Shown here: positions 1-64,000 of the stretch, one piece after another
Layout of the letters: the number at the start of each line of letters is the position of its first letter
Position numbering within the stretch: the first letter of the stretch is position 1
Assembly (NCBI GenBank): GCA_021730285.1
Contig: CP082962.1
Location: forward strand, 1-64,000
Direction: 5' to 3'
DNA: 64,000 nt
Source of the DNA: Desulfovibrio sp. JY
Lineage (GTDB): Bacteria; Desulfobacterota; Desulfovibrionia; Desulfovibrionales; Desulfovibrionaceae
Notes under the pieces: model-generated
The model's input: the letters and a program-made list of their open reading frames with translations, nothing else
What the model was told of the DNA's origin: nothing
The model's database searches: none
Translations under genes and position numbers: made by a program

Positions 1-1
1 T

Positions 2-115
2 CGCACCGCAGCTTCCGCCTTCGACGTCCGGCCGTTGCCCTTTCCGCCGCGGATGGGCCCTGGCGTCTGGCTCGTCGCCACACCAGCCGCGCGTTTCCCC
101 AAGGAGGCGTCATGA
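2..115 (+). CDS. possible 3' end of an upstream gene (partial)
   Basis: The window opens inside a reading frame that stays open from base 2 and ends with TGA at 113-115, overlapping the ATG of the next gene as ATGA. The 37 visible residues end in AARFPKEAS and match no family I know. The frame is too short to prove coding. The only support is the ATGA overlap, which is a common arrangement in this window. Confidence 0.25.
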   Translation, partial: RTAASAFDVRPLPFPPRMGPGVWLVATPAARFPKEAS

Positions 116-696
116 CCGGGATTCATGACAAGGCCAATGCGTTAAAACATACATTCGTCTCGGAAGGACGCGTCTTCATCGTACTTTTTATCTATCTGGC
201 GCTCTTGCTTGGAGGATTTGCCTGGTACAAGCGACTTGTCCTCCTGCAATACAAATTTCAATTTCTCCACTACGGCTACAGTATTGTCGAAGCCGCCGTT
301 CTGGCCAAGCTCATCCTGGTGGGCAACGCCTTTGGTCTGACCAAACCTTTTCGCAAGTTGCCCTTGATCTGGACGAGCCTGTTTCAGACCCTGGCGATCA
401 GCTTCCTGGCCATCTTCTTTTCCCTGGAAGAAGAAACTGTCATCGGCCTGTTCCACGGGCAAGGATTGGCCTGGGGCTTTCACGCCATCATGCGGCACAG
501 TTGGCGACAAATCCTGGCGGACTTCATCATCATCTTCATGTCCCTTGTCCCGCTGTTCTCCATTTGGGAACTGGGAAAGGTCCTTGGCCCCAGACAATGT
601 TACGACATGTTTTTCAAGAGACGGCCGCCAAGCGGCTTTTGCCTGATGCCGCAAGCGCCCTCGGCGAGCGCCGCTTCCCGTGACCAAAAGCACTAA
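112..696 (+). CDS. small integral membrane protein of unknown function
   Basis: The protein has 194 residues. The start is supported by AAGGAGG a few bases upstream. About four hydrophobic segments are visible (roughly residues 20-40, 55-75, 85-105 and 135-155), and the C-terminal tail (RRPPSGF onward) is hydrophilic and probably cytoplasmic. I recognise no catalytic motif or named domain. It stands before a 275-base gap and the MFS exporter gene, so a shared transcript is uncertain. Function unknown; an inner-membrane location is inferred from hydropathy only. Confidence 0.7.
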   Translation: MTGIHDKANALKHTFVSEGRVFIVLFIYLALLLGGFAWYKRLVLLQYKFQFLHYGYSIVEAAVLAKLILVGNAFGLTKPFRKLPLIWTSLFQTLAISFLAIFFSLEEETVIGLFHGQGLAWGFHAIMRHSWRQILADFIIIFMSLVPLFSIWELGKVLGPRQCYDMFFKRRPPSGFCLMPQAPSASAASRDQKH

Positions 697-914
697 GCGT
701 CTGGTGAAAGGCCGGCAGGGCGGGACGGGATCGTCAGCCGGGGCGCACCGCGACAACGCCTACGGGTTGCGACCTGCCCGGTAGGCGCGAGCCTGAAAGA
801 CTGCAAGACCATTGGTTTGCCCCGGCACGAAGAAGCAGCGGATGTTCGTGATCCCGTTGACGCGGGACAGGCAGGACCGCAACGGACAGGCGTCCGGGCA
901 TTCTCTTTCCAAGA

Positions 915-938
915 GGCGTGGCGTGGCGTGGCGTGGCG
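915..938. repeat. pentanucleotide tandem repeat (GGCGT)
   Basis: Four full copies of GGCGT plus GGCG lie about 35 bases before the exporter start codon. They are followed by an AT-rich stretch (aataaaacataacc) that could hold a -10 element. A change in copy number here would change promoter spacing. Confidence 0.8.
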
Positions 939-971
939 AATAAAACATAACCAGGGGACAAGGTGAAGAAA

Positions 972-2609
972 ATGTCTGATCAGATACAGAAGAACACAAA
1001 AGGCTCCTGGGGTGTTCTGATGGCGTTTCTGGCCTTGACGCAGATCGGACTCGTGGCCGACAATGTATTGCTTACGAACGCCATGTCCGCCATCGCCAAG
1101 AGTCTGCATGCGACCGTATCCGATTTGCAGATCGCCAACCTCATCTATCCGCTGATCAGCGCCCCGGTCATGGTTGCCGCCGGCATTCTGGGCGGCGCGT
1201 TCGGCTGGCGAAAGCTCCTGATCGTGGGGTTGGCCATTGTGGTTCTGGCCGAGGCGCTCGCGAGCGTCAGCACGAACATCCTCTTTTTCAACTACATCGC
1301 CCGCACGTTGATTGGCATCGGCGCCGGGCTGTGCGTGCCCGCCGTCCTCGGGTACATTACCGACAATTTCAGTCGCGCCCAGATGACGACGTCATTCGCC
1401 CTCCTCAGCGCCTCCGTGGCGCTCAGCGCCGCATTGGCGCCGATCGCCAGCGGGATCGTCGTCATGTACCTGAGCTGGCAAGCCGGGTTCGTTATTCTGG
1501 CGGCGCTGTTTCTCCTGTGTCTTCTCGGCTTTTTCTTCTTCGCGCCACGCGACGCCGTAAGCGGCGGCGTGGCCAGGTTCGATTATGCGGGATTCATACT
1601 GCTCTTTGTCGGCCTGACGACAATATTGCTCGCCCTGTCAAAAGCCAGCACGTGGGGCGTTTTCTTTGCCAATTCACAAGCGCCGTTCTCGATTTACCAG
1701 ATTTCTCCCTGCCTGTTCTTCGTGCTGGCGGGCATCGCCCTGTTGTGCATTTTCATGCGACACGAAAACCTCCGCGAACATAAATATGGCAAAGACGCTG
1801 TCCTGCTGCGATGCGTGCTTTTGACGACGCCCGGCATCCGGGCCGGCCTGTTTATGACCGGCTTTTATTATTACCTGGCCATGGGCGCCGCCTTTGTCCT
1901 GGTGCTCTACTTGCAAATTGTCCTTAAGTATAACGCCATCATCTCGGGCGTCATTTTCGCCGTCGTCTCGGTGGGAATGATCGGAGGCTCGCTGCTGACC
2001 CCGAAATTCGGCCAGAACTTTTCCCTCAGGGCAATCAGCCTCGCGGGCATTGGACTGAGCACTGTGTCCACCCTGCTGATCGTCATGGCCATCGGCCCGG
2101 ACGGCTTTTCCTTCTGGCTGTATGTCGGATCGTTCTTCCTGGGAGTGGGCTCCGGCATGGTCACGGCGGAAGCGCCCTACGCCGTCACCTCGGCCATCGA
2201 GGACACCTTCCACGACAAACAACTGGCCGGCCAATCCTCGGGCGCCCAGGGGGCGGCGCGCAACGTCGGCCAAGCCATCGGGTTGGCCCTGGTGGGACTG
2301 GTGCTTGTTGTCGGGCTGACGACATTCACGAGAACGGAGATCCTGAAGAACAAGTCGTTTCCCCCTTCCGTGGACAACCTGAGCCGCATGGTCGACAGCA
2401 TGGCTTTCGTGGTGGACGACAATGTCCGGTCATTTCTGAAAGACAGGAATATCGAGGACCAATATATCGAGGAAATCGTCGCCGAATACAACAAGGGACG
2501 TATCTTCTCCGTACGCGCATCCCTGTTGCTGCTCGCTGTCGGCGGCGCCTTGTTTCTCCTCCCGGCCATGAGCCTGACCAGTCGCAAGCTCAAGGACATG
2601 CGGGACTGA
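972..2609 (+). CDS. MFS drug-exporter-like transporter (DHA2 type)
   Basis: A major facilitator protein of 545 residues, probably a proton-driven exporter of toxic or amphipathic compounds. It has about 14 hydrophobic segments, as in the QacA/EmrB (DHA2) branch, and glycine-rich helices typical of MFS (GGAFGWRK near residue 70, GIGAGLCVPAVLGYI near 115). A long hydrophilic loop near residues 455-510 (around SVDNLSRMVDSM and VDDNVRSFL) precedes the last helix. I chose ATG 972 over the in-frame GTG at 963 because AAGGTG lies just upstream at good spacing. The outer-membrane protein gene begins 24 bases later, suggesting a two-gene operon. Substrate unknown. Confidence 0.85.
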   Translation: MSDQIQKNTKGSWGVLMAFLALTQIGLVADNVLLTNAMSAIAKSLHATVSDLQIANLIYPLISAPVMVAAGILGGAFGWRKLLIVGLAIVVLAEALASVSTNILFFNYIARTLIGIGAGLCVPAVLGYITDNFSRAQMTTSFALLSASVALSAALAPIASGIVVMYLSWQAGFVILAALFLLCLLGFFFFAPRDAVSGGVARFDYAGFILLFVGLTTILLALSKASTWGVFFANSQAPFSIYQISPCLFFVLAGIALLCIFMRHENLREHKYGKDAVLLRCVLLTTPGIRAGLFMTGFYYYLAMGAAFVLVLYLQIVLKYNAIISGVIFAVVSVGMIGGSLLTPKFGQNFSLRAISLAGIGLSTVSTLLIVMAIGPDGFSFWLYVGSFFLGVGSGMVTAEAPYAVTSAIEDTFHDKQLAGQSSGAQGAARNVGQAIGLALVGLVLVVGLTTFTRTEILKNKSFPPSVDNLSRMVDSMAFVVDDNVRSFLKDRNIEDQYIEEIVAEYNKGRIFSVRASLLLLAVGGALFLLPAMSLTSRKLKDMRD

Positions 2610-2633
2610 CGCACCGTCGCGGAAGGAGACACC

Positions 2634-3623
2634 ATGCGCAAGCTATCCCGACACGCACGCCGTTGCAGCAGCATCCTGTGGCTTCTGCTCTCCCTTTGCC
2701 TTTCCGGCAGCGCCCTGGCCGCCGAGAGCGGCGCCAGCCACTACACCCAGGGGGCCTACGGGGACTTCCTCATGGCCTACGTTCCGGGACCCGGATTTTC
2801 CGTGCGCAACGATACCATCTACCAGTCCGCCCACATGGACGGCACGCTCAAGGGCGGCCGCGTCTACGCCGGCCTCGACCAGACCATGGTGATGAACATC
2901 AGCACGCTCACCGGCATGCTCGAGGTTGAGGCAATCGGCGGCTTTCTTGGCGCGGGCTTCGGCGTGCCGTTCATCGTCAACGAACATGTCACTGGCGACG
3001 TGGCGGCGGACTACAACGCACGGTCCCGCCTGACCGGCCATACGTCCGACCGGCATCTGGCTTTCAGTGGCGGCGGGGACCGGGGGGGCCTTTCCGACCT
3101 CTTTTTCATGCCGCTCATCGCAAACTGGACATTCGGCGAATGCCATCTGACCGTCATGCCCATGGTGTTTTTGCCAACGGGCTATTACAATAAAAGTTCG
3201 CTCACCAACCTTGGCATGCATTACGCCACGTTCGACGGCAACATCGCGTTCACCTGGCTGCGTAACAAGCAATACGAGTTGTCGTTTGACGCGGGCTACA
3301 TGATCAATACCGAGAACATGGCCACCCGCTATTTATCCGGGAACCAGATCCATGTGGACTGGACGCTGGCCTACCATGTCAATGAACGCCTGGCCTTTGG
3401 CGCGGTGGGGTATCTGTTCGCCCAGACGACGCCGGATTCGGGCCAGGGAGCCAGCATGGGCGGTTTTTACTCCTCGGGCACGGGAATCGGCCCGGCCATC
3501 ACCTACACCGCAACCCTTGGCGGCAAGGAGTTCACGTTGGTGACCAAATGGCTCCACGGTCTGGGCGCCAGCCACAGCTTTCTGGGGGAGACTCTCTACG
3601 GCTCGTTCATTGTGTCTTTTTGA
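2634..3623 (+). CDS. outer-membrane beta-barrel protein, phenol-degradation MetA/SphA-like
   Basis: A 329-residue protein with a clear signal peptide (positive start, hydrophobic LWLLLSLCLSGSALA, cleavage after ALA near residue 29). The rest alternates short aromatic and hydrophobic strands with turns and ends in phenylalanine (SFIVSF), as expected of an outer-membrane barrel. Spacing and motifs such as FLPTGYYNKSS resemble the 'MetA pathway of phenol degradation' family found beside transporters of aromatic or hydrophobic compounds. GGAGA precedes the ATG. Immediate linkage to the MFS exporter suggests the two act on the same hydrophobic substrate across the two membranes (inference). Confidence 0.65.
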   Translation: MRKLSRHARRCSSILWLLLSLCLSGSALAAESGASHYTQGAYGDFLMAYVPGPGFSVRNDTIYQSAHMDGTLKGGRVYAGLDQTMVMNISTLTGMLEVEAIGGFLGAGFGVPFIVNEHVTGDVAADYNARSRLTGHTSDRHLAFSGGGDRGGLSDLFFMPLIANWTFGECHLTVMPMVFLPTGYYNKSSLTNLGMHYATFDGNIAFTWLRNKQYELSFDAGYMINTENMATRYLSGNQIHVDWTLAYHVNERLAFGAVGYLFAQTTPDSGQGASMGGFYSSGTGIGPAITYTATLGGKEFTLVTKWLHGLGASHSFLGETLYGSFIVSF

Positions 3624-3669
3624 GCCTCGGGCGCGAGGTCGAGGCGGCCCCGCTTCCTGCCTGAAAGCA

Positions 3670-3773
3670 AGCCCTCCGGTTCTCCAGGGCGAGTGGAGAA
3701 CCGGAGGGCTGGATAACGTCCGGAGAACCGGAGGGCTCCGGGGAAGATTGGGGTTATCTTGGGAGAGATAACC
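3670..3773. terminator. inverted-repeat cluster between convergent genes
   Basis: AGCCCTCCGGTTCTCC (3670-3685) pairs perfectly with GGAGAACCGGAGGGCT (3695-3710) around a 9-base loop. A third copy, identical to the right arm, lies at 3722-3737. A second hairpin, GGTTATCT/AGATAACC, lies at 3752-3773. They sit between two convergent genes, so bidirectional termination is likely; no strong U-tract follows the first stem. Confidence 0.6.
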
Positions 3774-3831
3774 GCCGACGCCACATGGCGAATGCGTTCA
3801 ACGGGAATTGGCGCGACACGACGCCGGTGTT

Positions 3832-5103
3832 CTATTTTCCGAATTTGATCCCGGCATCGATCGTCAGCCCCATGCCGACACTCCCGAACCGGTTGCCCGG
3901 GACCAGGCGTCCAGCGGGCACAGCATTCCTACAGGCTTGGGCGATAAGCGGAATCGCCGTGCTGCCGCCGGTCATAAAAAGCGTCTGTATCTTCGAAGCG
4001 GCTACGCCGGCTCTTTTGAGACATTCCTTGATCTGGAAAACAATGCCGTCTTTTTCCTTCTCGATATCACTTTCGAACTTTTTCCGGGAGACTGAAGCGC
4101 GAAGCCCCTTCTCGACATAGTTTAGCGAGACTGAGGCGGCATCCCGTTCCGAAAGCGCAATTTTGGCAGCCTCGACATCACCGGCCAGGCGATGGCCTTC
4201 CTGCTTCTGGATAATCCTGACCAGCCGATCCACCAGATCTTGCCGCTGCGCATGGTAGTGAACGTTTTTTACGCCTTGCAACGCTCTGTTGTTATACAAA
4301 AAAACTATTTTATGCCATGTCGCCAGTTCGCGATAATAGGTTGGCGGCAGGTCCAATACCGCATCACCGGGAAAAAGGCTCCTGGTCCGCGTCCTGTAGC
4401 CAAAAAGCGGCATTATCTGCTCGAGACTCAGTTTCAAGTCCAAATCGGTTCCGCCGATATGCACGCCCGTGTTGGCCAGGATGTCCTGCTTCCTGTCCGC
4501 CTTTCCCCGCCTGTCCGGGGAAACCCGAACAACGGAAAAATCGGACGTGCCGCCGCCGATATCGACAATCAAGGCCAGCTCTTCTCTCGTGACCGATTGT
4601 TCGTAATCCAGGGCCGCCGCTATGGGTTCATACTGGAAAAACACATGGCGAAAACCGGCCTTTCTTGTGATGTCCTCAAGATGCCCCTGCGCCAGCGCAT
4701 CGGCCTGCTCGTCGGCGTCCACAAACCGAACAGGACGCCCCATGACGACATTCTCGATGGCATGGCCGACAGTGGATTCGGCCCTGCGCTTCAACTGTTC
4801 TATGAAACTGACGATGATATCCTTGAAGAAAATATTTTCGTAGCCCACTTCCGTCGATTCGTTGATCAGCGAGCTGCCAAGGATGCTCTTGAGGGATCGC
4901 AGCAAACGCCCCTCACAACCATCCATATAAAACGCTATCGCCTCATTGCCGAACAGCACGCCGTTTTCTTCGGTGTCATAAAAAATGGCGCTGGGAATCG
5001 TTTGCCGCTTGCCTTCCAATTCCACAAGACAAGGAGCGCCGTCCCTTAAAAAACCGACAGCGGAATTGGATGTTCCGAAATCAATCCCAAGAGCCACCGA
5101 CAT
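3832..5103 (-). CDS. Hsp70-family ATPase lacking the long C-terminal domain (YegD-like)
   Basis: A 423-residue actin-fold ATPase. The first phosphate loop is GIDFGTSNSAVGFL at residues 6-19, the second phosphate motif is VDIGGGTSDFSVV, and the adenosine site includes MTGGSTAIPLI near residue 380. Length and absence of a substrate-binding lid match the YegD group rather than DnaK (about 640 residues). I chose ATG 5103 because the family begins exactly there (MSVALGIDFG) and GGAGAAGG lies upstream. It stands alone between a convergent membrane-protein gene and a divergent non-coding region. The client is unknown. Confidence 0.85.
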   Translation of the reverse strand: MSVALGIDFGTSNSAVGFLRDGAPCLVELEGKRQTIPSAIFYDTEENGVLFGNEAIAFYMDGCEGRLLRSLKSILGSSLINESTEVGYENIFFKDIIVSFIEQLKRRAESTVGHAIENVVMGRPVRFVDADEQADALAQGHLEDITRKAGFRHVFFQYEPIAAALDYEQSVTREELALIVDIGGGTSDFSVVRVSPDRRGKADRKQDILANTGVHIGGTDLDLKLSLEQIMPLFGYRTRTRSLFPGDAVLDLPPTYYRELATWHKIVFLYNNRALQGVKNVHYHAQRQDLVDRLVRIIQKQEGHRLAGDVEAAKIALSERDAASVSLNYVEKGLRASVSRKKFESDIEKEKDGIVFQIKECLKRAGVAASKIQTLFMTGGSTAIPLIAQACRNAVPAGRLVPGNRFGSVGMGLTIDAGIKFGK

Positions 5104-5577
5104 ACCTTCTCCGTATTTATCTCGCGCCAACAGAGTGACCAACGCATGAAACCCGGCTGAAGAAACAAAAAAGCCCCGTTGGCGCTGCGCCGACGCGACC
5201 ACCTTACGAAATAGGATTTAAAAAGAGTTTCAGGGTATTAAATCACGATCAGGGGATGTCGGGATGGCATGCAGGCGCGCCCCCTGCTCCGCGGTCCGGG
5301 AAACAAACCCCGGAAACAGGCGCGAGGCCCCGCCCCGTCCCGAAGTCCCCACGGGATTTCGGTCCCGAAAAAAAGCCGGGGGACAAAAAGCGTTGGTTTC
5401 GTTGGCTGTTGTTGGAGCGGGGGAGCTACACTTCCGGGGACGGGCAGGTCAAGCGCTTTTTCCCGGAGGGGAGCCCCGACTGCGACCGGACATCCCTGCA
5501 AGCGCGGCGGGCAGAGTTTTGTTGGTTACCCCATATCGTGCTTTCATGAGACATCCCCGCCAGCCGATGGGGCCGTG
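5104..5577. other. non-coding gap with a possible chaperone-gene promoter
   Basis: No convincing gene. On the minus strand, CCTGAAA and CCTATTT (within 5209-5234) are separated by 12 bases, loosely resembling a heat-shock sigma factor site for the Hsp70-like gene, but spacing and sequence are not ideal. The rest is GC-rich, including CGAAGTCCCCACGGGATTTCG near 5340-5361, which can fold. Confidence 0.35.
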
Positions 5578-6255
5578 TCATGCCGTGTCGTCACCCACTT
5601 CGATGAGACCCATTTTGACGGCATAATGGACCAGCTCGGCCATATTGGAAAAGCCGAGCTTGCCGAAGATGTTCGAGCGGTGGTTCTCGACGGTCTTTCG
5701 GGAAATGTAGAGATCCGCGGCAATGGCCGCGACGCCGCGCCCCTCGGCCAGCAGGCGCAGGATCTGCTGTTCGCGGCGGGTCAGGGTGTCGTAGGCCGGA
5801 TCGGCGGGCCGCGAGCGATGGGTGGCGTATTCGTCGAGCTTGAGGAGCACCTGGGGCACGATGGCCCCGTCGAGATAGCGATCCCCCCGGGAAACGGCGT
5901 CCAGGCCGTGCAGCAGACTGACCGCGGCGGAATCCTTGAGGACATAGCCGAGCGCCCCCAGCCGCAGGCTCTCCGCCACCAGATCCAGGCGCGTGTGCAT
6001 GCTGACCACGAGGATGCGCGGCGGCACGGGCAAGGCGCGCAACCGCCGGATGACCTCGATGCCGTCGGCGTCGGGCAGGCCGATGTCCAGCACCACGATG
6101 TCCGGCGTCTGCGTCCTGGCCAGCTCCAGCGCCTCCCCGGCCGTGCCGGCTTCGCCAAGGACGGCGTAGGCCGATTGCCCGGCGATCAGCGAGCGCAGCC
6201 CCTCCCGGAAGAGCGGATGGTCATCGACCAGGAGAATCTTCAGGGGACCTGACAT
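5578..6255 (-). CDS. NarL/FixJ-type response regulator
   Basis: A 225-residue regulator. The receiver domain occupies residues 1-120, with the acidic pair at D11-D12, phosphoacceptor D57 (VVLDIGLPD) and the conserved lysine in YVLKDSAA. A LuxR-type helix-turn-helix follows (LTRREQQILRLLAEG and SRKTVENHRSNIFGKLG, about residues 155-205). I chose ATG 6255 because the canonical start (KILLVDDHP) follows at once and GGAGGGG lies upstream. It overlaps the end of the partner kinase gene by 16 bases, so the two are translationally coupled. Confidence 0.92.
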   Translation of the reverse strand: MSGPLKILLVDDHPLFREGLRSLIAGQSAYAVLGEAGTAGEALELARTQTPDIVVLDIGLPDADGIEVIRRLRALPVPPRILVVSMHTRLDLVAESLRLGALGYVLKDSAAVSLLHGLDAVSRGDRYLDGAIVPQVLLKLDEYATHRSRPADPAYDTLTRREQQILRLLAEGRGVAAIAADLYISRKTVENHRSNIFGKLGFSNMAELVHYAVKMGLIEVGDDTA

Positions 6256-7412
6256 GGGCCTTGCCCCTCCACCGGGACTTCCACCTTGATGCGCACCCCC
6301 TTGCCGGGGCGCGCGCGCAGCGTGAACCGTCCGCCAAGCAGCCGGATACGTTCGCCCATGCTCCAAAGCCCCATGTGCTTTTCCGCCAGGGCCTGGGGAA
6401 GGCGCACCTGCGGATCGAACCCCTGGCCGTCGTCGCTTATCCGCAGCAGACAGTGGGGATACGAGGCGACCAGCCGCACGGAAATGCTCGAACAGCGGCC
6501 ATGGCGGCAGGCATTGGCCAAGCCTTCCTGGAGCACGCGGTAGAGATTGATGCTCGTTTCAAAGGGCATACGGAGCGCTTCCATCCCGTCGGCGGAAAAA
6601 GCGATGGGCACCCCGTGCCGGGCGGAAAGCTCCTGGCACAAGCGGCAGGCGGTTTCGGCCAGGCCGAGCTGGGTCAAAGCCGGCGGCAGCAGGTTGTAGG
6701 CCAGATCGCGTAGCGCCATGACGGCCGTGCCCAGGCGGGTGGAACACTCCCGGACCGCTTCCCGGGCGTCTTGCGCGCCGTCGTCGAGCAAAGGGAGCAG
6801 CCCCTCCAGGCGCAGGCGCGTGACGGACAGGAGCTGGCCCACATCGTCGTGCAGTTCGCGGGCAATACGCTGTCGCTCGTGTTCCTGCGCCTTGAGGAGT
6901 TCCTGGGACAACCGCCGCAGCCGCTCCTCGTTTTCGCGCGCCTCGATGATTCTCCCGAGGTGGTCGGCGACCGCATCGAGCAGATGGCGTTCCTCGCGCA
7001 GGAAAGGCCCCTCGTCGCAGGGCGGCCGTTTGCCCAGATAGCCCACCTCGATGTGGCCGACGGCTTCCCCATGCACCCGGACCGGACTCGACTGCTTCGC
7101 CACGGGCCGCCGCGCCGCGGGCGTGGCAAAGCCACGACCGCCGATCGTCAGCTTCACGCAGGCGATTTCAGGATACTGCCAGGCCCGGGCCACGATGCCG
7201 CACACGCCGGACAGGATGTCGTCAAGGGCCAGGTCGTGGCGCTGCGACAGCCGCGTGATTTCGTAAAGGCAGTCCAATTCCTTGATGCGTTCGCGCAGGG
7301 CCGCCGTGACGTCCTTGGGCGCGGACTCCGGTCCGGCCGAAGTCCGGCGTTGTTCCCCGGCGGCCCCGGCAGCCCCGGCGTCAAGGTCACGTTGCCTTTC
7401 GGTCTTCTCCAT
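6240..7412 (-). CDS. soluble GAF-domain histidine kinase (NarX/DegS-type)
   Basis: A 390-residue sensor kinase without membrane segments. It has an N-terminal hydrophilic stretch, a GAF-like sensor region at about 45-160, a HisKA_3 dimerisation/phosphoacceptor segment with H188 (RIARELHDDVGQLL), and a C-terminal ATPase domain with ANACRHG near residue 300 and DDGQGFD near 345. This is the class that partners NarL-type regulators, and the regulator gene overlaps its end. The lack of membrane anchors and the GAF domain imply a cytoplasmic signal such as a small molecule or redox state. Signal unknown. Confidence 0.9.
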   Translation of the reverse strand: MEKTERQRDLDAGAAGAAGEQRRTSAGPESAPKDVTAALRERIKELDCLYEITRLSQRHDLALDDILSGVCGIVARAWQYPEIACVKLTIGGRGFATPAARRPVAKQSSPVRVHGEAVGHIEVGYLGKRPPCDEGPFLREERHLLDAVADHLGRIIEARENEERLRRLSQELLKAQEHERQRIARELHDDVGQLLSVTRLRLEGLLPLLDDGAQDAREAVRECSTRLGTAVMALRDLAYNLLPPALTQLGLAETACRLCQELSARHGVPIAFSADGMEALRMPFETSINLYRVLQEGLANACRHGRCSSISVRLVASYPHCLLRISDDGQGFDPQVRLPQALAEKHMGLWSMGERIRLLGGRFTLRARPGKGVRIKVEVPVEGQGPCQVP

Positions 7413-7509
7413 GCGTCGTTCCGAATCGAATGCGTCCCTGTCGGGACAGGCCGGACCGGCTTTTTCCCCGGTCCGGCGTCGTTTCTTGCCTGTACGCGCC
7501 GCCCCCCTG

Positions 7510-9156
7510 TCAGGAGAGCAGAATGCGCCTGGCTATGGCGTCCTCGGCCTCCGCGACGTAGGCGAGGCCGGTTTCACGCTGGGTTTCCCGGTTCGCGGCC
7601 ACGATATCCTCCCGGGAAATGGCCGGGGCGGAGAACTTTCGCGCGCCGGCCAGAAGTTGTTGCAGCCCGGCCCCGAGCTTGTCCAGCAAGGTGAAGGTGG
7701 CCACGGCCCCGTAAGGGATGCGCTCCATCTCCGCCGGGCCGAGAAGGCTTTGCAGCGTGTGCCAGGTGGCGAAAAGCTGCTCGGGCGCAGTGCCGAGCGA
7801 CGACACGGATTTCGGCAGGCTCTCCCAGTTGCCATGCACGCGCTCCCGCCGTTCGGGATGCAGGGCCCCCTCGATGTTCGAGCCGAGAAACCCCGGAATC
7901 ATGATGGCCCTTCCCATGCAGACGAGCTTGGAAAACGGCGCGCCCAGGGCCAGCGCCTTGAACACGTGGTCCTCCCGGGCGAAGCCGCCGGCCAGGGACA
8001 TGTCCGCCACCGGCTGTCCCGAGGCGGCGAGCAGGGCCGCGTATTCCCGGGCCTTGGCGTGGAGCAGGATGGACGGCACGCCCCAGGTCTCCATCATGTT
8101 CCAGGGGCTCATGCCCGTGCCGCCGCCGGAACCGTCGATGGTGAGCAGATCGAGCCCGGCCAGCGAGGCATAGCGGATGGCCATGGCCAGCGCCTCCATG
8201 CCGTAGGCTCCGGTCTTGAGCGAAATGCGCTCGAAGCCCAGGCGGCGCAGATAGGCCACCTTTTCCAGGAAGCTCTCCCGCACCTGCCCCTCGCTGGTCG
8301 CATCCGTATAGCCCAGCCGGCTGTGACGGGCGAACTCCCGGATCGCCCCGGAGGCGAAGGCCTGGGCCACCTCGGGCAGCTCGGGATCGGGGTCCACGAG
8401 ATAGCCGCGCTTTTTGAGGAACACAGCGTAGTCGATGTCCCGCACCTTGATCTCGCCGCCGATGTTCTTGGCCCCCTGGCCCCACTTGAACTCGATGATC
8501 ACGTCCGGGCCGTATTTGTCGATGATGTACTCGGCCACGCCGTTGCGGGAATCCTCGACGTTGAGCTGGACAAGCATCGCCCCGTAGCCGTCCCGGTCCT
8601 GATAGCGCCGGTAGATGTCGATGCGGCGATCCAGCTCCGGGGCGAGCCGGAGGCGTCCGCCTTCAAAGACGGCCTGCCGGTCGACGCCGACCACGTTTTC
8701 CCCGACCACGATGGGGATGCCGGCCAGGGCGCAGCCCACGGCGAAACAGTCCCAATGGTGCGCCGCGATGAAGGTCGAGCCCAACGCGCCGGTCATGAGC
8801 GGAAGTTTGATCCTGGTCTTGCGGGTCCGGCCGAAGGCCGTTGTCAGGTCGACATTGTGGAACAGGCAGTCGTCCGGGGAGGTGGTCAGTCCCGGAGCCA
8901 GCCCCCGGGCGCCGTAGAGCCGCCCCTGGATGCGCAGCGTGTCGTAGGAGATGCCGCTCGGGCAGGCGTTCTCCGCCCCGACGGTCACCTTGCCGAAATC
9001 GCGCGGATACAGCATGGCCCGGCCGGCCAGGCTCGACAGCCACGTCTCGCAGCGGCCGGCGCAGTCTTCCCGGCACAAGCTGCACAATCCCGATTCCACA
9101 GGGGTCCCGCGATTGGCGGTTCCCAGCACGTCGTTGCTCTTTTGCCCGTTTTGCAT
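7510..9156 (-). CDS. stand-alone FMN glutamate-synthase-type domain protein
   Basis: A 548-residue protein matching the central FMN/Fe-S domain of the glutamate synthase large subunit, the 'archaeal-type' arrangement lacking the amidotransferase domain. A Cys cluster at C25, C28, C32 and C36 can hold an Fe-S centre. The barrel motifs include EFKWGQGAKNIGGEI near residue 230, SLKTGAYGMEAL, and TIDGSGGGTG near residue 350. I chose ATG 9156 because GAGGAG precedes it; the longer open frame upstream looks non-coding. It could transfer amide nitrogen or work as an FMN oxidoreductase with separate partners; none is next to it. Confidence 0.85.
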   Translation of the reverse strand: MQNGQKSNDVLGTANRGTPVESGLCSLCREDCAGRCETWLSSLAGRAMLYPRDFGKVTVGAENACPSGISYDTLRIQGRLYGARGLAPGLTTSPDDCLFHNVDLTTAFGRTRKTRIKLPLMTGALGSTFIAAHHWDCFAVGCALAGIPIVVGENVVGVDRQAVFEGGRLRLAPELDRRIDIYRRYQDRDGYGAMLVQLNVEDSRNGVAEYIIDKYGPDVIIEFKWGQGAKNIGGEIKVRDIDYAVFLKKRGYLVDPDPELPEVAQAFASGAIREFARHSRLGYTDATSEGQVRESFLEKVAYLRRLGFERISLKTGAYGMEALAMAIRYASLAGLDLLTIDGSGGGTGMSPWNMMETWGVPSILLHAKAREYAALLAASGQPVADMSLAGGFAREDHVFKALALGAPFSKLVCMGRAIMIPGFLGSNIEGALHPERRERVHGNWESLPKSVSSLGTAPEQLFATWHTLQSLLGPAEMERIPYGAVATFTLLDKLGAGLQQLLAGARKFSAPAISREDIVAANRETQRETGLAYVAEAEDAIARRILLS

Positions 9157-9273
9157 GTTGCTCCTCGAAGGGTTGCCTGGCGCTCCATCGTAACGGGAGG
9201 CCATGAAAAAAGAAACCGGACGCATCTCTAGCATGCTCCCCCTCCTGTCGGTCGATAGGGGGAAGGCGGCAAA

Positions 9274-9312
9274 TTCCGGGAAGCGCTCCCGGAAAACCGG
9301 GAATATTTCCCG
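9274..9312. promoter_or_regulatory. two tandem palindromes in a divergent intergenic region
   Basis: TTCCGGGA-AGCGC-TCCCGGAA (9274-9294) and CGGGAA-TAT-TTCCCG (9298-9312) are perfect inverted repeats sharing the CGGGA half-site. They lie between the glutamate-synthase-like gene (minus strand) and the small-protein cluster (plus strand), as operators would. Confidence 0.5.
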
Positions 9313-9406
9313 ATAACGGACAGGTGAAAGCCCGATTTCAAAAAGCGTCGGCCGCGCTAGAGGTGAAAAAAACGCCTGGACAAGCGGCGTCAACGAGGAC
9401 CGGAAG

Positions 9407-9955
9407 ATGGAAGCCAGCCGACGATTGCAATCCCCCACGCGGGATTTTGAAAACACACGGGAGCCCAGGGTTCCACGACGGTTTATCCGGCAAGCCATGG
9501 CCAGATGCAGCGTCGCGGGGGGGCTGACGGCCGTGTCCGTTTCCTGCCTGGACGCCATGCGCTGGCACATCCGGCTGACCCCAACGAACCAGGATTCCAG
9601 GAAGGAAATCTACATTTCACCCGAGGACGGCGGTCTTTTCTACGTCACGACCGCAGGCGGCAACATGCATATCACCCTCTACAGCGACCTGGGCGAAGAC
9701 TGCGTGCGCAACCTCGGCGATTGCCTCGTCAAAGCCCTGTGTGACGAGGCGCGCCGCATCGACATCTGGCTTGGCGCGTCCACGCGCATCGCCGCCGCGG
9801 CAGGCGGTATGTTCGAAAGCCTCGGCCGCACCCTAGGGGAAAAAGACCGGCGCACCGATGTCACGATTCATGGCCCCGATCAGGCCGCCCGGATGTTGAC
9901 CAGGGCCTTTGCCCGGGGAGCATCGCGCGCCAACAAACGCGGAGGTCCGTCATGA
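9407..9955 (+). CDS. hypothetical protein, 182 residues
   Basis: No family recognised. The first 50 residues are basic and rather unstructured. A compact soluble region follows from about residue 51 (MRWHIRLTP), with strand-like segments (KEIYISPEDGGLFYVTT, NMHITLYSDLGED) and an alanine-rich helix near 115-135. The true start may be ATG 9407 or the internal ATG at 9557; the latter has no clear ribosome-binding site. Its end overlaps the next miniprotein gene by four bases, which supports a real coding frame and a common transcript. Confidence 0.55.
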   Translation: MEASRRLQSPTRDFENTREPRVPRRFIRQAMARCSVAGGLTAVSVSCLDAMRWHIRLTPTNQDSRKEIYISPEDGGLFYVTTAGGNMHITLYSDLGEDCVRNLGDCLVKALCDEARRIDIWLGASTRIAAAAGGMFESLGRTLGEKDRRTDVTIHGPDQAARMLTRAFARGASRANKRGGPS

Positions 9956-10128
9956 ACGTCTTGTTGTGGTTGCTCGTGCTGGCCATTCTTGCCTGTCTGC
10001 CGCGCTTTTTCGCCAGAACGGGACGGCCGGCGCACAGGCTTCTCCCCCGGGATTTCGACTTCGACGTGTACAAGACCAGGGAGCTCAATCTCCGGGGGCT
10101 CTTCGACAAAACGACCTGGACACGATGA
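9952..10128 (+). CDS. 58-residue membrane miniprotein, paralogue A
   Basis: Short gene with ATG 9952 preceded by GGAGG and overlapping the stop of the gene before. The product starts with one hydrophobic helix (residues 3-20, LLWLLVLAILACL) and continues into a charged tail carrying DFDFDVYKTREL and RGLFDKTTW. The same tail occurs in a second miniprotein at 10997-11170, so the two are paralogues under protein-level constraint. Probably inserted in the inner membrane by its N-terminus. Function unknown. Confidence 0.75.
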   Translation: MNVLLWLLVLAILACLPRFFARTGRPAHRLLPRDFDFDVYKTRELNLRGLFDKTTWTR

Positions 10129-10284
10129 GTGCGCGACAACGACCTTACGCGCCAGACGCGGCACCGGCGGCCCGGGGCCCACGTCCGGCCGGGACCGCGC
10201 ATGATCCCCCAGCAAAAGCCAGGGCCAAAGTCCGGCTCCCCGCCCGTGAGCCCTGGCGCAACGGTCGCCTCTCTGCTACCCTCG

Positions 10285-10330
10285 GGGCCTTGGCGCTCGG
10301 TACGTCTTGACCGGCCGGGCGCCAAGGCCC
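10285..10330 (+). promoter_or_regulatory. 12-bp inverted repeat before the secreted small protein
   Basis: GGGCCTTGGCGC (10285-10296) pairs perfectly with GCGCCAAGGCCC (10319-10330) around a 22-base loop, ending 28 bases before the next ATG. It may be a leader structure or a terminator for the miniprotein transcript; no U-run follows. The rest of 10129-10358 shows no gene. Confidence 0.45.
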
Positions 10331-10358
10331 GACACACCTTTGCAAGCAGGAAAGGCCT

Positions 10359-10646
10359 ATGAAAACGTTTATCTTGCTGTTGGCATGCCTTCTTCTTTCG
10401 ACAGGCGTTTCGTTTGCGCAAAAGGCATCGCAGGATCCGCAGCCAAGCGATAAGGCCGCGAAAACAACCGCCAATCCATCCGGATACAAGTCCTCCCCCC
10501 GCCTCAACTACCATAGCAACCAATCGGACAAGGACAACAAGAGCCTTGAGGGGCTCAAACCAATGTTAAATCAGGCGCTTGGAAATAATCAAAATGGCGC
10601 CGCAGGTGGGGCGCTCATGCCGACCACCGGAACGTACAGCTTTTAA
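10359..10646 (+). CDS. small exported protein, 95 residues
   Basis: It has a classic signal peptide (MKTFILLLACLLLSTGVSFA, cleavage after SFA at about residue 20). The mature part is hydrophilic and rich in Lys, Ser, Asn and Gln (DKAAKTTANPSGYKSSPRL, later NQALGNNQNGAAGGA) and low in complexity, with no cysteine. No family recognised. GGAAAGG lies upstream of the ATG. The last base of its stop codon is the first base of the next ATG, so the two are likely co-translated. Confidence 0.65.
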   Translation: MKTFILLLACLLLSTGVSFAQKASQDPQPSDKAAKTTANPSGYKSSPRLNYHSNQSDKDNKSLEGLKPMLNQALGNNQNGAAGGALMPTTGTYSF

Positions 10647-10903
10647 TGTGCCGCATGAAAAAGGATATCCCGCAGCGGGCCACCCTGGCGGACAAGAAGG
10701 CCGACGCAAAAGAGCTGTGTCTGGCCCGGCTTCGGTCCGTGCCCCGCGACAAGCGGGACGCTGTCGCCGACGCGATCCTGGCCCTGGCCGATCCCGAATG
10801 GTGGGACCGGCGGCAAAAAGGCTCGGAAGTGTTCCTGCTCATCCTGGAGTCGCGCAAGGCCGAGACCATGAAAATCATCCAGGACGCCACCAAGGAGGCC
10901 TAA
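10646..10903 (+). CDS. small soluble hypothetical protein, 85 residues
   Basis: Highly charged, helical-looking protein (DKKADAKELCLARLRSV, DKRDAVADAILALADPEWW, SRKAETMKIIQDATKEA). No membrane segment, signal or known domain. ATG 10646 overlaps the preceding stop; an alternative ATG at 10655 would remove three residues. It lies in the small-gene cluster between the two paralogous miniproteins. Function unknown. Confidence 0.55.
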   Translation: MCRMKKDIPQRATLADKKADAKELCLARLRSVPRDKRDAVADAILALADPEWWDRRQKGSEVFLLILESRKAETMKIIQDATKEA

Positions 10904-10996
10904 CAGCCTGTTCCGAAATCCCTTTTACACCGGCAACCTTCCTGGCCCCTCCGTATTCGAGGATGACACGCGCCTCCTGCCCTGCTAGTACAGAGC

Positions 10997-11170
10997 ATGG
11001 AATGGATCTTTATCAGCCTTGCCGTGGGCATTATCGCCCTGGTAGCCATCTTCGCCATAGCGGCCAATCGCTATGACGGTGCGACCGTCCCCGGGCATTT
11101 CGATTTCGACCGGTACAAGCAAAACGAACTCTCCAAGCGCGGGCTCTTCGACAAGACGAAATGGCGATGA
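10997..11170 (+). CDS. 57-residue membrane miniprotein, paralogue B
   Basis: ATG 10997 opens a 57-residue frame with a hydrophobic helix (residues 4-23) and a tail HFDFDRYKQNELSKRGLFDK ending KTKWR. The tail aligns without gaps to the miniprotein at 9952-10128 (FDFDxYKxxELxxRGLFDKTxW), strong evidence that both are genes. There is no good ribosome-binding site, so expression level is uncertain. Likely a single-pass inner-membrane protein with a cytoplasmic tail. Function unknown. Confidence 0.7.
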   Translation: MEWIFISLAVGIIALVAIFAIAANRYDGATVPGHFDFDRYKQNELSKRGLFDKTKWR

Positions 11171-11408
11171 GCGCCTGCCCCTGGCCGCCGCCAACGCCGG
11201 GTATAAATCCTTGGCCTCTTTTCGGGTCATCCCCGGTACAGTAAAGGATTCTGTACGCCACGCAGGCCGGGTCTCGCTGGGAAGCAACCGACAAGAACCC
11301 CTAACACACCGCGAAATAAGGCGAAGGCCGCCAAGAAAACCGATCGCCGCATCTTGGCACGCTCTCTGCTAGAGAGGAAATATCCTTCCTCTGAACAACC
11401 CATTTTTG

Positions 11409-11445
11409 AAAAAGGCTTTTCGGGTGGCTCCCGAAAAGCCTTTTT
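11409..11445. terminator. strong bidirectional rho-independent terminator
   Basis: AAAAAGGCTTTTCGGG (11409-11424) pairs perfectly over 16 bp with CCCGAAAAGCCTTTTT (11430-11445) around the loop TGGCT. A U-rich tract follows on the plus strand and an A-run precedes it, so it can work in both directions. Confidence 0.85.
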
Positions 11446-11769
11446 CCTTTTGCGCCTGTCCCCGTCGCCGCTGATCGAGCGTTTCCGCGCCCTTTGCGGG
11501 CTGGCCCGCCTCTCACCGCCAGTCGCGCGGATCACCAGGTGTCGCGGGAAACATCCCTCCGCCCCTCCCCGGCGGGTATAAAATACTGCACCCGGCCTCC
11601 CAGAGCCCCCCCGGCGGCTTCGGCCCCAACGCGTCGCGCCGCAGCCTGGGCCTGCCACCACGGACACGACAACGCAAATGCCACCACTTCGCGCCGGATG
11701 CGGCGACGCGACAGGCGGGGCTCCCAGGCGCATGGTGCAAAACCTTTCTTTTCCATCGGCCCATGGTTC

Positions 11770-11797
11770 TTGAACATTGCTTCAGGATACGTATTAT
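11770..11797 (+). promoter_or_regulatory. sigma-70-like promoter of the ABC export operon
   Basis: TTGAAC (11770-11775) and TATTAT (11792-11797) are separated by 16 bases in an AT-rich patch inside GC-rich sequence. They lie about 95 bases before the ATG of the membrane-fusion-protein gene. Confidence 0.6.
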
Positions 11798-11892
11798 AGT
11801 AACTTTTTTTGGAAGACTCTCTGGCTGTCCCAGGGCCTCGCCCTTGGAACGAAACGGGCAGCCGTACCGGGCGACGTCGACGGAGTGTGCCC

Positions 11893-12981
11893 ATGCCGCT
11901 AAAAAGGTCCCAACGCTGGCTCGTTTCTCTCCTGCTCCTGCTCCTCGCCGCCGGGGGCTTTTTCACCTGGTACAAACTCAAGCCCCGCGACCTTGGCGGC
12001 GCGTTTGCCGTGGGCAACGGGCGCATCGAGGCCACGGAGGTGGATGTCGCCACCAAACTGGCCGGGCGTCTTACCGCCGTGACCGTGCGGGAAGGCGACG
12101 ACGTCACGGTGGGGCAGGTGCTGGCCAGGATCGACACCAAGGTCCTCGACGCCGATCTGCGCGAGGCCCAGGCGGCCATCCTCCAGGCCGCGCACAAAAA
12201 AGCCAGCGCCGCGGCCTCCGTGGCCCAGCGCCAAAACGAAATCGCCGCCGCCGAGGCCCTGGTGGCCCAGCGGGCAAGCCAGCTCCAACTGGCCGAAATC
12301 GAACTGCGCCGCACCAAGGTCCTGCATACCGGCGGCATCGTGGCCCGCGAAAAGCTCGACGTGGACCAGACCGCCCGGGAGACCAACAATGCCCTGCTCG
12401 AGGCGGCCAAGGCCCAGGTTTTCGCCGCCAAATCCGCCTTGGAAGCCGCCGAGGCCGGCGTCGAGGAGGCCCAGGCGGCCATCGAGGCGGCCAGGGCCAA
12501 GGCCGAGACGATCCAGGCCGACATCGCGGACTGCACCCTGACCGCGCCCATCGACGGCCGGGTGCTCTACCGCCTGGCCGAACCCGGGGAAGTCCTCGGC
12601 GTGGGCGGGCGGGTCGTCACCCTGCTCGACCTCACCGACGTCTACATGACCCTTTTTCTGCCCACCTCCCAGGTGGGACGCACGGCCCTCGACGCCGAGG
12701 CGCGCATCGTGCTCGACGCCCGGCCGGACCTGTCCATCCCCGGCCGGGTCACCTTCGTCTCGCCCCAGGCCCAGTTCACGCCCAAGGCCGTGGAGACCCG
12801 CACCGAGCGCGAGAAGCTGATGTTTCGCATCAAGATCAACATCCTGCCCGGGTTGCTGCGGCGCTACGCCAAGCTGGTAAAAACGGGCCTGCCCGGCGTG
12901 GCCTACGTGCGTCTCGATCCCGCGACCCCCTGGCCGCGCGAAGTGCCGCCCGTGGTCGAAGTGAGGGAACCCGCGCCATGA
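11893..12981 (+). CDS. yhiI: HlyD-type membrane fusion protein (YhiI-like)
   Basis: A 362-residue periplasmic adaptor. One N-terminal anchor helix ([18 protein letters not shown], about residues 11-28) is followed by a biotinyl/lipoyl-like half ([17 protein letters not shown]), a long alanine/glutamate-rich coiled coil at about 90-210, the second lipoyl half ([19 protein letters not shown]) and a beta-barrel domain. ATG 11893 is chosen because the anchor helix follows directly; the frame upstream is not protein-like. The next gene starts inside its stop codon (ATGA). Same order as E. coli yhiI-rbbA-yhhJ, so it probably links that ABC exporter to an outer-membrane channel. Confidence 0.88.
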
Positions 12982-15722
12982 CCCCGGCGGGCGCGGCCCG
13001 GCTGACCGGCGTGGGCCTGCGCTACGGCAAGGTCGTGGCCCTTGAGGCCGTGGACCTCGACATTCCGTCCGGGCGCATGATCGGGCTTATCGGCCCGGAC
13101 GGGGTGGGGAAATCGAGCCTGCTCGCCCTGGTGTCCGGGGCGCGGCGCATCCAGCGGGGGACGGTTGCGGTCCTCGGCGGCGACATGGCCGACGCGAAGC
13201 ACCGGGATGCGGTCTGTCCGCGCATCGCCTACATGCCCCAGGGCCTTGGCAAAAACCTGTACATGACCCTCTCGGTGCGCGAAAACGTGGATTTTTTCGC
13301 CCGACTCTTCGGCCTGGGGCCGCGCGAACGCCGCCGTCGCATCGACCGCCTCCTTTCCAGCACCGGCCTGGCCCCTTTTGGCGACCGGGCCGCCGGCAAA
13401 CTCTCCGGGGGCATGAAGCAAAAGCTCGGCCTGTGCTGCGCCCTGATCCACGACCCGGACCTGCTCCTGCTCGACGAACCGACCACCGGCGTGGACCCGC
13501 TTTCCCGCCGCCAGTTCTGGCGGCTTATCGACGACATCCGCGCCGGCCGTCCGGGCATGAGCGTGCTGGTGGCCACGGCCTATATGGAAGAAGCCCAGGG
13601 CTTCGACTGGCTGGCGGCCATGGACGCCGGCCGTATCCTGGCCACGGGAACCCCGGCCGAGATGCTTTCCCGTACCGGCGCGCCGGACCTGGACGCGGCC
13701 TTTATCCATCTGCTGCCCGAATCCAGGCGGCGCGGGCACAAGACGCTGGTGGTGCCGCCCCTTGCGACCGGGGGGGACGAACCGCCGGCCATCGTGGCCG
13801 AAGGGCTGACCATGCGCTTCGGGTCGTTTACCGCCGTGGACCACGTGAATTTCGAGATCCGCCGGGGCGAAATCTTCGGCTTTCTCGGCTCCAACGGCTG
13901 CGGCAAGACCACCACCATGAAGATGCTGACCGGGTTGTTGCCGCCGACCGAGGGCCGGGCGCGTCTTTTCGGCAAGGCGGTCGATCCCCGGGACATGGCC
14001 ACCCGCAAGCGCGTGGGCTACATGACCCAGTCCTTTTCCCTCTACGAAGAGCTGACCGTGCGCCACAACCTCACCCTGCACGCCCAGCTCTTCCAGATGC
14101 CCCGGGCCCAAATCCCGGCCCGCGTGGACGAGATGCTCACGCGGTTCAACCTCACCGCCTACGCCGACGAGTTGCCCGAGCGCCTGCCGCTCGGCATCCG
14201 CCAGCGCCTGTCCCTGGCCGTGGCCGTGATCCACGGCCCGGAGATGCTGATTCTCGACGAGCCCACCTCGGGGGTCGATCCCGTGGCCCGGGACGGCTTC
14301 TGGGAGCTGCTCGTCGATTTGTCGCGCAACCAGGGCGTGACCATCTTCGTGTCCACCCACTTCATGAACGAGGGCGAACGCTGCGACCGCATTTCGCTCA
14401 TGCACGCGGGCAAGGTCCTGGCCAGCGACGCGCCGGCGGCCCTGGCCAGACTTCGCGGCAAAGCCACCCTGGAAGAAGCCTTCATCGACTACCTCGAGGA
14501 AGCCTCGGGCCTGAGCGGCCCCGGCGCCCCGGACAAGGCGGACGCCGCTCCCCTGCCCCAACCGGAGCCCGAGGAAGCCGAACCGGCCCGCATCCCGGGA
14601 CTGAGCCTCATGCGCCTTTCCGCCTACGCCGGCCGGGAACTTCGGGAAATCCTGCGCGACCCGGTGCGGCTTCTCATCTCGCTTCTGGGCTCGGTGATCC
14701 TGCTCGCCATCCTCGGCTACGGCATCACCTTCGATGTGGAAAACCTGCGCTTCGCGGTCCTCGACCGGGACCAGTCGCCCGAGAGCCGGGACTACATCCG
14801 CAATTTCAGCGGCTCGCGCTATTTTAAGGAACTCCCTCCCCTGGCCGACACCATGGACATGGACCGCCGCATGGCCACGGGCGACGTGAGCGTGGCCCTG
14901 GAGATTCCCCCGGATTTCGGCCAGGACGTGCGGCGCGGGCGCAAGACGACCATCGGCGTCTGGGTGGACGGGGCCATGCCGTTTCGCGGCGAGACCATAC
15001 GCGGCTACGTGGAGGGCGTGCACAGCCTGTATCTGGCTAACCTCGCCCGCCAAAGCGGCGCGGCGACCGTTGCGGCCCCGGCCGGCGTCCAGGTGCGCTA
15101 CCGCTACAACCAGGATTTCAAGAGCCTCTACGCCATGGTCCCTGCCGTCATCCCGCTCCTGCTGGTCTTCATCCCGGCCATCATGACGGCCCTTGGCGTG
15201 GTGCGGGAAAAGGAGCTCGGCTCCATCGTCAACCTCTACGTCACGCCGGTGACCCGGGTGGAATTTTTGCTCGGCAAGCAACTGCCCTACGTGGCCGTCA
15301 GCATGGTCAGCTTTTTCGGCATGTGCGGCCTGGCCGTTTTCGCCTTCCACGTGCCCGTGAAGGGCAGCTTCGCCGCCCTGACGCTCACCGGCCTGGTTTT
15401 CGTGATGGTGACCACGGGCATCGGGTTGCTGGTCTCGTCGTTTACCCGCACCCAGATCGCCGCCCTGGCCGTGGCCGCCATCACGACGCTTTTGGCCACC
15501 GTCACCTTTTCCGGGCTGACCACGCCTGTTGCGGCGCTTCAAGGACCGGGGGCCTTTATCGGCACCGTGTATCCGGCCACCTATTTCCTCAACATCAGCC
15601 GGGGCATTTTCACCAAGGCCCTGTCGCTTCGCGACCTCATTCCGGATTTTCTTGTCCTTTGCGCCTATGTGCCGGCCCTGACCGGCGTCAGCGTCTGGCT
15701 GCTGCCCAAGCAGGAGAAATGA
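12978..15722 (+). CDS. rbbA: double-ATPase/permease ABC exporter fusion (RbbA/YhiH-like)
   Basis: A 914-residue fusion with two ATP-binding domains followed by an ABC-2 membrane domain, matching E. coli RbbA (about 911 residues) in layout and length. Domain 1 has Walker [10 protein letters not shown] near residue 40, signature LSGGMKQ and Walker [14 protein letters not shown]. Domain 2 has Walker [11 protein letters not shown] near residue 310, a degenerate signature LPLGIRQRL, and [12 protein letters not shown]. The C-terminal 370 residues contain a first helix near 565, a large periplasmic region, then about five helices. E. coli RbbA is described as a ribosome-associated ATPase, but this operon context (HlyD protein before, ABC-2 permease after) points to export. 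It overlaps both neighbours by ATGA. Confidence 0.88.
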
Positions 15723-15724
15723 CC

Positions 15725-16849
15725 ATGCGTCGCCTGCGAAACATATACCGCCTCGGCATCAAGGAACTGTGGGGGTTGTGGCACGACAAGGTGCTGCTGG
15801 TGGTCATCGTCTGGGTTTTCACCGGGGGCATTTACGTGGTGGCCCGGGCCACGTCCCAGGAGCTGCACAACGCGCCCATCGCCATTGTCGACGAGGACGA
15901 TTCGTCGCTGTCCGTGCGCATCACCCAGTCGTTTTACGGCCCCTATTTCAAGACGCCGCGGCGCATCGCCCCGTACGAGATGGACCCGGCCCTGGACGCC
16001 GGGCGCTTCATCTTCGTGCTGGATATCCCGCCGGAATTCGAACACGACGTCCTGGCCGGCCGGCAACCGGACATCCAGGTCAACATCGACGCCACCATGA
16101 TGTCCCAGGCCTATATCGGCGCAAGCTACATCCAGAACATCATTGCCGATGCGGTGCGCGAATTCGTCCAGCGCCACCGTGGCGCGGCGGCCACACCAGT
16201 CGCGCTTGCCGTGCGCGTCAAGTTCAACCCCAATCTGACCAGCTCCTGGTTCGGCAGCGTGATGGAGATCATCAACAACATCACCCTGCTTTCCATCCTC
16301 CTGGCCGGCGCGGCGCTCGTGCGCGAACGCGAGCGCGGCACCCTGGAGCATTTGCTGGTCATGCCCATCTCGGCTGTGGAGATCCTGGCGGCCAAGATCT
16401 GGTCCATGGGCTTCGTGGTGGTGACCGCCGTGGCCTTGTCCCTGGCTTTCGTCGTACGCGGGGCGCTCGGCGTGCCGCTGGCCGGATCGGTGCCGCTTTT
16501 CCTCGGCGGCGCGCTGCTCCAGTTCTACGCCACGTCCTGCATCGGCGTCTTTCTCGGCACCATTGCCCGCAACATGCCGCAGCTCGGGCTGTCCATGATC
16601 CTGGTCATCCTGCCGCTGGAAATCCTGTCCGGCAGCATCAGCCCCCGGGAGAGCATGCCGGAGCTGGTCCAGGACATCATGCAGATCGCGCCGACCACGC
16701 ACTTCGTGAGTCTGGCCCAGGCGATTCTCTATCGCGGCGCGGGATTTTCGCTTATCTGGCCGAGCTTCGCGGCCATCGCCGCCATCGGCACGGGCTTTTT
16801 CCTGCTGGCCCTGGCCCTTTTCCGCAGGAGTCTGGCCAAGGCGCGATAA
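15725..16849 (+). CDS. yhhJ: ABC-2 type permease (YhhJ-like)
   Basis: A 374-residue ABC-2 permease, the size of E. coli YhhJ. It has one N-terminal helix (VLLVVIVWVFTGGIYVV), a large periplasmic domain (about 50-165) and five further helices, with the family motif ALVRERERGTLEHLLVMPIS near residue 195-215. ATG 15725 gives eight bases of spacing from AGGAG; ATG 15719 overlaps the preceding stop but is too close to it. It should pair with the membrane half of the RbbA-like protein to form the exporter. Substrate unknown. Confidence 0.88.
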   Translation: MRRLRNIYRLGIKELWGLWHDKVLLVVIVWVFTGGIYVVARATSQELHNAPIAIVDEDDSSLSVRITQSFYGPYFKTPRRIAPYEMDPALDAGRFIFVLDIPPEFEHDVLAGRQPDIQVNIDATMMSQAYIGASYIQNIIADAVREFVQRHRGAAATPVALAVRVKFNPNLTSSWFGSVMEIINNITLLSILLAGAALVRERERGTLEHLLVMPISAVEILAAKIWSMGFVVVTAVALSLAFVVRGALGVPLAGSVPLFLGGALLQFYATSCIGVFLGTIARNMPQLGLSMILVILPLEILSGSISPRESMPELVQDIMQIAPTTHFVSLAQAILYRGAGFSLIWPSFAAIAAIGTGFFLLALALFRRSLAKAR

Positions 16850-16909
16850 GGCGCGCTCCAAAGGAAACAATCGAGCGAAGCGGGGGGAGAAAAACGCCGC
16901 GAACGCGGC

Positions 16910-17674
16910 TCAGGCTTGCTTGGAACCGACGAGCACGGCCTTGTGCTCCTTGCGGCCGGGCCGGTCCTCGGCCGTGATGGTCAGCCGGTAGTCGTACAGA
17001 TGCGTTTGGGCCAGCCGCACCAGTGACGCCCGGGAAAAAAAGTGCAGGCACATGGGGTCGGCGCGGCCGCTGTCCCCCACGGGGAGGATGCAGAAGATCC
17101 GGCCGCCCGGGGCGAGCAGGCGCATCCACGAGGCGAACGCCGCCTGCGGGCACGGTTCGTATTGGAGCACGAAATAGGCCAGCACCACGTCGAAGGCCCC
17201 GATCGGCGGCGCGCACCGGTCCACCGTGCCGGCCCGGATGTCCCGGCCGAAAGCCGCTCTCCCCCGTCGGGTCATGGTCTCGTTGATGTCGCAACCGGCG
17301 ACGGTGTGCCCCCGGCGACCAAGCGCGTCGATGAGCCGCCCCTCCAGGCAGCCCACCTCGAACACGCGGCGCGGCGGCCCGGACCGAAACCCCGCTTCGG
17401 GAATGTACCACTCCAGCTCGTCGAATCGCCCGGCCAGCCAGCCTTCCCACTGGGCGTCGTCCTCCAGGGAAAAAATCCCCTGCCGGTTGTAGTTGGCGGC
17501 AAAGTAGGACTCGCCCTGAAACCAGGCCCAAATCTCCTGGGCGGACGGCTGGTCCTGTACGAAAGCGTGGCCGCAGTCCCGGCAGCGGGCGCTACGCCGC
17601 ATGTGGGCGATTATGGCCACGATATCGAATACGCCGCCGCAGATGGGGCACGCGTTGTGGGTGATGCCGGTCAT
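16910..17674 (-). CDS. zinc-ribbon SAM-dependent methyltransferase
   Basis: A 254-residue protein. The N-terminus holds a four-cysteine zinc ribbon (CPICGG at residues 9-14, CRDCGH near 36), then a class I methyltransferase domain with motif I VFEVGCLEGRLIDAL near residue 105, GCDINETM, and DVVLAYFVLQYEP. This layout is common in sugar and polyketide methyltransferase genes of glycan clusters. ATG 17674 is chosen because it opens at the zinc ribbon (MTGITHNACPICGG); the frame upstream is low-complexity. It is the last gene of the seven-gene minus-strand run, 28 bases after the radical SAM gene. Sugar methylation is an inference from context. Confidence 0.82.
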   Translation of the reverse strand: MTGITHNACPICGGVFDIVAIIAHMRRSARCRDCGHAFVQDQPSAQEIWAWFQGESYFAANYNRQGIFSLEDDAQWEGWLAGRFDELEWYIPEAGFRSGPPRRVFEVGCLEGRLIDALGRRGHTVAGCDINETMTRRGRAAFGRDIRAGTVDRCAPPIGAFDVVLAYFVLQYEPCPQAAFASWMRLLAPGGRIFCILPVGDSGRADPMCLHFFSRASLVRLAQTHLYDYRLTITAEDRPGRKEHKAVLVGSKQA

Positions 17675-17702
17675 GACCTGCCTGTCCTTTCGCGCCGCCC
17701 GC

Positions 17703-18875
17703 TCAATCGACGATCTTGTCCTGGGCGTCGATGTAGTGCTTCGGGTCGGTGATCGGCGCGGGCGTGACAATGGGCGCGGCCTCGTCAAAGCCGAAAAACG
17801 AGGCGTAGTCGCCGTGGAAGCCGTCGCAGATGCCCCGCGCGCCGCAGGCGTCGCAGGCCGGGGCGTACCTGTAGCCGCAATGCTCCACGGCCCGGATGCG
17901 GGCGTTTTCGCGGTAAAGCTCCTCGGTGGTGAAACGCTCGGCCACTTCGGCCGGGATGGCCCGGTAGAGCGGCGAGCGCAGGTTGGCCTCGCGCAGGGTA
18001 ATGAGCGGCGACAGCTCGCCGTCGCGCATGCGCTGGGGCTTCATGTCCGTCCAGGACCAGGAGGCGTAGTCCCACTCGTGGGAGTCGTAGGGCAGCTGCT
18101 GGAAGTCGTAGATGTTTTTCCGATAGGCGTCCGGCACTTGGCACAGGGGAAAATAGCGCACGTTGGCCTCGATGCCGGCGCGCCCCAGGCTGTCCAGGGC
18201 AGCGACCAGGGCTGGCGTCACCTCGCCGTAGGCCGGCACGTCCTTGCGGGAGCGCTCGCCGGTCTGCTGGTCCTCGAAGGGATTAAAGGCGATAAAATTG
18301 ACCACCCGCGCCCCGACATCGGCGGCAAGCTGGGCCACATCGCCAAGCTGCGGCAGGGCGGAGCGCGTCAGCACGCAATTAAACCGCACGGGCAGCCCCA
18401 CGGCCAGGCAATTGGACAAGGCGTCCATCTGCTTCTTGTGCGCGCCGGGCACGCCGACCACGTCGTCGTAACTGTCCCCCAGGCCGTGGACGCTGACGAG
18501 CAGATCGCGCACGCCGGCCTCGGCCAGACGCCGGCAGGCCTGCCGGTTGGCCAGGGCCAGACCGTTGGTGATGAGCGTCGGCGTCAGCCCGATGTTCGCG
18601 CAGTGCTCGCAGAGGCGCTCGATGCCCGGGAAAATGGTGGGCTCGCCGCCTTGGATGTCGATGGCCCGGTTGTCGTAGTGGCCGCGCAGGGTATCGACGA
18701 TGGCGGTCGCCTTTTCCAGGCCCATGAAGGGATGCTCGGGGTGGTCCTTGGCTTCGATGCGCGTCTGGAAATAGCAGAACCGGCAGCGCAGGTTGCAGGT
18801 CTGGCCCAGCCAGACCACGCCGCGCCTGGTCAGGGAGCGTTTTTTCGTCGTGGGGAGGCGCGCCGACGCGTTCAT
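17703..18875 (-). CDS. radical SAM enzyme with C-terminal extra cysteine cluster
   Basis: A 390-residue radical SAM protein. The [4Fe-4S] motif CNLRCRFCYF is near residue 28, GGEPTIFPG near 75 and the strand VNFIAFN near 190. A C-terminal set of cysteines (CGYRYAPACDACGARGIC, about 340-358) probably binds an auxiliary cluster. It shares VNFIAFN and NxRYxPLC with the radical SAM protein at 24632-25858, so the two are paralogues. Its start overlaps the end of the preceding gene by four bases (ATGA). Likely modifies a sugar, lipid carrier or peptide in the island's product; reaction unknown. Confidence 0.85.
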   Translation of the reverse strand: MNASARLPTTKKRSLTRRGVVWLGQTCNLRCRFCYFQTRIEAKDHPEHPFMGLEKATAIVDTLRGHYDNRAIDIQGGEPTIFPGIERLCEHCANIGLTPTLITNGLALANRQACRRLAEAGVRDLLVSVHGLGDSYDDVVGVPGAHKKQMDALSNCLAVGLPVRFNCVLTRSALPQLGDVAQLAADVGARVVNFIAFNPFEDQQTGERSRKDVPAYGEVTPALVAALDSLGRAGIEANVRYFPLCQVPDAYRKNIYDFQQLPYDSHEWDYASWSWTDMKPQRMRDGELSPLITLREANLRSPLYRAIPAEVAERFTTEELYRENARIRAVEHCGYRYAPACDACGARGICDGFHGDYASFFGFDEAAPIVTPAPITDPKHYIDAQDKIVD

Positions 18876-19777
18876 GCCCGCTCCTCCGTCGCCCCGGCCG
18901 CGTCCCCGGCCGTTTCCCCGGTTTCGAGACGCCGGGCGATGCGCGCCCGGCAGGCCAGCTCCTCGCCGCGATCGATGGCCGACATGTACCAGTTGGGCCC
19001 AGGATGCCAGTCGGCTTCCAGGCCGCCGTGGAAGACCTCCACCTTGCCGGCCGCCGCCTTGGGCGAACCGAGGGCGGTAAGCCGCCGCAGGTTCCCCGGG
19101 CTCACGTCGTCGATGCCCTGCGCGCTCGGCCGGCGCGGCAAGGCGATGGCGCAGCCGCAATGCGGGCAGGCGCGCGCCATCTGGTCCCCATAATCGCCGG
19201 GAGCGCGTTTCCACCAGCCGGGCTCGACGGGCCAGCCGCCCGGGCCGTCGAACAGCATGTCCAGACTTGCGGCAACCTCGCAGAAAAACGCGCCCTTGGG
19301 CGTGATGGACGCCGACCAGTAACGCTGCACCCAGCAGTCGTCGATGAGCCGCCACATTTCCTCGGGATCGGCGACGACCTCCTCGGCCGCCACCAGCACG
19401 GGCTGGTGCAGGATCTTGTCCAGGCTGTGGTCGTTAAACGACTGGTAGCCGAACACCTCGCGGATCAGCGTCCCGTATTTTTGGCCCAGGGCCTTGGGCA
19501 CGGTGGACCACAGGCCCCGGCGTTTGCGGTCCGGGACGACCGAAGCCAGGTAGGCGGCCATGGCGGCGAAGTCCGGGTGCACCAGCGGTTCGCCGCCGAT
19601 CATGCCGACGACGCCGGGAAAATCGGCCAGCGAATCGACCGCCCGCCGAAACGTGTCCATGTCCATAAAAAACGGCTCGCGGTGATGCCCGACCAGCCGC
19701 GTGCAGTTGGAGCAGCGGTTGGGACAGGCATTGGTCACATCGATCTGGATGATCTGCATCCGGGAAAGGGGAATCAT
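18872..19777 (-). CDS. radical SAM enzyme, shorter type
   Basis: A 301-residue radical SAM protein with ACPNRCSNC (cluster cysteines C18, C22 and C25), MIGGEPLVHPDF near 58, and two further cysteine pairs (FFCEV; CPHCGC near 220). The C-terminal third is less conserved and ends in an Ala/Glu/Thr-rich tail. It is a different branch from its neighbour at 17703-18875. Both ends overlap adjacent genes by four bases, placing it firmly in the operon. Substrate unknown; the context of glycosyltransferases suggests modification of a sugar or of the final glycan. Confidence 0.85.
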   Translation of the reverse strand: MIPLSRMQIIQIDVTNACPNRCSNCTRLVGHHREPFFMDMDTFRRAVDSLADFPGVVGMIGGEPLVHPDFAAMAAYLASVVPDRKRRGLWSTVPKALGQKYGTLIREVFGYQSFNDHSLDKILHQPVLVAAEEVVADPEEMWRLIDDCWVQRYWSASITPKGAFFCEVAASLDMLFDGPGGWPVEPGWWKRAPGDYGDQMARACPHCGCAIALPRRPSAQGIDDVSPGNLRRLTALGSPKAAAGKVEVFHGGLEADWHPGPNWYMSAIDRGEELACRARIARRLETGETAGDAAGATEERA

Positions 19778-20919
19778 GTCGCCTGCCTCCCATCCGGCCG
19801 CGCGGGGCCGGGCCTTTCGTCCCGCGTCGCCGCGACCGGCAAAATCTTGAATTTCTCGCTGACCGGGGTCCGCGAGCGCGCCCAGGCGGCCCGTGTCGCC
19901 AGCCACAGGTAATGCGCCGTGGCGCGGGGAAAGATCTCCGGATACCGGGCCACCAGCCCCGGCAGCTCGGCGGGCCTGACCAGACGCAGCAGGAACCGGA
20001 CCAGCCCCTTGCCCATGAAGATGGGATAAAAGAGGTCCCTGTTCTCGCACACGTGGCGGATGATGGTCTGCCGGAAAAGGTCGTGGGGCGGGTGTTTGTC
20101 CAGGTCGCCCACGCTGTTGATGTTGCCGAGCACCGGGTTGGAGCCGAAGTTGTTTTGCCCGTGGCGGCGGTAGCAGCCGTGGATGGTGGGCACGAGCAGC
20201 GAGTCGCCGATCAGGTGGCAGAAATGGGCGATGTAATAGTCGGCGCAGATGCGGAAGGTGGTCCCGTCCCGGGGCATGATCCGCTCCACGGTGCTGCGCC
20301 GGAATACCATGGAGCTGGAGGTGGCCCAGACCCAAAATCCCTTCTGGAAGCTCGTTTTGCGCACGTGGCGGAAATAGCCCTTGGACTGGTGGTCCATGTG
20401 CTGCCCGGCGATCACCTCGCCCGCGCCGTTAATCTGGTACTGGTTGGTGCTGGTCATGGCCACCGTGGCCACGGCGAGGTGCGCCCGCATGTGGGCGGTC
20501 AGGAAATCGGGCAACAGCACGTCGTCGGCGTCGAGCATGACCACGAAGCTGCCCGTGGCCCGGTCCAGGCCGTCGCGAAAGGCCTCCATCTGGCCGCCGT
20601 TGACCGGGCGCTCGATGAGCCTGAAGCGCTCGGGCGCGGCGGCGCTTGCCAGAAACGCCCGAACCCGGGCCACGGAATCGTCCGTGGAGGCGTCGTCGAC
20701 CACGAGGCATTCCCAGTTGTCGTAGTCCTGGCCGGCCACGGAGGCCAGGCAGTCGGTGATGTAGCGGCCGTAGTTGTAGCTGGTGAGGATAAAGCTCACC
20801 CGGGGGCACGTCACCGGGACGGCAAAAAGACGCGTATCCTCCAACGCCCCGGGCAGGGCAACGGGCGGGCCGGCCTCGGCGGCGTCGCGCGCGGCCGCGA
20901 TCCTCTCGTGGACGTTCAT
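19774..20919 (-). CDS. family 2 glycosyltransferase, paralogue A
   Basis: A 381-residue GT2 enzyme. The GT-A core has SFILTSYNYGRYITDCLASV near residue 45, VVDDASTDDS, the metal-binding DADD motif (VMLDADDVLLPDF) near residue 130, and GGQMEAFRDGL. A family-specific C-terminal half includes ICADYYIAHFCHL and TIHGCYRRHGQNNF. The same blocks occur in the protein at 22311-23465, so this is a duplicated pair. No membrane helices are evident, so it is probably cytoplasmic or peripheral. It transfers a sugar from a nucleotide donor; donor and acceptor unknown. Confidence 0.87.
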   Translation of the reverse strand: MNVHERIAAARDAAEAGPPVALPGALEDTRLFAVPVTCPRVSFILTSYNYGRYITDCLASVAGQDYDNWECLVVDDASTDDSVARVRAFLASAAAPERFRLIERPVNGGQMEAFRDGLDRATGSFVVMLDADDVLLPDFLTAHMRAHLAVATVAMTSTNQYQINGAGEVIAGQHMDHQSKGYFRHVRKTSFQKGFWVWATSSSMVFRRSTVERIMPRDGTTFRICADYYIAHFCHLIGDSLLVPTIHGCYRRHGQNNFGSNPVLGNINSVGDLDKHPPHDLFRQTIIRHVCENRDLFYPIFMGKGLVRFLLRLVRPAELPGLVARYPEIFPRATAHYLWLATRAAWARSRTPVSEKFKILPVAATRDERPGPARPDGRQAT

Positions 20920-21617
20920 CGCGCCGCATCCCCCTTCCGGCCCAGCCGGTAGTCTTCCAGAAACGCGGCCAGGGCTACATCCGCCTCCTCCCGCACCCGG
21001 AAGGTCTCTGTCTTGTCGCAGGGCAGCCCGGCCACCTTGGGCATGCAGGCAAACACCCGGCTCCAATGGGTCAGGTAGGCCGGAGCCGGCCGGTGGAGCT
21101 GCGGGATGAGCTGACGGTCCACGGTCTTGTGCAGCCAGATCGGGAAAAAGTCCCCGCCGCCGTCAACGCGCGCCATAAGCTGCGGATCGACGGGGCACAG
21201 GGGCAAAAGTCGCGCCGTAAGCGGGTCCTCGAGCAGGGTATGGTACATCTTCTCCAGCATCCGGCCGTCCAGAAAGGGCATGTTCCAGGGCAGAAAAAAG
21301 GTCAGGTCGGCCTGGGTTCCGGTCTCCAGGGTCAGCTGGAACTCCCGGAACAGGTTTTGCCCCTCGATATTGAGAAAATTGCAGGGATGGCCCCGGAAAA
21401 ATTCCGGGCAGGCCATGGTCCTGGCCCCGAGCCCCTCCCCCGCCGCCGCGATCGCGGGAACGTCGGTCACGACGCACACCGTATCCACGGCCCCGCTTTC
21501 CCGGCAATGTCGCGCCACCCGCGCAAGCAGCCCTTCCCCGGCGAGCCGCCGGTCCCACAGCGCCGCCGTGCCCGGATCGAGCCAGGACAAGGCCAGAATG
21601 ACGGCGGAGGTGTTCAT
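20916..21617 (-). CDS. nucleotidyltransferase-fold protein lacking the usual signature
   Basis: A 233-residue protein beginning SAVILALSWLDPGTAALW. It has the general layout of cytidylyltransferases for acidic sugars (NeuA/KdsB type): a Rossmann-like N-terminus, VDTVCVVTDVPAIAAAGEGL near 45-64 and FFLPWNMPFLDGRMLEKM near 110. However, the glycine-rich ARGGS-type substrate loop present in its neighbour is absent. It may be an inactive or diverged paralogue, or a partner subunit. It overlaps both neighbouring genes by four bases. Assignment is tentative. Confidence 0.55.
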   Translation of the reverse strand: MNTSAVILALSWLDPGTAALWDRRLAGEGLLARVARHCRESGAVDTVCVVTDVPAIAAAGEGLGARTMACPEFFRGHPCNFLNIEGQNLFREFQLTLETGTQADLTFFLPWNMPFLDGRMLEKMYHTLLEDPLTARLLPLCPVDPQLMARVDGGGDFFPIWLHKTVDRQLIPQLHRPAPAYLTHWSRVFACMPKVAGLPCDKTETFRVREEADVALAAFLEDYRLGRKGDAAR

Positions 21618-22321
21618 GGCGCCCCCTCCTCCCGCGCCCGGTCGGAAAGGTAATGCAGGGCAAAGGGGATGTCGTCCGCGTGCTGGAAATCGAAGCCCTC
21701 CCGGGACGACACCTCGTGGTAGCGCGTGACGATGTCGCCGGTATTGGGCATGGTATGATCGACCACGGCCGCGCCGACCATGCGGAAAAGCGGCGGATTG
21801 GCGTCCGGTGCCCGGTCCGTGTCGTTCCAGATCGGAAACAGCCGGCCATTGGCGGAATTTTCCAGGCACAGCCCGCCGGCCACCCGGCTGACGGCCTGGA
21901 CGCGAAACACATGGCCCCGGCTCCCGCGCAAGAGGTCATACATGGTCCGCAGGCTCTCCGGCCGCAGGCACACGCAGTTGCAATTGAGCGGCACCACGTA
22001 GTCGTAACGCCGGCTCAGATGCTCTTCCATTTGCTTGTCCTGGGTGCGGCACCACTCGCCGAACGTCCAGCTGCCGCCGAAATAATGCACCATGTCCCTG
22101 GGGCGCGGCAGGGCCACGGCCCCGGCCTCCCGGGCGACGTCGGCCAGTTGCGCGTCCTCGGTCCAGACGAAGACCGTGTCGATGAAACCGGCCTGCCGCA
22201 GGATGTCGATGGCCCAGGCCAGGACCGGCCTGCCGTGGAGCCGAAAGGCGTTTTTCCGGTAGAGCGTGGAACCGCCGCCCCGGGCCATGATGAGCCCCAC
22301 CACCAACGGATCAGTTGCCAT
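21614..22321 (-). CDS. CMP-sugar synthetase-like cytidylyltransferase (NeuA/KdsB fold)
   Basis: A 235-residue nucleotidyltransferase. The N-terminus carries the signature IMARGGGSTLYRKNAF (residues 10-25), followed by GRPVLAWAIDIL and DTVFVWTEDAQLADVAREAG, the classical arrangement of enzymes that load an acidic sugar on CMP. YDYVVPLNCNCVCLRPESL near 105-125 corresponds to the 'lots of possibilities' strand of the fold. It probably makes an activated sugar for the GT2 enzymes around it. It overlaps the upstream glycosyltransferase by 11 bases and the downstream gene by 4. Confidence 0.75.
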   Translation of the reverse strand: MATDPLVVGLIMARGGGSTLYRKNAFRLHGRPVLAWAIDILRQAGFIDTVFVWTEDAQLADVAREAGAVALPRPRDMVHYFGGSWTFGEWCRTQDKQMEEHLSRRYDYVVPLNCNCVCLRPESLRTMYDLLRGSRGHVFRVQAVSRVAGGLCLENSANGRLFPIWNDTDRAPDANPPLFRMVGAAVVDHTMPNTGDIVTRYHEVSSREGFDFQHADDIPFALHYLSDRAREEGAP

Positions 22322-23465
22322 GGCGACAAGCCTCCGGTGTCGGTTGCGTTCCCACGAAAAGCGTCCCCAGCCGCTGGCGCAGCCGGCTAAGCCAGATGCG
22401 GCCTGGAACGGGCGGCGGCGGCACAAAGGCGGTCTGGGGCGGATCGATGACCATGAGCCGGGCGTCAAAGGGACTGCGGTCATAAGCCAAGCGCGTCAGG
22501 CGGAACCGGACATAGCGGCGCAAAAGCCCCCGGCCGCAGGGCGCGAACGTGTCCGCGTGGTCCGTAAGAATCCGGCGCATCTCGTCGTAGCGGGCCAGCC
22601 GGTACAGCATGACCAGCACCCCCACCGGTCCGAAAATGGGCCTGAAGCGGTCGTAATGGGCCAGCACATGGGCGATCATGGCCCGGCGAAACGCGTCGTG
22701 GGGCGGATGTCTGGCCACGTCGCCCAGGGCGTTTATGGCCCCGACCAGCGGGTTGGCGCTGAAATTGTTCTCCCCATGGCGGCGGTAGCAGCCGTGGATG
22801 GTGGGAATGAGGATGGAATTGCCGACCTGCTGGCAGAAATGGGCGATGTAGTAGTCGGCGCAGATGGGAAAGGACACGCCGGGATCGGGCAGGATCAGGT
22901 CCAGGGTGGCCCGGCGAAAAACCATGGAACTGGCCGTGGCCCAGATCCACCAGGTTTTCTGGAACACCTGCTGGGGCACGTAGCGGTAAAACCCCTTGGC
23001 CAGATGGTCCGGGTGGTCGCCGCCGATGACCGCGCCGGAGGCGTCGATCTGGTACTGGTTGGAGCTCGTGAAGGCCACGGCCTTGGTGCCGAGGTGCACG
23101 GCCATGTGTGTTTCCAGGAAATCGGGCAGCAGCACGTCGTCGGCGTCGAGCATCATGACGAAGGGGCCCCTGGCCAGGGCCAGGCCGTCCCGAAACGCCT
23201 CCATCTGGCCGCCGTTGCCCTCCCGCCGGACGTAACGAAAGGCCGCCCCGCTCCCCGGCCCGGCCAGATAGGCGGTCAGGACCTCGTGCGTGTCGTCCGT
23301 GGAGGCGTCGTCCACGACAACGCACTCCCAGGCCGTGTAGGTCTGGCCGCGCACGGACTCCAGACACGCGACGATGAACCGGGCGTAGTTGTGGCTGGTG
23401 ACGATGATGGAAACGAGCGGCCGGTCGACGCCGACGGCTTCCAGTCTGGGATCCCATGCAAACAT
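22311..23465 (-). CDS. family 2 glycosyltransferase, paralogue B
   Basis: A 384-residue GT2 enzyme and first gene of the seven-gene minus-strand run. It has SIIVTSHNYARFIVACLESV near residue 20, VVDDASTDDTHEVL, GGQMEAFRDGLALARG, VMMLDADDVLLPDF near 112 and the C-terminal block ICADYYIAHFCQQ / TIHGCYRRHGENNF. It is closely related to the gene at 19774-20919. Proline-rich and basic segments close the protein (FVPPPPVPGRI). The start ATG at 23463-23465 has GGAGAGCCGG somewhat upstream. Donor and acceptor unknown. Confidence 0.87.
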   Translation of the reverse strand: MFAWDPRLEAVGVDRPLVSIIVTSHNYARFIVACLESVRGQTYTAWECVVVDDASTDDTHEVLTAYLAGPGSGAAFRYVRREGNGGQMEAFRDGLALARGPFVMMLDADDVLLPDFLETHMAVHLGTKAVAFTSSNQYQIDASGAVIGGDHPDHLAKGFYRYVPQQVFQKTWWIWATASSMVFRRATLDLILPDPGVSFPICADYYIAHFCQQVGNSILIPTIHGCYRRHGENNFSANPLVGAINALGDVARHPPHDAFRRAMIAHVLAHYDRFRPIFGPVGVLVMLYRLARYDEMRRILTDHADTFAPCGRGLLRRYVRFRLTRLAYDRSPFDARLMVIDPPQTAFVPPPPVPGRIWLSRLRQRLGTLFVGTQPTPEACRHGN

Positions 23466-23804
23466 GTTTTTTCCGGCTCTCCGACAAATATCCTGCCCCG
23501 TTGGGGCGCCCGTTCACGATAGCGCCAACGCCTTGGCCTGACGCGAAAATTTGCTTCCCGGAACATACGCCAGCCGGCTTCGGGGCGTAAAGGACCCGGG
23601 CACTGCGCCGCGCATGGCGGGGAAACCCTTTCCCGGCTCGTGGCGACCGGACCAGGTGGCGGCCGGCATCCCCCTGGACCAGACGGCGCTTTGTCCCGTA
23701 CATCCGGGGAGGCGTCCGACCCGCAACCGGGAAAAAACGGCCGTGATACGAACCGCATGCGCCGATCATGCCAAACTTTCGCCGGTCCCGCGAGGTGCCG
23801 CGCC
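23466..23804. other. divergent promoter region of the glycan island
   Basis: About 340 bases between divergent operons. No gene is convincing; a frame open from 23640 has low-complexity content before the real start at 23805. Promoters for both directions must lie here, but I cannot pick out clear -35/-10 pairs. Confidence 0.5.
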
Positions 23805-24635
23805 ATGCCGCAATCAGCCCCCTTCCCCACGGTGTCCGTGGTCGTGCCGGCCTACAACCAGGCCCGCTATTTGCGTGCCTGCCTGGATTCCCTGTGGTTT
23901 CAGGACTATCCGGCCCTGGAAATCGTAGTCGTGGACGACGCCTCGACCGACGACACCCGGGGCGAACTGGCCCACTTCCAGGACGACCTGGAACATCGCC
24001 AGACCTCGTTCGCCAGCCATTACGACGCGGACAACGACGTCATCGAGCGAACCCGGCACCCGGTCTACCGCACCGCCGGCCGCGCCTTGCGCATCGTGCG
24101 CCACGAGCGCAACCAGGGACTCGGCCAGACGCTCAATACCGGCATCGCCGCCAGTTCGGGCGACTACTGCACCTACGTGCCCTGCGACGATCTGGCCTAT
24201 CCCCACATGCTGGCCAGCCTCGTCGCCGCGCTTACGGAAAGCGGCGCGGATTTCGCCTACGCCGACATGCACATCGTGGACGACGCCATGCGCGTGCTGC
24301 GCCGCTTCGCCCTGCCGGACTACGGCTTTACGGCCTGCTTCGGGAACTGGTACCTGCTTGGCGTGTGCAAGCTCTACGCGCGCGCCCTGCACGACCGCTG
24401 CGGCCTCTACGACCCGGCGCTCCTGGCCCACGACCACGACATGTTCCAGCGCTTCGCCCTGGCCGGGGCGCGCTTCGTCCACGTGCCCCAAGCGCTCATG
24501 GCCGTGCGGGACCATCCCCAAAGCCGGCGGGTGGACATCCACGCCCCGGACAACTGGGCCCGGCTTCTGGAAGAGTCCAAGGCACTCGTGCGGCAAGCCC
24601 GGGCGGCCGTGGCCAGGGGGGACGTCGCGCCATGA
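23805..24635 (+). CDS. family 2 glycosyltransferase
   Basis: A 276-residue GT2 enzyme with a short C-terminus. It has SVVVPAYNQARYLRACLDSL near residue 10-30, EIVVVDDASTDDTRGEL, a long insertion around FASHYDADNDVIERTRH, NQGLGQTLNTGIAASSG and YVPCDDLAYPHM, where the usual DxD is CDD. ATG 23805 is chosen because GAGGTG lies seven bases upstream and the GT2 core begins right after. It overlaps the next radical SAM gene by four bases (ATGA). Probably adds a sugar in the same pathway as the divergent operon. Confidence 0.87.
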   Translation: MPQSAPFPTVSVVVPAYNQARYLRACLDSLWFQDYPALEIVVVDDASTDDTRGELAHFQDDLEHRQTSFASHYDADNDVIERTRHPVYRTAGRALRIVRHERNQGLGQTLNTGIAASSGDYCTYVPCDDLAYPHMLASLVAALTESGADFAYADMHIVDDAMRVLRRFALPDYGFTACFGNWYLLGVCKLYARALHDRCGLYDPALLAHDHDMFQRFALAGARFVHVPQALMAVRDHPQSRRVDIHAPDNWARLLEESKALVRQARAAVARGDVAP

Positions 24636-25858
24636 CCTTTCCCGGCGTCGCTTTTCACACGCCAGGACACCTCGGCCGCGGCGCGGTGCTCGACCTGGGG
24701 CTACGCTGCCCCCACTCCTGCGCCTTCTGCTATTACAGCTTCTTGGAAGGCGGACCGGAACAATTTTCCGCCCTGCGCCGGGCCAAAATGCGCGATACCG
24801 CCTCGTGCCGCGCCATCGTCCGGGCCATTGCCGCCAATGGGCTAACCCATCTCGACATCACCGGCGGCGAGCCGACCGTGCACAAGGGACTGCCGGAGAT
24901 CGTGTCCGAAGCCGTCGCCGCCGGGCTGGCCGTGCGCTGCATCACCCTCGGGCAGTTTCTCCTGCGCGAGCGCGACGGGCGCACGCTCCTCGACCGGCTC
25001 CTCGAAGCGGGCCTGACGGACCTGCTCTTTTCGCTCCATGCCGCCGACGCGGACGCCTTTGCCGCCACCTGCGGCGGGTCGCTCGCCACCCTGCTCGCGG
25101 CCATGGACGCCCTGGACGCGCGCGGCTTCCAGTACGCCTGCAACACGGTCATGCTGGAGCGAAACCGCCGCAGCCTCCCGGACATCGCCCGGCTGGCCGT
25201 CTCCCGAGGCGTCTACGCCGTCAACTTCATCGCCTTTAACGCCTACCATGCCTGGCGCGGCATGGAGCAAGCCGCCGCCCTGGCCGCGTCGTACACGAAA
25301 ATCCGGCCCTATCTGGAAGAAGCCGTGGCCATCCTGACCGCCGGCCGGGTCGCGGCCAACATCCGCTACGTGCCGTTGTGCGCCTTTCCGTCCCTGGCCG
25401 CCCATGTGGTCGGGGTCCTCGGCGTGCCCTACGACCCCTACGAATGGCGCAACCGCTGCCTCAACCACGACCAGCCGCCGGCCTACTGCGCCGAGCCCCT
25501 GGCAATTCCGGCAAGCGGCGTGCGCCCGGTTCATGCCTTCTCGCCGCTTGCCGAAACGCTCCCCGACGGCACAACGCTTTGCGGCATGCGCGGTGACCGC
25601 TTCAAGCTCTTCCCGGCCCAGTGCGCCGACTGCCCGGCCCGAGACGCCTGCGACGGCGTGGACCCGGTGTACCTGGGCCGCCACGGCGCCTCGGAACTCG
25701 CGCCTCTCCGCGAAACAACCGTCGGGCCGCTGCTCCGAAAACGCCTGGACTACCTCCCCGCCTTTCTGGTCAAGGTCCGCCCCGACGCCGACATGCGCGG
25801 CGCTATGCGTGAGGAATGGGGGGGAGGAAAAAAGGAAACTGGGGGGAAACCTTTCTGA
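24632..25858 (+). CDS. radical SAM enzyme, paralogue of 17703-18875
   Basis: A 408-residue radical SAM protein: CPHSCAFCYYSF near residue 26, DITGGEPTVHKG near 78, LLFSLHAADADAF near 135 and VNFIAFNAYHAW near 200. An auxiliary cysteine group lies near the C-terminus (CGMRGDRF, CADCPARDAC). It shares VNFIAFN and NIRYVPLCAFP with the enzyme at 17703-18875. The C-terminal tail turns Lys/Gly-rich, and the stop codon sits in the loop of a terminator hairpin. Probably acts on the glycan or a peptide made in this island; reaction unknown. Confidence 0.85.
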   Translation: MTFPGVAFHTPGHLGRGAVLDLGLRCPHSCAFCYYSFLEGGPEQFSALRRAKMRDTASCRAIVRAIAANGLTHLDITGGEPTVHKGLPEIVSEAVAAGLAVRCITLGQFLLRERDGRTLLDRLLEAGLTDLLFSLHAADADAFAATCGGSLATLLAAMDALDARGFQYACNTVMLERNRRSLPDIARLAVSRGVYAVNFIAFNAYHAWRGMEQAAALAASYTKIRPYLEEAVAILTAGRVAANIRYVPLCAFPSLAAHVVGVLGVPYDPYEWRNRCLNHDQPPAYCAEPLAIPASGVRPVHAFSPLAETLPDGTTLCGMRGDRFKLFPAQCADCPARDACDGVDPVYLGRHGASELAPLRETTVGPLLRKRLDYLPAFLVKVRPDADMRGAMREEWGGGKKETGGKPF

Positions 25859-25905
25859 AGAAAGGTTTCCCCCCAGGCCCCCCTTCCCAAGACTTTCAAT
25901 AGAAT
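25841..25905 (+). terminator. hairpin element, copy A (downstream of radical SAM gene)
   Basis: GGGGGGAAACCTTTC (25841-25855) pairs perfectly over 15 bp with GAAAGGTTTCCCCCC (25860-25874) around TGAA, which carries most of the gene's TGA stop. It is followed by a flank containing CCCCCCTTCCCAAGACTTTCAAT. The same architecture occurs at 25931-26014 and 46221-46282. Confidence 0.75.
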
Positions 25906-25930
25906 TCAGTTGGTACGGTGAAAATCGTAT

Positions 25931-26014
25931 CCATTGAAAACTTTAGGAAGGGGAGAGCGCGAGAGGGGAGAACCCTTTCTTGAAAGGGTTTCCCCTCTCG
26001 CACCCTCTTCCCTC
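25931..26014 (-). terminator. hairpin element, copy B (downstream of the OGT-like gene)
   Basis: On the minus strand, a hairpin (25961-25979 with 25982-25999, one bulged base) starts about 15 bases after the OGT-like stop codon. It is followed by CTCCCCTTCCTAAAGTTTTCAATGG, the same layout as copies A and C but reversed to match the gene's direction. The outer arms also pair imperfectly (TTGAAAACTTTAGGA with the right flank). Confidence 0.7.
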
Positions 26015-28045
26015 CTAATGCTCTTCAATTCCCGGAAATTTCTCAACATCGGTAACGAGGCGGCGGTCGCGGGACAGGGGACGCTGCCGGTGGCGTTTGG
26101 CGAGGTGTTCCGACCACCAGCCGTGGTAATCGGCGAGGGACTGCACATCCAGGGCTTCGTGGTCCATGCGGGTGGCGACTTCCAGGTAGGCGTCGAGGTT
26201 GGTCAGGTCCGGTCGCGGCAGCCGGCCGGCTTTGAATGCTTCGAAGGCCTGGGCGTAGAGTTCTTCGAGCTTGCCGACGAGCAGCTGCATATTGAAGAGC
26301 ACGCAGGAATCGTGGGCGTCGCGCAGCTTTTCCCGCACGACCCGCAGGGCCTCGGGGTCCTTGCCGAAGGCCACGGCCCGCTGGATAAAGGCCTCGGGCG
26401 TCTCGCACACCATTTCCGGCAATCCGGCCGCGCGCACCAGGCTGCCGCAGACCCGGGAGGCGAACGATCGGCCGCTCAGGGTCAGGACCGGCACGCCCAT
26501 CCACAAGGCGTCCGAGGCGGTAGTGTGCGCGCCGTAGGGCGTGGTGTCCAAAAAGAGGTCCGCCAGGGGATAGCGGGCCAGATGGTTCGGATTCTTGACC
26601 TTGGGCGCGAACACGAGCCGTTCCCCGGCGATGCCGCGTCCGGCCGCGTAGTCGCGCAGCCGCTTCTCCACCGTCTCGGGGCCGCCGAGCAGCCATAGCA
26701 CGCTCCCCGGCACCTCGGCCAGGATCGACAGCCAGCGCTCGAAGGTGAACCGGTGCACCTTGTGCAGGCCGTTGAAGCAGCAATAGACCATGGCATCTTC
26801 CGGCAGGCCCGCCTCCGCCCGGGTGGGACGTTCCGGGGCCACGGTCCTTGTCCGGTTGCTCGGCTGGTAGCACGGCAGGCGCAGGACCTCTTCCGTATAA
26901 TAGAGCTCGTGATCCTTGGGGATGATCCAGTCGTCGGCGATGATGTAGTGATGGTAGGGGCTGGCCATGGTGCCGGGATAGCCCAGCCAGTTGATGATGA
27001 CCGGCGCGGGGCGCAGGGCGATCAATTTGAGGCGCGCGTCCCGGGTGTAGCCGTTGCAGTCGACCAGGATATGGATGCCGTCGTCGACGATTTTTTGGGC
27101 CGCCGCCGCATCGTCCAGGTGGCTGATCGACGTCCAGTGGTCGGCTTCGGCCTTGTACTTCGCGTGCAGGTCGTCGGTGGCCTCGATGCCGCAGTAGTAG
27201 GCGTGGACCTCCACCTTGCTCCTGTCGTGGAGCCCGAAGATTTCGGTCATGAGGTAGCCCATGGCGTGTTCGCGCATATCCGAAGAAAGGTAGCCGATGC
27301 GCAGCTTGCCGGTCTGCTCCATGGCCTTGGGCCAGGCGAAATGCGCCCCCTCGGGCTGGCCGACATCGAGCAGGTTGTACCTGGCGGCGATGGCCAACTG
27401 CAAAACGGGGTCGTCGGCAAAGGCCCCGGCGGAAAGGGGCGACATGCCCTCGAGGAGCAGCGTGCGGTCCACCCGCTCCGAGGGCAAAAGCACCGGCCAC
27501 TCGCATTGCCGCTGCCTAAGCGCGACCAGATGCTGGATGACCTCCCGCTGCTGTCGGTCCAGTTCCAGGCTCTCCCGCAGCATGTTTTCCGCGCTCTCGT
27601 CCTGGCTCAACGCCTCCAGCGCCCGGGCGCTCTGGTTGAGAGCCGTGGTCTTGTGCATGACGGACGTGCCGGTGACGCCCCCCATTTTGGCCAGGCCGGC
27701 CGACCACTGGATGACGGCCAGGCCGATCTTGCCCTGCCGCTCGTAGATGCGCCCGAGATTGATGTAGGCCGGCATGAATTCCGGATGTTGGGTGATGGCC
27801 TGCTCGAGGCATTCCCGGGCCGCGTCCAGCTTGCCGACGTCCTGAAGCGCGACCGAATAGTTGAAGAGCACCGCGTAGCGCAACGGATCGTCGGGATGGT
27901 GCCCCAGCCAGGCGGCGTAGACCGTCTCGATCGAGGCCGTCTGTCCGCTGCGCTTGAGGGTTTCCGCCGTCTTGATGAGGTCGGTGACACTAAACGAGGC
28001 CGTCATGGACTGGAGCAAGGCCGGAGACAGAATATCGTTGGTCAT
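26015..28045 (-). CDS. TPR O-GlcNAc-transferase-like glycosyltransferase (GT41, SPINDLY/OGT)
   Basis: A 676-residue cytoplasmic enzyme. Residues about 20-200 form tetratricopeptide repeats (for example YAVLFNYSVALQDVGKLDAA, AYINLGRIYERQGKI). The GT41 domain follows: RIGYLSSDMREHAMGYLM near 247, with His at the place of human OGT's H498; CNGYTRDARLKLIALRPAP; WLGYPGT; FNGLHKVH, with Lys at the place of human K842; LADLFLDTTPYGAHTTASD; and SFASRVCGSLVRAAGLPE. Family enzymes transfer one sugar from a nucleotide donor to Ser/Thr of proteins. It lies 100 bases downstream of the giant Ser/Thr-rich octapeptide gene, on the same strand, so that protein is the obvious candidate substrate. The ribosome-binding site is weak. 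Confidence 0.9.
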   Translation of the reverse strand: MTNDILSPALLQSMTASFSVTDLIKTAETLKRSGQTASIETVYAAWLGHHPDDPLRYAVLFNYSVALQDVGKLDAARECLEQAITQHPEFMPAYINLGRIYERQGKIGLAVIQWSAGLAKMGGVTGTSVMHKTTALNQSARALEALSQDESAENMLRESLELDRQQREVIQHLVALRQRQCEWPVLLPSERVDRTLLLEGMSPLSAGAFADDPVLQLAIAARYNLLDVGQPEGAHFAWPKAMEQTGKLRIGYLSSDMREHAMGYLMTEIFGLHDRSKVEVHAYYCGIEATDDLHAKYKAEADHWTSISHLDDAAAAQKIVDDGIHILVDCNGYTRDARLKLIALRPAPVIINWLGYPGTMASPYHHYIIADDWIIPKDHELYYTEEVLRLPCYQPSNRTRTVAPERPTRAEAGLPEDAMVYCCFNGLHKVHRFTFERWLSILAEVPGSVLWLLGGPETVEKRLRDYAAGRGIAGERLVFAPKVKNPNHLARYPLADLFLDTTPYGAHTTASDALWMGVPVLTLSGRSFASRVCGSLVRAAGLPEMVCETPEAFIQRAVAFGKDPEALRVVREKLRDAHDSCVLFNMQLLVGKLEELYAQAFEAFKAGRLPRPDLTNLDAYLEVATRMDHEALDVQSLADYHGWWSEHLAKRHRQRPLSRDRRLVTDVEKFPGIEEH

Positions 28046-28088
28046 GATGCCGCCTGAATATTTGCGAGGTGTAAGGTGATGCCGTCAG

Positions 28089-28126
28089 CCCCGATGCGGG
28101 GCGACGCCGCCTGGAAACGGCGTCGC
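28089..28126. terminator. hairpins between the giant gene and the OGT-like gene
   Basis: GCGACGCCG (28101-28109) pairs with CGGCGTCGC (28118-28126) around eight bases; next to it CCCCG-ATG-CGGGG can fold. No U-run follows on the minus strand, so this is more likely an attenuator or mRNA-stability structure than a full stop, allowing graded expression of the downstream enzyme. Confidence 0.5.
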
Positions 28127-28145
28127 TTCATGTCGGGACCGTTGT

Positions 28146-31100
28146 TTAAGCCTTGGCGTTTTCCACCGCTTCAAGCTGTGCTTCCGTCATAGAGGCCAAT
28201 TGCGTCGTCGTAAAGGCATTGAGCTGGGTTGCGTTGAGCGCGTCGATCTCTTCCGTGGTCAGGGCCGCGATGGTCGTGGTCGAGAGCCTGGAGATGGTGG
28301 TCGTGGTCAGGCCGCCGAGCTGCACCCCGGACAGGGAGCCGATCTGGGTCGCGGTCAGGGAACCGAACTGCTCGGCGCCCATGGCCCCGATCTGGGTGGA
28401 GGTGAGGATTGCCAGTTGGGCCGCCGTGAGGTTCTGCATTTCTGTTGCGGTCAGGCTGGAGATCTGGGTTTCGTCCATGGACGCGACCTGGGTCGTGGAA
28501 AGCGCCTGCAACTGCTCGGTGCTGAGCGACCGCAGCTGCACGCGGTTGAAGCCGTCGATCTGGGTTGTGGTCAGGGCCGCCATCTGCGTGGTCGACAGGG
28601 AGTCGATCTCGGTGGTGGTCAGAGCCCCGATCTGGGTGGAGGTCAGCGCGCCGAACTGGGTGGTGGACATCTTCGCGATCTGCGTCTCGGTCAATCCCTT
28701 GATGCCGTAGACCGACAGCGCCGCGACCTGGCTGGTGGACAGGGCCGCGAACTGGGTATCGGTCAGCGCGCCCACCTGGGTCGCGGTCAGGCCGCCCATC
28801 TCGGTCGCGGTCAGCATCTGCACCTGCGCGGTGGTCAGGCTGGCCAGCTGGGTGGCGGAGAGGCCGGAGACGCCGGTTTCGGAAAGGCTCTTGAACTGGG
28901 TCGCGGTCAGGCTGGACAGCTGCGTCGTGCTGAAGCCGGCGATGGCCGTGGCGGCAATGGCCCCGATCTGCTCGGTGGAAAGCGCCGCCAGCTGGCTGGT
29001 GGACAGGCCGGACAGCTGGGTCGCGGTCAGGCCGGAGATGCCCGTGGTCGAAAGCGCCGCCAACTGCCTGGTGGTCAGTTCGTCGATCTGGGTCGTGGAA
29101 AGGGCCGCGACCTGCGAGGACGTGAGCCCCGAGAGTTCCGTGCTGGTCAGGACCGCAAGCTGCGTGGCCGTCAGGCTGGCGATGGCCGTGGTCGAAAGCG
29201 CGCCCATGCCGGTGGCCGAAAGGCCGCTCAACTGGGTCGTGGACAGGGCCGCGATGCCCGTGGTCGTCAGTCCCGAGAGCGCCGTGGTCGAAAGCGCCGC
29301 CATTTCCGTGGTCGTAAGCGCGGCCAGCTGCTGGGTGGACAAGGCCGCGATCTGGTCGGCGGTCAGGCCGGAAACGCCCGTGGTCGAGAGGCTCGCGATC
29401 TGGGTCGGGGTCAGCGCCGCCAGCTGGGTCGGGGTCAGCGCGCCGATCTCGGAGGACGTCAGGCTCGCGATCTGGGTCGTGGTCAGCGCCGCCAGGCGGG
29501 TCGCGGACAGGCCCGCGATCTGGGTGGTGGTCAGCGCGCCAAGCTGCGTGGCGGTCAGGGCCGCGAACTGCTTGGTGCTCAGGGACTCGATTTCGGTCGC
29601 GGTCAGCCCGGCCATGGCCGTGGTGGAGAGGTGCGCGACCTGGGTCGTGGTCAGCGAGGCCAGCTGGGTCGTGGTCATCGCCGCCAACTGGGTCTCGGTC
29701 AGGCCCGACACCTGGGTCGTGGTCAACGCCGCCGTCTGCGTGGTCGAGAGCGCGGCCAGCTCGGTCGTGGTCAGCGCGCCGATCTGGGTCGTGGTCAGCC
29801 CGGCCAGCTGGGTCGCGGTCAGCCCGCTTATCCGCGTGGGATCAAGCGCGGCGATCTGGGTCGTGGTCAGCCCGGCCAGCTCGGTCGTGGTCAGGGCCGC
29901 GAACTGGCTATCGGACAGTCCGGCCAACTGGGTCGCGGTCAGCCCGGCCATGGCCGTGGCGGCGAGCGAAGCCAGCTGGGTGGTGGAAAGCGACGTCAGC
30001 TGCGTCGTGGTGAGGGACGCCAGTTGGGTGGAGGTGAGCCCGCCCATCTCGGTGGCCGTCAGCTGCCCCAACCGGGTGGTGGTCAGGGAAGCCAGCTGGG
30101 TCTCGGTCAAGGCGCCGATCTGCGTCGTGGTCAGCGCTTGCAGCTGCCGGGTGGTCAGCGAAGCCAGCTCGGTCGTCGTGAGCCCGGCCACGGCCGTGGT
30201 GGAAAGCGAGGCCAGCTGCGTCGTGGACAGGGCGGCCAGCTGTTCGGCGTCAAGCGCCGCCACCGCGTCGCTGGTCAGCGCCCCGACCTGGCTGGTGGTC
30301 AGCGCCGCCATTTGGGTGGCGGAAAGCGAGGCGATCTGGGTCGCGGTCATGGCCGCGATAGCGGCAGTGGAAAGCGCCGCCAGCTGCGCCACGTCCAGGA
30401 CGTCCAGCTGGGTCGTGGTCAGGGCCGCGGCCTGGGTGGCGGTCAGGCCGCCGATCTGGGTCGCGGTCAGCGAGGCCAGAAGCGTGGTGGACAGCGCAGC
30501 GATGTCCTCGGCCGAAAGCCCCCGGACGGCGGCCACGGAGAGCGCCGTCAACTGGCTTTCCGACAGGGCGGCCAGCTGGTCGGCGGTCAGGGCCGTGATC
30601 TGGGTGGCGGAGAGGCCGCCGATCTGGGTCAGGCTCAACTGGGCGATCTGGGTCGCGGACAGCGCCTGCACCTGGGTTTCGCTGAGCCCTTCGATCTGGG
30701 TCGTGGTCAGGGCCGAAAGCTGCGCCCGGCTCAATGCCGCCAGTTCGGTCGCCGTCAGGCCGCTTATGGCCGTTTCGGCAATCGCCGCGATCTGCGTCGT
30801 GGACAAGGCGGCGAGCTGCGCCGTGGACAGGGAGGCCAGCTGGCTATCGGTCAGGCCGGAAATCTCGGTGGTGGTCAGGGCGGCCATCTGGGTCGCCGCA
30901 AGCCCGGCCATGGCCGTGGTGGTCAGGCCGCCGACGGCCGTTTCGGAAAGAGCGGCCACCTGCTCCGTGGACAGCCCGGCCAGCTGGGTCGAAGTCAGGG
31001 ACGCCGCCTGGGACCGCGTCAACCCGGCCATGGCCGTGGTGGTCAGGCTCCCCCACTGGGTCGCGGCCAGGGACGCCAGCTGCGCCGTGGAGAGCGCCGC

Positions 31101-34100
31101 CATTTGCGCGGCCGTCAGGGCCGCCGTCTGCCGGGTCGAAAGCGCCGCGATCTCGGTCGCGGTCAGGCCGCTTACGGCCGTGGTGGAAAGCGACGCCACC
31201 TGGGTGGCGGCCAGCCGTTCCAGCTGGGTTTCCCGCAACGCGCCCACCTGGGTCGAGGTGAGGCTCGCCATGGCGGTCATGGTGAAGGCGTCGATCTGGG
31301 ACGTGGTCAACGCCGCGATCTGGGACGTGGTCAGGTCGCCGATCTGGGTGGTGGAAAGCGCCCGGATCTGCGTCGTGGTCAGGGCTTCGATCTGGGTCTG
31401 CGTCAACGAGGCGATCTGGCTGTCGCTTAACGCCGCGATCTCGGTGGCGGAAAGCGCCGCCACCTGCTCCGTGGACAGCGAGGCCACCTGGGTGGTGGTC
31501 AGGCCGCGCATGGCCGCGGCGGAAAGCGCCGCCAGCTGCTCCGTGGTCAGAAGGCCCAGCTGGGTGGTGGTCATGGCCCCGATCTGGGTACTGGCCATGC
31601 CCGACAACGTGGTGGTGGAAAGCGCGGCCAACTCGGTTTCGGTCAGGGACGCGACCTGGCTGGTGGTCAGGGCCGAAAACTGGGTGGACGTCAGCGCGGA
31701 AAGCTGGGAGCCGGACAGGGAGGCCATCTGCGTGGCGGACAGGGCCCTCAGCGTGGTCGTGGACAGCCCCGCGATCTGCGTGGAGGAAAGCGCCGCCAGT
31801 TGCTCCGGAGACATGGCGGCGAACTCGTCGGCCGTCAGGCCGGCCATGGCGGTCACGCCGAGAGCGGCGATCTGGGTGGTGGCGAGCGTCGCGATCTGGT
31901 CCGTGTCCAGGGCGGCCAGCTGGGTGGCGGACAAGGACGAAAGCTGGGTCGTGGTCAGGGCGGCCAGCTGCGTCGCGTCGAGGCCGGAAAGCGCCGAGGC
32001 GGCAAGCGCGCCGATCTGCGCCGCGGTCAGGGCCGCGATCTGCTTCGTGGTGAATTCGCCGAGATCGGTGCTGGTAAGCGAGGCGATCTGGGTGGTGGAA
32101 AGCGAGGCGATTTGGGTCGTGGTCAGCTTGGCAATCTGGGTCTCGTCGAGGCCGGAGACGCCGTTGCCGCTCAAGGCCGCCAGCTGGGTGGTGGAAAGCG
32201 AAGCCAGCTGGGTCGTGGTCAGCGACGCCGCCTCGGTGGCGGTGAAGGCCGCAAGCTGGGTGGCGGTCAGGCCCCGCAGTTGGGATGTCGCCAGCGAAGC
32301 GATCTGGGTGGCGGAAAGACCGGCAAAGGCCTTCGTGGTCAGCGCCCCGATCTGGGTGGAAGAAAGCCCCGAAAGCTGGGTGGCGGAAAAAGCCGCCATG
32401 TCCGTCGCGTCGAGGCCGCTTACGGCGTCGGCGGAAAGCGCGGCAAGCTGGGTGGACGTCAGGGCCGAAAGCTGGGTGCTTTCCAGGGCCGCGATTTCCG
32501 TACTGGTCAGCCCGCCGAGCTGGGTGGTGGTCAAAGCGGCCATCTGCGTGACGGCCAACCCTTCCAGCGCGGTTTCGGAGAGCGCCGCGAACTGGGTCGC
32601 GGTCAGGGCCGCAAGCTCGGTCAGCGTCAGTTCGGACACGTCCGTGCTGGTAAAGCCGCTGATCTGGGTGGTGGTCAGGGCGGCCAGCTGGGACGAGGTC
32701 AGGGCCGCGACCTGGGTCCTGGTCAGGGCGCTGACGCCGGTGCTGGAAAGCGACGCGATCTGGGTGGTGGTCAGGGACGCCAATTGCGTATCCGTCAGCG
32801 AGGCCAGCGTGGTCGTGGTCAGCGCGTTGAGCTGGGTCGCGGCCAGCCCGCGAAGCTGGGAGGTTTCAAGCGAGGCGATCTGGGTCGCGTCGAGTCCGGT
32901 CAGGGCGCTCGTGGTCAGGGCCGCGATCTGGCTGGAGGAAAGCCCGTCCAGCTGGGTCGTGGTCAGGGACGCCAGTTCGGTCTTGCTGAGGCCGCCGATG
33001 GCGTCGGTGGAAAGCGCCGAAAGCTGGGTGGAAGAAAGCGCCGCCAGCTGGGTGGTGGAAAGGGCCGCGATCTCCGTGGCGGTAAGGCCCGACAGCTGGG
33101 TCGCGGTCAGGGCCGCCAGCTGGGTCGCGGTCAGCCCTTCCAGGGCGTCCTCTGACAGGGCCGCCAGCTGGGTGGAGGTCAGTGCGGCCAGTTCGGTCAG
33201 GGTCAGCTCGGACACGTCCGTGCTGGTCAGGCCGTTTACCTGGGCCACGGACAGCCCGGCCAGCTGCCGCTCGCTCAGGGAGGCGATCTGGGTGGCGGTC
33301 AGGGCGCTGACCGCGGTGGCGGTCAGTCCCCGCAATTGCGTGCTGGACAGGGCGGAAAGCTGTTCCTCGGTCAGGGCCCGGACTTCCGTTTCGGTCAGCG
33401 CGCCCATCTGGGTCTGGGTCAGGCCGTGCAGCTGGGTGGTGGAAAGCGACGCCATCTGGGTTTCGGAAAGACCGGCCAGGGCGGTGGTGGAAAGCGCGGA
33501 CATCTGCCCCGCCGTCAGCCCGGCCAACTGCTCCGTGGTCAGCGCGGCAAGCGCGTCGCGGCTGAGCCCGCTTATCGCGCCGGTCGCCAGCGCCGCCAGC
33601 TGGGTGGCGGCCAGCGCGGCCAGTTGCGAGGTCTCCAGGGAATTGAGCTGCGTCGCGGTCAGGCCCCTGGCCTGCCTGGCGGTCAGCGCCGCGATCTCTT
33701 CCGTGGTCAGCCCCTGCAGGGCGTCGGTGGAAAGCGCGGAAAGCTGGGTGGAGGTCAGGGCGGCCAGTTCGGTCAGGGTCAGTTCGGCCACGTCCGTGCT
33801 GGTCAGCCCGCTGAGCTGGGTGGTGGTCAGGGCGGAAAGCTGGGTGGTGGTCAGGGCCGCCATCTGCGTCGACGTCAACACGCTCAGATCCGTGCCGCTT
33901 AAGGCCTTGGTCTGGGCCAGGGTCAGGGCGGCCAGCTGCTCCGTGGAAAGCGCGGCGGCCACCGTGGTCGTCAGCCCGGCCACCTGGGCCGTGGTCAGGC
34001 CGCGCAGCTGGGTCGTGGACAGGTCCGCGACCTGATCGGCGGTCAGGCCGGAAAGCGCCGTGGTCGTCAGGGCGGAAAGCTGGGTGGTGGTCATCGCCGC

Positions 34101-37100
34101 AAGCTGGGTCTCGGACAGCGCCCCCACCTGGGTCGCGGTCAGGCCGCTAACGGCGGAGGTCGAGAGGGCCGCGACCTGTTCGGCGGTCAGGCTCCCGACC
34201 TGGGTGGTGGTCAAGGCGGCGCTCTGGGTCTTGCCCAGGCCCCGCAGCTGGGTCTCGGTCAGGGCGGCCAGTTGTTCGCGAGACAGCGCCTCGATAGCCT
34301 CGGCGGTCAGGGCTCCGATCTGGGTGGACGTGAGGGCGGAAAGCACCGTGAGGGTCAGTTCCTTCATGTCCGTGGCCGAAAGTCCGCTTATCTGCGTGGC
34401 GGTCAGCGCCGCGATCTGCGTGGCGGTCAAGGTTCCGAGCTGGGTGGCGGTCAGTTCGCTCACGCCGGTGCTGGTCAGGCCCCGCAGCTGCGTCACGGTC
34501 AGGGCGGCCAGCTGTTCGGCGGTCAGATCGCCCACTGCCGTGGAGGTGATCGCCGCCAACTGGGTGGAGGTGAGCCGGGAAAACTGGGTCACGGAAAGGC
34601 TCGAAAGCTGGGTGCCGTCAAGCGCCGCGATCTGGGTGGCCGCCAGGGCCGAAATCTGCGTGGTGGCGAGCATGGCCAGTTGCGATTCGGAGAGCGAATC
34701 GATCTGGTCGGTGGTCAGGGCCGCAATCTGCGTCGTGCGCAGCGACCTCATCTGTTCGGCGGAAAGCGCTTCCAGTTGGTCCTCGCCAAGGGCCCGGATG
34801 GCCGTGGTGGTGAGGCTTCGCAGCTGGGTGGTGGTCATCGCCTCCAACTGGGCGTCAGTCAGCGCCGCAGCCTGCGTGGCCGTCAGGGCGCCTATCTCGG
34901 CGGTGGAAAGCGCCGCGATCTGCGTGGTCGTCAACTGCGCGATCTGGTCCTCGCCAAGCCCCTTGATGCCGGCGGCGGAAAGCCCCGCGAGCTGGGTCGT
35001 GGTCAGGGCCGCCAGCTGCTCGTCCGTGAACCCGGACACGGCCGAGGCGGTCAGGGCGGAAAGTTGCGTCGCCGACAGCGCGGCCAGCACGGTCAGGCTC
35101 AATTCACCGATGTCGGTGCTGGTGAGGGACTTGAGCTGGGTGGTGGTCAGCGCGGCCAGCTGGGTTTCGGTCAGCGCCTCGAGCTGCGTCGTATCGAGCT
35201 GGCTTATGGCCGTGCCGGTCAGCGCCTTGAGCTGGTTGAGGCTCAGCGACGCCAACTGGGTTTCGTCCAGGGACTCGATGACGGTCTGCGAAAGCGAGGC
35301 CATCTGCACCGCGCTCAGGCCGTCGAGCTGGGTGGTGGTCAGCACCTCGACTTCGGCGGCGGTCAGGCCCTTCAGCTGGGTCTTATTCATGGAGCCGAGC
35401 TGGGTTTCGCTCAGGGCGGCGAATTGCTCGGTGGACAGGTTGCCGATGTCCGTGCTGCTCAGGCCCCGAATCTGGGTCGTGGTCAGCCCGGCGATCTGGG
35501 TGGTGGTCAGGGCCGAAATCTGGGTGTCGGCCAGCGCCCCGAGCTGCGTGCTGGTGAGCCCGGCCATCTGCGTGGCCGAAAGCAGGGCCACCTGCTCTTC
35601 GCTGAGCCCGGCCAGGGCGGCGGCGGTGATGTACTTGATCTGGGTCGCGGTCAGCGCGGCCAGCTGGGTCAGGCTCAATTCGCTGATGTCGGTGCTGGTC
35701 AGGGACTGGATCTGGGCCGTGGTCAGGGAGGCCACCTGGGCGATGGACAGGACCGTGAACTGATCCTCGCTGAGGCTACTCAGCGAGGCGCCGGAAAGGC
35801 CCTTCAGCTGCGTTTCGGTCAGCGCCCCCAGTTCGTCGGCGGTCAGGGCCTTGGCCGCCTTGGTCGTCAGGTAGGCCAGCTGGGTCGCGGTCAGCACGCC
35901 GATCTGGGTCGTGGTGAGAAAGGGAATCTGATCCTCGGTGAGGCCCCGTATCTGCGCGCCGCGAAGGACCGACAGCTGTTCGGTGGTCAAAGCCTGGATC
36001 TGGGCCGTGGACAAAAGCGAAACGCCCGTGACCGAAAGCCCCGTCAGGGCCGTGGTGCTTATGGCGGCGATCTGGGTGGTGGAAAGGGCCGCGATCTGCG
36101 TATCGGCCAGGACCGAAAGTTCCGCCTTCGTCAACCCGGCGATCTGGGTCGTGGTCAACGACGCGATCTGTTCCTCGCTGAGGCTCTTGACGGCCGCCGC
36201 GTTCAGGGCCGCGAGTTGGGTGGACGAAAAGACGGACAGATCGTCCATGGACAGCTCATCGATATCGGTGCCGGTCAAGCCGCTGAGCTGCTTTTGCGTC
36301 AACGCCGCCAACTGGGTTTCGGTCAGGGCCTCGAACTGCGTCATGGTCAGCACGCTGACGCATTTGCTGTTGAGCCCCTGTATCTGCGTTTCGGTCAGCG
36401 ACGCCAGCTGGGTTTCCGTCAAGACGGCGGCCTGGGTCGTTTGCAGGTACGCCAGCTGGGTCGCGGAGAGGCCGGCCAGCTGGGTCGTCGTCAGGTACGC
36501 CATCTGCTCCGTGGTCAGATACTTGATCTGCGCGTTGGTCAACGCCCCGATCTGGGTCTGGGACAAGGCGGCGATCTGGGTATCGGCCAGACTGGAAACG
36601 ACGTCCTTTGTGAGCCACCGGAGGGCCGAGGTATCCAGGGCCGCGATGTTTTCCGCCGACAGATATTCCGCCTGGGCCGTGGTCATGGAGGCAAGCTCGG
36701 TCAGGGTCAGGGCGGCCGCCTGGGTGGTGGACAGGCTCGCGATCTGCTCGGTCGTGAGGTATCTGAACTGATTGCCGGTCAGGGAGGCGATCTGCGTCGT
36801 GGAAAGCGCGGCCAGCTGGGTGGTGGAAAGCGCGGCGACGCACGTGGTGGAGAGGTAGGTGAACTGCTTTTGCGACAGGGCGGACAGTTGCGTCGTGGAA
36901 AGGGCCTTGAGCTGCGTCGCGGAAAGCGAGGCGATCTGGGTCGCACGCAGGGCCTGCATCTGCGTGGTGGCCAGGGAGGCGATTTGCGTGGGCGTGAGCG
37001 CCGCGACCTGGGCCCGCGTCAGCTCCGTGATGTCGGTTTCGGTCAGCCCGGCAAGCTGGGTGCTGGTCAGGGAGGCGATTTCCGTGGTGGTGAAGGTCGA

Positions 37101-37334
37101 CACCTGGGACCGCCCCAGGCCGGAGAACTGCGCGGCGCTCAAATTGACGATCTGATCCACGGTCAGGGCAGCGGCCTGGGCCGATGTCAGCCAGGACATT
37201 TCCGTCGTGGTGAAGGCTTCGACCTGCGTTTCCAGCAACGCGGAAAATCCGGTGGCGGCCAGGCTTCGAAACGCCGTCCGGGACAGATTCGAGATTTCCT
37301 CTGCGCTGTACGATGTGATGAGTGATACAGTCAC
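28146..37334 (-). CDS. giant Ser/Thr-rich octapeptide-repeat protein (~3,062 residues)
   Basis: Built almost wholly from about 380 tandem octapeptides, consensus [ST]TQ[LI]A[AGS]L[ST]. The repeats start by residue 10 (SAEEISNL, SRTAFRSL, AATGFSAL) and run to the last dozen residues (TEAQLEAVENAKA). Each unit carries hydrophobics at positions 4 and 7 and usually two to four Ser/Thr. Marker octads with TDxxEL (such as STDVSELT) recur at multiples of 24 units. No signal peptide, anchor, LPxTG or RTX motif; only two cysteines noticed (NSKCV, TTCVA). I chose GTG 37334 (AAGGAG nine bases upstream) because the repeats follow directly; ATG 37424 would add 30 non-repeat residues. Probably a long solenoid or fibre. 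Glycosylation by the OGT-like neighbour is inferred; I recognise no named family. Confidence 0.88.
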   Translation of the reverse strand: MTVSLITSYSAEEISNLSRTAFRSLAATGFSALLETQVEAFTTTEMSWLTSAQAAALTVDQIVNLSAAQFSGLGRSQVSTFTTTEIASLTSTQLAGLTETDITELTRAQVAALTPTQIASLATTQMQALRATQIASLSATQLKALSTTQLSALSQKQFTYLSTTCVAALSTTQLAALSTTQIASLTGNQFRYLTTEQIASLSTTQAAALTLTELASMTTAQAEYLSAENIAALDTSALRWLTKDVVSSLADTQIAALSQTQIGALTNAQIKYLTTEQMAYLTTTQLAGLSATQLAYLQTTQAAVLTETQLASLTETQIQGLNSKCVSVLTMTQFEALTETQLAALTQKQLSGLTGTDIDELSMDDLSVFSSTQLAALNAAAVKSLSEEQIASLTTTQIAGLTKAELSVLADTQIAALSTTQIAAISTTALTGLSVTGVSLLSTAQIQALTTEQLSVLRGAQIRGLTEDQIPFLTTTQIGVLTATQLAYLTTKAAKALTADELGALTETQLKGLSGASLSSLSEDQFTVLSIAQVASLTTAQIQSLTSTDISELSLTQLAALTATQIKYITAAALAGLSEEQVALLSATQMAGLTSTQLGALADTQISALTTTQIAGLTTTQIRGLSSTDIGNLSTEQFAALSETQLGSMNKTQLKGLTAAEVEVLTTTQLDGLSAVQMASLSQTVIESLDETQLASLSLNQLKALTGTAISQLDTTQLEALTETQLAALTTTQLKSLTSTDIGELSLTVLAALSATQLSALTASAVSGFTDEQLAALTTTQLAGLSAAGIKGLGEDQIAQLTTTQIAALSTAEIGALTATQAAALTDAQLEAMTTTQLRSLTTTAIRALGEDQLEALSAEQMRSLRTTQIAALTTDQIDSLSESQLAMLATTQISALAATQIAALDGTQLSSLSVTQFSRLTSTQLAAITSTAVGDLTAEQLAALTVTQLRGLTSTGVSELTATQLGTLTATQIAALTATQISGLSATDMKELTLTVLSALTSTQIGALTAEAIEALSREQLAALTETQLRGLGKTQSAALTTTQVGSLTAEQVAALSTSAVSGLTATQVGALSETQLAAMTTTQLSALTTTALSGLTADQVADLSTTQLRGLTTAQVAGLTTTVAAALSTEQLAALTLAQTKALSGTDLSVLTSTQMAALTTTQLSALTTTQLSGLTSTDVAELTLTELAALTSTQLSALSTDALQGLTTEEIAALTARQARGLTATQLNSLETSQLAALAATQLAALATGAISGLSRDALAALTTEQLAGLTAGQMSALSTTALAGLSETQMASLSTTQLHGLTQTQMGALTETEVRALTEEQLSALSSTQLRGLTATAVSALTATQIASLSERQLAGLSVAQVNGLTSTDVSELTLTELAALTSTQLAALSEDALEGLTATQLAALTATQLSGLTATEIAALSTTQLAALSSTQLSALSTDAIGGLSKTELASLTTTQLDGLSSSQIAALTTSALTGLDATQIASLETSQLRGLAATQLNALTTTTLASLTDTQLASLTTTQIASLSSTGVSALTRTQVAALTSSQLAALTTTQISGFTSTDVSELTLTELAALTATQFAALSETALEGLAVTQMAALTTTQLGGLTSTEIAALESTQLSALTSTQLAALSADAVSGLDATDMAAFSATQLSGLSSTQIGALTTKAFAGLSATQIASLATSQLRGLTATQLAAFTATEAASLTTTQLASLSTTQLAALSGNGVSGLDETQIAKLTTTQIASLSTTQIASLTSTDLGEFTTKQIAALTAAQIGALAASALSGLDATQLAALTTTQLSSLSATQLAALDTDQIATLATTQIAALGVTAMAGLTADEFAAMSPEQLAALSSTQIAGLSTTTLRALSATQMASLSGSQLSALTSTQFSALTTSQVASLTETELAALSTTTLSGMASTQIGAMTTTQLGLLTTEQLAALSAAAMRGLTTTQVASLSTEQVAALSATEIAALSDSQIASLTQTQIEALTTTQIRALSTTQIGDLTTSQIAALTTSQIDAFTMTAMASLTSTQVGALRETQLERLAATQVASLSTTAVSGLTATEIAALSTRQTAALTAAQMAALSTAQLASLAATQWGSLTTTAMAGLTRSQAASLTSTQLAGLSTEQVAALSETAVGGLTTTAMAGLAATQMAALTTTEISGLTDSQLASLSTAQLAALSTTQIAAIAETAISGLTATELAALSRAQLSALTTTQIEGLSETQVQALSATQIAQLSLTQIGGLSATQITALTADQLAALSESQLTALSVAAVRGLSAEDIAALSTTLLASLTATQIGGLTATQAAALTTTQLDVLDVAQLAALSTAAIAAMTATQIASLSATQMAALTTSQVGALTSDAVAALDAEQLAALSTTQLASLSTTAVAGLTTTELASLTTRQLQALTTTQIGALTETQLASLTTTRLGQLTATEMGGLTSTQLASLTTTQLTSLSTTQLASLAATAMAGLTATQLAGLSDSQFAALTTTELAGLTTTQIAALDPTRISGLTATQLAGLTTTQIGALTTTELAALSTTQTAALTTTQVSGLTETQLAAMTTTQLASLTTTQVAHLSTTAMAGLTATEIESLSTKQFAALTATQLGALTTTQIAGLSATRLAALTTTQIASLTSSEIGALTPTQLAALTPTQIASLSTTGVSGLTADQIAALSTQQLAALTTTEMAALSTTALSGLTTTGIAALSTTQLSGLSATGMGALSTTAIASLTATQLAVLTSTELSGLTSSQVAALSTTQIDELTTRQLAALSTTGISGLTATQLSGLSTSQLAALSTEQIGAIAATAIAGFSTTQLSSLTATQFKSLSETGVSGLSATQLASLTTAQVQMLTATEMGGLTATQVGALTDTQFAALSTSQVAALSVYGIKGLTETQIAKMSTTQFGALTSTQIGALTTTEIDSLSTTQMAALTTTQIDGFNRVQLRSLSTEQLQALSTTQVASMDETQISSLTATEMQNLTAAQLAILTSTQIGAMGAEQFGSLTATQIGSLSGVQLGGLTTTTISRLSTTTIAALTTEEIDALNATQLNAFTTTQLASMTEAQLEAVENAKA
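28160..37310. repeat. 24-bp tandem repeat array coding for octapeptides
   Basis: About 380 degenerate 24-bp units. In the plus-strand view the Gln codon (ctg) falls on positions divisible by 24 wherever I checked (28344, 30000, 31464, 31488, 37152), so the register is unbroken for at least 8.8 kb. TDxxEL marker units sit at 32065, 32641, 33217, 33793 and 34369, then 35113, 35689 and 36265, all exactly 576 bp apart within each block. Confidence 0.9.
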
Positions 37335-37455
37335 GTTGGATTTCTCCTTGCCTTTTGTATTGCATGGCAGCGATGCGCTGCCCGACTTGTCCTTGTTGCC
37401 GCCATGGTCGCCCAATGCCGACATGCAGGAAATTTCTTCCCGGCAACGGTTAATG

Positions 37456-37471
37456 TGCAAACTTTAAACCA
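37456..37471 (-). promoter_or_regulatory. sigma-54-like promoter before the giant repeat gene
   Basis: The minus strand reads TGGTTTAAAGTTTGCA, matching TGG-N8-TTGCA with the GG-N10-GC spacing of -24/-12 promoters. It lies about 120 bases before the GTG start, inside the AT-rich part of the 37335-37691 gap (37460-37505). Confidence 0.45.
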
Positions 37472-37691
37472 TATTTTATCAAACAAAATAAGTAACTTAA
37501 AAACAAGCTCAATCCGGCGGGCTGCAAAAATTGCCGTTTGGAAAGGTTTGCCGTCAGCGGCAACCGAGGGGAAGGTGGGAGAAGAGGAAAGGACGCCGGT
37601 CCGTATCGCGGTCAAAGCAAGGCCGTCGGAAAAATCCGGCCGGGGCCGCCTGGCCGGCCGAGCGGATGGGCCCAGCCCCGACCAAGCGGGC

Positions 37692-38882
37692 TCAGCTCGC
37701 TTCGAAGGGCAACTCCAGGCAAAACAGGCTGCCGACGCCTGGCGTGCTCTCCGCCGTGACGCGCCCGCCGTGCAGCCCGGCCAGCGCCTGGGCAATACTG
37801 AGCCCCAGGCCGGCCCCGCCGAATTCCTTGCTCAAAAAATCCTCGGCAATGACGAAGCTGCGAAAGATCTCGGCCAGCTTGTCCGGGGCGATGCCCACCC
37901 CCGTGTCGCGCACGCAAAAGCGCAGCCACCGCCGCCAGGGGGTGCGTTCTTCGGGATTTTCCCGGGCGTCCGCCGGCGTGTCCATGGGGGTCGCGGTCAG
38001 GACCACCTCGCCCTGATGCGTGAATTTGACCGCGTTTTCCAAAAGATTGACCAGGGCCTGGACCAGCACGGCCTGGTCGCCGACCACGAGCCGGGGCATC
38101 TTCGGGGCGATGTCCACCCGCAACACGAGCCCCCTGGCCGCGGCCTTGCGGGCGAAAGCCGCCGTCAGGGCCTCCAGGGTGTCGAACAGGTCGTAGGGTT
38201 TCGGCGCCAGGACCAGTTTGCCGGCTTCCAGCCGGGACAGCTCCATCAGGGCGGTTAGAAGCGACAGGAGGCGGTTGGCGGAGACCTTGAGATAGGCGGC
38301 GAATTCCCGCTGCTGCGCGTCGAGTCCGCTTTCGGCCAACAGTTCGATCATGCCGTGGATGCCGTTGAGCGGCGTGCGCAATTCGTGGCTCATATTAGCC
38401 AGAAAGGCGGTTTTGGCCCTATTGGCCGCTTCCGCTTCCTCCTTGGCCCGCAGCAAATCGGCCGTGCGCGCCGCGACCATGGCCTCGAGCACCTGCTGCT
38501 GCCGGTAGAGCTTCAGGTGGGCCATGACCCGGGCCGCGACCACCGAGGGCTTGAAGGGCTTGGTGATGTAGTCCACGGCCCCCAGCCGCAGCCCCCGCTC
38601 CTCGTCCTCGCCGGCGCTCAGGGCCGTCACGAAAATTACGGGGATATCCCTGCGTGCGGGGTTTTCCTTGAGACGCCGGCACACCTCGTAGCCGTCGAGA
38701 TCGGGCATCATGACGTCGAGCAGGATAAGGTCCACGGTCAGGGAGGAGGCGAGCAGCTCCAGCGCGTCGAGCCCGCCGAGAGCGATGCTCACGTCGTAGT
38801 CGCCGCGCAGGATCTCGTTTAACATCATGAGGTTGTATTCCTCGTCATCCACCACCAGAATCCGAAAACGTGGTTCAGACAT
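37692..38882 (-). CDS. response-regulator/histidine kinase hybrid (REC-HisKA-HATPase)
   Basis: A 396-residue cytoplasmic protein. The N-terminal receiver domain ([11 protein letters not shown]; phosphoacceptor in [13 protein letters not shown] near residue 55; lysine in YITKPFKP) is joined to a kinase core with the phosphoacceptor His in [13 protein letters not shown] near residue 165, NLLENAVKF near 275, [11 protein letters not shown] and [12 protein letters not shown] near 345-355. It is the last gene of a three-gene signalling run and probably receives phosphate at its REC domain, which then tunes its own kinase. ATG 38882 is 12 bases after the HD-GYP gene stop. Output unknown. Confidence 0.9.
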
Positions 38883-38893
38883 GCGAAGACTCC

Positions 38894-39997
38894 TTACGGC
38901 TGCGAAACGGCGGGGGCCAGGGCCTGGCGTTCCGCGTCGCAATCGGCATGGGCGAGGGAAATTTCGCGGATACGATCCTCCTGGCCGAGGAAAATGGCGA
39001 CAATGGCCGGGTCGAAATGGGTCCCCCCGCCCTGGGCGATGATTTCCAGAGCCTTCGCATGGGGCATCGGGGCCTTGTAGACGCGCTCGCTTATGAGCGC
39101 GTCGTAGACATCCACCACGGCCATGATGCGCCCGGGGATGGGGATGGCCTCGCCGACCAGGCCCTCGGGATAGCCGGTCCCGTCCCAGCGCTCATGGTGG
39201 GTATAGGCGATGTCGCGGGCCAGGCTCAGAAACGAATCGCGCCCCAGGAAGTTCTCGGCCCGGGTCAGGATATCGCGGCCGTGCACGGTGTGCAGCTTCA
39301 TGGTTTCGAATTCCTCGGGCGTCAGCTTGCCGGGCTTGAGCAGGATGTTGTCGGGAATGGCCACCTTGCCCACGTCGTGCAGCGGGAGGGACTTGTAAAG
39401 GACGTCGATGGAGACGGTTCGAAAGAAATCGGCATAGGCGGGCAGAAGCTCCATCTTCCTGGCCAGGAGCCGGGCCACGCGCTGGGTGCGCCGGAAGTGG
39501 CCGGCCAGTTCGTTGTCCCGCGATTCGGCCAGGGCGGCCAGGCTCAAAATGGCCACGTCCTGGGTGCGCACGACCTCCCTGGTCCGCCGCCGCACTTCCT
39601 GCTCCAACCCGTCCTGATACGCCTTGAGGCGCAGGTGGTTGCGCACCCGGGCCAACACCACCGGCGGCCGCACCGGCTTGGTGATGAAGTCCACGGCCCC
39701 GAGTTCCAGGCCCCGGGTCTCGTCGCGGACGTCGTCGAGGGTGGTCACGAACAGCACGGGGATACGCCGCGTGGCGTCCATGGCCTTGAGCCGACGACAG
39801 ACCTCGTAACCGTCCATGCCCGGCATGAGGACGTCGAGCAGGATGCAGTCCGGCCGAGGCACGTTCGTGGCGACCTCCAGGGCCTCGGGACCGTTAAGCG
39901 CCGCCAGCACGGTGTACTCGGGGGCGAGGATCTCCCGCAGAATGAAGATGTTGTCCGGGGTGTCGTCGACAACGAGCACGCGCTTCTTTTCACTCAT
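38894..39997 (-). CDS. response regulator with HD-GYP cyclic-di-GMP phosphodiesterase domain
   Basis: A 367-residue regulator. The receiver domain has [11 protein letters not shown], phosphoacceptor in [13 protein letters not shown] near residue 53, and FITKPVRP near 105. The C-terminal HD-GYP domain has a complete set of metal and signature residues: [11 protein letters not shown] near 205 and [15 protein letters not shown] near 265-280. Family members hydrolyse cyclic di-GMP, so this protein should lower the messenger when phosphorylated or released. It overlaps the stop of the large hybrid kinase gene by eight bases. Lowering cyclic di-GMP usually promotes detachment, a link to the nearby giant repeat protein being only inferred. 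Confidence 0.92.
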
Positions 39998-42900
39998 GCG
40001 CCGCTCCCGGGACGCTTTGCGACAGGCGCGCCTCCTCGCCCAGCCTGTCGCGCAGCCTGTCGGCCTGGGACCGGGCCGCCTTGAAATCGAGTTTCCGCAA
40101 GGCGTCGGACAGGGCGGCGACGCCGTCCGGGTCGCGGCGACGGGCTTCGGGCGCCAGGGCGGCGAACACATCCAGGGCGCGGGTGTCGCTATGGGCCAGG
40201 GCGTCGACCAGCTCGCCGGCAAGCGTCAGCAGCGCGTCCCGGGACAACGGTTCCCCGGCCGCCTCCAGCGGGGACGAGGACGTTTCCGGCGGCGGCGCGC
40301 CGAGGTAGGCGGCGATTTCCTCCTGCGCCGCGGCAAGTTCCCGGTCGAGCCGTCCGATCAGGGCGTCGCAGTGCTCCGGCCTGTCCCTGATGCAGGCCTC
40401 GACGTCGGCGGCAATGGCATAAAGCGCCATGGCCCCGATATTGCCGGCAACGCCCTTGAGGGTATGGGCCTGCCGCCGCGCCACGGCCGTGTCCCCCGCC
40501 CCCAGGCGCTCGGTGATCGAGGCGGCGATCTCGCTGAATTTTATAGGGAATTCCCCAAGGATCTTGCGGTACAGGACTTCGTTGGACCGCACGCGCGACA
40601 GCCCCAGCCGGACGTCGAGGCGCGGTCGCTCGTCCGTTTCCGTCAGGAGCGGCACGGCCGGGGCCGCCTGCGTCCGGCCCGCGTCGGCGCCACCGCCGTC
40701 CGGGAGCAGCCAGCGGGCCAGGATGCCATAGAGCTCCGCCGGATCGATGGGCTTGCCGATATGGTCGTTCATGCCCGCCTCCAGGGTCTTGCGGCGATCC
40801 TGATCCATGGCGTGGGCGGTCATGGCGATGATCGGCAGGGCCGCATGGGCGGGGTTGGCGCGGATGCGGCGGGCGGCTTCCAGACCGTCCATCACCGGCA
40901 TCTGCACATCCATGAGCACGGCCGCGTAGGCATGGGCATCGACCATGTCCACGGCCTGCGCGCCGTCCTCGGCCACCTCCACGACGAGGCCGGCCCCTTC
41001 GAGCAGCTCCCGCGCCACCTGCTGGTTGATGTCGTTGTCCTCAACCAGCAGGACACGCGCCCCGCGCGCGGCCGCCAGGCGCTCGGCCCCGTCGGCCGAA
41101 GCGTCGAAACGCCTGGTGCGGCAGGACACGCCCTCGGTGGGCACCCCGACCACGGCGGCCAGGGTGTTGAAGAGCACGGAGCGGCCCACTGGCTTGAGCA
41201 GGAAGGCGTCGACGCCGGTGTTTTCGGCCTCGCGCCGCACCTCCTCGCGCCCGAAGGCGGTCACCATGACGATGGCCGGCCGGCGCGGCAGCGACATGGC
41301 GAGGATGTGCCTGGCGCAGGCGGTGCCGTCCATGCCCGGCATCTTCCAGTCGAGCAGGACCACCCGGATGTTGTGGTCGGCGCGGGAAAGCACACGCAAC
41401 GCCTCCTCGCCGCTCGCCGCCGTGGTCACGCTGAAACGCAGAGACAGCAGGACATCGCTTAGAATCTGGCGTGAATTGGCATTGTCGTCCACGACGAGCA
41501 CGTGCATTCCGGCCAGGGCCTCGGCGTTTTCCGGACACTCCGCCTTCCCATCCTGGGCGACCGGCAACGTGAGGCTGAAATAGAATTCGCTGCCCTGGCC
41601 GGGAACGCTTTCCACCGCCAAGTTGCCGCCCATGAACTCCACCAGTCGATGGCAGATGCTCAGCCCCAGCCCGGTGCCGCCGTAACGCCGCGAGATCGAA
41701 CCGTCGGCCTGGGAAAACGGGAGAAACAGCTTGTTTTTTTGCTCCGGCGTCAGCCCGATGCCCGTGTCGCGCACGGCAAAGCGCAACCGCGCGCCGTCCG
41801 CGAGCATCGCCTCCAGACGCACGTCCACGAGCACTTCGCCGGATTCGGTGAACTTGACGGCGTTGCCGACGAGGTTGAGCAGCACCTGGCCCAGGCGCAA
41901 CGGATCGCCGACCAGCCAGGACGGCACGTCATCGCCCACGGACAGCAGGAATTCGAGCTGTTTTTCGGCGGCTCCCGGCCCCATGATATCGACAACGTTG
42001 CCGAGCACGACGTCCAGGTCGAAGGGAATTTGCTCGATGACGAACCGGCCGGCCTCGATCTTGGAATAGTCCAGGATGTCGTTGATCACGGCGAGCAAGG
42101 TGTCGGCGGAGGAGCGGATCTTGGTGAGGTAGTCCTCCTGTTTGGGCGTCAGTTCGGTTTTGAGGGCCAAGTGGCTCATGCCGATGACGGCATTGAGCGG
42201 CGTGCGGATCTCATGGCTCATGCGGGCCAGGAATTCGCTTTTGGCCAGATTGGCCTGCACCGCCTCCTGGCGGGCCGCGTCGAGCAGAAGCTGGGCGTTT
42301 CTGCGCTCGGTGATGTCCCGGGCCAGGCCCCTGCGGCCGAGAGTCTCCCCCCCGGGCGGACGCCGGGGCACGCAGCTGATTTCAAGCGACTTCTCGCCGC
42401 CCTCCCCCTCGCCGGGAAGTGTTGCCTCCCAGGTTTTGGGTGTGCCGTCGGGGGTGTCGCCGCCGGGGGGGAGGAACTGCGCCATTTTCGTGCCGAGCAG
42501 CCCTTCCGACGGCACGCCGAGCAGACTGGCCGCGCGCGGGCTGACGTAGGTAAAATACCCGTCCATGTCCGTTTCCCAGATCAGGTCGGGCGAGGTTTCG
42601 ACCAGGCCGCGAAAACGCGCCTCGCTGAGGCCGAGGGCCAAGGCCGCGGCCTGGCGCTCCAACATGCGGCTGGCGTGCAGATAGGCCCCGAGAGCGCTCA
42701 GAATGAGAACCAGCGACGAGGCAATGAGATACATGGGCCACTGCTTGAAACGAACCTGGGCCAGGACGGCATCGGGCGTCAGGGACACCACCTTCCAGGT
42801 CTGCCGGAACTGCTCGGGCACTTCGCCGCGATGGACGTCGGAACCCGGCAACCTGTCCGGCGTGAGCACGATGGTGGCGAAAGTGTAGAGGCCGCCCGGC

Positions 42901-43709
42901 CCCATCACCTGGCCCGAGGTCGCGGCATTGATGACGCGCCACAGTTTGGGATGGCTGGCCGCGAACGTATGTCCGGCACGTTCCGGAAACATGAAGGACC
43001 AGTCGTTCTCCCCACCGCCGTGCAACCAGAAGCCTTCGTGGTTGAGCAGCATCACGGTCTGCCCGGCAAACTCCAGCCGGTTGTGCAATTTTTTGAGCAG
43101 CACGTCGCCCAGGTAATTGAGGACCAAAACAGCGGCCACGTCCCCCTTGGCATCGCGCAACGGCGCGGCGAGCCGCAACATAGGCTTGTACGGCAGTTCC
43201 AGTTTGCCGAATTCCATATTCAGGTCGAGGGGGGATGTATAGATTTGTCCGGGAGGGAGATCGACGGAATTCTTAAAATAATACCGGTCTGACTTTATTT
43301 GCAGTTCATTGCCCGGGACCACCCAGGGCTGGCCGTCCTTGCTGTTGATGCGCAGGATTTCCTGGCCGTCCTTGGTGAGCAGACGCAATTGATCGTATTG
43401 TGGATTATCCTTTGCAAAAAGAAGATAAGACGCCTTGACTTCACCCAGAGTCTCCGTATCAGGCTTCTCCAAAAAATGGACAACCGTCCTTCGGTGCATC
43501 AGTTCATAGAAGTCCTTAAAAAGCGTTCCCATCTCATACGAAACGAGTTCGGCCACATACTTCAGCTTTATCTGTTCAATTTCCTTGAATAGCTTTTCCC
43601 TGTTCGATATATCTATATATATCACGAAATATAAAATGGCGATCAACACAGTGGATAGCGGAATGAATCGCACCAAGAATGGCTTTACGACTTTTCTGGA
43701 TAACTTCAT
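39990..43709 (-). CDS. membrane hybrid histidine kinase with two receivers and Hpt
   Basis: A 1,239-residue sensor. TM1 lies at about 11-34, a periplasmic sensing domain at about 35-320 (dCache-like), TM2 near 325-343 and a PAS domain near 365-470. HisKA has H499 in [14 protein letters not shown]; the ATPase domain has [19 protein letters not shown] and [10 protein letters not shown]. Receiver 1 includes [13 protein letters not shown], receiver 2 [13 protein letters not shown], and the C-terminal Hpt has [16 protein letters not shown] near 1090. ATG 43709 is preferred over 43736 because GGAGGGTGGGG precedes it. It is the first gene of the operon and probably drives the two downstream REC proteins through its Hpt. 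Confidence 0.92.
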
Positions 43710-44225
43710 CCCCACCCTCCCCTCGTTTGACGACATCCGTCAGCCGGCCCTGCATTCTCCCTGTCCCGCATCGCGTCCGATGCCTCGCACCGGACACGAC
43801 ACCTATTTTTCACCTATAGAATATTTGGAACCAGTCCACAACACGTTCCGGAAAAAATCGCCGTTCCAAAGGCCGGATTCACCGGTAAGAGGCGGAAAAG
43901 ACCCGAACGGCGAAGCCGCCGGGGCCGGTTGCCAACCGTAAAAACGATATAGGGGAAAAGGAGCGACAGGCCTGAGAGGACAACAGGCACGGCCCTTCGA
44001 AAAGCCGCCCGAACCGTCTCGTCACGGTGCGGGCAAAGCCCGGAAAGCCTCCGGATCGAAAGGAGCGGACGGCACGGGCCGGGCCGGCAAGCCGGTCCAC
44101 CTTACCTTCCCCCCGCTTTTTTGGTAGGCTGATCCTCGGGGCGTCCCCGGAGTCAGACGGCTCCCGCTTTGGAGATACCCCGAGGACCGCCGGCCAGGCC
44201 GGACCGAAGCGCCAGGAAGCTGCCT
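43710..44225. other. divergent regulatory gap with inverted repeats
   Basis: About 515 bases without a gene, between the hybrid kinase (minus) and the sigma-54 activator (plus). GGAAC (43828-43832) and GTTCC (43845-43849) form a small inverted repeat near an AT-rich stretch. TCCTCGGGG (44133-44141) and CCCCGAGGA (44178-44186) form a 9-bp inverted repeat 40 bases before the activator ATG, perhaps an operator or leader structure. Confidence 0.45.
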
Positions 44226-46190
44226 ATGGAACGCACCATCTATCCCCCCCTGTCCCAGGACCACATGGACAACATCACCTTGCAGTGGCGGCGCTTCCAG
44301 GCCGACGCCCCGGTCGATCCGGAAATGGTGCGGCCCATGATCCATGCCTCGTGGCAACGCTGCCGCCAGGAAAAGCTTCCGGCCGACGACATGCCGCTTT
44401 GCCCCATCGACGCCACGGCGCTCGCCCTGGCCACGTCCCGAAACCGCGACCTGGTGGAAAGCGCCAAGCACCTCATGGACAAGCTCGTGCTGTCCATCCA
44501 CATGTCCAAAAGCGTGGTGACCCTGGTCGACACCGACGGGCTGGTGCTGCACGCCTCGGCCACGAGCCAGGACCTGGAGAACGTGCCCTACGGCGTGCCG
44601 GGGCGGCGCTGCGACGAGAAAACCATAGGCACCAACGGCATGGGCCTTTGCATCATCGAAAAACGGCCCGTCCACGTCATCGCCTCGGAGCACTACAACG
44701 CCTCGCTGCATTACCTGAGCTGCGCCGCCGCGCCCATCCGGGGCGTCGGCGGAGAACTTATCGGGGCGCTCAATCTGGCCATCAACACCGAGAACTTCCA
44801 CCAGCACACCCTGGGGCTGGTGGAAGCGGCCGCCCACGCCATCGAGGAACACCTGCGGCTGCGCAGCCTGGTGCGCAACCAGAAGGTCATCCTGGAACTG
44901 CTCGACGACGGCGTCGTCGTGCTCGGCGGCGACGGGGCCATCGCCAGCATCAACCGGCAGGCCTGCGACATGCTCGGCCTGGACGACAGCCAGGCGGTCG
45001 GCGGCAACATTCGAAACTTCCTGGCCGACAGCGCGGTCCTGGATTCCATCCTGACCTGCCGCACGCCCTTCTACGACCGGGAGATCACATTTCAACTCAA
45101 AGCCGGCAGGCTGTCGTGCGCCCTTTCCTGCGCGCCGTTCGGCGATCTCGGCGTGATTCTGACCCTGCGCGAAGCCCGGCGCATGCGCAAATACGCCGCC
45201 CGGGTGGCCGGGGCCAAGGCGGTCTATACCTTCGAAAATATCGTGGGCAACGCCGCGCCCCTGCACGAGGCCCTGCGCCTGGCCCGCGTGGCCTCGGGCA
45301 GCGAGGCCACGACGCTTCTGCTCGGCGAATCCGGCACCGGCAAGGAACTTTTCGCCCAGGCCATCCACAACGCCAGCAGCCGGCGCAAGGGCCCCTTCGT
45401 GGTGGTCAACTGCGGCGCGTTGCCGCGAAACCTGGTGCAAAGCGAGCTGTTCGGCTACGTGGCCGGGGCGTTCTCCGGGGCGCTCAAGGAAGGCAGCCCC
45501 GGCAAGTTCGAGCTGGCCGACGGCGGTACGCTCTTTCTCGACGAGATCGGGGAAATGCCGCTCGAAGCCCAGGTGAGCCTCTTGCGCCTGCTCCAGGAAA
45601 GCGAGGTCACGCGCCTTGGCGGCCAGCAGGCCAAGCGCATCGACGTGCGCATCATCGCCGCCACCAACAAGGACCTGCCCACGGCCGTGCGCGACAAGGC
45701 CTTTCGCGGCGACCTCTATTACCGCCTCAACGTGCTCACCATCAGCATTCCCCCCCTGCGCCAGCGCCCGGGCGACGTGGCGCTTCTGGCCCGGGGCTTT
45801 CTGGAAAAGTTCGCCGCCACCCTGCGCAAAAAACAGGTCCGCATTTCCCGGGAAGCCCTGGACGCCCTGGAAGCCTACCCCTGGCCGGGCAATGTCCGGG
45901 AACTCGAGAACTGCATCGAGCGGCTGGTCAACATCGCCCCAAGCGACTGCATCGACATCGCCGACCTGCCCCAGAACATCTGGGCCGACATGGCCCGCGG
46001 GCCGCGCGGCAAGTCCGGCGAAGCCTCCATGTCCCTCAAGCGCGTCCAAAGAGCCCTGATCCTCGAAACGTTGCGCGAAACCGGCGGCAACTTCCGCCGC
46101 ACCTCCTCCATCCTCAACATCTCCCGCACCACGCTTTATACCAAGCTCAAGCAGTACGGCATCGCGGCGGACACCTTTCGGGTGTCGTAG
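44226..46190 (+). CDS. sigma-54-dependent activator with GAF domain (AcoR-like)
   Basis: A 654-residue enhancer-binding protein. The N-terminal GAF sensor region at about 60-220 contains [18 protein letters not shown]-like stretch follows near 225-320. The AAA+ domain has Walker [10 protein letters not shown] near 375, the sigma-54 contact loop GAFSGA (usually GAFTGA), Walker [14 protein letters not shown] near 437 and [11 protein letters not shown] near 555. A Fis-type helix-turn-helix closes it ([22 protein letters not shown]). AcoR-type activators often control alcohol or acetoin catabolism, and an alcohol dehydrogenase with a sigma-54 promoter follows. AGGAAG lies seven bases before ATG. 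Confidence 0.92.
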
Positions 46191-46220
46191 GGAGGGGGAG
46201 AGGAGGCGCCTCCGGCGGCC

Positions 46221-46282
46221 AGGGGGAAACTTTTTGAAAAAAGTTTCCCCCTGGACCCCCTTCAAAAACTTTCAATGGGGTT
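46221..46282 (+). terminator. hairpin element, copy C (downstream of the sigma-54 activator)
   Basis: AGGGGGAAACTTTTT (46221-46235) pairs with AAAAAGTTTCCCCCT (46238-46252), followed by GGACCCCCTTCAAAAACTTTCAATGGGGTT. The flank matches copy A (25875-25905) closely. It lies 30 bases after a stop codon, in the gene's direction, as copies A and B do. Confidence 0.75.
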
Positions 46283-46463
46283 AAGGGGTGGAGCTTCACC
46301 CGATATGGTGAGGAAGACTTCTTCATACGGGAAGACAAGAAGCCAGTTCTTGTCCCCTGGGAGTGCGGCGGTCGATTGCATCTTGAGCCAGTGACGGGAT
46401 TGCTCCCCGGACAAGATGCAGTTGGAGCTTCCCGCCCGGCGGGCCTGTACCGCAACGGTTGTT

Positions 46464-46598
46464 CCCCGGGCATGAGGCCTACGACCAGGGTCGGCGGATG
46501 CGAAAGAAATGGCCCCCGAGCATGAGACTTACGACCAGGGCCGGTGGATTTGAACGGGATTCCCCGAGTATGAGACAGACAACCAGGGCCGGCGGGGG
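46464..46598. repeat. three direct copies of a ~37-base unit
   Basis: Copies start at 46464, 46514 and 46562. The shared core is CCCCG(G/A)G(C/T)ATGAG, then ACCAGGG(T/C)CGG(C/T)GG. Spacing is 50 and 48 bases. They are not CRISPR-like: copies differ from one another and gaps are about 12 bases. Origin unknown. Confidence 0.75.
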
Positions 46599-46668
46599 GC
46601 GGGACGGGCGCGAAGGCGTATTCTTCAAATATGCGCCGCACGCGGCCGCACCGCCCCCCCCCGGCCCG

Positions 46669-46718
46669 TAGCCAGCCAGCCAGTCAGTCAGTCAGTCAGC
46701 TAGCTAGTCAGGCAGGCA
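46669..46718. repeat. tetranucleotide microsatellite
   Basis: Runs of AGCC, AGTC and AGCT-type units: GCCAGCCAGC, then CAGTCAGTCAGTCAGTCAG, then CTAGCTAGTCAGGCAGGCA. It lies about 105 bases upstream of the operator palindromes. Confidence 0.8.
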
Positions 46719-46824
46719 TCCGTCTCCGGCCCGCCCGGACCACCGTCCGCTGCTTCCGTCTTTCGCCCCCGGCCCCTCCTCCGGCACCCCTCCCCGGTTG
46801 TCCACTCCGGTGTTCAGCCTGAAA

Positions 46825-46858
46825 ACATGTCAAGCTGACATGTCCAGTTTCCGGACAT
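46825..46858 (+). promoter_or_regulatory. tandem palindromic activator sites (UAS) for the alcohol dehydrogenase
   Basis: ACATGTCA-AGC-TGACATGT (46825-46843) is a perfect inverted repeat; overlapping it, ATGTCC-N7-GGACAT (46840-46858) is a second. They lie about 100 bases upstream of the -24/-12 promoter, the usual place for a sigma-54 activator to bind, and the activator gene is the preceding gene. Confidence 0.65.
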
Positions 46859-46942
46859 AGCCTTCTTTCGCCGCGCCATCCTCAAAAACGCATCTATTTG
46901 AATTTACACATACAAATAGACAGTCCAGGCCGCAAGCAAGGA

Positions 46943-46958
46943 TGGTCCGCCTTTTGCT
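46943..46958 (+). promoter_or_regulatory. sigma-54 (-24/-12) promoter of the alcohol dehydrogenase gene
   Basis: TGGTCCGCCTTTTGCT has TGG and TTGCT with exact GG-N10-GC spacing. It is about 250 bases before the ATG, leaving a long leader. Confidence 0.7.
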
Positions 46959-47206
46959 CATGAATCGTGACTGAAGGGAAGGATGTCGCGCACACGCAAA
47001 ACGCGGCTTTTCGGAGCGATGCACTCTCCGTTGCGGCTTAAGCGGGGGGGTAAACGCTATGCATCGCGACCGGAAAGCGACGGTGCCGCCGGAACGTGAC
47101 AGCCGTATACACAACGCTTCGCCTCCGGAAAAAGGGGTCACCACGACCGGACGTGAAAGCGGCCCTGCAGCAACGACAAACAAAACCACCAACTTCGGAG
47201 GACGTC

Positions 47207-48388
47207 ATGGCAGTTCAGGAACAAGTCTACGGTTTCTTCATCCCCAGCGTGACGTTGATCGGCATTGGCGCAGCCAAACAGATTCCCGATAAGATCAAGG
47301 CTCTCGGCGGCAGCAAGCCGCTTCTGGTCACGGACAAGGGCGTTGTGGCCGCCGGCATCTGCAAGCAGGTGACCGACCTTCTCGACGCCGCTTCCATGCC
47401 CTACGTCATCTATGACGAGACCGTGCCCAACCCCACGGATAAAAACGTCGCCGACGGCGTCGCCATCTACAAGAAAAACGGCTGCGACAGCCTCATCACC
47501 CTGGGCGGCGGCTCGTCCCACGACTGCGGCAAGGGCATTGGGCTGATCATTTCCAACGGCGGCCAGATCCACGACTACGAAGGCATCGACAAGGCCACCA
47601 AGCCGCTGATGCCCTACCTGGCCGTCAACACCACCGCCGGCACGGGTTCGGAAATGACCCGGTTCGCGGTCATCACCGACACCTCCCGCCATGTGAAGAT
47701 GGCCATCGCCGACTGGCGCATCACCGCAGGCATCGCCATCGACGACCCGGTGCTCATGGTTGGCATGCCCCCGGCGCTGACCGCCGCCACGGGCATGGAC
47801 GCCCTGACCCACTCGGTGGAAGCCTACGTCTCCACCATCGCCAACCCCATGACCGACGCCTGCGCCGTGGAGTCGATCAAGCTGGTCTTCAAGTACCTGC
47901 GCAAGGCCGTGGCCAACGGCCAGGATCTGGAAGCCCGCGAAGGCATGTGCTTCGCCCAGTACCTCGGCGGCATGGCGTTTAACAACGCGAGCCTCGGCTA
48001 CGTCCACGCCATGGCCCACCAGCTGGGCGGCTTCTACAACCTGCCCCACGGCGAATGCAACGCGCTGCTGTTGCCCCATGTCGAGCAGTTCAACCTGATC
48101 GCCAAGGTCGAGAAGTTCGCCGAAATGGCGCGCATCATGGGCGAGAACACGGACGGCATGTCGCCGCGCGACGCCGCCGAACTGGCGCTCAAGGCCATCC
48201 GCCAGCTGTCGACCGACGTCGGCATTCCGGCCACCCTGGTCGAGCTTGGCAAGCGCTACGGCAAGGACGTCAAGGCCAGCGACATTCCGACCATGACCGC
48301 CAATGCCCAGAAGGACATCTGCAAGTTCACCAATCCGCGTTGCGCCACGGATAAGGACGTGGCCGCCATTTACACCGGCGCGCTGTAA
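47207..48388 (+). CDS. iron-containing alcohol dehydrogenase
   Basis: A 393-residue group III NAD(P)-linked alcohol dehydrogenase that interconverts alcohols and aldehydes in the cytoplasm. The Rossmann-type half has LGGGSSHDCGKGIGLI near residue 97 and the phosphate-loop region NTTAGTGSEMTRF near 145. The metal site includes the family aspartate near 195 and histidines in GMDALTHSVEAYVS, GYVHAMAHQLGGFYNLPHGECNA-type positions near 265-280. Length matches Desulfovibrio and DhaT-type enzymes. GGAGG precedes the ATG; a longer frame upstream is ruled out by that site. Controlled by a sigma-54 promoter and probably by the AcoR-like activator. A strong terminator follows. Confidence 0.93.
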   Translation: MAVQEQVYGFFIPSVTLIGIGAAKQIPDKIKALGGSKPLLVTDKGVVAAGICKQVTDLLDAASMPYVIYDETVPNPTDKNVADGVAIYKKNGCDSLITLGGGSSHDCGKGIGLIISNGGQIHDYEGIDKATKPLMPYLAVNTTAGTGSEMTRFAVITDTSRHVKMAIADWRITAGIAIDDPVLMVGMPPALTAATGMDALTHSVEAYVSTIANPMTDACAVESIKLVFKYLRKAVANGQDLEAREGMCFAQYLGGMAFNNASLGYVHAMAHQLGGFYNLPHGECNALLLPHVEQFNLIAKVEKFAEMARIMGENTDGMSPRDAAELALKAIRQLSTDVGIPATLVELGKRYGKDVKASDIPTMTANAQKDICKFTNPRCATDKDVAAIYTGAL

Positions 48389-48401
48389 AAGCCTCCTTCC
48401 C

Positions 48402-48464
48402 GGCGGATTCCGGCGGCCAACCCCGGAATCCGCCGACTCCCCAAATGGCCGGTTTTCCGGCCAT
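48402..48464 (+). terminator. paired hairpins after the alcohol dehydrogenase
   Basis: GGCGGATTCCGG (48402-48413) pairs with CCGGAATCCGCC (48423-48434), 12 bp. A second hairpin, ATGGCCGG-TTTT-CCGGCCAT, follows at 48445-48464. Neither has a clear U-tract. Confidence 0.6.
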
Positions 48465-48610
48465 GCTTTCGACAAAGGGTCCGTCAAAGCGGCAGGCAGC
48501 CGAACCGCCATGGTGCCAACCTACGGAAGATTCTTGCCAAAGCCCGGGCGGGCCCTTTGTCCGGAGCATGCCTCCCCTCCCCCTGCCTCCGTTTCATCCC
48601 CTGCCAAGAA

Positions 48611-48645
48611 AAAAGGCCGGGAGGACTATGTCCTCCCGGCCTTTT
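48611..48645. terminator. bidirectional rho-independent terminator
   Basis: AAAAGGCCGGGAGGAC (48611-48626) pairs perfectly over 16 bp with GTCCTCCCGGCCTTTT (48630-48645) around TAT. It separates the alcohol dehydrogenase from the convergent efflux operon. Confidence 0.88.
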
Positions 48646-48667
48646 GTTGCGCAGCCTCGTGGCGCGA

Positions 48668-51600
48668 TCACGCCTCGCCGTTTGTCGACGTGGCCTTCCT
48701 GCCCGCGAAGAGGTTGGAGACGACCACGAAGAACAGCGGAATGAAGATGAGGTCGATGAAGGTGGCGGAAAGCATGCCGCCGCAAACGGCGGTGCCGATG
48801 GCGTTCATGGCCCCGGCTCCGGCCCCGTTGGCCAGCGCCAGGGGCAGGACGCCGAAGAAGAAGGCCAGGGAGGTCATCATCACCGGGCGAAACCGCACCT
48901 TGACCGCGCCGAGGGTCGCCCGGACGAGCCCTTCGCCATGCCCCATGCGCTCCTTGATGAACTGGATGATGAGGATGGCGTTCTTGGTGGAAAGGCCGAG
49001 GGTGGTCAGAAAGCCGATCTGGAAATACACGTCGTTGGGCAGGCCCCGCATCGACGTGGCCACGATGGCGCCGAGCACGCCGAGCGGCAGCATGAGCATG
49101 TTGACGATGGGGATGGTCCAGCTCTCGTAGAGGGCGGCCACGCACAGGAAGATCACGAAGATGGAAAAGGCGTAGAGAATGGGCCCCTGGGCCGTGGCCA
49201 TGCGTTCCTGATAGGACAGCCCGGTCCAGTCGAAGCCGATGCCCTGGGGCAGCTTGGAGGCAAAGGACTCCATGAGGGCCATGGCCTCGCCGGTGCTGTG
49301 CCCGGGGGCCGGTTCGCCCCAGAGGTTGATGGACGGGAAGGCGTTGTAGCGTTCGAGCTTGGGCGAACCGATGGCCCAGCGGCCCTTGGCGAAGGCCGAG
49401 ACCGGGACCATCTTGCCGGCGGTGTTGCGCACGTAGAGCTTGTTGAGGTCCCTCGGCAACATGCGAAACGGCGCGTCGGCCTGGACGTAGACCTGCTTGA
49501 CCCGGCCGCCCTGGATGAAGTTGTTGACGTAGGAGCTGCCGAAGGCCGCGGCGATGGTCGTGTGGATGGAGTCGATGGGGACGCCGAGCGCCCCGGCCTT
49601 GTCCCAATCCACGTCCAGGTAGTATTCCGGCACGTCCTCCATGCCGTTGGGGCGCACGCGGACCAGCCGCGGATCGTGCCGGGCCATGCCGAGCAGCTGG
49701 TTGCGGGCGGCCATGAGCTTGTCGTGGCCGAGCCCGCCGCGATCCTGCAATTCGAAGTCGAAGCCGGTGGCCATGCCGAGCTCAACCACCGGCGGCGGCG
49801 GAAAAGCAAAGACCTGGGCCCCCTTGATCTGGGAGAACTCCCGCATGGCCCGGGCGGCGATGGCCTTGACCTTGAGGTTGTCTCCCGGGCGCTTGTCCCA
49901 GTCCTTGAGCTTGACGAACCCGAGGGCCATGTTCTGGCCCTGGCCGCCGAAACTGACGCCCGAGATGTCCATGAAGGATTCCACGGCGTCCTTTTCCTTT
50001 TCCAGAAAGTAGCTCCTGACCTTTTGCATGACGGCCTGGGTCTGCTCCAGGGTGCTGGTGCCCGGGGGCAGCGTGGCCTGGACGGTCAGGATGCCCTGGT
50101 CCTCGTCAGGGATGTACGAGGTGGGCATGCGGTGGAACAGATAGCCGACCAGGACCACGATGCCGCAATAGAGGATGAGGTAGCGCGTGGCCTTGGAAAA
50201 GGAATGGCCCACCAGGCCGACATAGGCGGCCCGGACCTTGAAGAAGACGGCGTCGAACCAGCGGAAAAAGGGTCGCAGGAAAAAGACCACGTTCTCCGAC
50301 GATTCATGTCCCTTGGCCACGGGTTTTAAAAACGTCGCGCAAAGGACCGGCGTCAGGATCAAGGCCACCAGCACCGACAGCAGCATGGAGGCGATGATGG
50401 TGATGGAGAACTGGCGGTAGAGCACGCCCGTGGAGCCCTGGAAAAAGGCCATGGGGCCGAAGACCGCCGAGAGCACCAGGCCGATGCCGATAAGCGCGCT
50501 GGTGATCTCGTCCATGGACTTGGCCGTGGCCTGCCGAGGGGAAATCCCCTCCTCGGACATGATGCGCTCCACGTTTTCCACGACCACGATGGCGTCGTCC
50601 ACGAGCAGGCCGATGGCCAGCACCATGGCGAACATGGTCAGCATGTTGATGGAGTAGCCGAAGAAGTTGAGCACGGCGAGGGTGCCCATGAGCACCACCG
50701 GCACGGCGATGGTCGGGATGAGCGTGGCCCGGATATTGCCCATGAAAAGGAACATGATCAGGAATACGAGCACCACGGCCTCGAAGAGCGTCTTGACCAC
50801 CTCGTGGATGGCCACCTTGGTGAAGGGCGTGGTGTCGTAGGGATAGACAACCTTCATGCCATGGGGGAAATAGTGGCTCATTTCCACCATCTTGTCCTTG
50901 ATGGCCTGGGCCGTGGACAAGGCGTTGGCCCCGGACGCCTGCCGGATGGCCATGGCGGCCGAGGGCCTGCCGTTGTGATAGCCCACCACGTCGGAGCGCT
51001 CGGAGCCCAGTTCCGTGCGGCCCACGTCCTTGATGCGCACCATGGAGCCGTCCTGGTTGATCCGCAGCGGGATGTCGGCGAACTGCTGGGGCGTCTGGAG
51101 CAGGTGCTGCACGATGATGGGGGAATTGAGGTGCTGGCCCGGCACGGCCGGCGCGCCGCCGAACTGGCCGGCGGAGACCTCGACGTTGTAGGCGTTGAGC
51201 GCCGAGATGACGTCCCCCATGGTCAGGTTGAAGCTGTGGAGCTTGTCCGGGTCGAGCCAGACGCGCATGGCGTACTGGGTGCCGAAGTTTTCCACCTCGC
51301 CGACCCCGGGCACCCGGGACAGCACCTTTTCCAGGGTGGACTGGGCGTAGTCGCGCAGGTCCTCGCCGCTCATGCTGCCGTCCTCGGAGATGAGCCCGAC
51401 GACGATGAGGTAGTTGCGGGTGGACTTGCTGACCTTGACGCCCGACTGCTGCACCGTCTCGGGCAGGCTGGCCATGGCGAGCTGCAGCTTGTTTTGCACC
51501 TTGGACCAGGCGATGTCCGGGTCGGTGCCCGGGGTGAAGGTCATCTCCAGCCGGGCCTCGCCCGAGGACGAGCTGGAGCCGGTCAGGTACAACATGCCGT

Positions 51601-51820
51601 CGAGGCCGGTCATCTTCTGCTCGATGATCTGGGTGACGGTATTTTCCACCGTCTCGGCCGACGCGCCGGGATAATAGGCCGTGATCGAAATCGACGGCGG
51701 CGCGATGGGCGGATACTGGGCGATGGGCATGCTGTAGATGGAAAGCCCGCCCAGAGAGAGCAAAATGATGGCGATGACCCAGGCAAAGACGGGTCGGTCC
51801 AGAAAAAATTTCGAGAGCAT
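48668..51820 (-). CDS. acrB: RND efflux pump inner-membrane transporter (AcrB/MexB family)
   Basis: A 1,050-residue proton-driven drug exporter. The first helix (FAWVIAIILLSLGGLSIY, about 12-30) and the large periplasmic porter loops are present. TM4 carries the proton-relay pair in AIGLLVDDAIVVVENV near residue 405, and repeated TMs end with IIQFIKE / FGVLPLALANGAG near 950-985. Length and motifs match HAE-1 pumps. The start overlaps the stop of the adaptor gene by one base (TAATG). No outer-membrane channel gene follows, so the pump must borrow a TolC-like protein from elsewhere. Confidence 0.95.
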   Translation of the reverse strand: MLSKFFLDRPVFAWVIAIILLSLGGLSIYSMPIAQYPPIAPPSISITAYYPGASAETVENTVTQIIEQKMTGLDGMLYLTGSSSSSGEARLEMTFTPGTDPDIAWSKVQNKLQLAMASLPETVQQSGVKVSKSTRNYLIVVGLISEDGSMSGEDLRDYAQSTLEKVLSRVPGVGEVENFGTQYAMRVWLDPDKLHSFNLTMGDVISALNAYNVEVSAGQFGGAPAVPGQHLNSPIIVQHLLQTPQQFADIPLRINQDGSMVRIKDVGRTELGSERSDVVGYHNGRPSAAMAIRQASGANALSTAQAIKDKMVEMSHYFPHGMKVVYPYDTTPFTKVAIHEVVKTLFEAVVLVFLIMFLFMGNIRATLIPTIAVPVVLMGTLAVLNFFGYSINMLTMFAMVLAIGLLVDDAIVVVENVERIMSEEGISPRQATAKSMDEITSALIGIGLVLSAVFGPMAFFQGSTGVLYRQFSITIIASMLLSVLVALILTPVLCATFLKPVAKGHESSENVVFFLRPFFRWFDAVFFKVRAAYVGLVGHSFSKATRYLILYCGIVVLVGYLFHRMPTSYIPDEDQGILTVQATLPPGTSTLEQTQAVMQKVRSYFLEKEKDAVESFMDISGVSFGGQGQNMALGFVKLKDWDKRPGDNLKVKAIAARAMREFSQIKGAQVFAFPPPPVVELGMATGFDFELQDRGGLGHDKLMAARNQLLGMARHDPRLVRVRPNGMEDVPEYYLDVDWDKAGALGVPIDSIHTTIAAAFGSSYVNNFIQGGRVKQVYVQADAPFRMLPRDLNKLYVRNTAGKMVPVSAFAKGRWAIGSPKLERYNAFPSINLWGEPAPGHSTGEAMALMESFASKLPQGIGFDWTGLSYQERMATAQGPILYAFSIFVIFLCVAALYESWTIPIVNMLMLPLGVLGAIVATSMRGLPNDVYFQIGFLTTLGLSTKNAILIIQFIKERMGHGEGLVRATLGAVKVRFRPVMMTSLAFFFGVLPLALANGAGAGAMNAIGTAVCGGMLSATFIDLIFIPLFFVVVSNLFAGRKATSTNGEA

Positions 51821-53040
51821 TACTTGCCCCCCGCATCCTTTTTCGCAGGTTTGGCCTCGGCCTTGGCTGCCGGGGCGTCCCCCTTGGGCTTCTGGTCAAG
51901 CTCCGTGGCCTTGACCACGGTTCCCGGGCGCAGCATCTGCAAACCCTCGACGATCACCCTGTCGCCCGGGGCCAGGCCCTTGTCCACGAGCCAATCGCTG
52001 CCGATGGCCCGATCCAGGGTCAGCATCCGCAACTCGACCTTGCTTTCCTTGTCGACGATCAGGGCATAGGGCTGGCCCTTGGCGTTGCGGGACACCCCCT
52101 GCTGGGGCACGAGGAGGCCCTCGGGATTGACGCCTTCGGTGATCACCGCCCGCACGAACATGCCCGGCAGGATCTCGCCCTTGGGGTTGGGGAAGATCAG
52201 GCGCAGGATGACCGAGCCGGTGGTGGGATCGACCGTCACGTCGCTGAATTGCAGCGTGCCGTCCAAGGAATACGGCATCCCGTTCTCCTGGATGAGCCGC
52301 ACCTTTTCGTGGCCCTTGGCCTTCGGATCGATGAGGCCTTCCTTGAACCGGGCCTTCATGCGCAGCATCTCGGCCGTGGATTGGGGCACGTCCACGTAAA
52401 TGGGGTCCAACTGCTGGATGGTGGCCAGGGCTGTGGACTGGTAGGCGGTCACGATGGCCCCGTCGGTCACGCTCGACTTGCCGATGCGGCCGGAGATAGG
52501 CGCGGTCACCTTGGTGTAGCCCAGATTGATGCGGGCCGTTTGCACCCGGGCCTCCAGGGAGGTGATGCTGGCCCGCACCTGGTCGAGGTTGGAGGCCGCG
52601 TCGTCGTAGTCCTGCTGGCTAAGCGCACTGTTGGCCACCAGGGACTTGTAGCGCTCGGCCCGCAGCTTCGTCGTCGGCAGCTTGGCCTTGGCCTCGGCCA
52701 GGGCGGCCTGGGCGTTGTCGAGCTCGGCCTGGAAAGGGGCGGGATCGATCTGGTAGAGGACCTGTCCTTCCTTGACGTTGCTGCCCTCCGTGAACAGGCG
52801 TTTTTCAATGAGCCCGTTCACGCGCGGCCGGATCTCGGCCACCCGGAAGGCGGAGGTGCGCCCCGACAGTTCCGTGGCAAGCGAAACCTCGTGCGGTGCC
52901 AGCGTCACGGTGGACACGGCGGGCATGGGGCGCTGCTGCGGCATGGCCGACTTGTCGTTACTGCAGCCGACAAGCAGAAAAAGAGAAACACAGGCCACGA
53001 GCGTCAGTTTGTACGAAGAGAAACTTCCAAGGCGCTGCAT
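51820..53040 (-). CDS. acrA: RND efflux membrane fusion lipoprotein (AcrA family)
   Basis: A 406-residue periplasmic adaptor. The N-terminal signal ends in a lipobox (FLLVGC, Cys near residue 26), so it is lipid-anchored to the inner membrane. Then come RVAEIRPRVNGLIEKRLF (first lipoyl half), an alpha-hairpin near 100-170, TKVTAPISGRIGKS (second lipoyl half near 178) and beta-barrel/membrane-proximal domains. A Lys/Ala-rich tail ends the protein. Cotranscribed with the pump; the TetR gene lies 215 bases upstream on the same strand. Confidence 0.94.
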   Translation of the reverse strand: MQRLGSFSSYKLTLVACVSLFLLVGCSNDKSAMPQQRPMPAVSTVTLAPHEVSLATELSGRTSAFRVAEIRPRVNGLIEKRLFTEGSNVKEGQVLYQIDPAPFQAELDNAQAALAEAKAKLPTTKLRAERYKSLVANSALSQQDYDDAASNLDQVRASITSLEARVQTARINLGYTKVTAPISGRIGKSSVTDGAIVTAYQSTALATIQQLDPIYVDVPQSTAEMLRMKARFKEGLIDPKAKGHEKVRLIQENGMPYSLDGTLQFSDVTVDPTTGSVILRLIFPNPKGEILPGMFVRAVITEGVNPEGLLVPQQGVSRNAKGQPYALIVDKESKVELRMLTLDRAIGSDWLVDKGLAPGDRVIVEGLQMLRPGTVVKATELDQKPKGDAPAAKAEAKPAKKDAGGK

Positions 53041-53164
53041 CAGGGACCTCCGACTGTGCTACTTCAGATGAGTCGTAACGAAAACGCACGTTATGCATCT
53101 CCAACCTTGCCCGGCGATGCTGCCAAGCATCCGGGATGCCCGTTTGGCACTGGCTGGGGAGAAT

Positions 53165-53245
53165 CTTTCCGGCGAACGCATGTGTATAATTACAATATTA
53201 ACAACATTTTTATAAAAAAAATTCTTGTATCATGAAAATGATACG
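53165..53245 (-). promoter_or_regulatory. AT-rich control region of the efflux operon with an 18-bp palindrome
   Basis: GTATCAT-GAAA-ATGATAC (53227-53244) is a perfect inverted repeat followed (minus strand) by a long T-run. It could terminate the TetR transcript or serve as an operator for the acrA promoter that must lie in this AT-rich stretch. Confidence 0.5.
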
Positions 53246-53255
53246 TTTTAAAATA

Positions 53256-53855
53256 CTATTGCAGCAAGGAAGCTGCTTTGGAAAACCGGCGAACCTGATC
53301 CATAATATGTTTTGTAACAGTCCCTTGCTCGAAATATTCCGAGGTTACTCCATTTAAATGTATGGCAATGACGGAATACTGACAATATCCGATAACCGTA
53401 CTGGTCAAATAAATCGCTGCCAGTCTCGGGTCTGGCGTATCAATATAATCATCTATAATTTCTATGATTGTATCAAATGATTCTTGAAATATATTTTGCG
53501 TTAAAAACTTCAACCGATCCTTGTCGTCTGTCAGCAATTCCCTGAAGAAAAGCTTCGACAGAACATCATCCTCGAAAAGAAGCGCCACAAACCATGCGAT
53601 GGCATGTTCCAGGCGCTCTTCCGCATTGGCGCCGCTGGCCAGGGCCTCCGCCAGGGAATGGCTCCTGCCGATGAACACAAAGGCCAGGACGGACCGAATA
53701 AGCTCTTCTTTATCCTTGAAATAATAATACAAATTAGCCTGCGTCATGCCGACCGTCGTGGCGATGCGGCGCATGGACACCGCGCTGTATCCCTCGCAAG
53801 CAAAAAGCTGGGACGCAACGACAAGGATCTTTTCACGCATATTCGGAGCAGGCAT
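53256..53855 (-). CDS. TetR-family repressor of the efflux operon
   Basis: A 199-residue regulator. The helix-turn-helix lies at about residues 25-46 (VSMRRIATTVGMTQANLYYYF); the C-terminal ligand-binding domain is helical with many acidic residues (DKDRLKFLTQNIFQESFDTI) and resembles AcrR/TtgR-type repressors. AT content is clearly higher than in neighbours. It precedes acrA-acrB on the same strand and has its own palindromic operator at 53887-53896, so it probably represses itself and the pump until a toxic ligand binds. Confidence 0.9.
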   Translation of the reverse strand: MPAPNMREKILVVASQLFACEGYSAVSMRRIATTVGMTQANLYYYFKDKEELIRSVLAFVFIGRSHSLAEALASGANAEERLEHAIAWFVALLFEDDVLSKLFFRELLTDDKDRLKFLTQNIFQESFDTIIEIIDDYIDTPDPRLAAIYLTSTVIGYCQYSVIAIHLNGVTSEYFEQGTVTKHIMDQVRRFSKAASLLQ

Positions 53856-53886
53856 GACACCTCGTCATGTAAACAAGTGATTACTG

Positions 53887-53896
53887 AACGATCGTT
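53887..53896. promoter_or_regulatory. palindromic TetR operator
   Basis: AACGATCGTT, a perfect 10-bp palindrome flanked by ACTG and TAAG, 31 bases before the TetR start codon. Such sites are typical for TetR autoregulation. Confidence 0.6.
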
Positions 53897-54077
53897 TAAG
53901 AACCCTTCCGGGTGGTTTGTCAAGGTCGATTCGACGCCCGCCGCATTTGCTGCGGACGCCGGCGTGGCCGCAACGCGCCTTGGCCGTCGGCCAACAACGC
54001 CAAACGCCCCCACCGCCGCGCAGTGCAAGGTCCGGGACAAGCGCCCCGCTCCCGCGCCGCGAAAACGCGACAGGCCG

Positions 54078-54443
54078 CTAGCCGCCGGCAAGCTTTACGG
54101 TATAGCCGAGTTCCTTGAGGGCCAGGGCCAGGGCGTCACGGTGATCGCCCTGGATTTCGATGACGCCGTCCTTGACGGTCCCGCCTGCCCCGCAACGCTG
54201 CTTGAGCTTTTTGGCCAGGGCTTCGAGCGCCTCCGGCGGCAGGGGGACGCCGGTCACGCAGGACACGCCCTTGCCTTTGCGGCCCTTGGTCTGCCGGGAT
54301 ATGCGCACGATGCCGTCGCCTTGGGGCGCGCGTTGCTTCCCGGCGCAGGCGCAGGCCGCCACGGGCCTGCCGCAGCCGGGACACATCTTGCCCGCGTCGG
54401 TGGAATAAACGAGACTGGAATTTTGCCTTTTTTGCATGGCCAT
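54078..54443 (-). CDS. yciH: SUI1/eIF1-type translation factor (YciH)
   Basis: A 121-residue protein of the SUI1 family, the bacterial relative of eukaryotic eIF1, thought to affect start-codon choice. An N-terminal four-cysteine zinc-binding motif (CPGCGRPVAACAC, near residue 21-33) is followed by the SUI1 fold with RISRQTKGRKGKGVSCVTG near 48 and CGAGGTVKDGVIEIQGDHRD near 83-102. Slightly longer than E. coli YciH (108). It stands alone on the minus strand, 70 bases after YjhX. Confidence 0.92.
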   Translation of the reverse strand: MAMQKRQNSSLVYSTDAGKMCPGCGRPVAACACAGKQRAPQGDGIVRISRQTKGRKGKGVSCVTGVPLPPEALEALAKKLKQRCGAGGTVKDGVIEIQGDHRDALALALKELGYTVKLAGG

Positions 54444-54514
54444 GGGGAGCCTTCCAAGGCGGTGCGGACCCGAACGAGGCGCGCAAATGGGCCGTCCGGG
54501 TCCGCGCCGATGCG

Positions 54515-54772
54515 TTAACGGTTATCCGGCTGCGACCGTACGGCCTTGAGGCCCGTCAGGCTGATGCGGTACGGCATGCCCGCTTTCGAGGCAATAAGCC
54601 GCTTGCTCCTGAGCTTTATGAAAATAGCCAACGTGCAGTCTGAAAGCACAAGCCCATCGCGGGTATGGCATTCGACAGCTTCAATGCGGCCGAACGCATC
54701 GCGATAATGCACGATGTAGCCGCCTTTGGCCAAAACGTGAAGGGTCCTCTGCTCGAGCTTGGAAATGTTCAT
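54515..54772 (-). CDS. yjhX: YjhX-family toxin homologue (UPF0386)
   Basis: An 85-residue protein, the exact length of E. coli YjhX and strongly alike along its length: starts [20 protein letters not shown], contains [19 protein letters not shown] and [20 protein letters not shown]. coli YjhX is reported as a toxin paired with the GNAT-type antitoxin YjhQ; no YjhQ-like gene is adjacent here. ATG 54772 is fixed by that family start; the longer upstream frame is not conserved. No clear ribosome-binding site. The high conservation and orphan state may mean a non-toxin role. Confidence 0.9.
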
Positions 54773-55339
54773 GTCGGAGATGCTCACTGCGGTAATCCAA
54801 TGTACAAAACCGGCGCGCATCAACGATGCCGCCGTCCTTTCGCACAAGCTGACAACCAAAGGCCCGGATCAAACGGGGTTTGGTTATCGGATTACCGCAA
54901 TCTCCAACATGCACCCTCATCAAGCCGATCAGGCTTACAAAACGCGGATGGCATCGGCTAGCAAACACGCCATAGCCGGTCAAGTAATTTATGCACAACC
55001 GTCGATCAGGCCCGCAGGCAGCCGCGGCCAGGGCTCTTCGGCCGTCCGGAGCGGCCCCGCAGGGGGATCGGGGAAAAGAGAAACGCCGCGCGGGACGCGG
55101 GCCTCGTGCGGCGATGCCCGCCTGGGCGATCCGATCACCCGCTTCACGAAGGGCTTCGGCTCCTTCCAACGGGCAAGGTATTCTTTTTCAATGAAAACCA
55201 ACACGTTTTAGAGACAGGACATATTCCGATCGGGGAGAATGCGACACATTTTTTTAAAGAACTTTCCCGCCCTTTGCGCTATGCAGGAACGAAACATTTT
55301 ATTCCCTATGGAATACGCCGAAACCGGAGGTTTTGTAGC
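54773..55339. other. non-coding gap with long imperfect inverted repeat
   Basis: GCGGTAATCC (54789-54798) and GGATTACCGC (54889-54898) are perfect inverted copies, and similarity continues for about 26 bases on the inner side (ACAAAACCGG versus GGGGTTTGGTTATC). They bound about 90 bases just upstream of yjhX. No gene is recognised in the remainder. Confidence 0.5.
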
Positions 55340-56866
55340 ATGAGAATTCTTCTGGTTTATCCCCTCTATCCGGATACTTTCTGGAGCTTCAAACATATCT
55401 TGCCGTTTATTTCCCGAAAAGCGGCCTTTCCGCCGCTGGGCCTGCTGACGGTTGCCGCCATGCTGCCGACGCAATGGGAAAAACGACTTGTCGATGCCAA
55501 CGTCGCGCCCCTTCGCGACGAGGACCTGGCCTGGGCGGACATGGTTTTCATAAGCGCCATGGTCGTGCAAGAAGCCGGCGCCAAGGACGTCATCGCCCGG
55601 GCGCGGGCCATGGGCAAATGCGTCGTGGCCGGCGGACCGGCCTTTACCGCCCAGCCCGAGCGTTTCCAGGGGGTGGACCATTTCGTCCTCAACGAAGCCG
55701 AGACCACACTGCCGCTTTTTCTCGAGGACTGGCGCCGGGGCGAGCTCAAGCCTCTTTACACCTCTTCCGAGCGGCCGGACATCGCCTGCACGCCCATCCC
55801 GCAATGGGATCTGATCAACTTCCGGGACTATGTCACCATGTCCGTGCAATACTCACGCGGTTGCCCGTTCGACTGCGAGTTTTGCGACATCGTGGTCCTA
55901 AACGGCCGCCGTCCCAGGGTCAAATCCCCCGACCAGATGCTGCATGAAATCAAAAGCCTGCACAACGCCGGCTGGCGCGGCCCGGTCTTTATCGTGGACG
56001 ACAATTTCATCGGCAATATCGCCTCGGTGAAGCAGTTCCTGCCCCGGCTCATCGACTGGCAGACGCGGCATGGCTATCCCTTCAAATTCATGACCGAGGC
56101 GAGCATCAACCTGGCCCGGGATGGCGAACTGGTCGCCATGATGAGCAAGGCCAATTTCCATAAGATCTTTATCGGCATCGAGACGCCTTCCACGGACAGC
56201 CTCGAGGAATGCGGCAAAAAACAGAACGTGGCCATGGATTTCCCCCAAGCCATCAAGATCCTGCATCAAAACGGCTTGCAGGTCATGGGCGGGTTCATCG
56301 TCGGGTTCGACAGCGACACGGAAAGCATCTTTGAACAGCAAATCCGCTTCATCCAGAAGATCGGGGTGGTCACGGCCATGGTCGGCATCCTTACCGCCAT
56401 GCCCAAGACGCGGTTATGGCGCCGACTCAAGGCCGAAAACCGGCTTCTCGGCGATGCCACGGGCGAAAACACGGACGCCAGCCTGAACTTCATCCCGACC
56501 ATGCGCCGCGAAACCCTGATCAACGGCTACAAAAACCTTCTGTCCACGCTTTACGCACCCGAGTATTACTATGACCGCATCAATACCTTTCTGAAAAATT
56601 ACAATCCGACCGCCCGGGGCAAACTTGCCTGGAGCGATTTCCAGGCCTTTATCAAGAGCCTGTGGCGCATCGGCATTCTGTCCCGGGCCAGGTTCGACTA
56701 CTGGAAGCTTCTTTTCAAAACGGCCCTGACCAAGCGGAAGGCGCTGCCCGTGGCCGTGGAACTGGCCATCCTCGGCCGGCACTTTCAGTTGGTGGCCAAG
56801 CGGGCCCTTTTGGCCACGGATGCCTGGGCCGAATCCACGGCAAACGAGTCATCCCGGACGGGATGA
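55340..56866 (+). CDS. B12-binding radical SAM protein with DUF4070-type C-terminus
   Basis: A 508-residue protein. An N-terminal B12-binding-like domain (RILLVYPLYP, FPPLGLLTVAAM near 35, ADMVFISAMVVQ and VVAGGPAFT near 100) is joined to a radical SAM core (YSRGCPFDCEFCDIVVLNGR near 170-190, VDDNFIGN near 220, FIGIETPSTDSLEECGK near 275). The C-terminal 180 residues, with many basic and aromatic residues, resemble the DUF4070 extension. Family enzymes methylate or otherwise modify lipids and other carbon centres. GGAGG lies before ATG 55340. Stands alone. Substrate unknown. Confidence 0.87.
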   Translation: MRILLVYPLYPDTFWSFKHILPFISRKAAFPPLGLLTVAAMLPTQWEKRLVDANVAPLRDEDLAWADMVFISAMVVQEAGAKDVIARARAMGKCVVAGGPAFTAQPERFQGVDHFVLNEAETTLPLFLEDWRRGELKPLYTSSERPDIACTPIPQWDLINFRDYVTMSVQYSRGCPFDCEFCDIVVLNGRRPRVKSPDQMLHEIKSLHNAGWRGPVFIVDDNFIGNIASVKQFLPRLIDWQTRHGYPFKFMTEASINLARDGELVAMMSKANFHKIFIGIETPSTDSLEECGKKQNVAMDFPQAIKILHQNGLQVMGGFIVGFDSDTESIFEQQIRFIQKIGVVTAMVGILTAMPKTRLWRRLKAENRLLGDATGENTDASLNFIPTMRRETLINGYKNLLSTLYAPEYYYDRINTFLKNYNPTARGKLAWSDFQAFIKSLWRIGILSRARFDYWKLLFKTALTKRKALPVAVELAILGRHFQLVAKRALLATDAWAESTANESSRTG

Positions 56867-56966
56867 GGCCCGGGTGACGGGAGGGCACAGCGGTCGGCGG
56901 GGGGGGAAACCGGCAGCCCAGAGCCGGGCATGATCCAGGCGTGCGCGGCCTGAAAGCCGCCTCGAC

Positions 56967-58562
56967 TTAGAAAGGAAAGTCCTCGCCCATGGCGGGGGAC
57001 GGCGGGAGCGCCTTCTCCACCGGTTTTTCGGCCTGCTTGTGGACCGGATTCGCCCTGACGTAAATGGCCTTGTAGGGCCGGGTGGGACAGGCGTGCTCAC
57101 AGGCGCCGCAACCGACGCAGATGGCTTCGTTCACTTCCGGGATGACCAGTTTGCGGTCCGCCATGGTCAGATACGGCACCATGTGCACCGCCTTGGTCGG
57201 GCAGTGCTCGGAACAGGCGCCGCAATTGGTGTTGTCCGTGTGCACCACGCAATTTTCCTTGACGAACCGCGCCACGCCGAGCTGGGTGCGTTGCTTGAGC
57301 GCTTTCGCCACCGGCAGGATGGCCCCGCTTGGACAGATCGCCGAACAGGCGGTGCAGTCGAAGTTGCAGTAGCCGGACCGGAAATCCAGCCGCGGCTGCA
57401 TGAGGCCGGACGGACCGTAATCGAGAAACGAGGGGACCAGCACCCGGGACGGGCAGGCGGCGACGCACAGGTGGCAGGCCGTGCACCGGAAGGTGAAGTG
57501 GGCCACGCTTTGCGATCCGGGGGGTGAAACCGGGCCGGTGCGCTCCTCGGGGATGGTGGTGGGACGGCTTTGGACGAATCCCGCCGGCTGGGCCGGCGTC
57601 GTTTGGGGCGCGGCCAGACCCAGGCCCGTGGCGGCCAGGCCGATCAAAAACCGCCTCCGGCCCGGACTTTCCGTGCCCGCTTCGGGCGACTTCCCCTGCC
57701 CCCTTCCGAATCGCAGGGCCTGGTCGGGACAGACCGCCAGGCAGTTGCAGCAACCGACGCAACGGGAAAAATCGACCGTCTTTTCCCGGAAGTCGATGCA
57801 GCCCGCCTTGCACACGCGCTCGCACCGTCCGCACGCGCCGCAGGTTGCCGGGTCTATCCGCAGACGAAACAAGGCATGCTTCGAAACCATCCCGAGCAGG
57901 GTTCCCACGGGGCACAGCGTGTTGCAGTAGAGGCGGCCGTGGCGCGCGCCAAGCCACCCAACCGTCAGCAGCATGGCCAGGGCCACGCCGACGGAAACCG
58001 GGGCCATCGCCGGCCACGGGACCTGGTACACGGCATGGATGCCCCACCGTTCGGCGACAAACGCCGCCAGGTTGTTGGCGGCAAGCACGACGGGCTCGGC
58101 GAGGTTGGCGAGAATCCGACCGAAATTGCTGAACGGATCGAGCAGGTTGAGCAGCAATCCGCTCCCGGCCAGGAGCAGGAGCACGGTGAGGGCCAGGACC
58201 GTGTACCGGATCGCCGCGTGCGGTTTGGAAAACGCGTAGCGTTGCCGCTTTTTCCCGGCGATACGCCGCCTGGCGTCGGACAGGCGGCGTATCGCGTCCT
58301 GCAACGTCCCCAAGGGGCAGAAGGTGGAACAGTAGATCCGCCCGAAAAGGAGCGTGAGGGCGATGACGACCAGGAAACCCGTCGCCCCGAGAGCGGCGTT
58401 TCCCAGGAAGCGCAGCAGCGACGGGACGAATTGCAGGTAGAGCACGCCATCGGCCAGCCGGCGGACCCCGACGCCCCTGAAGTCCAGGAAAAGCCCCATG
58501 GTCAGAACCAGGAAGACGAGGGCGACGGCGACCCGTATGGGCTTGAGCCAACGAAGCGACAT
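56967..58562 (-). CDS. NapH/MauN-like membrane polyferredoxin fused to a NapG/MauM-like half
   Basis: A 531-residue protein. The N-terminal half has about five membrane segments and two CxxxCP motifs (CSTFCPLG near 78, CNTLCPVG near 213), typical of NapH/MauN electron-transfer proteins. Ferredoxin clusters follow (CGACGRCERVC from C241; CVGCCNCLAVCP from C268). At 302-318 an internal twin-arginine stretch (RRRFLIGLAATGLGLA) leads into a second half with more 4Fe-4S motifs (CTACHLCVAAC, CNFDCTACSAIC, CGACSEHCP, CVGCGACEHAC). This looks like a NapH-NapG fusion. One base separates it from the DUF362 gene upstream. Likely passes electrons between quinone and a periplasmic partner. Confidence 0.85.
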   Translation of the reverse strand: MSLRWLKPIRVAVALVFLVLTMGLFLDFRGVGVRRLADGVLYLQFVPSLLRFLGNAALGATGFLVVIALTLLFGRIYCSTFCPLGTLQDAIRRLSDARRRIAGKKRQRYAFSKPHAAIRYTVLALTVLLLLAGSGLLLNLLDPFSNFGRILANLAEPVVLAANNLAAFVAERWGIHAVYQVPWPAMAPVSVGVALAMLLTVGWLGARHGRLYCNTLCPVGTLLGMVSKHALFRLRIDPATCGACGRCERVCKAGCIDFREKTVDFSRCVGCCNCLAVCPDQALRFGRGQGKSPEAGTESPGRRRFLIGLAATGLGLAAPQTTPAQPAGFVQSRPTTIPEERTGPVSPPGSQSVAHFTFRCTACHLCVAACPSRVLVPSFLDYGPSGLMQPRLDFRSGYCNFDCTACSAICPSGAILPVAKALKQRTQLGVARFVKENCVVHTDNTNCGACSEHCPTKAVHMVPYLTMADRKLVIPEVNEAICVGCGACEHACPTRPYKAIYVRANPVHKQAEKPVEKALPPSPAMGEDFPF

Positions 58563-58563
58563 C

Positions 58564-59493
58564 TTAGCCGAGCTTGATGCGGTTGATGGCCAAGTCCTTG
58601 AGGTCCATGCGGCCGAGTTGCATGTCCGAGGCGAGCTGGATGTGCCGGATCTCGCCGGGTTCCAGGCCGAACAGCTTGGCCGCGGCCGCATCGGCGGCCA
58701 CGCAGTCCCGCGAGAGGAGCTGCGCCTTCATGATGGCGACGTCGCTTTCCGACACGCCGCGAGGGCCGTTTCGCTTCATGATGGAGTAGGCGTCCACGAC
58801 GATGAGGTCCGGTTTGCGCAACGAGGCGAAGTCGGCGATGCACTGGTGCAGGTCGTTGCGATGCCAGTAGCCGCGATCCCAGACCACGCCCATCAGGTTC
58901 TTCATGCCGGCGGTGAGCCTGGTGGAACTGTGGTCCTTGAGCACCGGCGCATTGATGAACACGTCCGCATCCAAAAGCGCCTGGTGGACCAGCGCCTTGG
59001 TCAGCCGCTTGCCGCGCGGGACCGCCACTTCCCGGTAATACCCCTCGCTGTCGGCCGAGAGCATCTTGCCCCCGGCGTCCTCGACCGCCTTGCCGATGCC
59101 GCTCGTGGCATAGCACTGTCGCCAGTTGTCGCAGGTGTGGTCGAAGACGACGACCTCCTTGGCCCCGGCCTCGAGGCACCGCGTCACGATGCGGCCCACC
59201 AGCGCGGGGTGGGTATTGGCTCCCCGCTCCGGCGGCACGTCCCAGCCGATATTCGGTTTGACCACGACCTTGCTGCCCTTGGGCACAAAGGCGCCCATGC
59301 CGCCATAGGCCTCGATGGCCGCGTCGAACATGGCCTCCGGCTCGCCGCCGCGAACGGCCACCAGATCCCAGTCCTTGCCCTTTTCGGCGGCGACGGCCGC
59401 CCTTCCCAAGCCGCCCACGCCGCCGAGCGCAAGACCGGAACCGGCGACGATGCCGCCACGAATGGCTGTCTTTAAAAAGTCACGACGATCCAT
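58564..59493 (-). CDS. Tat-exported DUF362 protein
   Basis: A 309-residue protein. Twin-arginine signal RRDFLKTAIRGGIVAGSGLA at residues 3-22, followed by a DUF362 domain (VVVKPNIGWDVPPERGANTH near 75-95, GAKEVVVFDHTCDNW, INAPVLKDHSSTRLTAGMKN near 180-200). No ferredoxin motif of its own. The Tat signal places it in the periplasm, beside the polyferredoxin encoded next to it. AGGAAAG precedes the ATG. Role unknown; DUF362 proteins often occur with redox genes. Confidence 0.85.
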   Translation of the reverse strand: MDRRDFLKTAIRGGIVAGSGLALGGVGGLGRAAVAAEKGKDWDLVAVRGGEPEAMFDAAIEAYGGMGAFVPKGSKVVVKPNIGWDVPPERGANTHPALVGRIVTRCLEAGAKEVVVFDHTCDNWRQCYATSGIGKAVEDAGGKMLSADSEGYYREVAVPRGKRLTKALVHQALLDADVFINAPVLKDHSSTRLTAGMKNLMGVVWDRGYWHRNDLHQCIADFASLRKPDLIVVDAYSIMKRNGPRGVSESDVAIMKAQLLSRDCVAADAAAAKLFGLEPGEIRHIQLASDMQLGRMDLKDLAINRIKLG

Positions 59494-59530
59494 GGTCTTT
59501 CCTCCTGGGGTTGATGCAACATGCGGAGCC

Positions 59531-60664
59531 CTATTTGACCACGACCAGTTCGTACTCCCGGGTTCCCAGGCCGATTTTTTCGGCGTGCTCCAGACAGGTA
59601 CGCCATTCGGACTCGGGTCGGGAGTTGGTGAAATGGTCGTGATGGTCGACAAAATCCGGTTTGGCCATGTTGTCCGCAAGCTGGCTGCCCGGCAGCGGCG
59701 TGGCTCGCAGGCAGGCGTCCGCGCAGGCCTGATCCAGCGCCAACGGGTCGAAGGAGGCGAACATGCCGATGTTGGGCAGGATGGGCGCGTCGTTTTCGCC
59801 GTGGCAGTCGCAGTTGGGGGAGACATCCACGATAAGCGAGATGTGGAATTGTGGACGGCCATCCACCACGGCCTTGGTGTATTCGGCCATCTTGCGGTTC
59901 AGCATCCCGAGGGCGGTCTCGAGTTCGAAGGAAATCGCGTCGAAGTTGCATGATCCAAGGCAGCGGCCGCATCCGACGCAGTTGTCATGGTTGACGGCAG
60001 TCTTCTTGGTTTCCGGGTCGAAGTGGAGCGCGTCGTTGGCGCACTCCTTCAGGCAGGTGCGGCAACCCTTGCACTTTTCGGGGTCGATGCGCGCCTTGCC
60101 GTTGCTGTGTTGCTCGGTCTTGCCCGCGCGCGAGCCGCAGCCCATGCCGATGTTCTTGATGGTGCCGCCGAACCCGGTCATCTCATGCCCCTTGAAATGG
60201 GTCAGGCTGATGAACACGTCCGCATCCATGATGGCGCGCCCGATCTTGGCTTCCTTCACATATTCGCCGCCAGCCACGGGCACCGCGATATCGTCCGTGC
60301 CCTTGAGCCCGTCGCCGATCAGAATCGGGCAACCGACCGTCAGCGCCGTGAAACCGTTTTCCCAGGCGCACTGGAGATGCTCCAGGGCGTTTTTCCGGCT
60401 GCCCGGATACATGGTGTTGCAGTCGGTCAGGAAGGGCTTGCCGCCGAGCTCCTTGACCACGTCGGCCACGGCCCTGGCATAATTGGGGCGCAGGTAACTG
60501 ATATTCCCCAACTCGCCGAAGTGCAATTTGATGGCCGCGAACCGGCCCTTCATGTCGATCTGTCCGATCCCGGCCTTCTTGATCATCTTTTTCAGCTTGG
60601 TAGGCAGACCGTCGCCGAAAGCCTTTGTGCGGAAATCCGTAAAATACACTTTTGCTTTGTCCAT
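59531..60664 (-). CDS. cytoplasmic DUF362 protein with 2[4Fe-4S] ferredoxin domain
   Basis: A 377-residue protein starting MDKAKVYFTDFRTK. The DUF362 core has IKLHFGELGNISYLRP near 45-60, FLTDCNTMYPGSRKN, ISLTHFKGHEMTGFGGTIKN near 152-171 and a GMGCGSRAGKTEQH segment. A two-cluster ferredoxin insert follows (CKGCRTCLKEC near 198, CVGCGRCLGSC near 227). No export signal, unlike the DUF362 protein just downstream (37-base gap). AAAGGTGAAAAGG lies before the ATG. Probably an electron-transfer or metal-handling protein of unknown pathway. Confidence 0.87.
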   Translation of the reverse strand: MDKAKVYFTDFRTKAFGDGLPTKLKKMIKKAGIGQIDMKGRFAAIKLHFGELGNISYLRPNYARAVADVVKELGGKPFLTDCNTMYPGSRKNALEHLQCAWENGFTALTVGCPILIGDGLKGTDDIAVPVAGGEYVKEAKIGRAIMDADVFISLTHFKGHEMTGFGGTIKNIGMGCGSRAGKTEQHSNGKARIDPEKCKGCRTCLKECANDALHFDPETKKTAVNHDNCVGCGRCLGSCNFDAISFELETALGMLNRKMAEYTKAVVDGRPQFHISLIVDVSPNCDCHGENDAPILPNIGMFASFDPLALDQACADACLRATPLPGSQLADNMAKPDFVDHHDHFTNSRPESEWRTCLEHAEKIGLGTREYELVVVK

Positions 60665-61164
60665 GCCTTTTCACCTTTGTTCGCCTACGCGGGTCTCCGC
60701 TTTTCCACGCGGCATCCAGCAAGGCTCAGAAATGCAACCGTTTTGGGTCCGATGCCTCGGCTGTGCGATGCCGCTTCCAAAGCGCCCCCACCCACCGCGT
60801 GAAGCGCTGCGGCCTGCCGTCAAACCGGACAGGCGCGCCGCGCTTCGGGGTGAGCAGGCGAACGTGCCTGTCTCTGTCTGTCGTGACCGTTCGTGGCATG
60901 GCGCTCCACTTATGTCGGGGTGTTGCCGGAGGCCGTAAAATCGGCTGTCGGGATTTATTGCATACTCCCCGGAAAGGACCGGGGGGAGGCACGATCCTCT
61001 CAATTTCTTGCCTAATCCGACAAGTCTCTCCCGAATTATCCAACCAGGATGCTGTTGCCAAGAGACTTGCGCGAAAGCCGCATGGCACCACCCGCCAATG
61101 CCGGAGGAGGCCAATAAGGAATGGGGGTTAGGGGCGGTCTGACAGTGGGACGCAGGCCTCGAAA
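60665..61164. other. non-coding gap, nothing recognised
   Basis: About 500 bases between the DUF362 operon and the toxin-antitoxin pair. Short frames exist on both strands, but none has a plausible start or protein-like composition. The minus-strand promoter of the DUF362 operon must lie near 60670-60760. Confidence 0.5.
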
Positions 61165-61967
<803 letters not shown>

Positions 61968-61985
61968 GCCTTTCCTCCTGCCGTT

Positions 61986-62025
61986 GTACGTTTTCAAAAC
62001 GTACATATCCCCTCTCCTTTGTCAA
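61986..62025 (-). promoter_or_regulatory. promoter and 19-bp palindromic operator of the toxin-antitoxin pair
   Basis: GTACGTTTT-C-AAAACGTAC (61986-62004) is a perfect palindrome about 20 bases before the antitoxin ATG. TTGACA lies at 62020-62025 (minus strand), so the palindrome covers the -10 region, a classic autorepression site. Confidence 0.7.
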
Positions 62026-62268
62026 TACCTCAATTCTTTGTTGCAGCGTCTGGAGCTGCCCCGATTTCATGGACAGCGCATCCGTCGAGAAGGAGACGTT
62101 CACGATGTCGAGGGGCTCCCCTTCCCGTCCGGTGTCGACCCGCCGCAACGTGAACCAGCGGTCGGAAGTTCACCGGGGCGTCGCGACCCGACCGACCGAA
62201 GCCGCGTTGATTGACTTGGCCCGGGCTCCGTGCCATGTAATCGGGTAACTCTGGAAAATGGTGGTGTT
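62026..62268. other. non-coding gap, possible small gene remnant on the minus strand
   Basis: A minus-strand frame (about 62148-61912) contains protein-like text (GEPLDIVNVSFSTDALSMKS, QQRIEVLTKERGYV) but has no good start and runs across the antitoxin promoter. It may be a decayed gene. Nothing else is recognised. Confidence 0.3.
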
Positions 62269-62898
62269 ATGAGCAAGACCGAAGGCATCTGGAATGCGCT
62301 GAGTTCGTTTTTCATCAAGCACTCGACGACCATCTTCGTCATCGCCACGATCATCTGCCTGGTGCTCATCACCTATCTGACCAACCACCTGCGACCCTAT
62401 GTCGTCGGGGCCTGGGTGGTGGTCGGCATCCTCACGTCGCTGCTTTTTTCCGGCGTGGCCCTGGTGGTCGTCCTGGCCGTGGCGGCGGTGCAAAAGGCCA
62501 GGCACCTGCGGCTGATTACCTACGAGCCCAACGGCGCAAACACGTTGCGCGCCAGCTTCGAGAACGAAAAAATCCGCCTTGGCGAATTTTACTCCCCCTA
62601 CCTCGTTCCCAACGAGGGCAAGACGTTTACCCACTGCGAGATCGAGGGCCCGGGCGGCCTGTTGTTCCGGGGCACAAGCCGCCTGGAACGCTGCCGCTTC
62701 ACCCTGTGCGACGTCATCGTGGTCAACGAGGGCGACAAGGTCAACACGGCGGCCCACTTCGTCGACGGGACGTTTACCGACTGCCACTTCGTCAATGTGG
62801 CCCTCTACCTGACCCAGGAGACGGCCGCGGCCCTTTTCAAGTCCCACAAGGACGCAACCGGCGAAGAGATGGTGATGTTCTGCTTCAGGCAGGGATAG
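62269..62898 (+). CDS. small membrane protein with C-terminal soluble domain
   Basis: A 209-residue protein. Two hydrophobic helices (TIFVIATIICLVLITYLTN near 20-40 and a glycine-rich one near 47-70) are followed by a soluble region with alternating strands (HCEIEGPGGLLFRG, CRFTLCDVIVVNEGD, HFVDGTFTDCHFVNVALY) that resembles a small right-handed beta-helix. No catalytic motif. ATG 62269 is chosen over a GTG at 62230. It converges on cyoE with a 14-base overlap. Function unknown. Confidence 0.7.
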   Translation: MSKTEGIWNALSSFFIKHSTTIFVIATIICLVLITYLTNHLRPYVVGAWVVVGILTSLLFSGVALVVVLAVAAVQKARHLRLITYEPNGANTLRASFENEKIRLGEFYSPYLVPNEGKTFTHCEIEGPGGLLFRGTSRLERCRFTLCDVIVVNEGDKVNTAAHFVDGTFTDCHFVNVALYLTQETAAALFKSHKDATGEEMVMFCFRQG

Positions 62899-63787
62899 GC
62901 GCGGCGTCCACGGCCAGCATGAGGCTGACCGCCACGATGACCAGGATGGAAAAGACGTAGACCGCCCGGGCCTGACGCTTGTCGTCGCCCGCACCGAAAC
63001 GGGCCAGACCGAACCAGATCAGGGAAAGCGCCGTGGCCAGCGCGAAAAACCGCATCCCGGCATAGCCGCATACGGTCAGCAGTTGGGCCTCCACCATGAA
63101 GACCAGAATATGGCCGGCGATATGCCGCTTGGTGGTGGCGATGTCGCAAGCGACCGGCAGCACGGGGATGCCGGCGGCGCGGTAGTCGTCGTAGCGGCTT
63201 ATGGCGATGGCATAAGAGTGCGGCATCTGCCAGGAACAAAAAAGCGCCAGCACGAGCAGCGCGCCGAGGTCGAAACGCTGGCTGACGGCGCAGTAGGCGG
63301 CAAGCGGCGGCGTCGCGCCGGCAAGGCTCCCGACCAGGGTGCTTAACGGCGAAATGCGTTTGAGCGCCAGACTGTAGGCCCCGACGTAGACGGCGAATCC
63401 CAGAACCGTAAGCCCCGTGGCCAAAGCGTTGGTCCCGACCCACAAGACGGCCAGCCCGGCCGCGCCAAGCACCCCGGCGTACACCATGGCGGCCCGGCCC
63501 GACATGGTCCCGACAGCCAGGGCCCGGTTCCAGGTCCGGGCCATCCTGCGGTCGATTTCCCGGTCGATGACGTTATTGACGACGCAGGCCGAGGCCACGA
63601 CCAGGGCCACGCCGGCCAGGACGGCCAGCAACAATCCCGACTCCATATGCCCCCTCGCGGCCAGACCGAATCCGCCGAACGCGGAGATCAGGTTGGCGAC
63701 GACGATCCAGGGCTTGGCAACCAGCACATACCGCCGCAGCCGGCCGTGCGGCCTTACATACGGGAGTGCAGGCTGTACATGATCCAT
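62885..63787 (-). CDS. cyoE: protohaem IX farnesyltransferase (haem O synthase)
   Basis: A 300-residue polytopic membrane enzyme that adds a farnesyl chain to haem b, giving haem O for bo-type quinol oxidases. Motifs: NNVIDREIDRRM and RTWNRALA near 80-100, ALKRISPLSTLVGSLAGATPP near 150, and YDDYRAAGIPVLP near 207. About eight to nine helices and length match E. coli CyoE (296). ATG 63787 lies inside the end of cyoD (34-base overlap), so the two are coupled. The longer upstream frame is not conserved. Confidence 0.93.
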   Translation of the reverse strand: MDHVQPALPYVRPHGRLRRYVLVAKPWIVVANLISAFGGFGLAARGHMESGLLLAVLAGVALVVASACVVNNVIDREIDRRMARTWNRALAVGTMSGRAAMVYAGVLGAAGLAVLWVGTNALATGLTVLGFAVYVGAYSLALKRISPLSTLVGSLAGATPPLAAYCAVSQRFDLGALLVLALFCSWQMPHSYAIAISRYDDYRAAGIPVLPVACDIATTKRHIAGHILVFMVEAQLLTVCGYAGMRFFALATALSLIWFGLARFGAGDDKRQARAVYVFSILVIVAVSLMLAVDAAPIPA

Positions 63788-64000
63788 AACGATCCGCCGA
63801 TGAAAAGGAACATGATGAAGAAGGTGAAAAGCAGCGACAGCATGTTCCAGTACATGCCCGAGGACCGGTCCAGGTGGAGGAAGTAGTGCAGGTGGACGAC
63901 GATCTGGATCACGGCGGCGGCGTAGAGGCACAACAGCGTGGCCCCATGCGGCAAGGCGCCGGTCATGACCAGGGCAAAGGGAATGCCGGTCAGCACCAGG
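63754..64000 (-). CDS. cyoD: cytochrome bo quinol oxidase subunit IV, 3' part (partial)
   Basis: The 3' portion of a small membrane subunit of the haem-copper quinol oxidase; the 5' end is beyond the window. Visible are IPFALVMTGALPHG, VIQIVVHLHYFLHLD and GGSLWIMYSLHSRM, aligning to E. coli CyoD (109 residues), which has the same helix order and ending. About 82 residues are visible. Together with cyoE it marks the end of a cyo-type operon running leftward from outside the window. Confidence 0.9.
   Translation of the reverse strand, partial: LVLTGIPFALVMTGALPHGATLLCLYAAAVIQIVVHLHYFLHLDRSSGMYWNMLSLLFTFFIMFLFIGGSLWIMYSLHSRM

Follow-up and report, generated by a model that had tools for sequence, protein, structure and literature searches.

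A giant octapeptide-repeat protein of Desulfovibrio sp. JY, conserved in length and paired with a gene for an OGT-like GT41 enzyme

The stretch of DNA analysed here (the window, 64,000 nucleotides of contig CP082962.1 from Desulfovibrio sp. JY) encodes a giant protein consisting almost purely of octapeptides. This array protein is real, conserved and structurally exceptional, and it has a well-supported enzyme partner, an OGT-like protein of glycosyltransferase family 41 (GT41) encoded downstream of it. The explanation that we favour, at slightly short of an even chance, is a single-chain, two-faced rod of fixed length that would receive O-linked sugar from its partner in the cytoplasm and serve as a structural fibre, likelier at the cell surface than inside.

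The array gene lies on the minus strand and reads from a GTG codon at 37334 to a stop codon at 28146-28148.

28146-37334, minus strand: coding sequence for the 3062-aa ALTTAQ-repeat protein, beginning with GTG and assigned from the ORF, Pfam, the period and the conserved start
28167-37310, minus strand: 381 whole octads (residues 9-3056) in a single register, counting from a conserved Tyr
37344-37349, minus strand: AAGGAG in the sequence, resembling a ribosome-binding site, nine bases 5' of the GTG

The reading frame stays open beyond the GTG up to 37460; the start was nevertheless placed at 37334 because the conserved N-terminus of the relatives fits this codon. Octad 1 is formed by residues 1-8, ahead of the conserved Tyr, so that the 3062 aa contain 382 octads in one unbroken register, the final whole octad stopping six residues short of the stop codon. 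The counts of residues and octads agree with the preliminary description, which had seen about 380 units in a ~3,060-residue protein made almost only of octapeptides. The motif proposed there, [ST]TQ[LI]A[AGS]L[ST], holds as a consensus, with a mean match of 5.6 of 8 positions compared with 1.85-1.95 in 20 residue shuffles, but only 24/382 units match it at all eight positions. Residue identity is 0.394 at lag 8 and falls to 0.05-0.12 at lags other than multiples of 8; one octad position is Leu in 91% of cases. In the window protein a phase-tracking script found the register free of slips beyond the start codon; in the complete Solidesulfovibrio relatives it assigned slips only before or at the start or within the last five residues.

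An assembly artefact is an unlikely source of the array, judging by the sequences, because other assemblies contain relatives of comparable length and the DNA copies within the array have diverged from one another. The repetitive, biased composition (Thr plus Ser 31%, two Cys, six Pro, net charge -127) might point to a repeat expansion without selected function. We consider this highly improbable in view of the unbroken register, the fixed lengths described below and the diverged DNA copies, and also of the dN/dS values, which are 0.28-0.38 for the whole protein and 0.02-0.06 for octad position 4 (four pairs). The array is under purifying selection, with position 4 nearly frozen.

A search with Pfam models identified PF20080 (ALTTAQ repeat, ALTTAQ_rpt) in 64 stretches of the window protein with 1104.6 bits (E=0; gathering cut-off 26.4 bits), and PDB 9zem (HeliScrew4) matched in a profile search (8.4e-29) and with phmmer (1e-17). 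The earlier statement that no named family was recognised is contradicted by both matches. The Pfam name applies to the window protein by score although the 38 positions of the model hide the 8-residue unit; a 38-residue unit is not present, the super-period being about 27.4 residues. Octad-like sequence is common to the window protein, Caulobacter proteins and other members of the PF20080 family. HeliScrew4, a 120-aa chain of 15-octad size, shares the sequence pattern L[ST]xxQ[IV]AA with the window protein, from which it differs in being short and in having Pro at the octad start. Literature searches returned no functional description or partner for the ALTTAQ repeat and no paper on HeliScrew4 or 9zem, and the accessible part of PMC12775518 mentions neither screw, octapeptide nor ALTTAQ. 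So far as these searches reached, the family is named yet undescribed.

PF20080 was detected at E 0.001 in 14/199 genomes of the Desulfovibrionaceae, 13 of them over the cut-off, and at E 1e-6 in 14/348 genomes of the class and 2/395 genomes sampled from the phylum. Scanning named genomes revealed 45 PF20080 loci in Alpha- and Betaproteobacteria, Magnetococcales, MAGs labelled Marinimicrobia, Verrucomicrobiales, Geobacteraceae and others. A link to magnetosomes, prompted by the carriers Solidesulfovibrio, Paramagnetospirillum and Magnetococcales, was dropped because Caulobacter, Rhizobium and Roseomonas carry the array too.

Two parts of the array were modelled with AlphaFold2.

33039-33758, minus strand: 30-octad block, residues 1193-1432, with one predicted helix of 4-6 residues per octad
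36615-37334, minus strand: N-terminal 240 residues, the conserved start region, with predicted short helices

The 30-octad block (pLDDT 94.4) showed one short helix per octad, and in the N-terminal region (pLDDT 91.7) a helix of at least four residues was found in 28/30 octads. AlphaFold2 can be over-confident on repeats, as part of PMC11795689 reports for beta-solenoids. The predicted array is a well-supported alpha-solenoid, in which each octad would form one very short helix and a turn. The models, together with the period of 3.43 octads described below, back the earlier suggestion of a solenoid; that it represents a new class was partly borne out by structural comparison. Foldseek against PDB chains released up to 8 April 2026 gave only weak matches, mainly and at the top mesothelin, at a TM of only about 0.2-0.4; 9zem was absent from the matches listed. 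Comparison of the models with ARM/HEAT alpha-solenoids yielded weak TM and middling Z values, and a viral fold library weak matches only (best E 3.3e-6, TM 0.30); no PHROGs match that would indicate phage origin was found for the 800 C-terminal residues of the array or the GT41 protein. Mesothelin is described in part of PMC10035497 as a right-handed solenoid whose 24 short helices are arranged in nine layers. Unlike the array model, with its one helix per 8 residues, mesothelin and ARM/HEAT proteins have 2-3 longer helices per 30-40-residue repeat and no octad register. A leucine-rich repeat reading was rejected, as the beta-strand per repeat is absent from both AlphaFold2 models; the LRR matches in sequence and profile searches look like composition matches.

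The order of the octads contains a further period. When each protein was treated as a sequence of octads, the power spectrum computed from residue identities had a sharp peak at 0.292 per octad, corresponding to 3.425 octads or 27.4 residues, in all five proteins first tested (peak power 106-206, shuffle maxima 60-75). In a wider set of 51 arrays, many of them related and thus not independent, the top peak fell at 0.288-0.296 per octad in 41 and elsewhere in 10, and 40 of the 41 exceeded all 100 shuffles. This set leaves out L069 (same record as L031), L105 and L106 (too short) and L111 and L113 (no array ORF). The best lags of the window protein (24, 48, 34, 14 and 10 octads) are near-whole multiples of 3.43. 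Some relatives have super-periods ranging from 3.38 to 3.45 octads, which argues against the period being no more than the echo of a duplication of 24 octads. We infer that the super-period of about 3.43 octads is the solenoid turn, with about 105 degrees per helix. An 8-residue register is kept over some 3000 residues together with a superhelical period in the sequence.

Residues follow this period around the turn. Gln occupies octad position 4 in 84-96% of octads at one turn phase and in 30-38% at another (four proteins), and Ala and Gly are common where Gln is low. The number of acidic residues per octad varies around the turn from 0.22 to 0.98 in the window protein and, in three relatives, from 0.18 to 0.78 (L031), 0.15 to 0.66 (L032) and 0.15 to 0.46 (L040). 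The phasing of position 4 and of the acidic residues implies a stripe along the rod, and this charged stripe may serve the side-by-side packing of rods.

Eleven complete arrays from two genera have only three lengths: 3062 aa (four arrays: the window, G005, G122 and G273), 2814 aa (six: G002, G003, G006, G007, G012 and G013) and 2761 aa (one: G001). Counted from the conserved Tyr, these lengths are 3054, 2806 and 2750 aa. The arrays of G009, G010 and G011 are split or cut at contig ends and were left out of the count. Pairwise identity within the 2814 aa class is 55 to 95% at zero offset. The window protein and L040, which belong to different genera, show 43% identity at zero offset, hardly over the repeat background; at position 4 the best match is at zero offset, where identity reaches 0.64, the remaining offsets between -60 and +60 averaging 0.47. 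Length is kept to the residue between proteins sharing about half their residues, which makes selection on the length of a repeat protein testable. In L040 and L068, both genomes of the second genus, we observed a shift of -2 near residue 2860 and of +2 near 3035, the total still being 3062.

The differences between the length classes are 31 and 7 octads, or 9.04 and 2.04 turns. Since MAFFT on whole arrays scatters the gaps, we aligned the arrays octad-wise, and the window protein showed gaps of 7, 48 and 24 octads against each of three proteins of the 2814 class (3/3). Because such an alignment is built to prefer in-phase gaps, independent support for whole-turn steps comes from the total lengths alone. 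In the Roseomonas group, five arrays measure 36.57, 52.61, 52.61, 80.61 and 94.61 turns, with a nearly equal turn fraction; that of a further member, L080 (101.06 turns), does not fit. L085, without the N-terminal anchor, was unused in this comparison, as were most other relatives, anchored at places that are perhaps not homologous. Whole-turn steps may have been selected or may result from recombination joining like blocks.

The second gene lies directly downstream of the array gene on the same strand.

26015-28045, minus strand: OGT-like protein of 676 aa with TPR and glycosyltransferase family 41 parts, located 100 bp past the stop codon of the array gene
28101-28126, minus strand: 11-bp hairpin without a T run in the gap between the array and GT41 genes

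The 676-aa protein contains a TPR domain and a GT41 catalytic region, both lobes of which align with human OGT (6.2e-93) and Xanthomonas XcOGT (2.5e-85). Twelve of the 14 genomes of the genus carry the array, and the same 12 carry the GT41 ortholog at 67-100% identity; of the two array-less genomes, G004 has GT41 relatives of at most 38% and G008 (89% complete) has none. The GT41 gene lies beside the array, downstream, in 11/13 fetched loci, the other two being contig pieces with the opposite end of split arrays. Other neighbours of the array are kept in the close relative G005, and elsewhere only partial or generic matches were found. Among 33 named relatives with enough downstream sequence, a GT41 gene was present at the locus in 20; in L088, L089 and L101 it lies upstream of the array. 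Two tandem GT41 genes adjoin the array in Roseomonas-type loci (L074, L077, L079, L085, L089, L101). A complete module with a GT41 protein 63% identical was observed in L076, a MAG labelled Verrucomicrobiales, and reflects either transfer between phyla or a mislabelled contig.

The array-GT41 gene pairing is well supported. To our knowledge, the substrates of OGT-like GT41 enzymes in bacteria are mostly open, and the pairing names one candidate. The partner resembles eukaryotic OGT/SPINDLY and XcOGT in having TPRs plus both catalytic lobes; unlike them it adjoins a Ser/Thr-rich giant, which suggests, as far as gene order can tell, a dedicated substrate. With 951 Ser/Thr and six N-sequons in the 3062 residues, O-glycosylation is the likely reaction. 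Alternatively, the GT41 protein might leave the rod unmodified, the genes being linked by regulation or the enzyme acting on other proteins. A GT41 gene was not seen at the locus in 13 of the 33 named relatives, and the hairpins in the array-GT41 gap could uncouple the two genes; the exact co-occurrence in 14/14 genus genomes and an adjacency that is kept while most other neighbours vary make this alternative improbable. Hairpins without a T run were also observed in the gap of L031, L033, L038 and L041. Among 12 loci folded, intergenic hairpins were strong in several, not all, with weak to moderate shuffle z-scores, and no terminator-like site was found between the two genes.

By analogy, the pairing of a giant structural protein with a GT41-family enzyme of its own would belong to the kind of system known from HMW1/HMW1C. 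In Haemophilus, as described in part of PMC3983070, the gene for the giant protein HMW1 adjoins that for a cytoplasmic GT41-family enzyme, as it does in the window. HMW1C has an AAD domain and acts as an N-glycosyltransferase, whereas the window partner is of the TPR type and scored 18 bits with the NCBIfam N-glucosyltransferase model NF049992 (cut-off 1000). Many N-X-S/T sequons would be expected in the substrate of an HMW1/HMW1C system, and the array has six; no two-partner pore or signal was found for it. New compared with HMW1/HMW1C are the other enzyme subtype, the helical octad solenoid and the fixed length.

In the favoured explanation the two genes form a module, gene 1 encoding the rod and gene 2 the OGT-like TPR-GT41 enzyme. 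The rod would be a single-chain alpha-solenoid with about 3.43 octads per turn, its 3062 aa making about 111 turns and, assuming a rise of 9-11 A per turn as in ARM/HEAT-type solenoids, a length of roughly 100-120 nm. This length would be fixed and altered by near-whole turns, which would keep both ends and the charged face aligned. The enzyme would O-glycosylate Ser/Thr of the rod in the cytoplasm, and the glycosylated rods, packed sideways via the charged face, would have a structural role as fibres or spacers, most probably displayed on the surface of the cell. A more specific version, which we put forward tentatively, is a rod of quantised length, a single polypeptide of about 380 short helices that evolves by whole turns, is covered in O-linked sugar added by an OGT-like enzyme of its own and associates laterally to form a glycosylated sheet, bundle or ruler. 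If true, such a rod would represent a novel type of molecular ruler or fibre and supply an evident dedicated substrate for a bacterial OGT-like enzyme. The array is also a naturally occurring template for making very long helical rods from a single chain.

The same glycosylated rod of fixed length could instead stay in the cytoplasm, as an internal scaffold, a ruler of ~100 nm or a means of ordering partners along its charged face. We regard this as rather unlikely, though the first alternative to weigh. Inspection of the window protein by eye agreed with the preliminary description that it lacks a signal peptide and an anchor, no export signal was seen, and the length is constant between species. 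OGT-like enzymes work in the cytoplasm. HMW1C does likewise, according to part of PMC3983070. The module is also present in G001 without a type I adaptor. Against a purely internal rod stand the Cys-poor, acidic composition, which fits exported proteins too, and features of the relatives. The betaproteobacterial L104 ends in a FrpC-like self-processing domain (6sjw, 3.9e-37), the C-termini of L088, L090, L099, L107 and L108 resemble it by eye, and HlyB-like ABC genes, scoring below the NCBI cut-off, lie near four arrays (L074, L079, L095, L110). The FrpC self-processing module is a domain of type I-secreted proteins, as stated in part of PMC7078468.

These relatives, and a type I HlyD in 13/14 genomes of the genus, also raise the question whether in this genus, too, the rod leaves the cell by type I secretion and forms an adhesin-like fibre, which we consider improbable. 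The window protein has no RTX or self-processing C-terminal domain: Pfam gave repeat-type matches only, and its last 300 residues no NCBIfam match. The scanned ORFs of the window included no recognisable type I secretion gene; the window's own genome has HlyD, its best HlyB match being partial. The carrier G001 lacks a match to type I HlyD, and its HlyB matches are partial and of MsbA level, so an obligatory type I exporter in Solidesulfovibrio is not supported, and G004 and G008 possess HlyB and HlyD yet lack the array. Overall, the surface reading of the glycosylated rod ranks modestly above the cytoplasmic one.

Further repeats and ORFs were observed in the window. A 50-bp tandem repeat of 2.8 copies (46462-46595) lies near an ORF without a Pfam match (44022-46265). 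Plus-strand ORFs without Pfam matches (15769-22390) are flanked by a double ABC transporter (11763-15722) on one side and a radical SAM protein (23768-25858) on the other. In Caulobacter-type loci (L081, L097, L102), short ALTTAQ proteins come after a gene whose products fall into a single BLAST cluster; Pfam classes those of L081 and L102 as Hsp70-like. An Hsp70-family ORF is also present in the window (3832-5202, minus strand), 23 kb from the array, and shows 26% identity to the Hsp70-like protein of L102.
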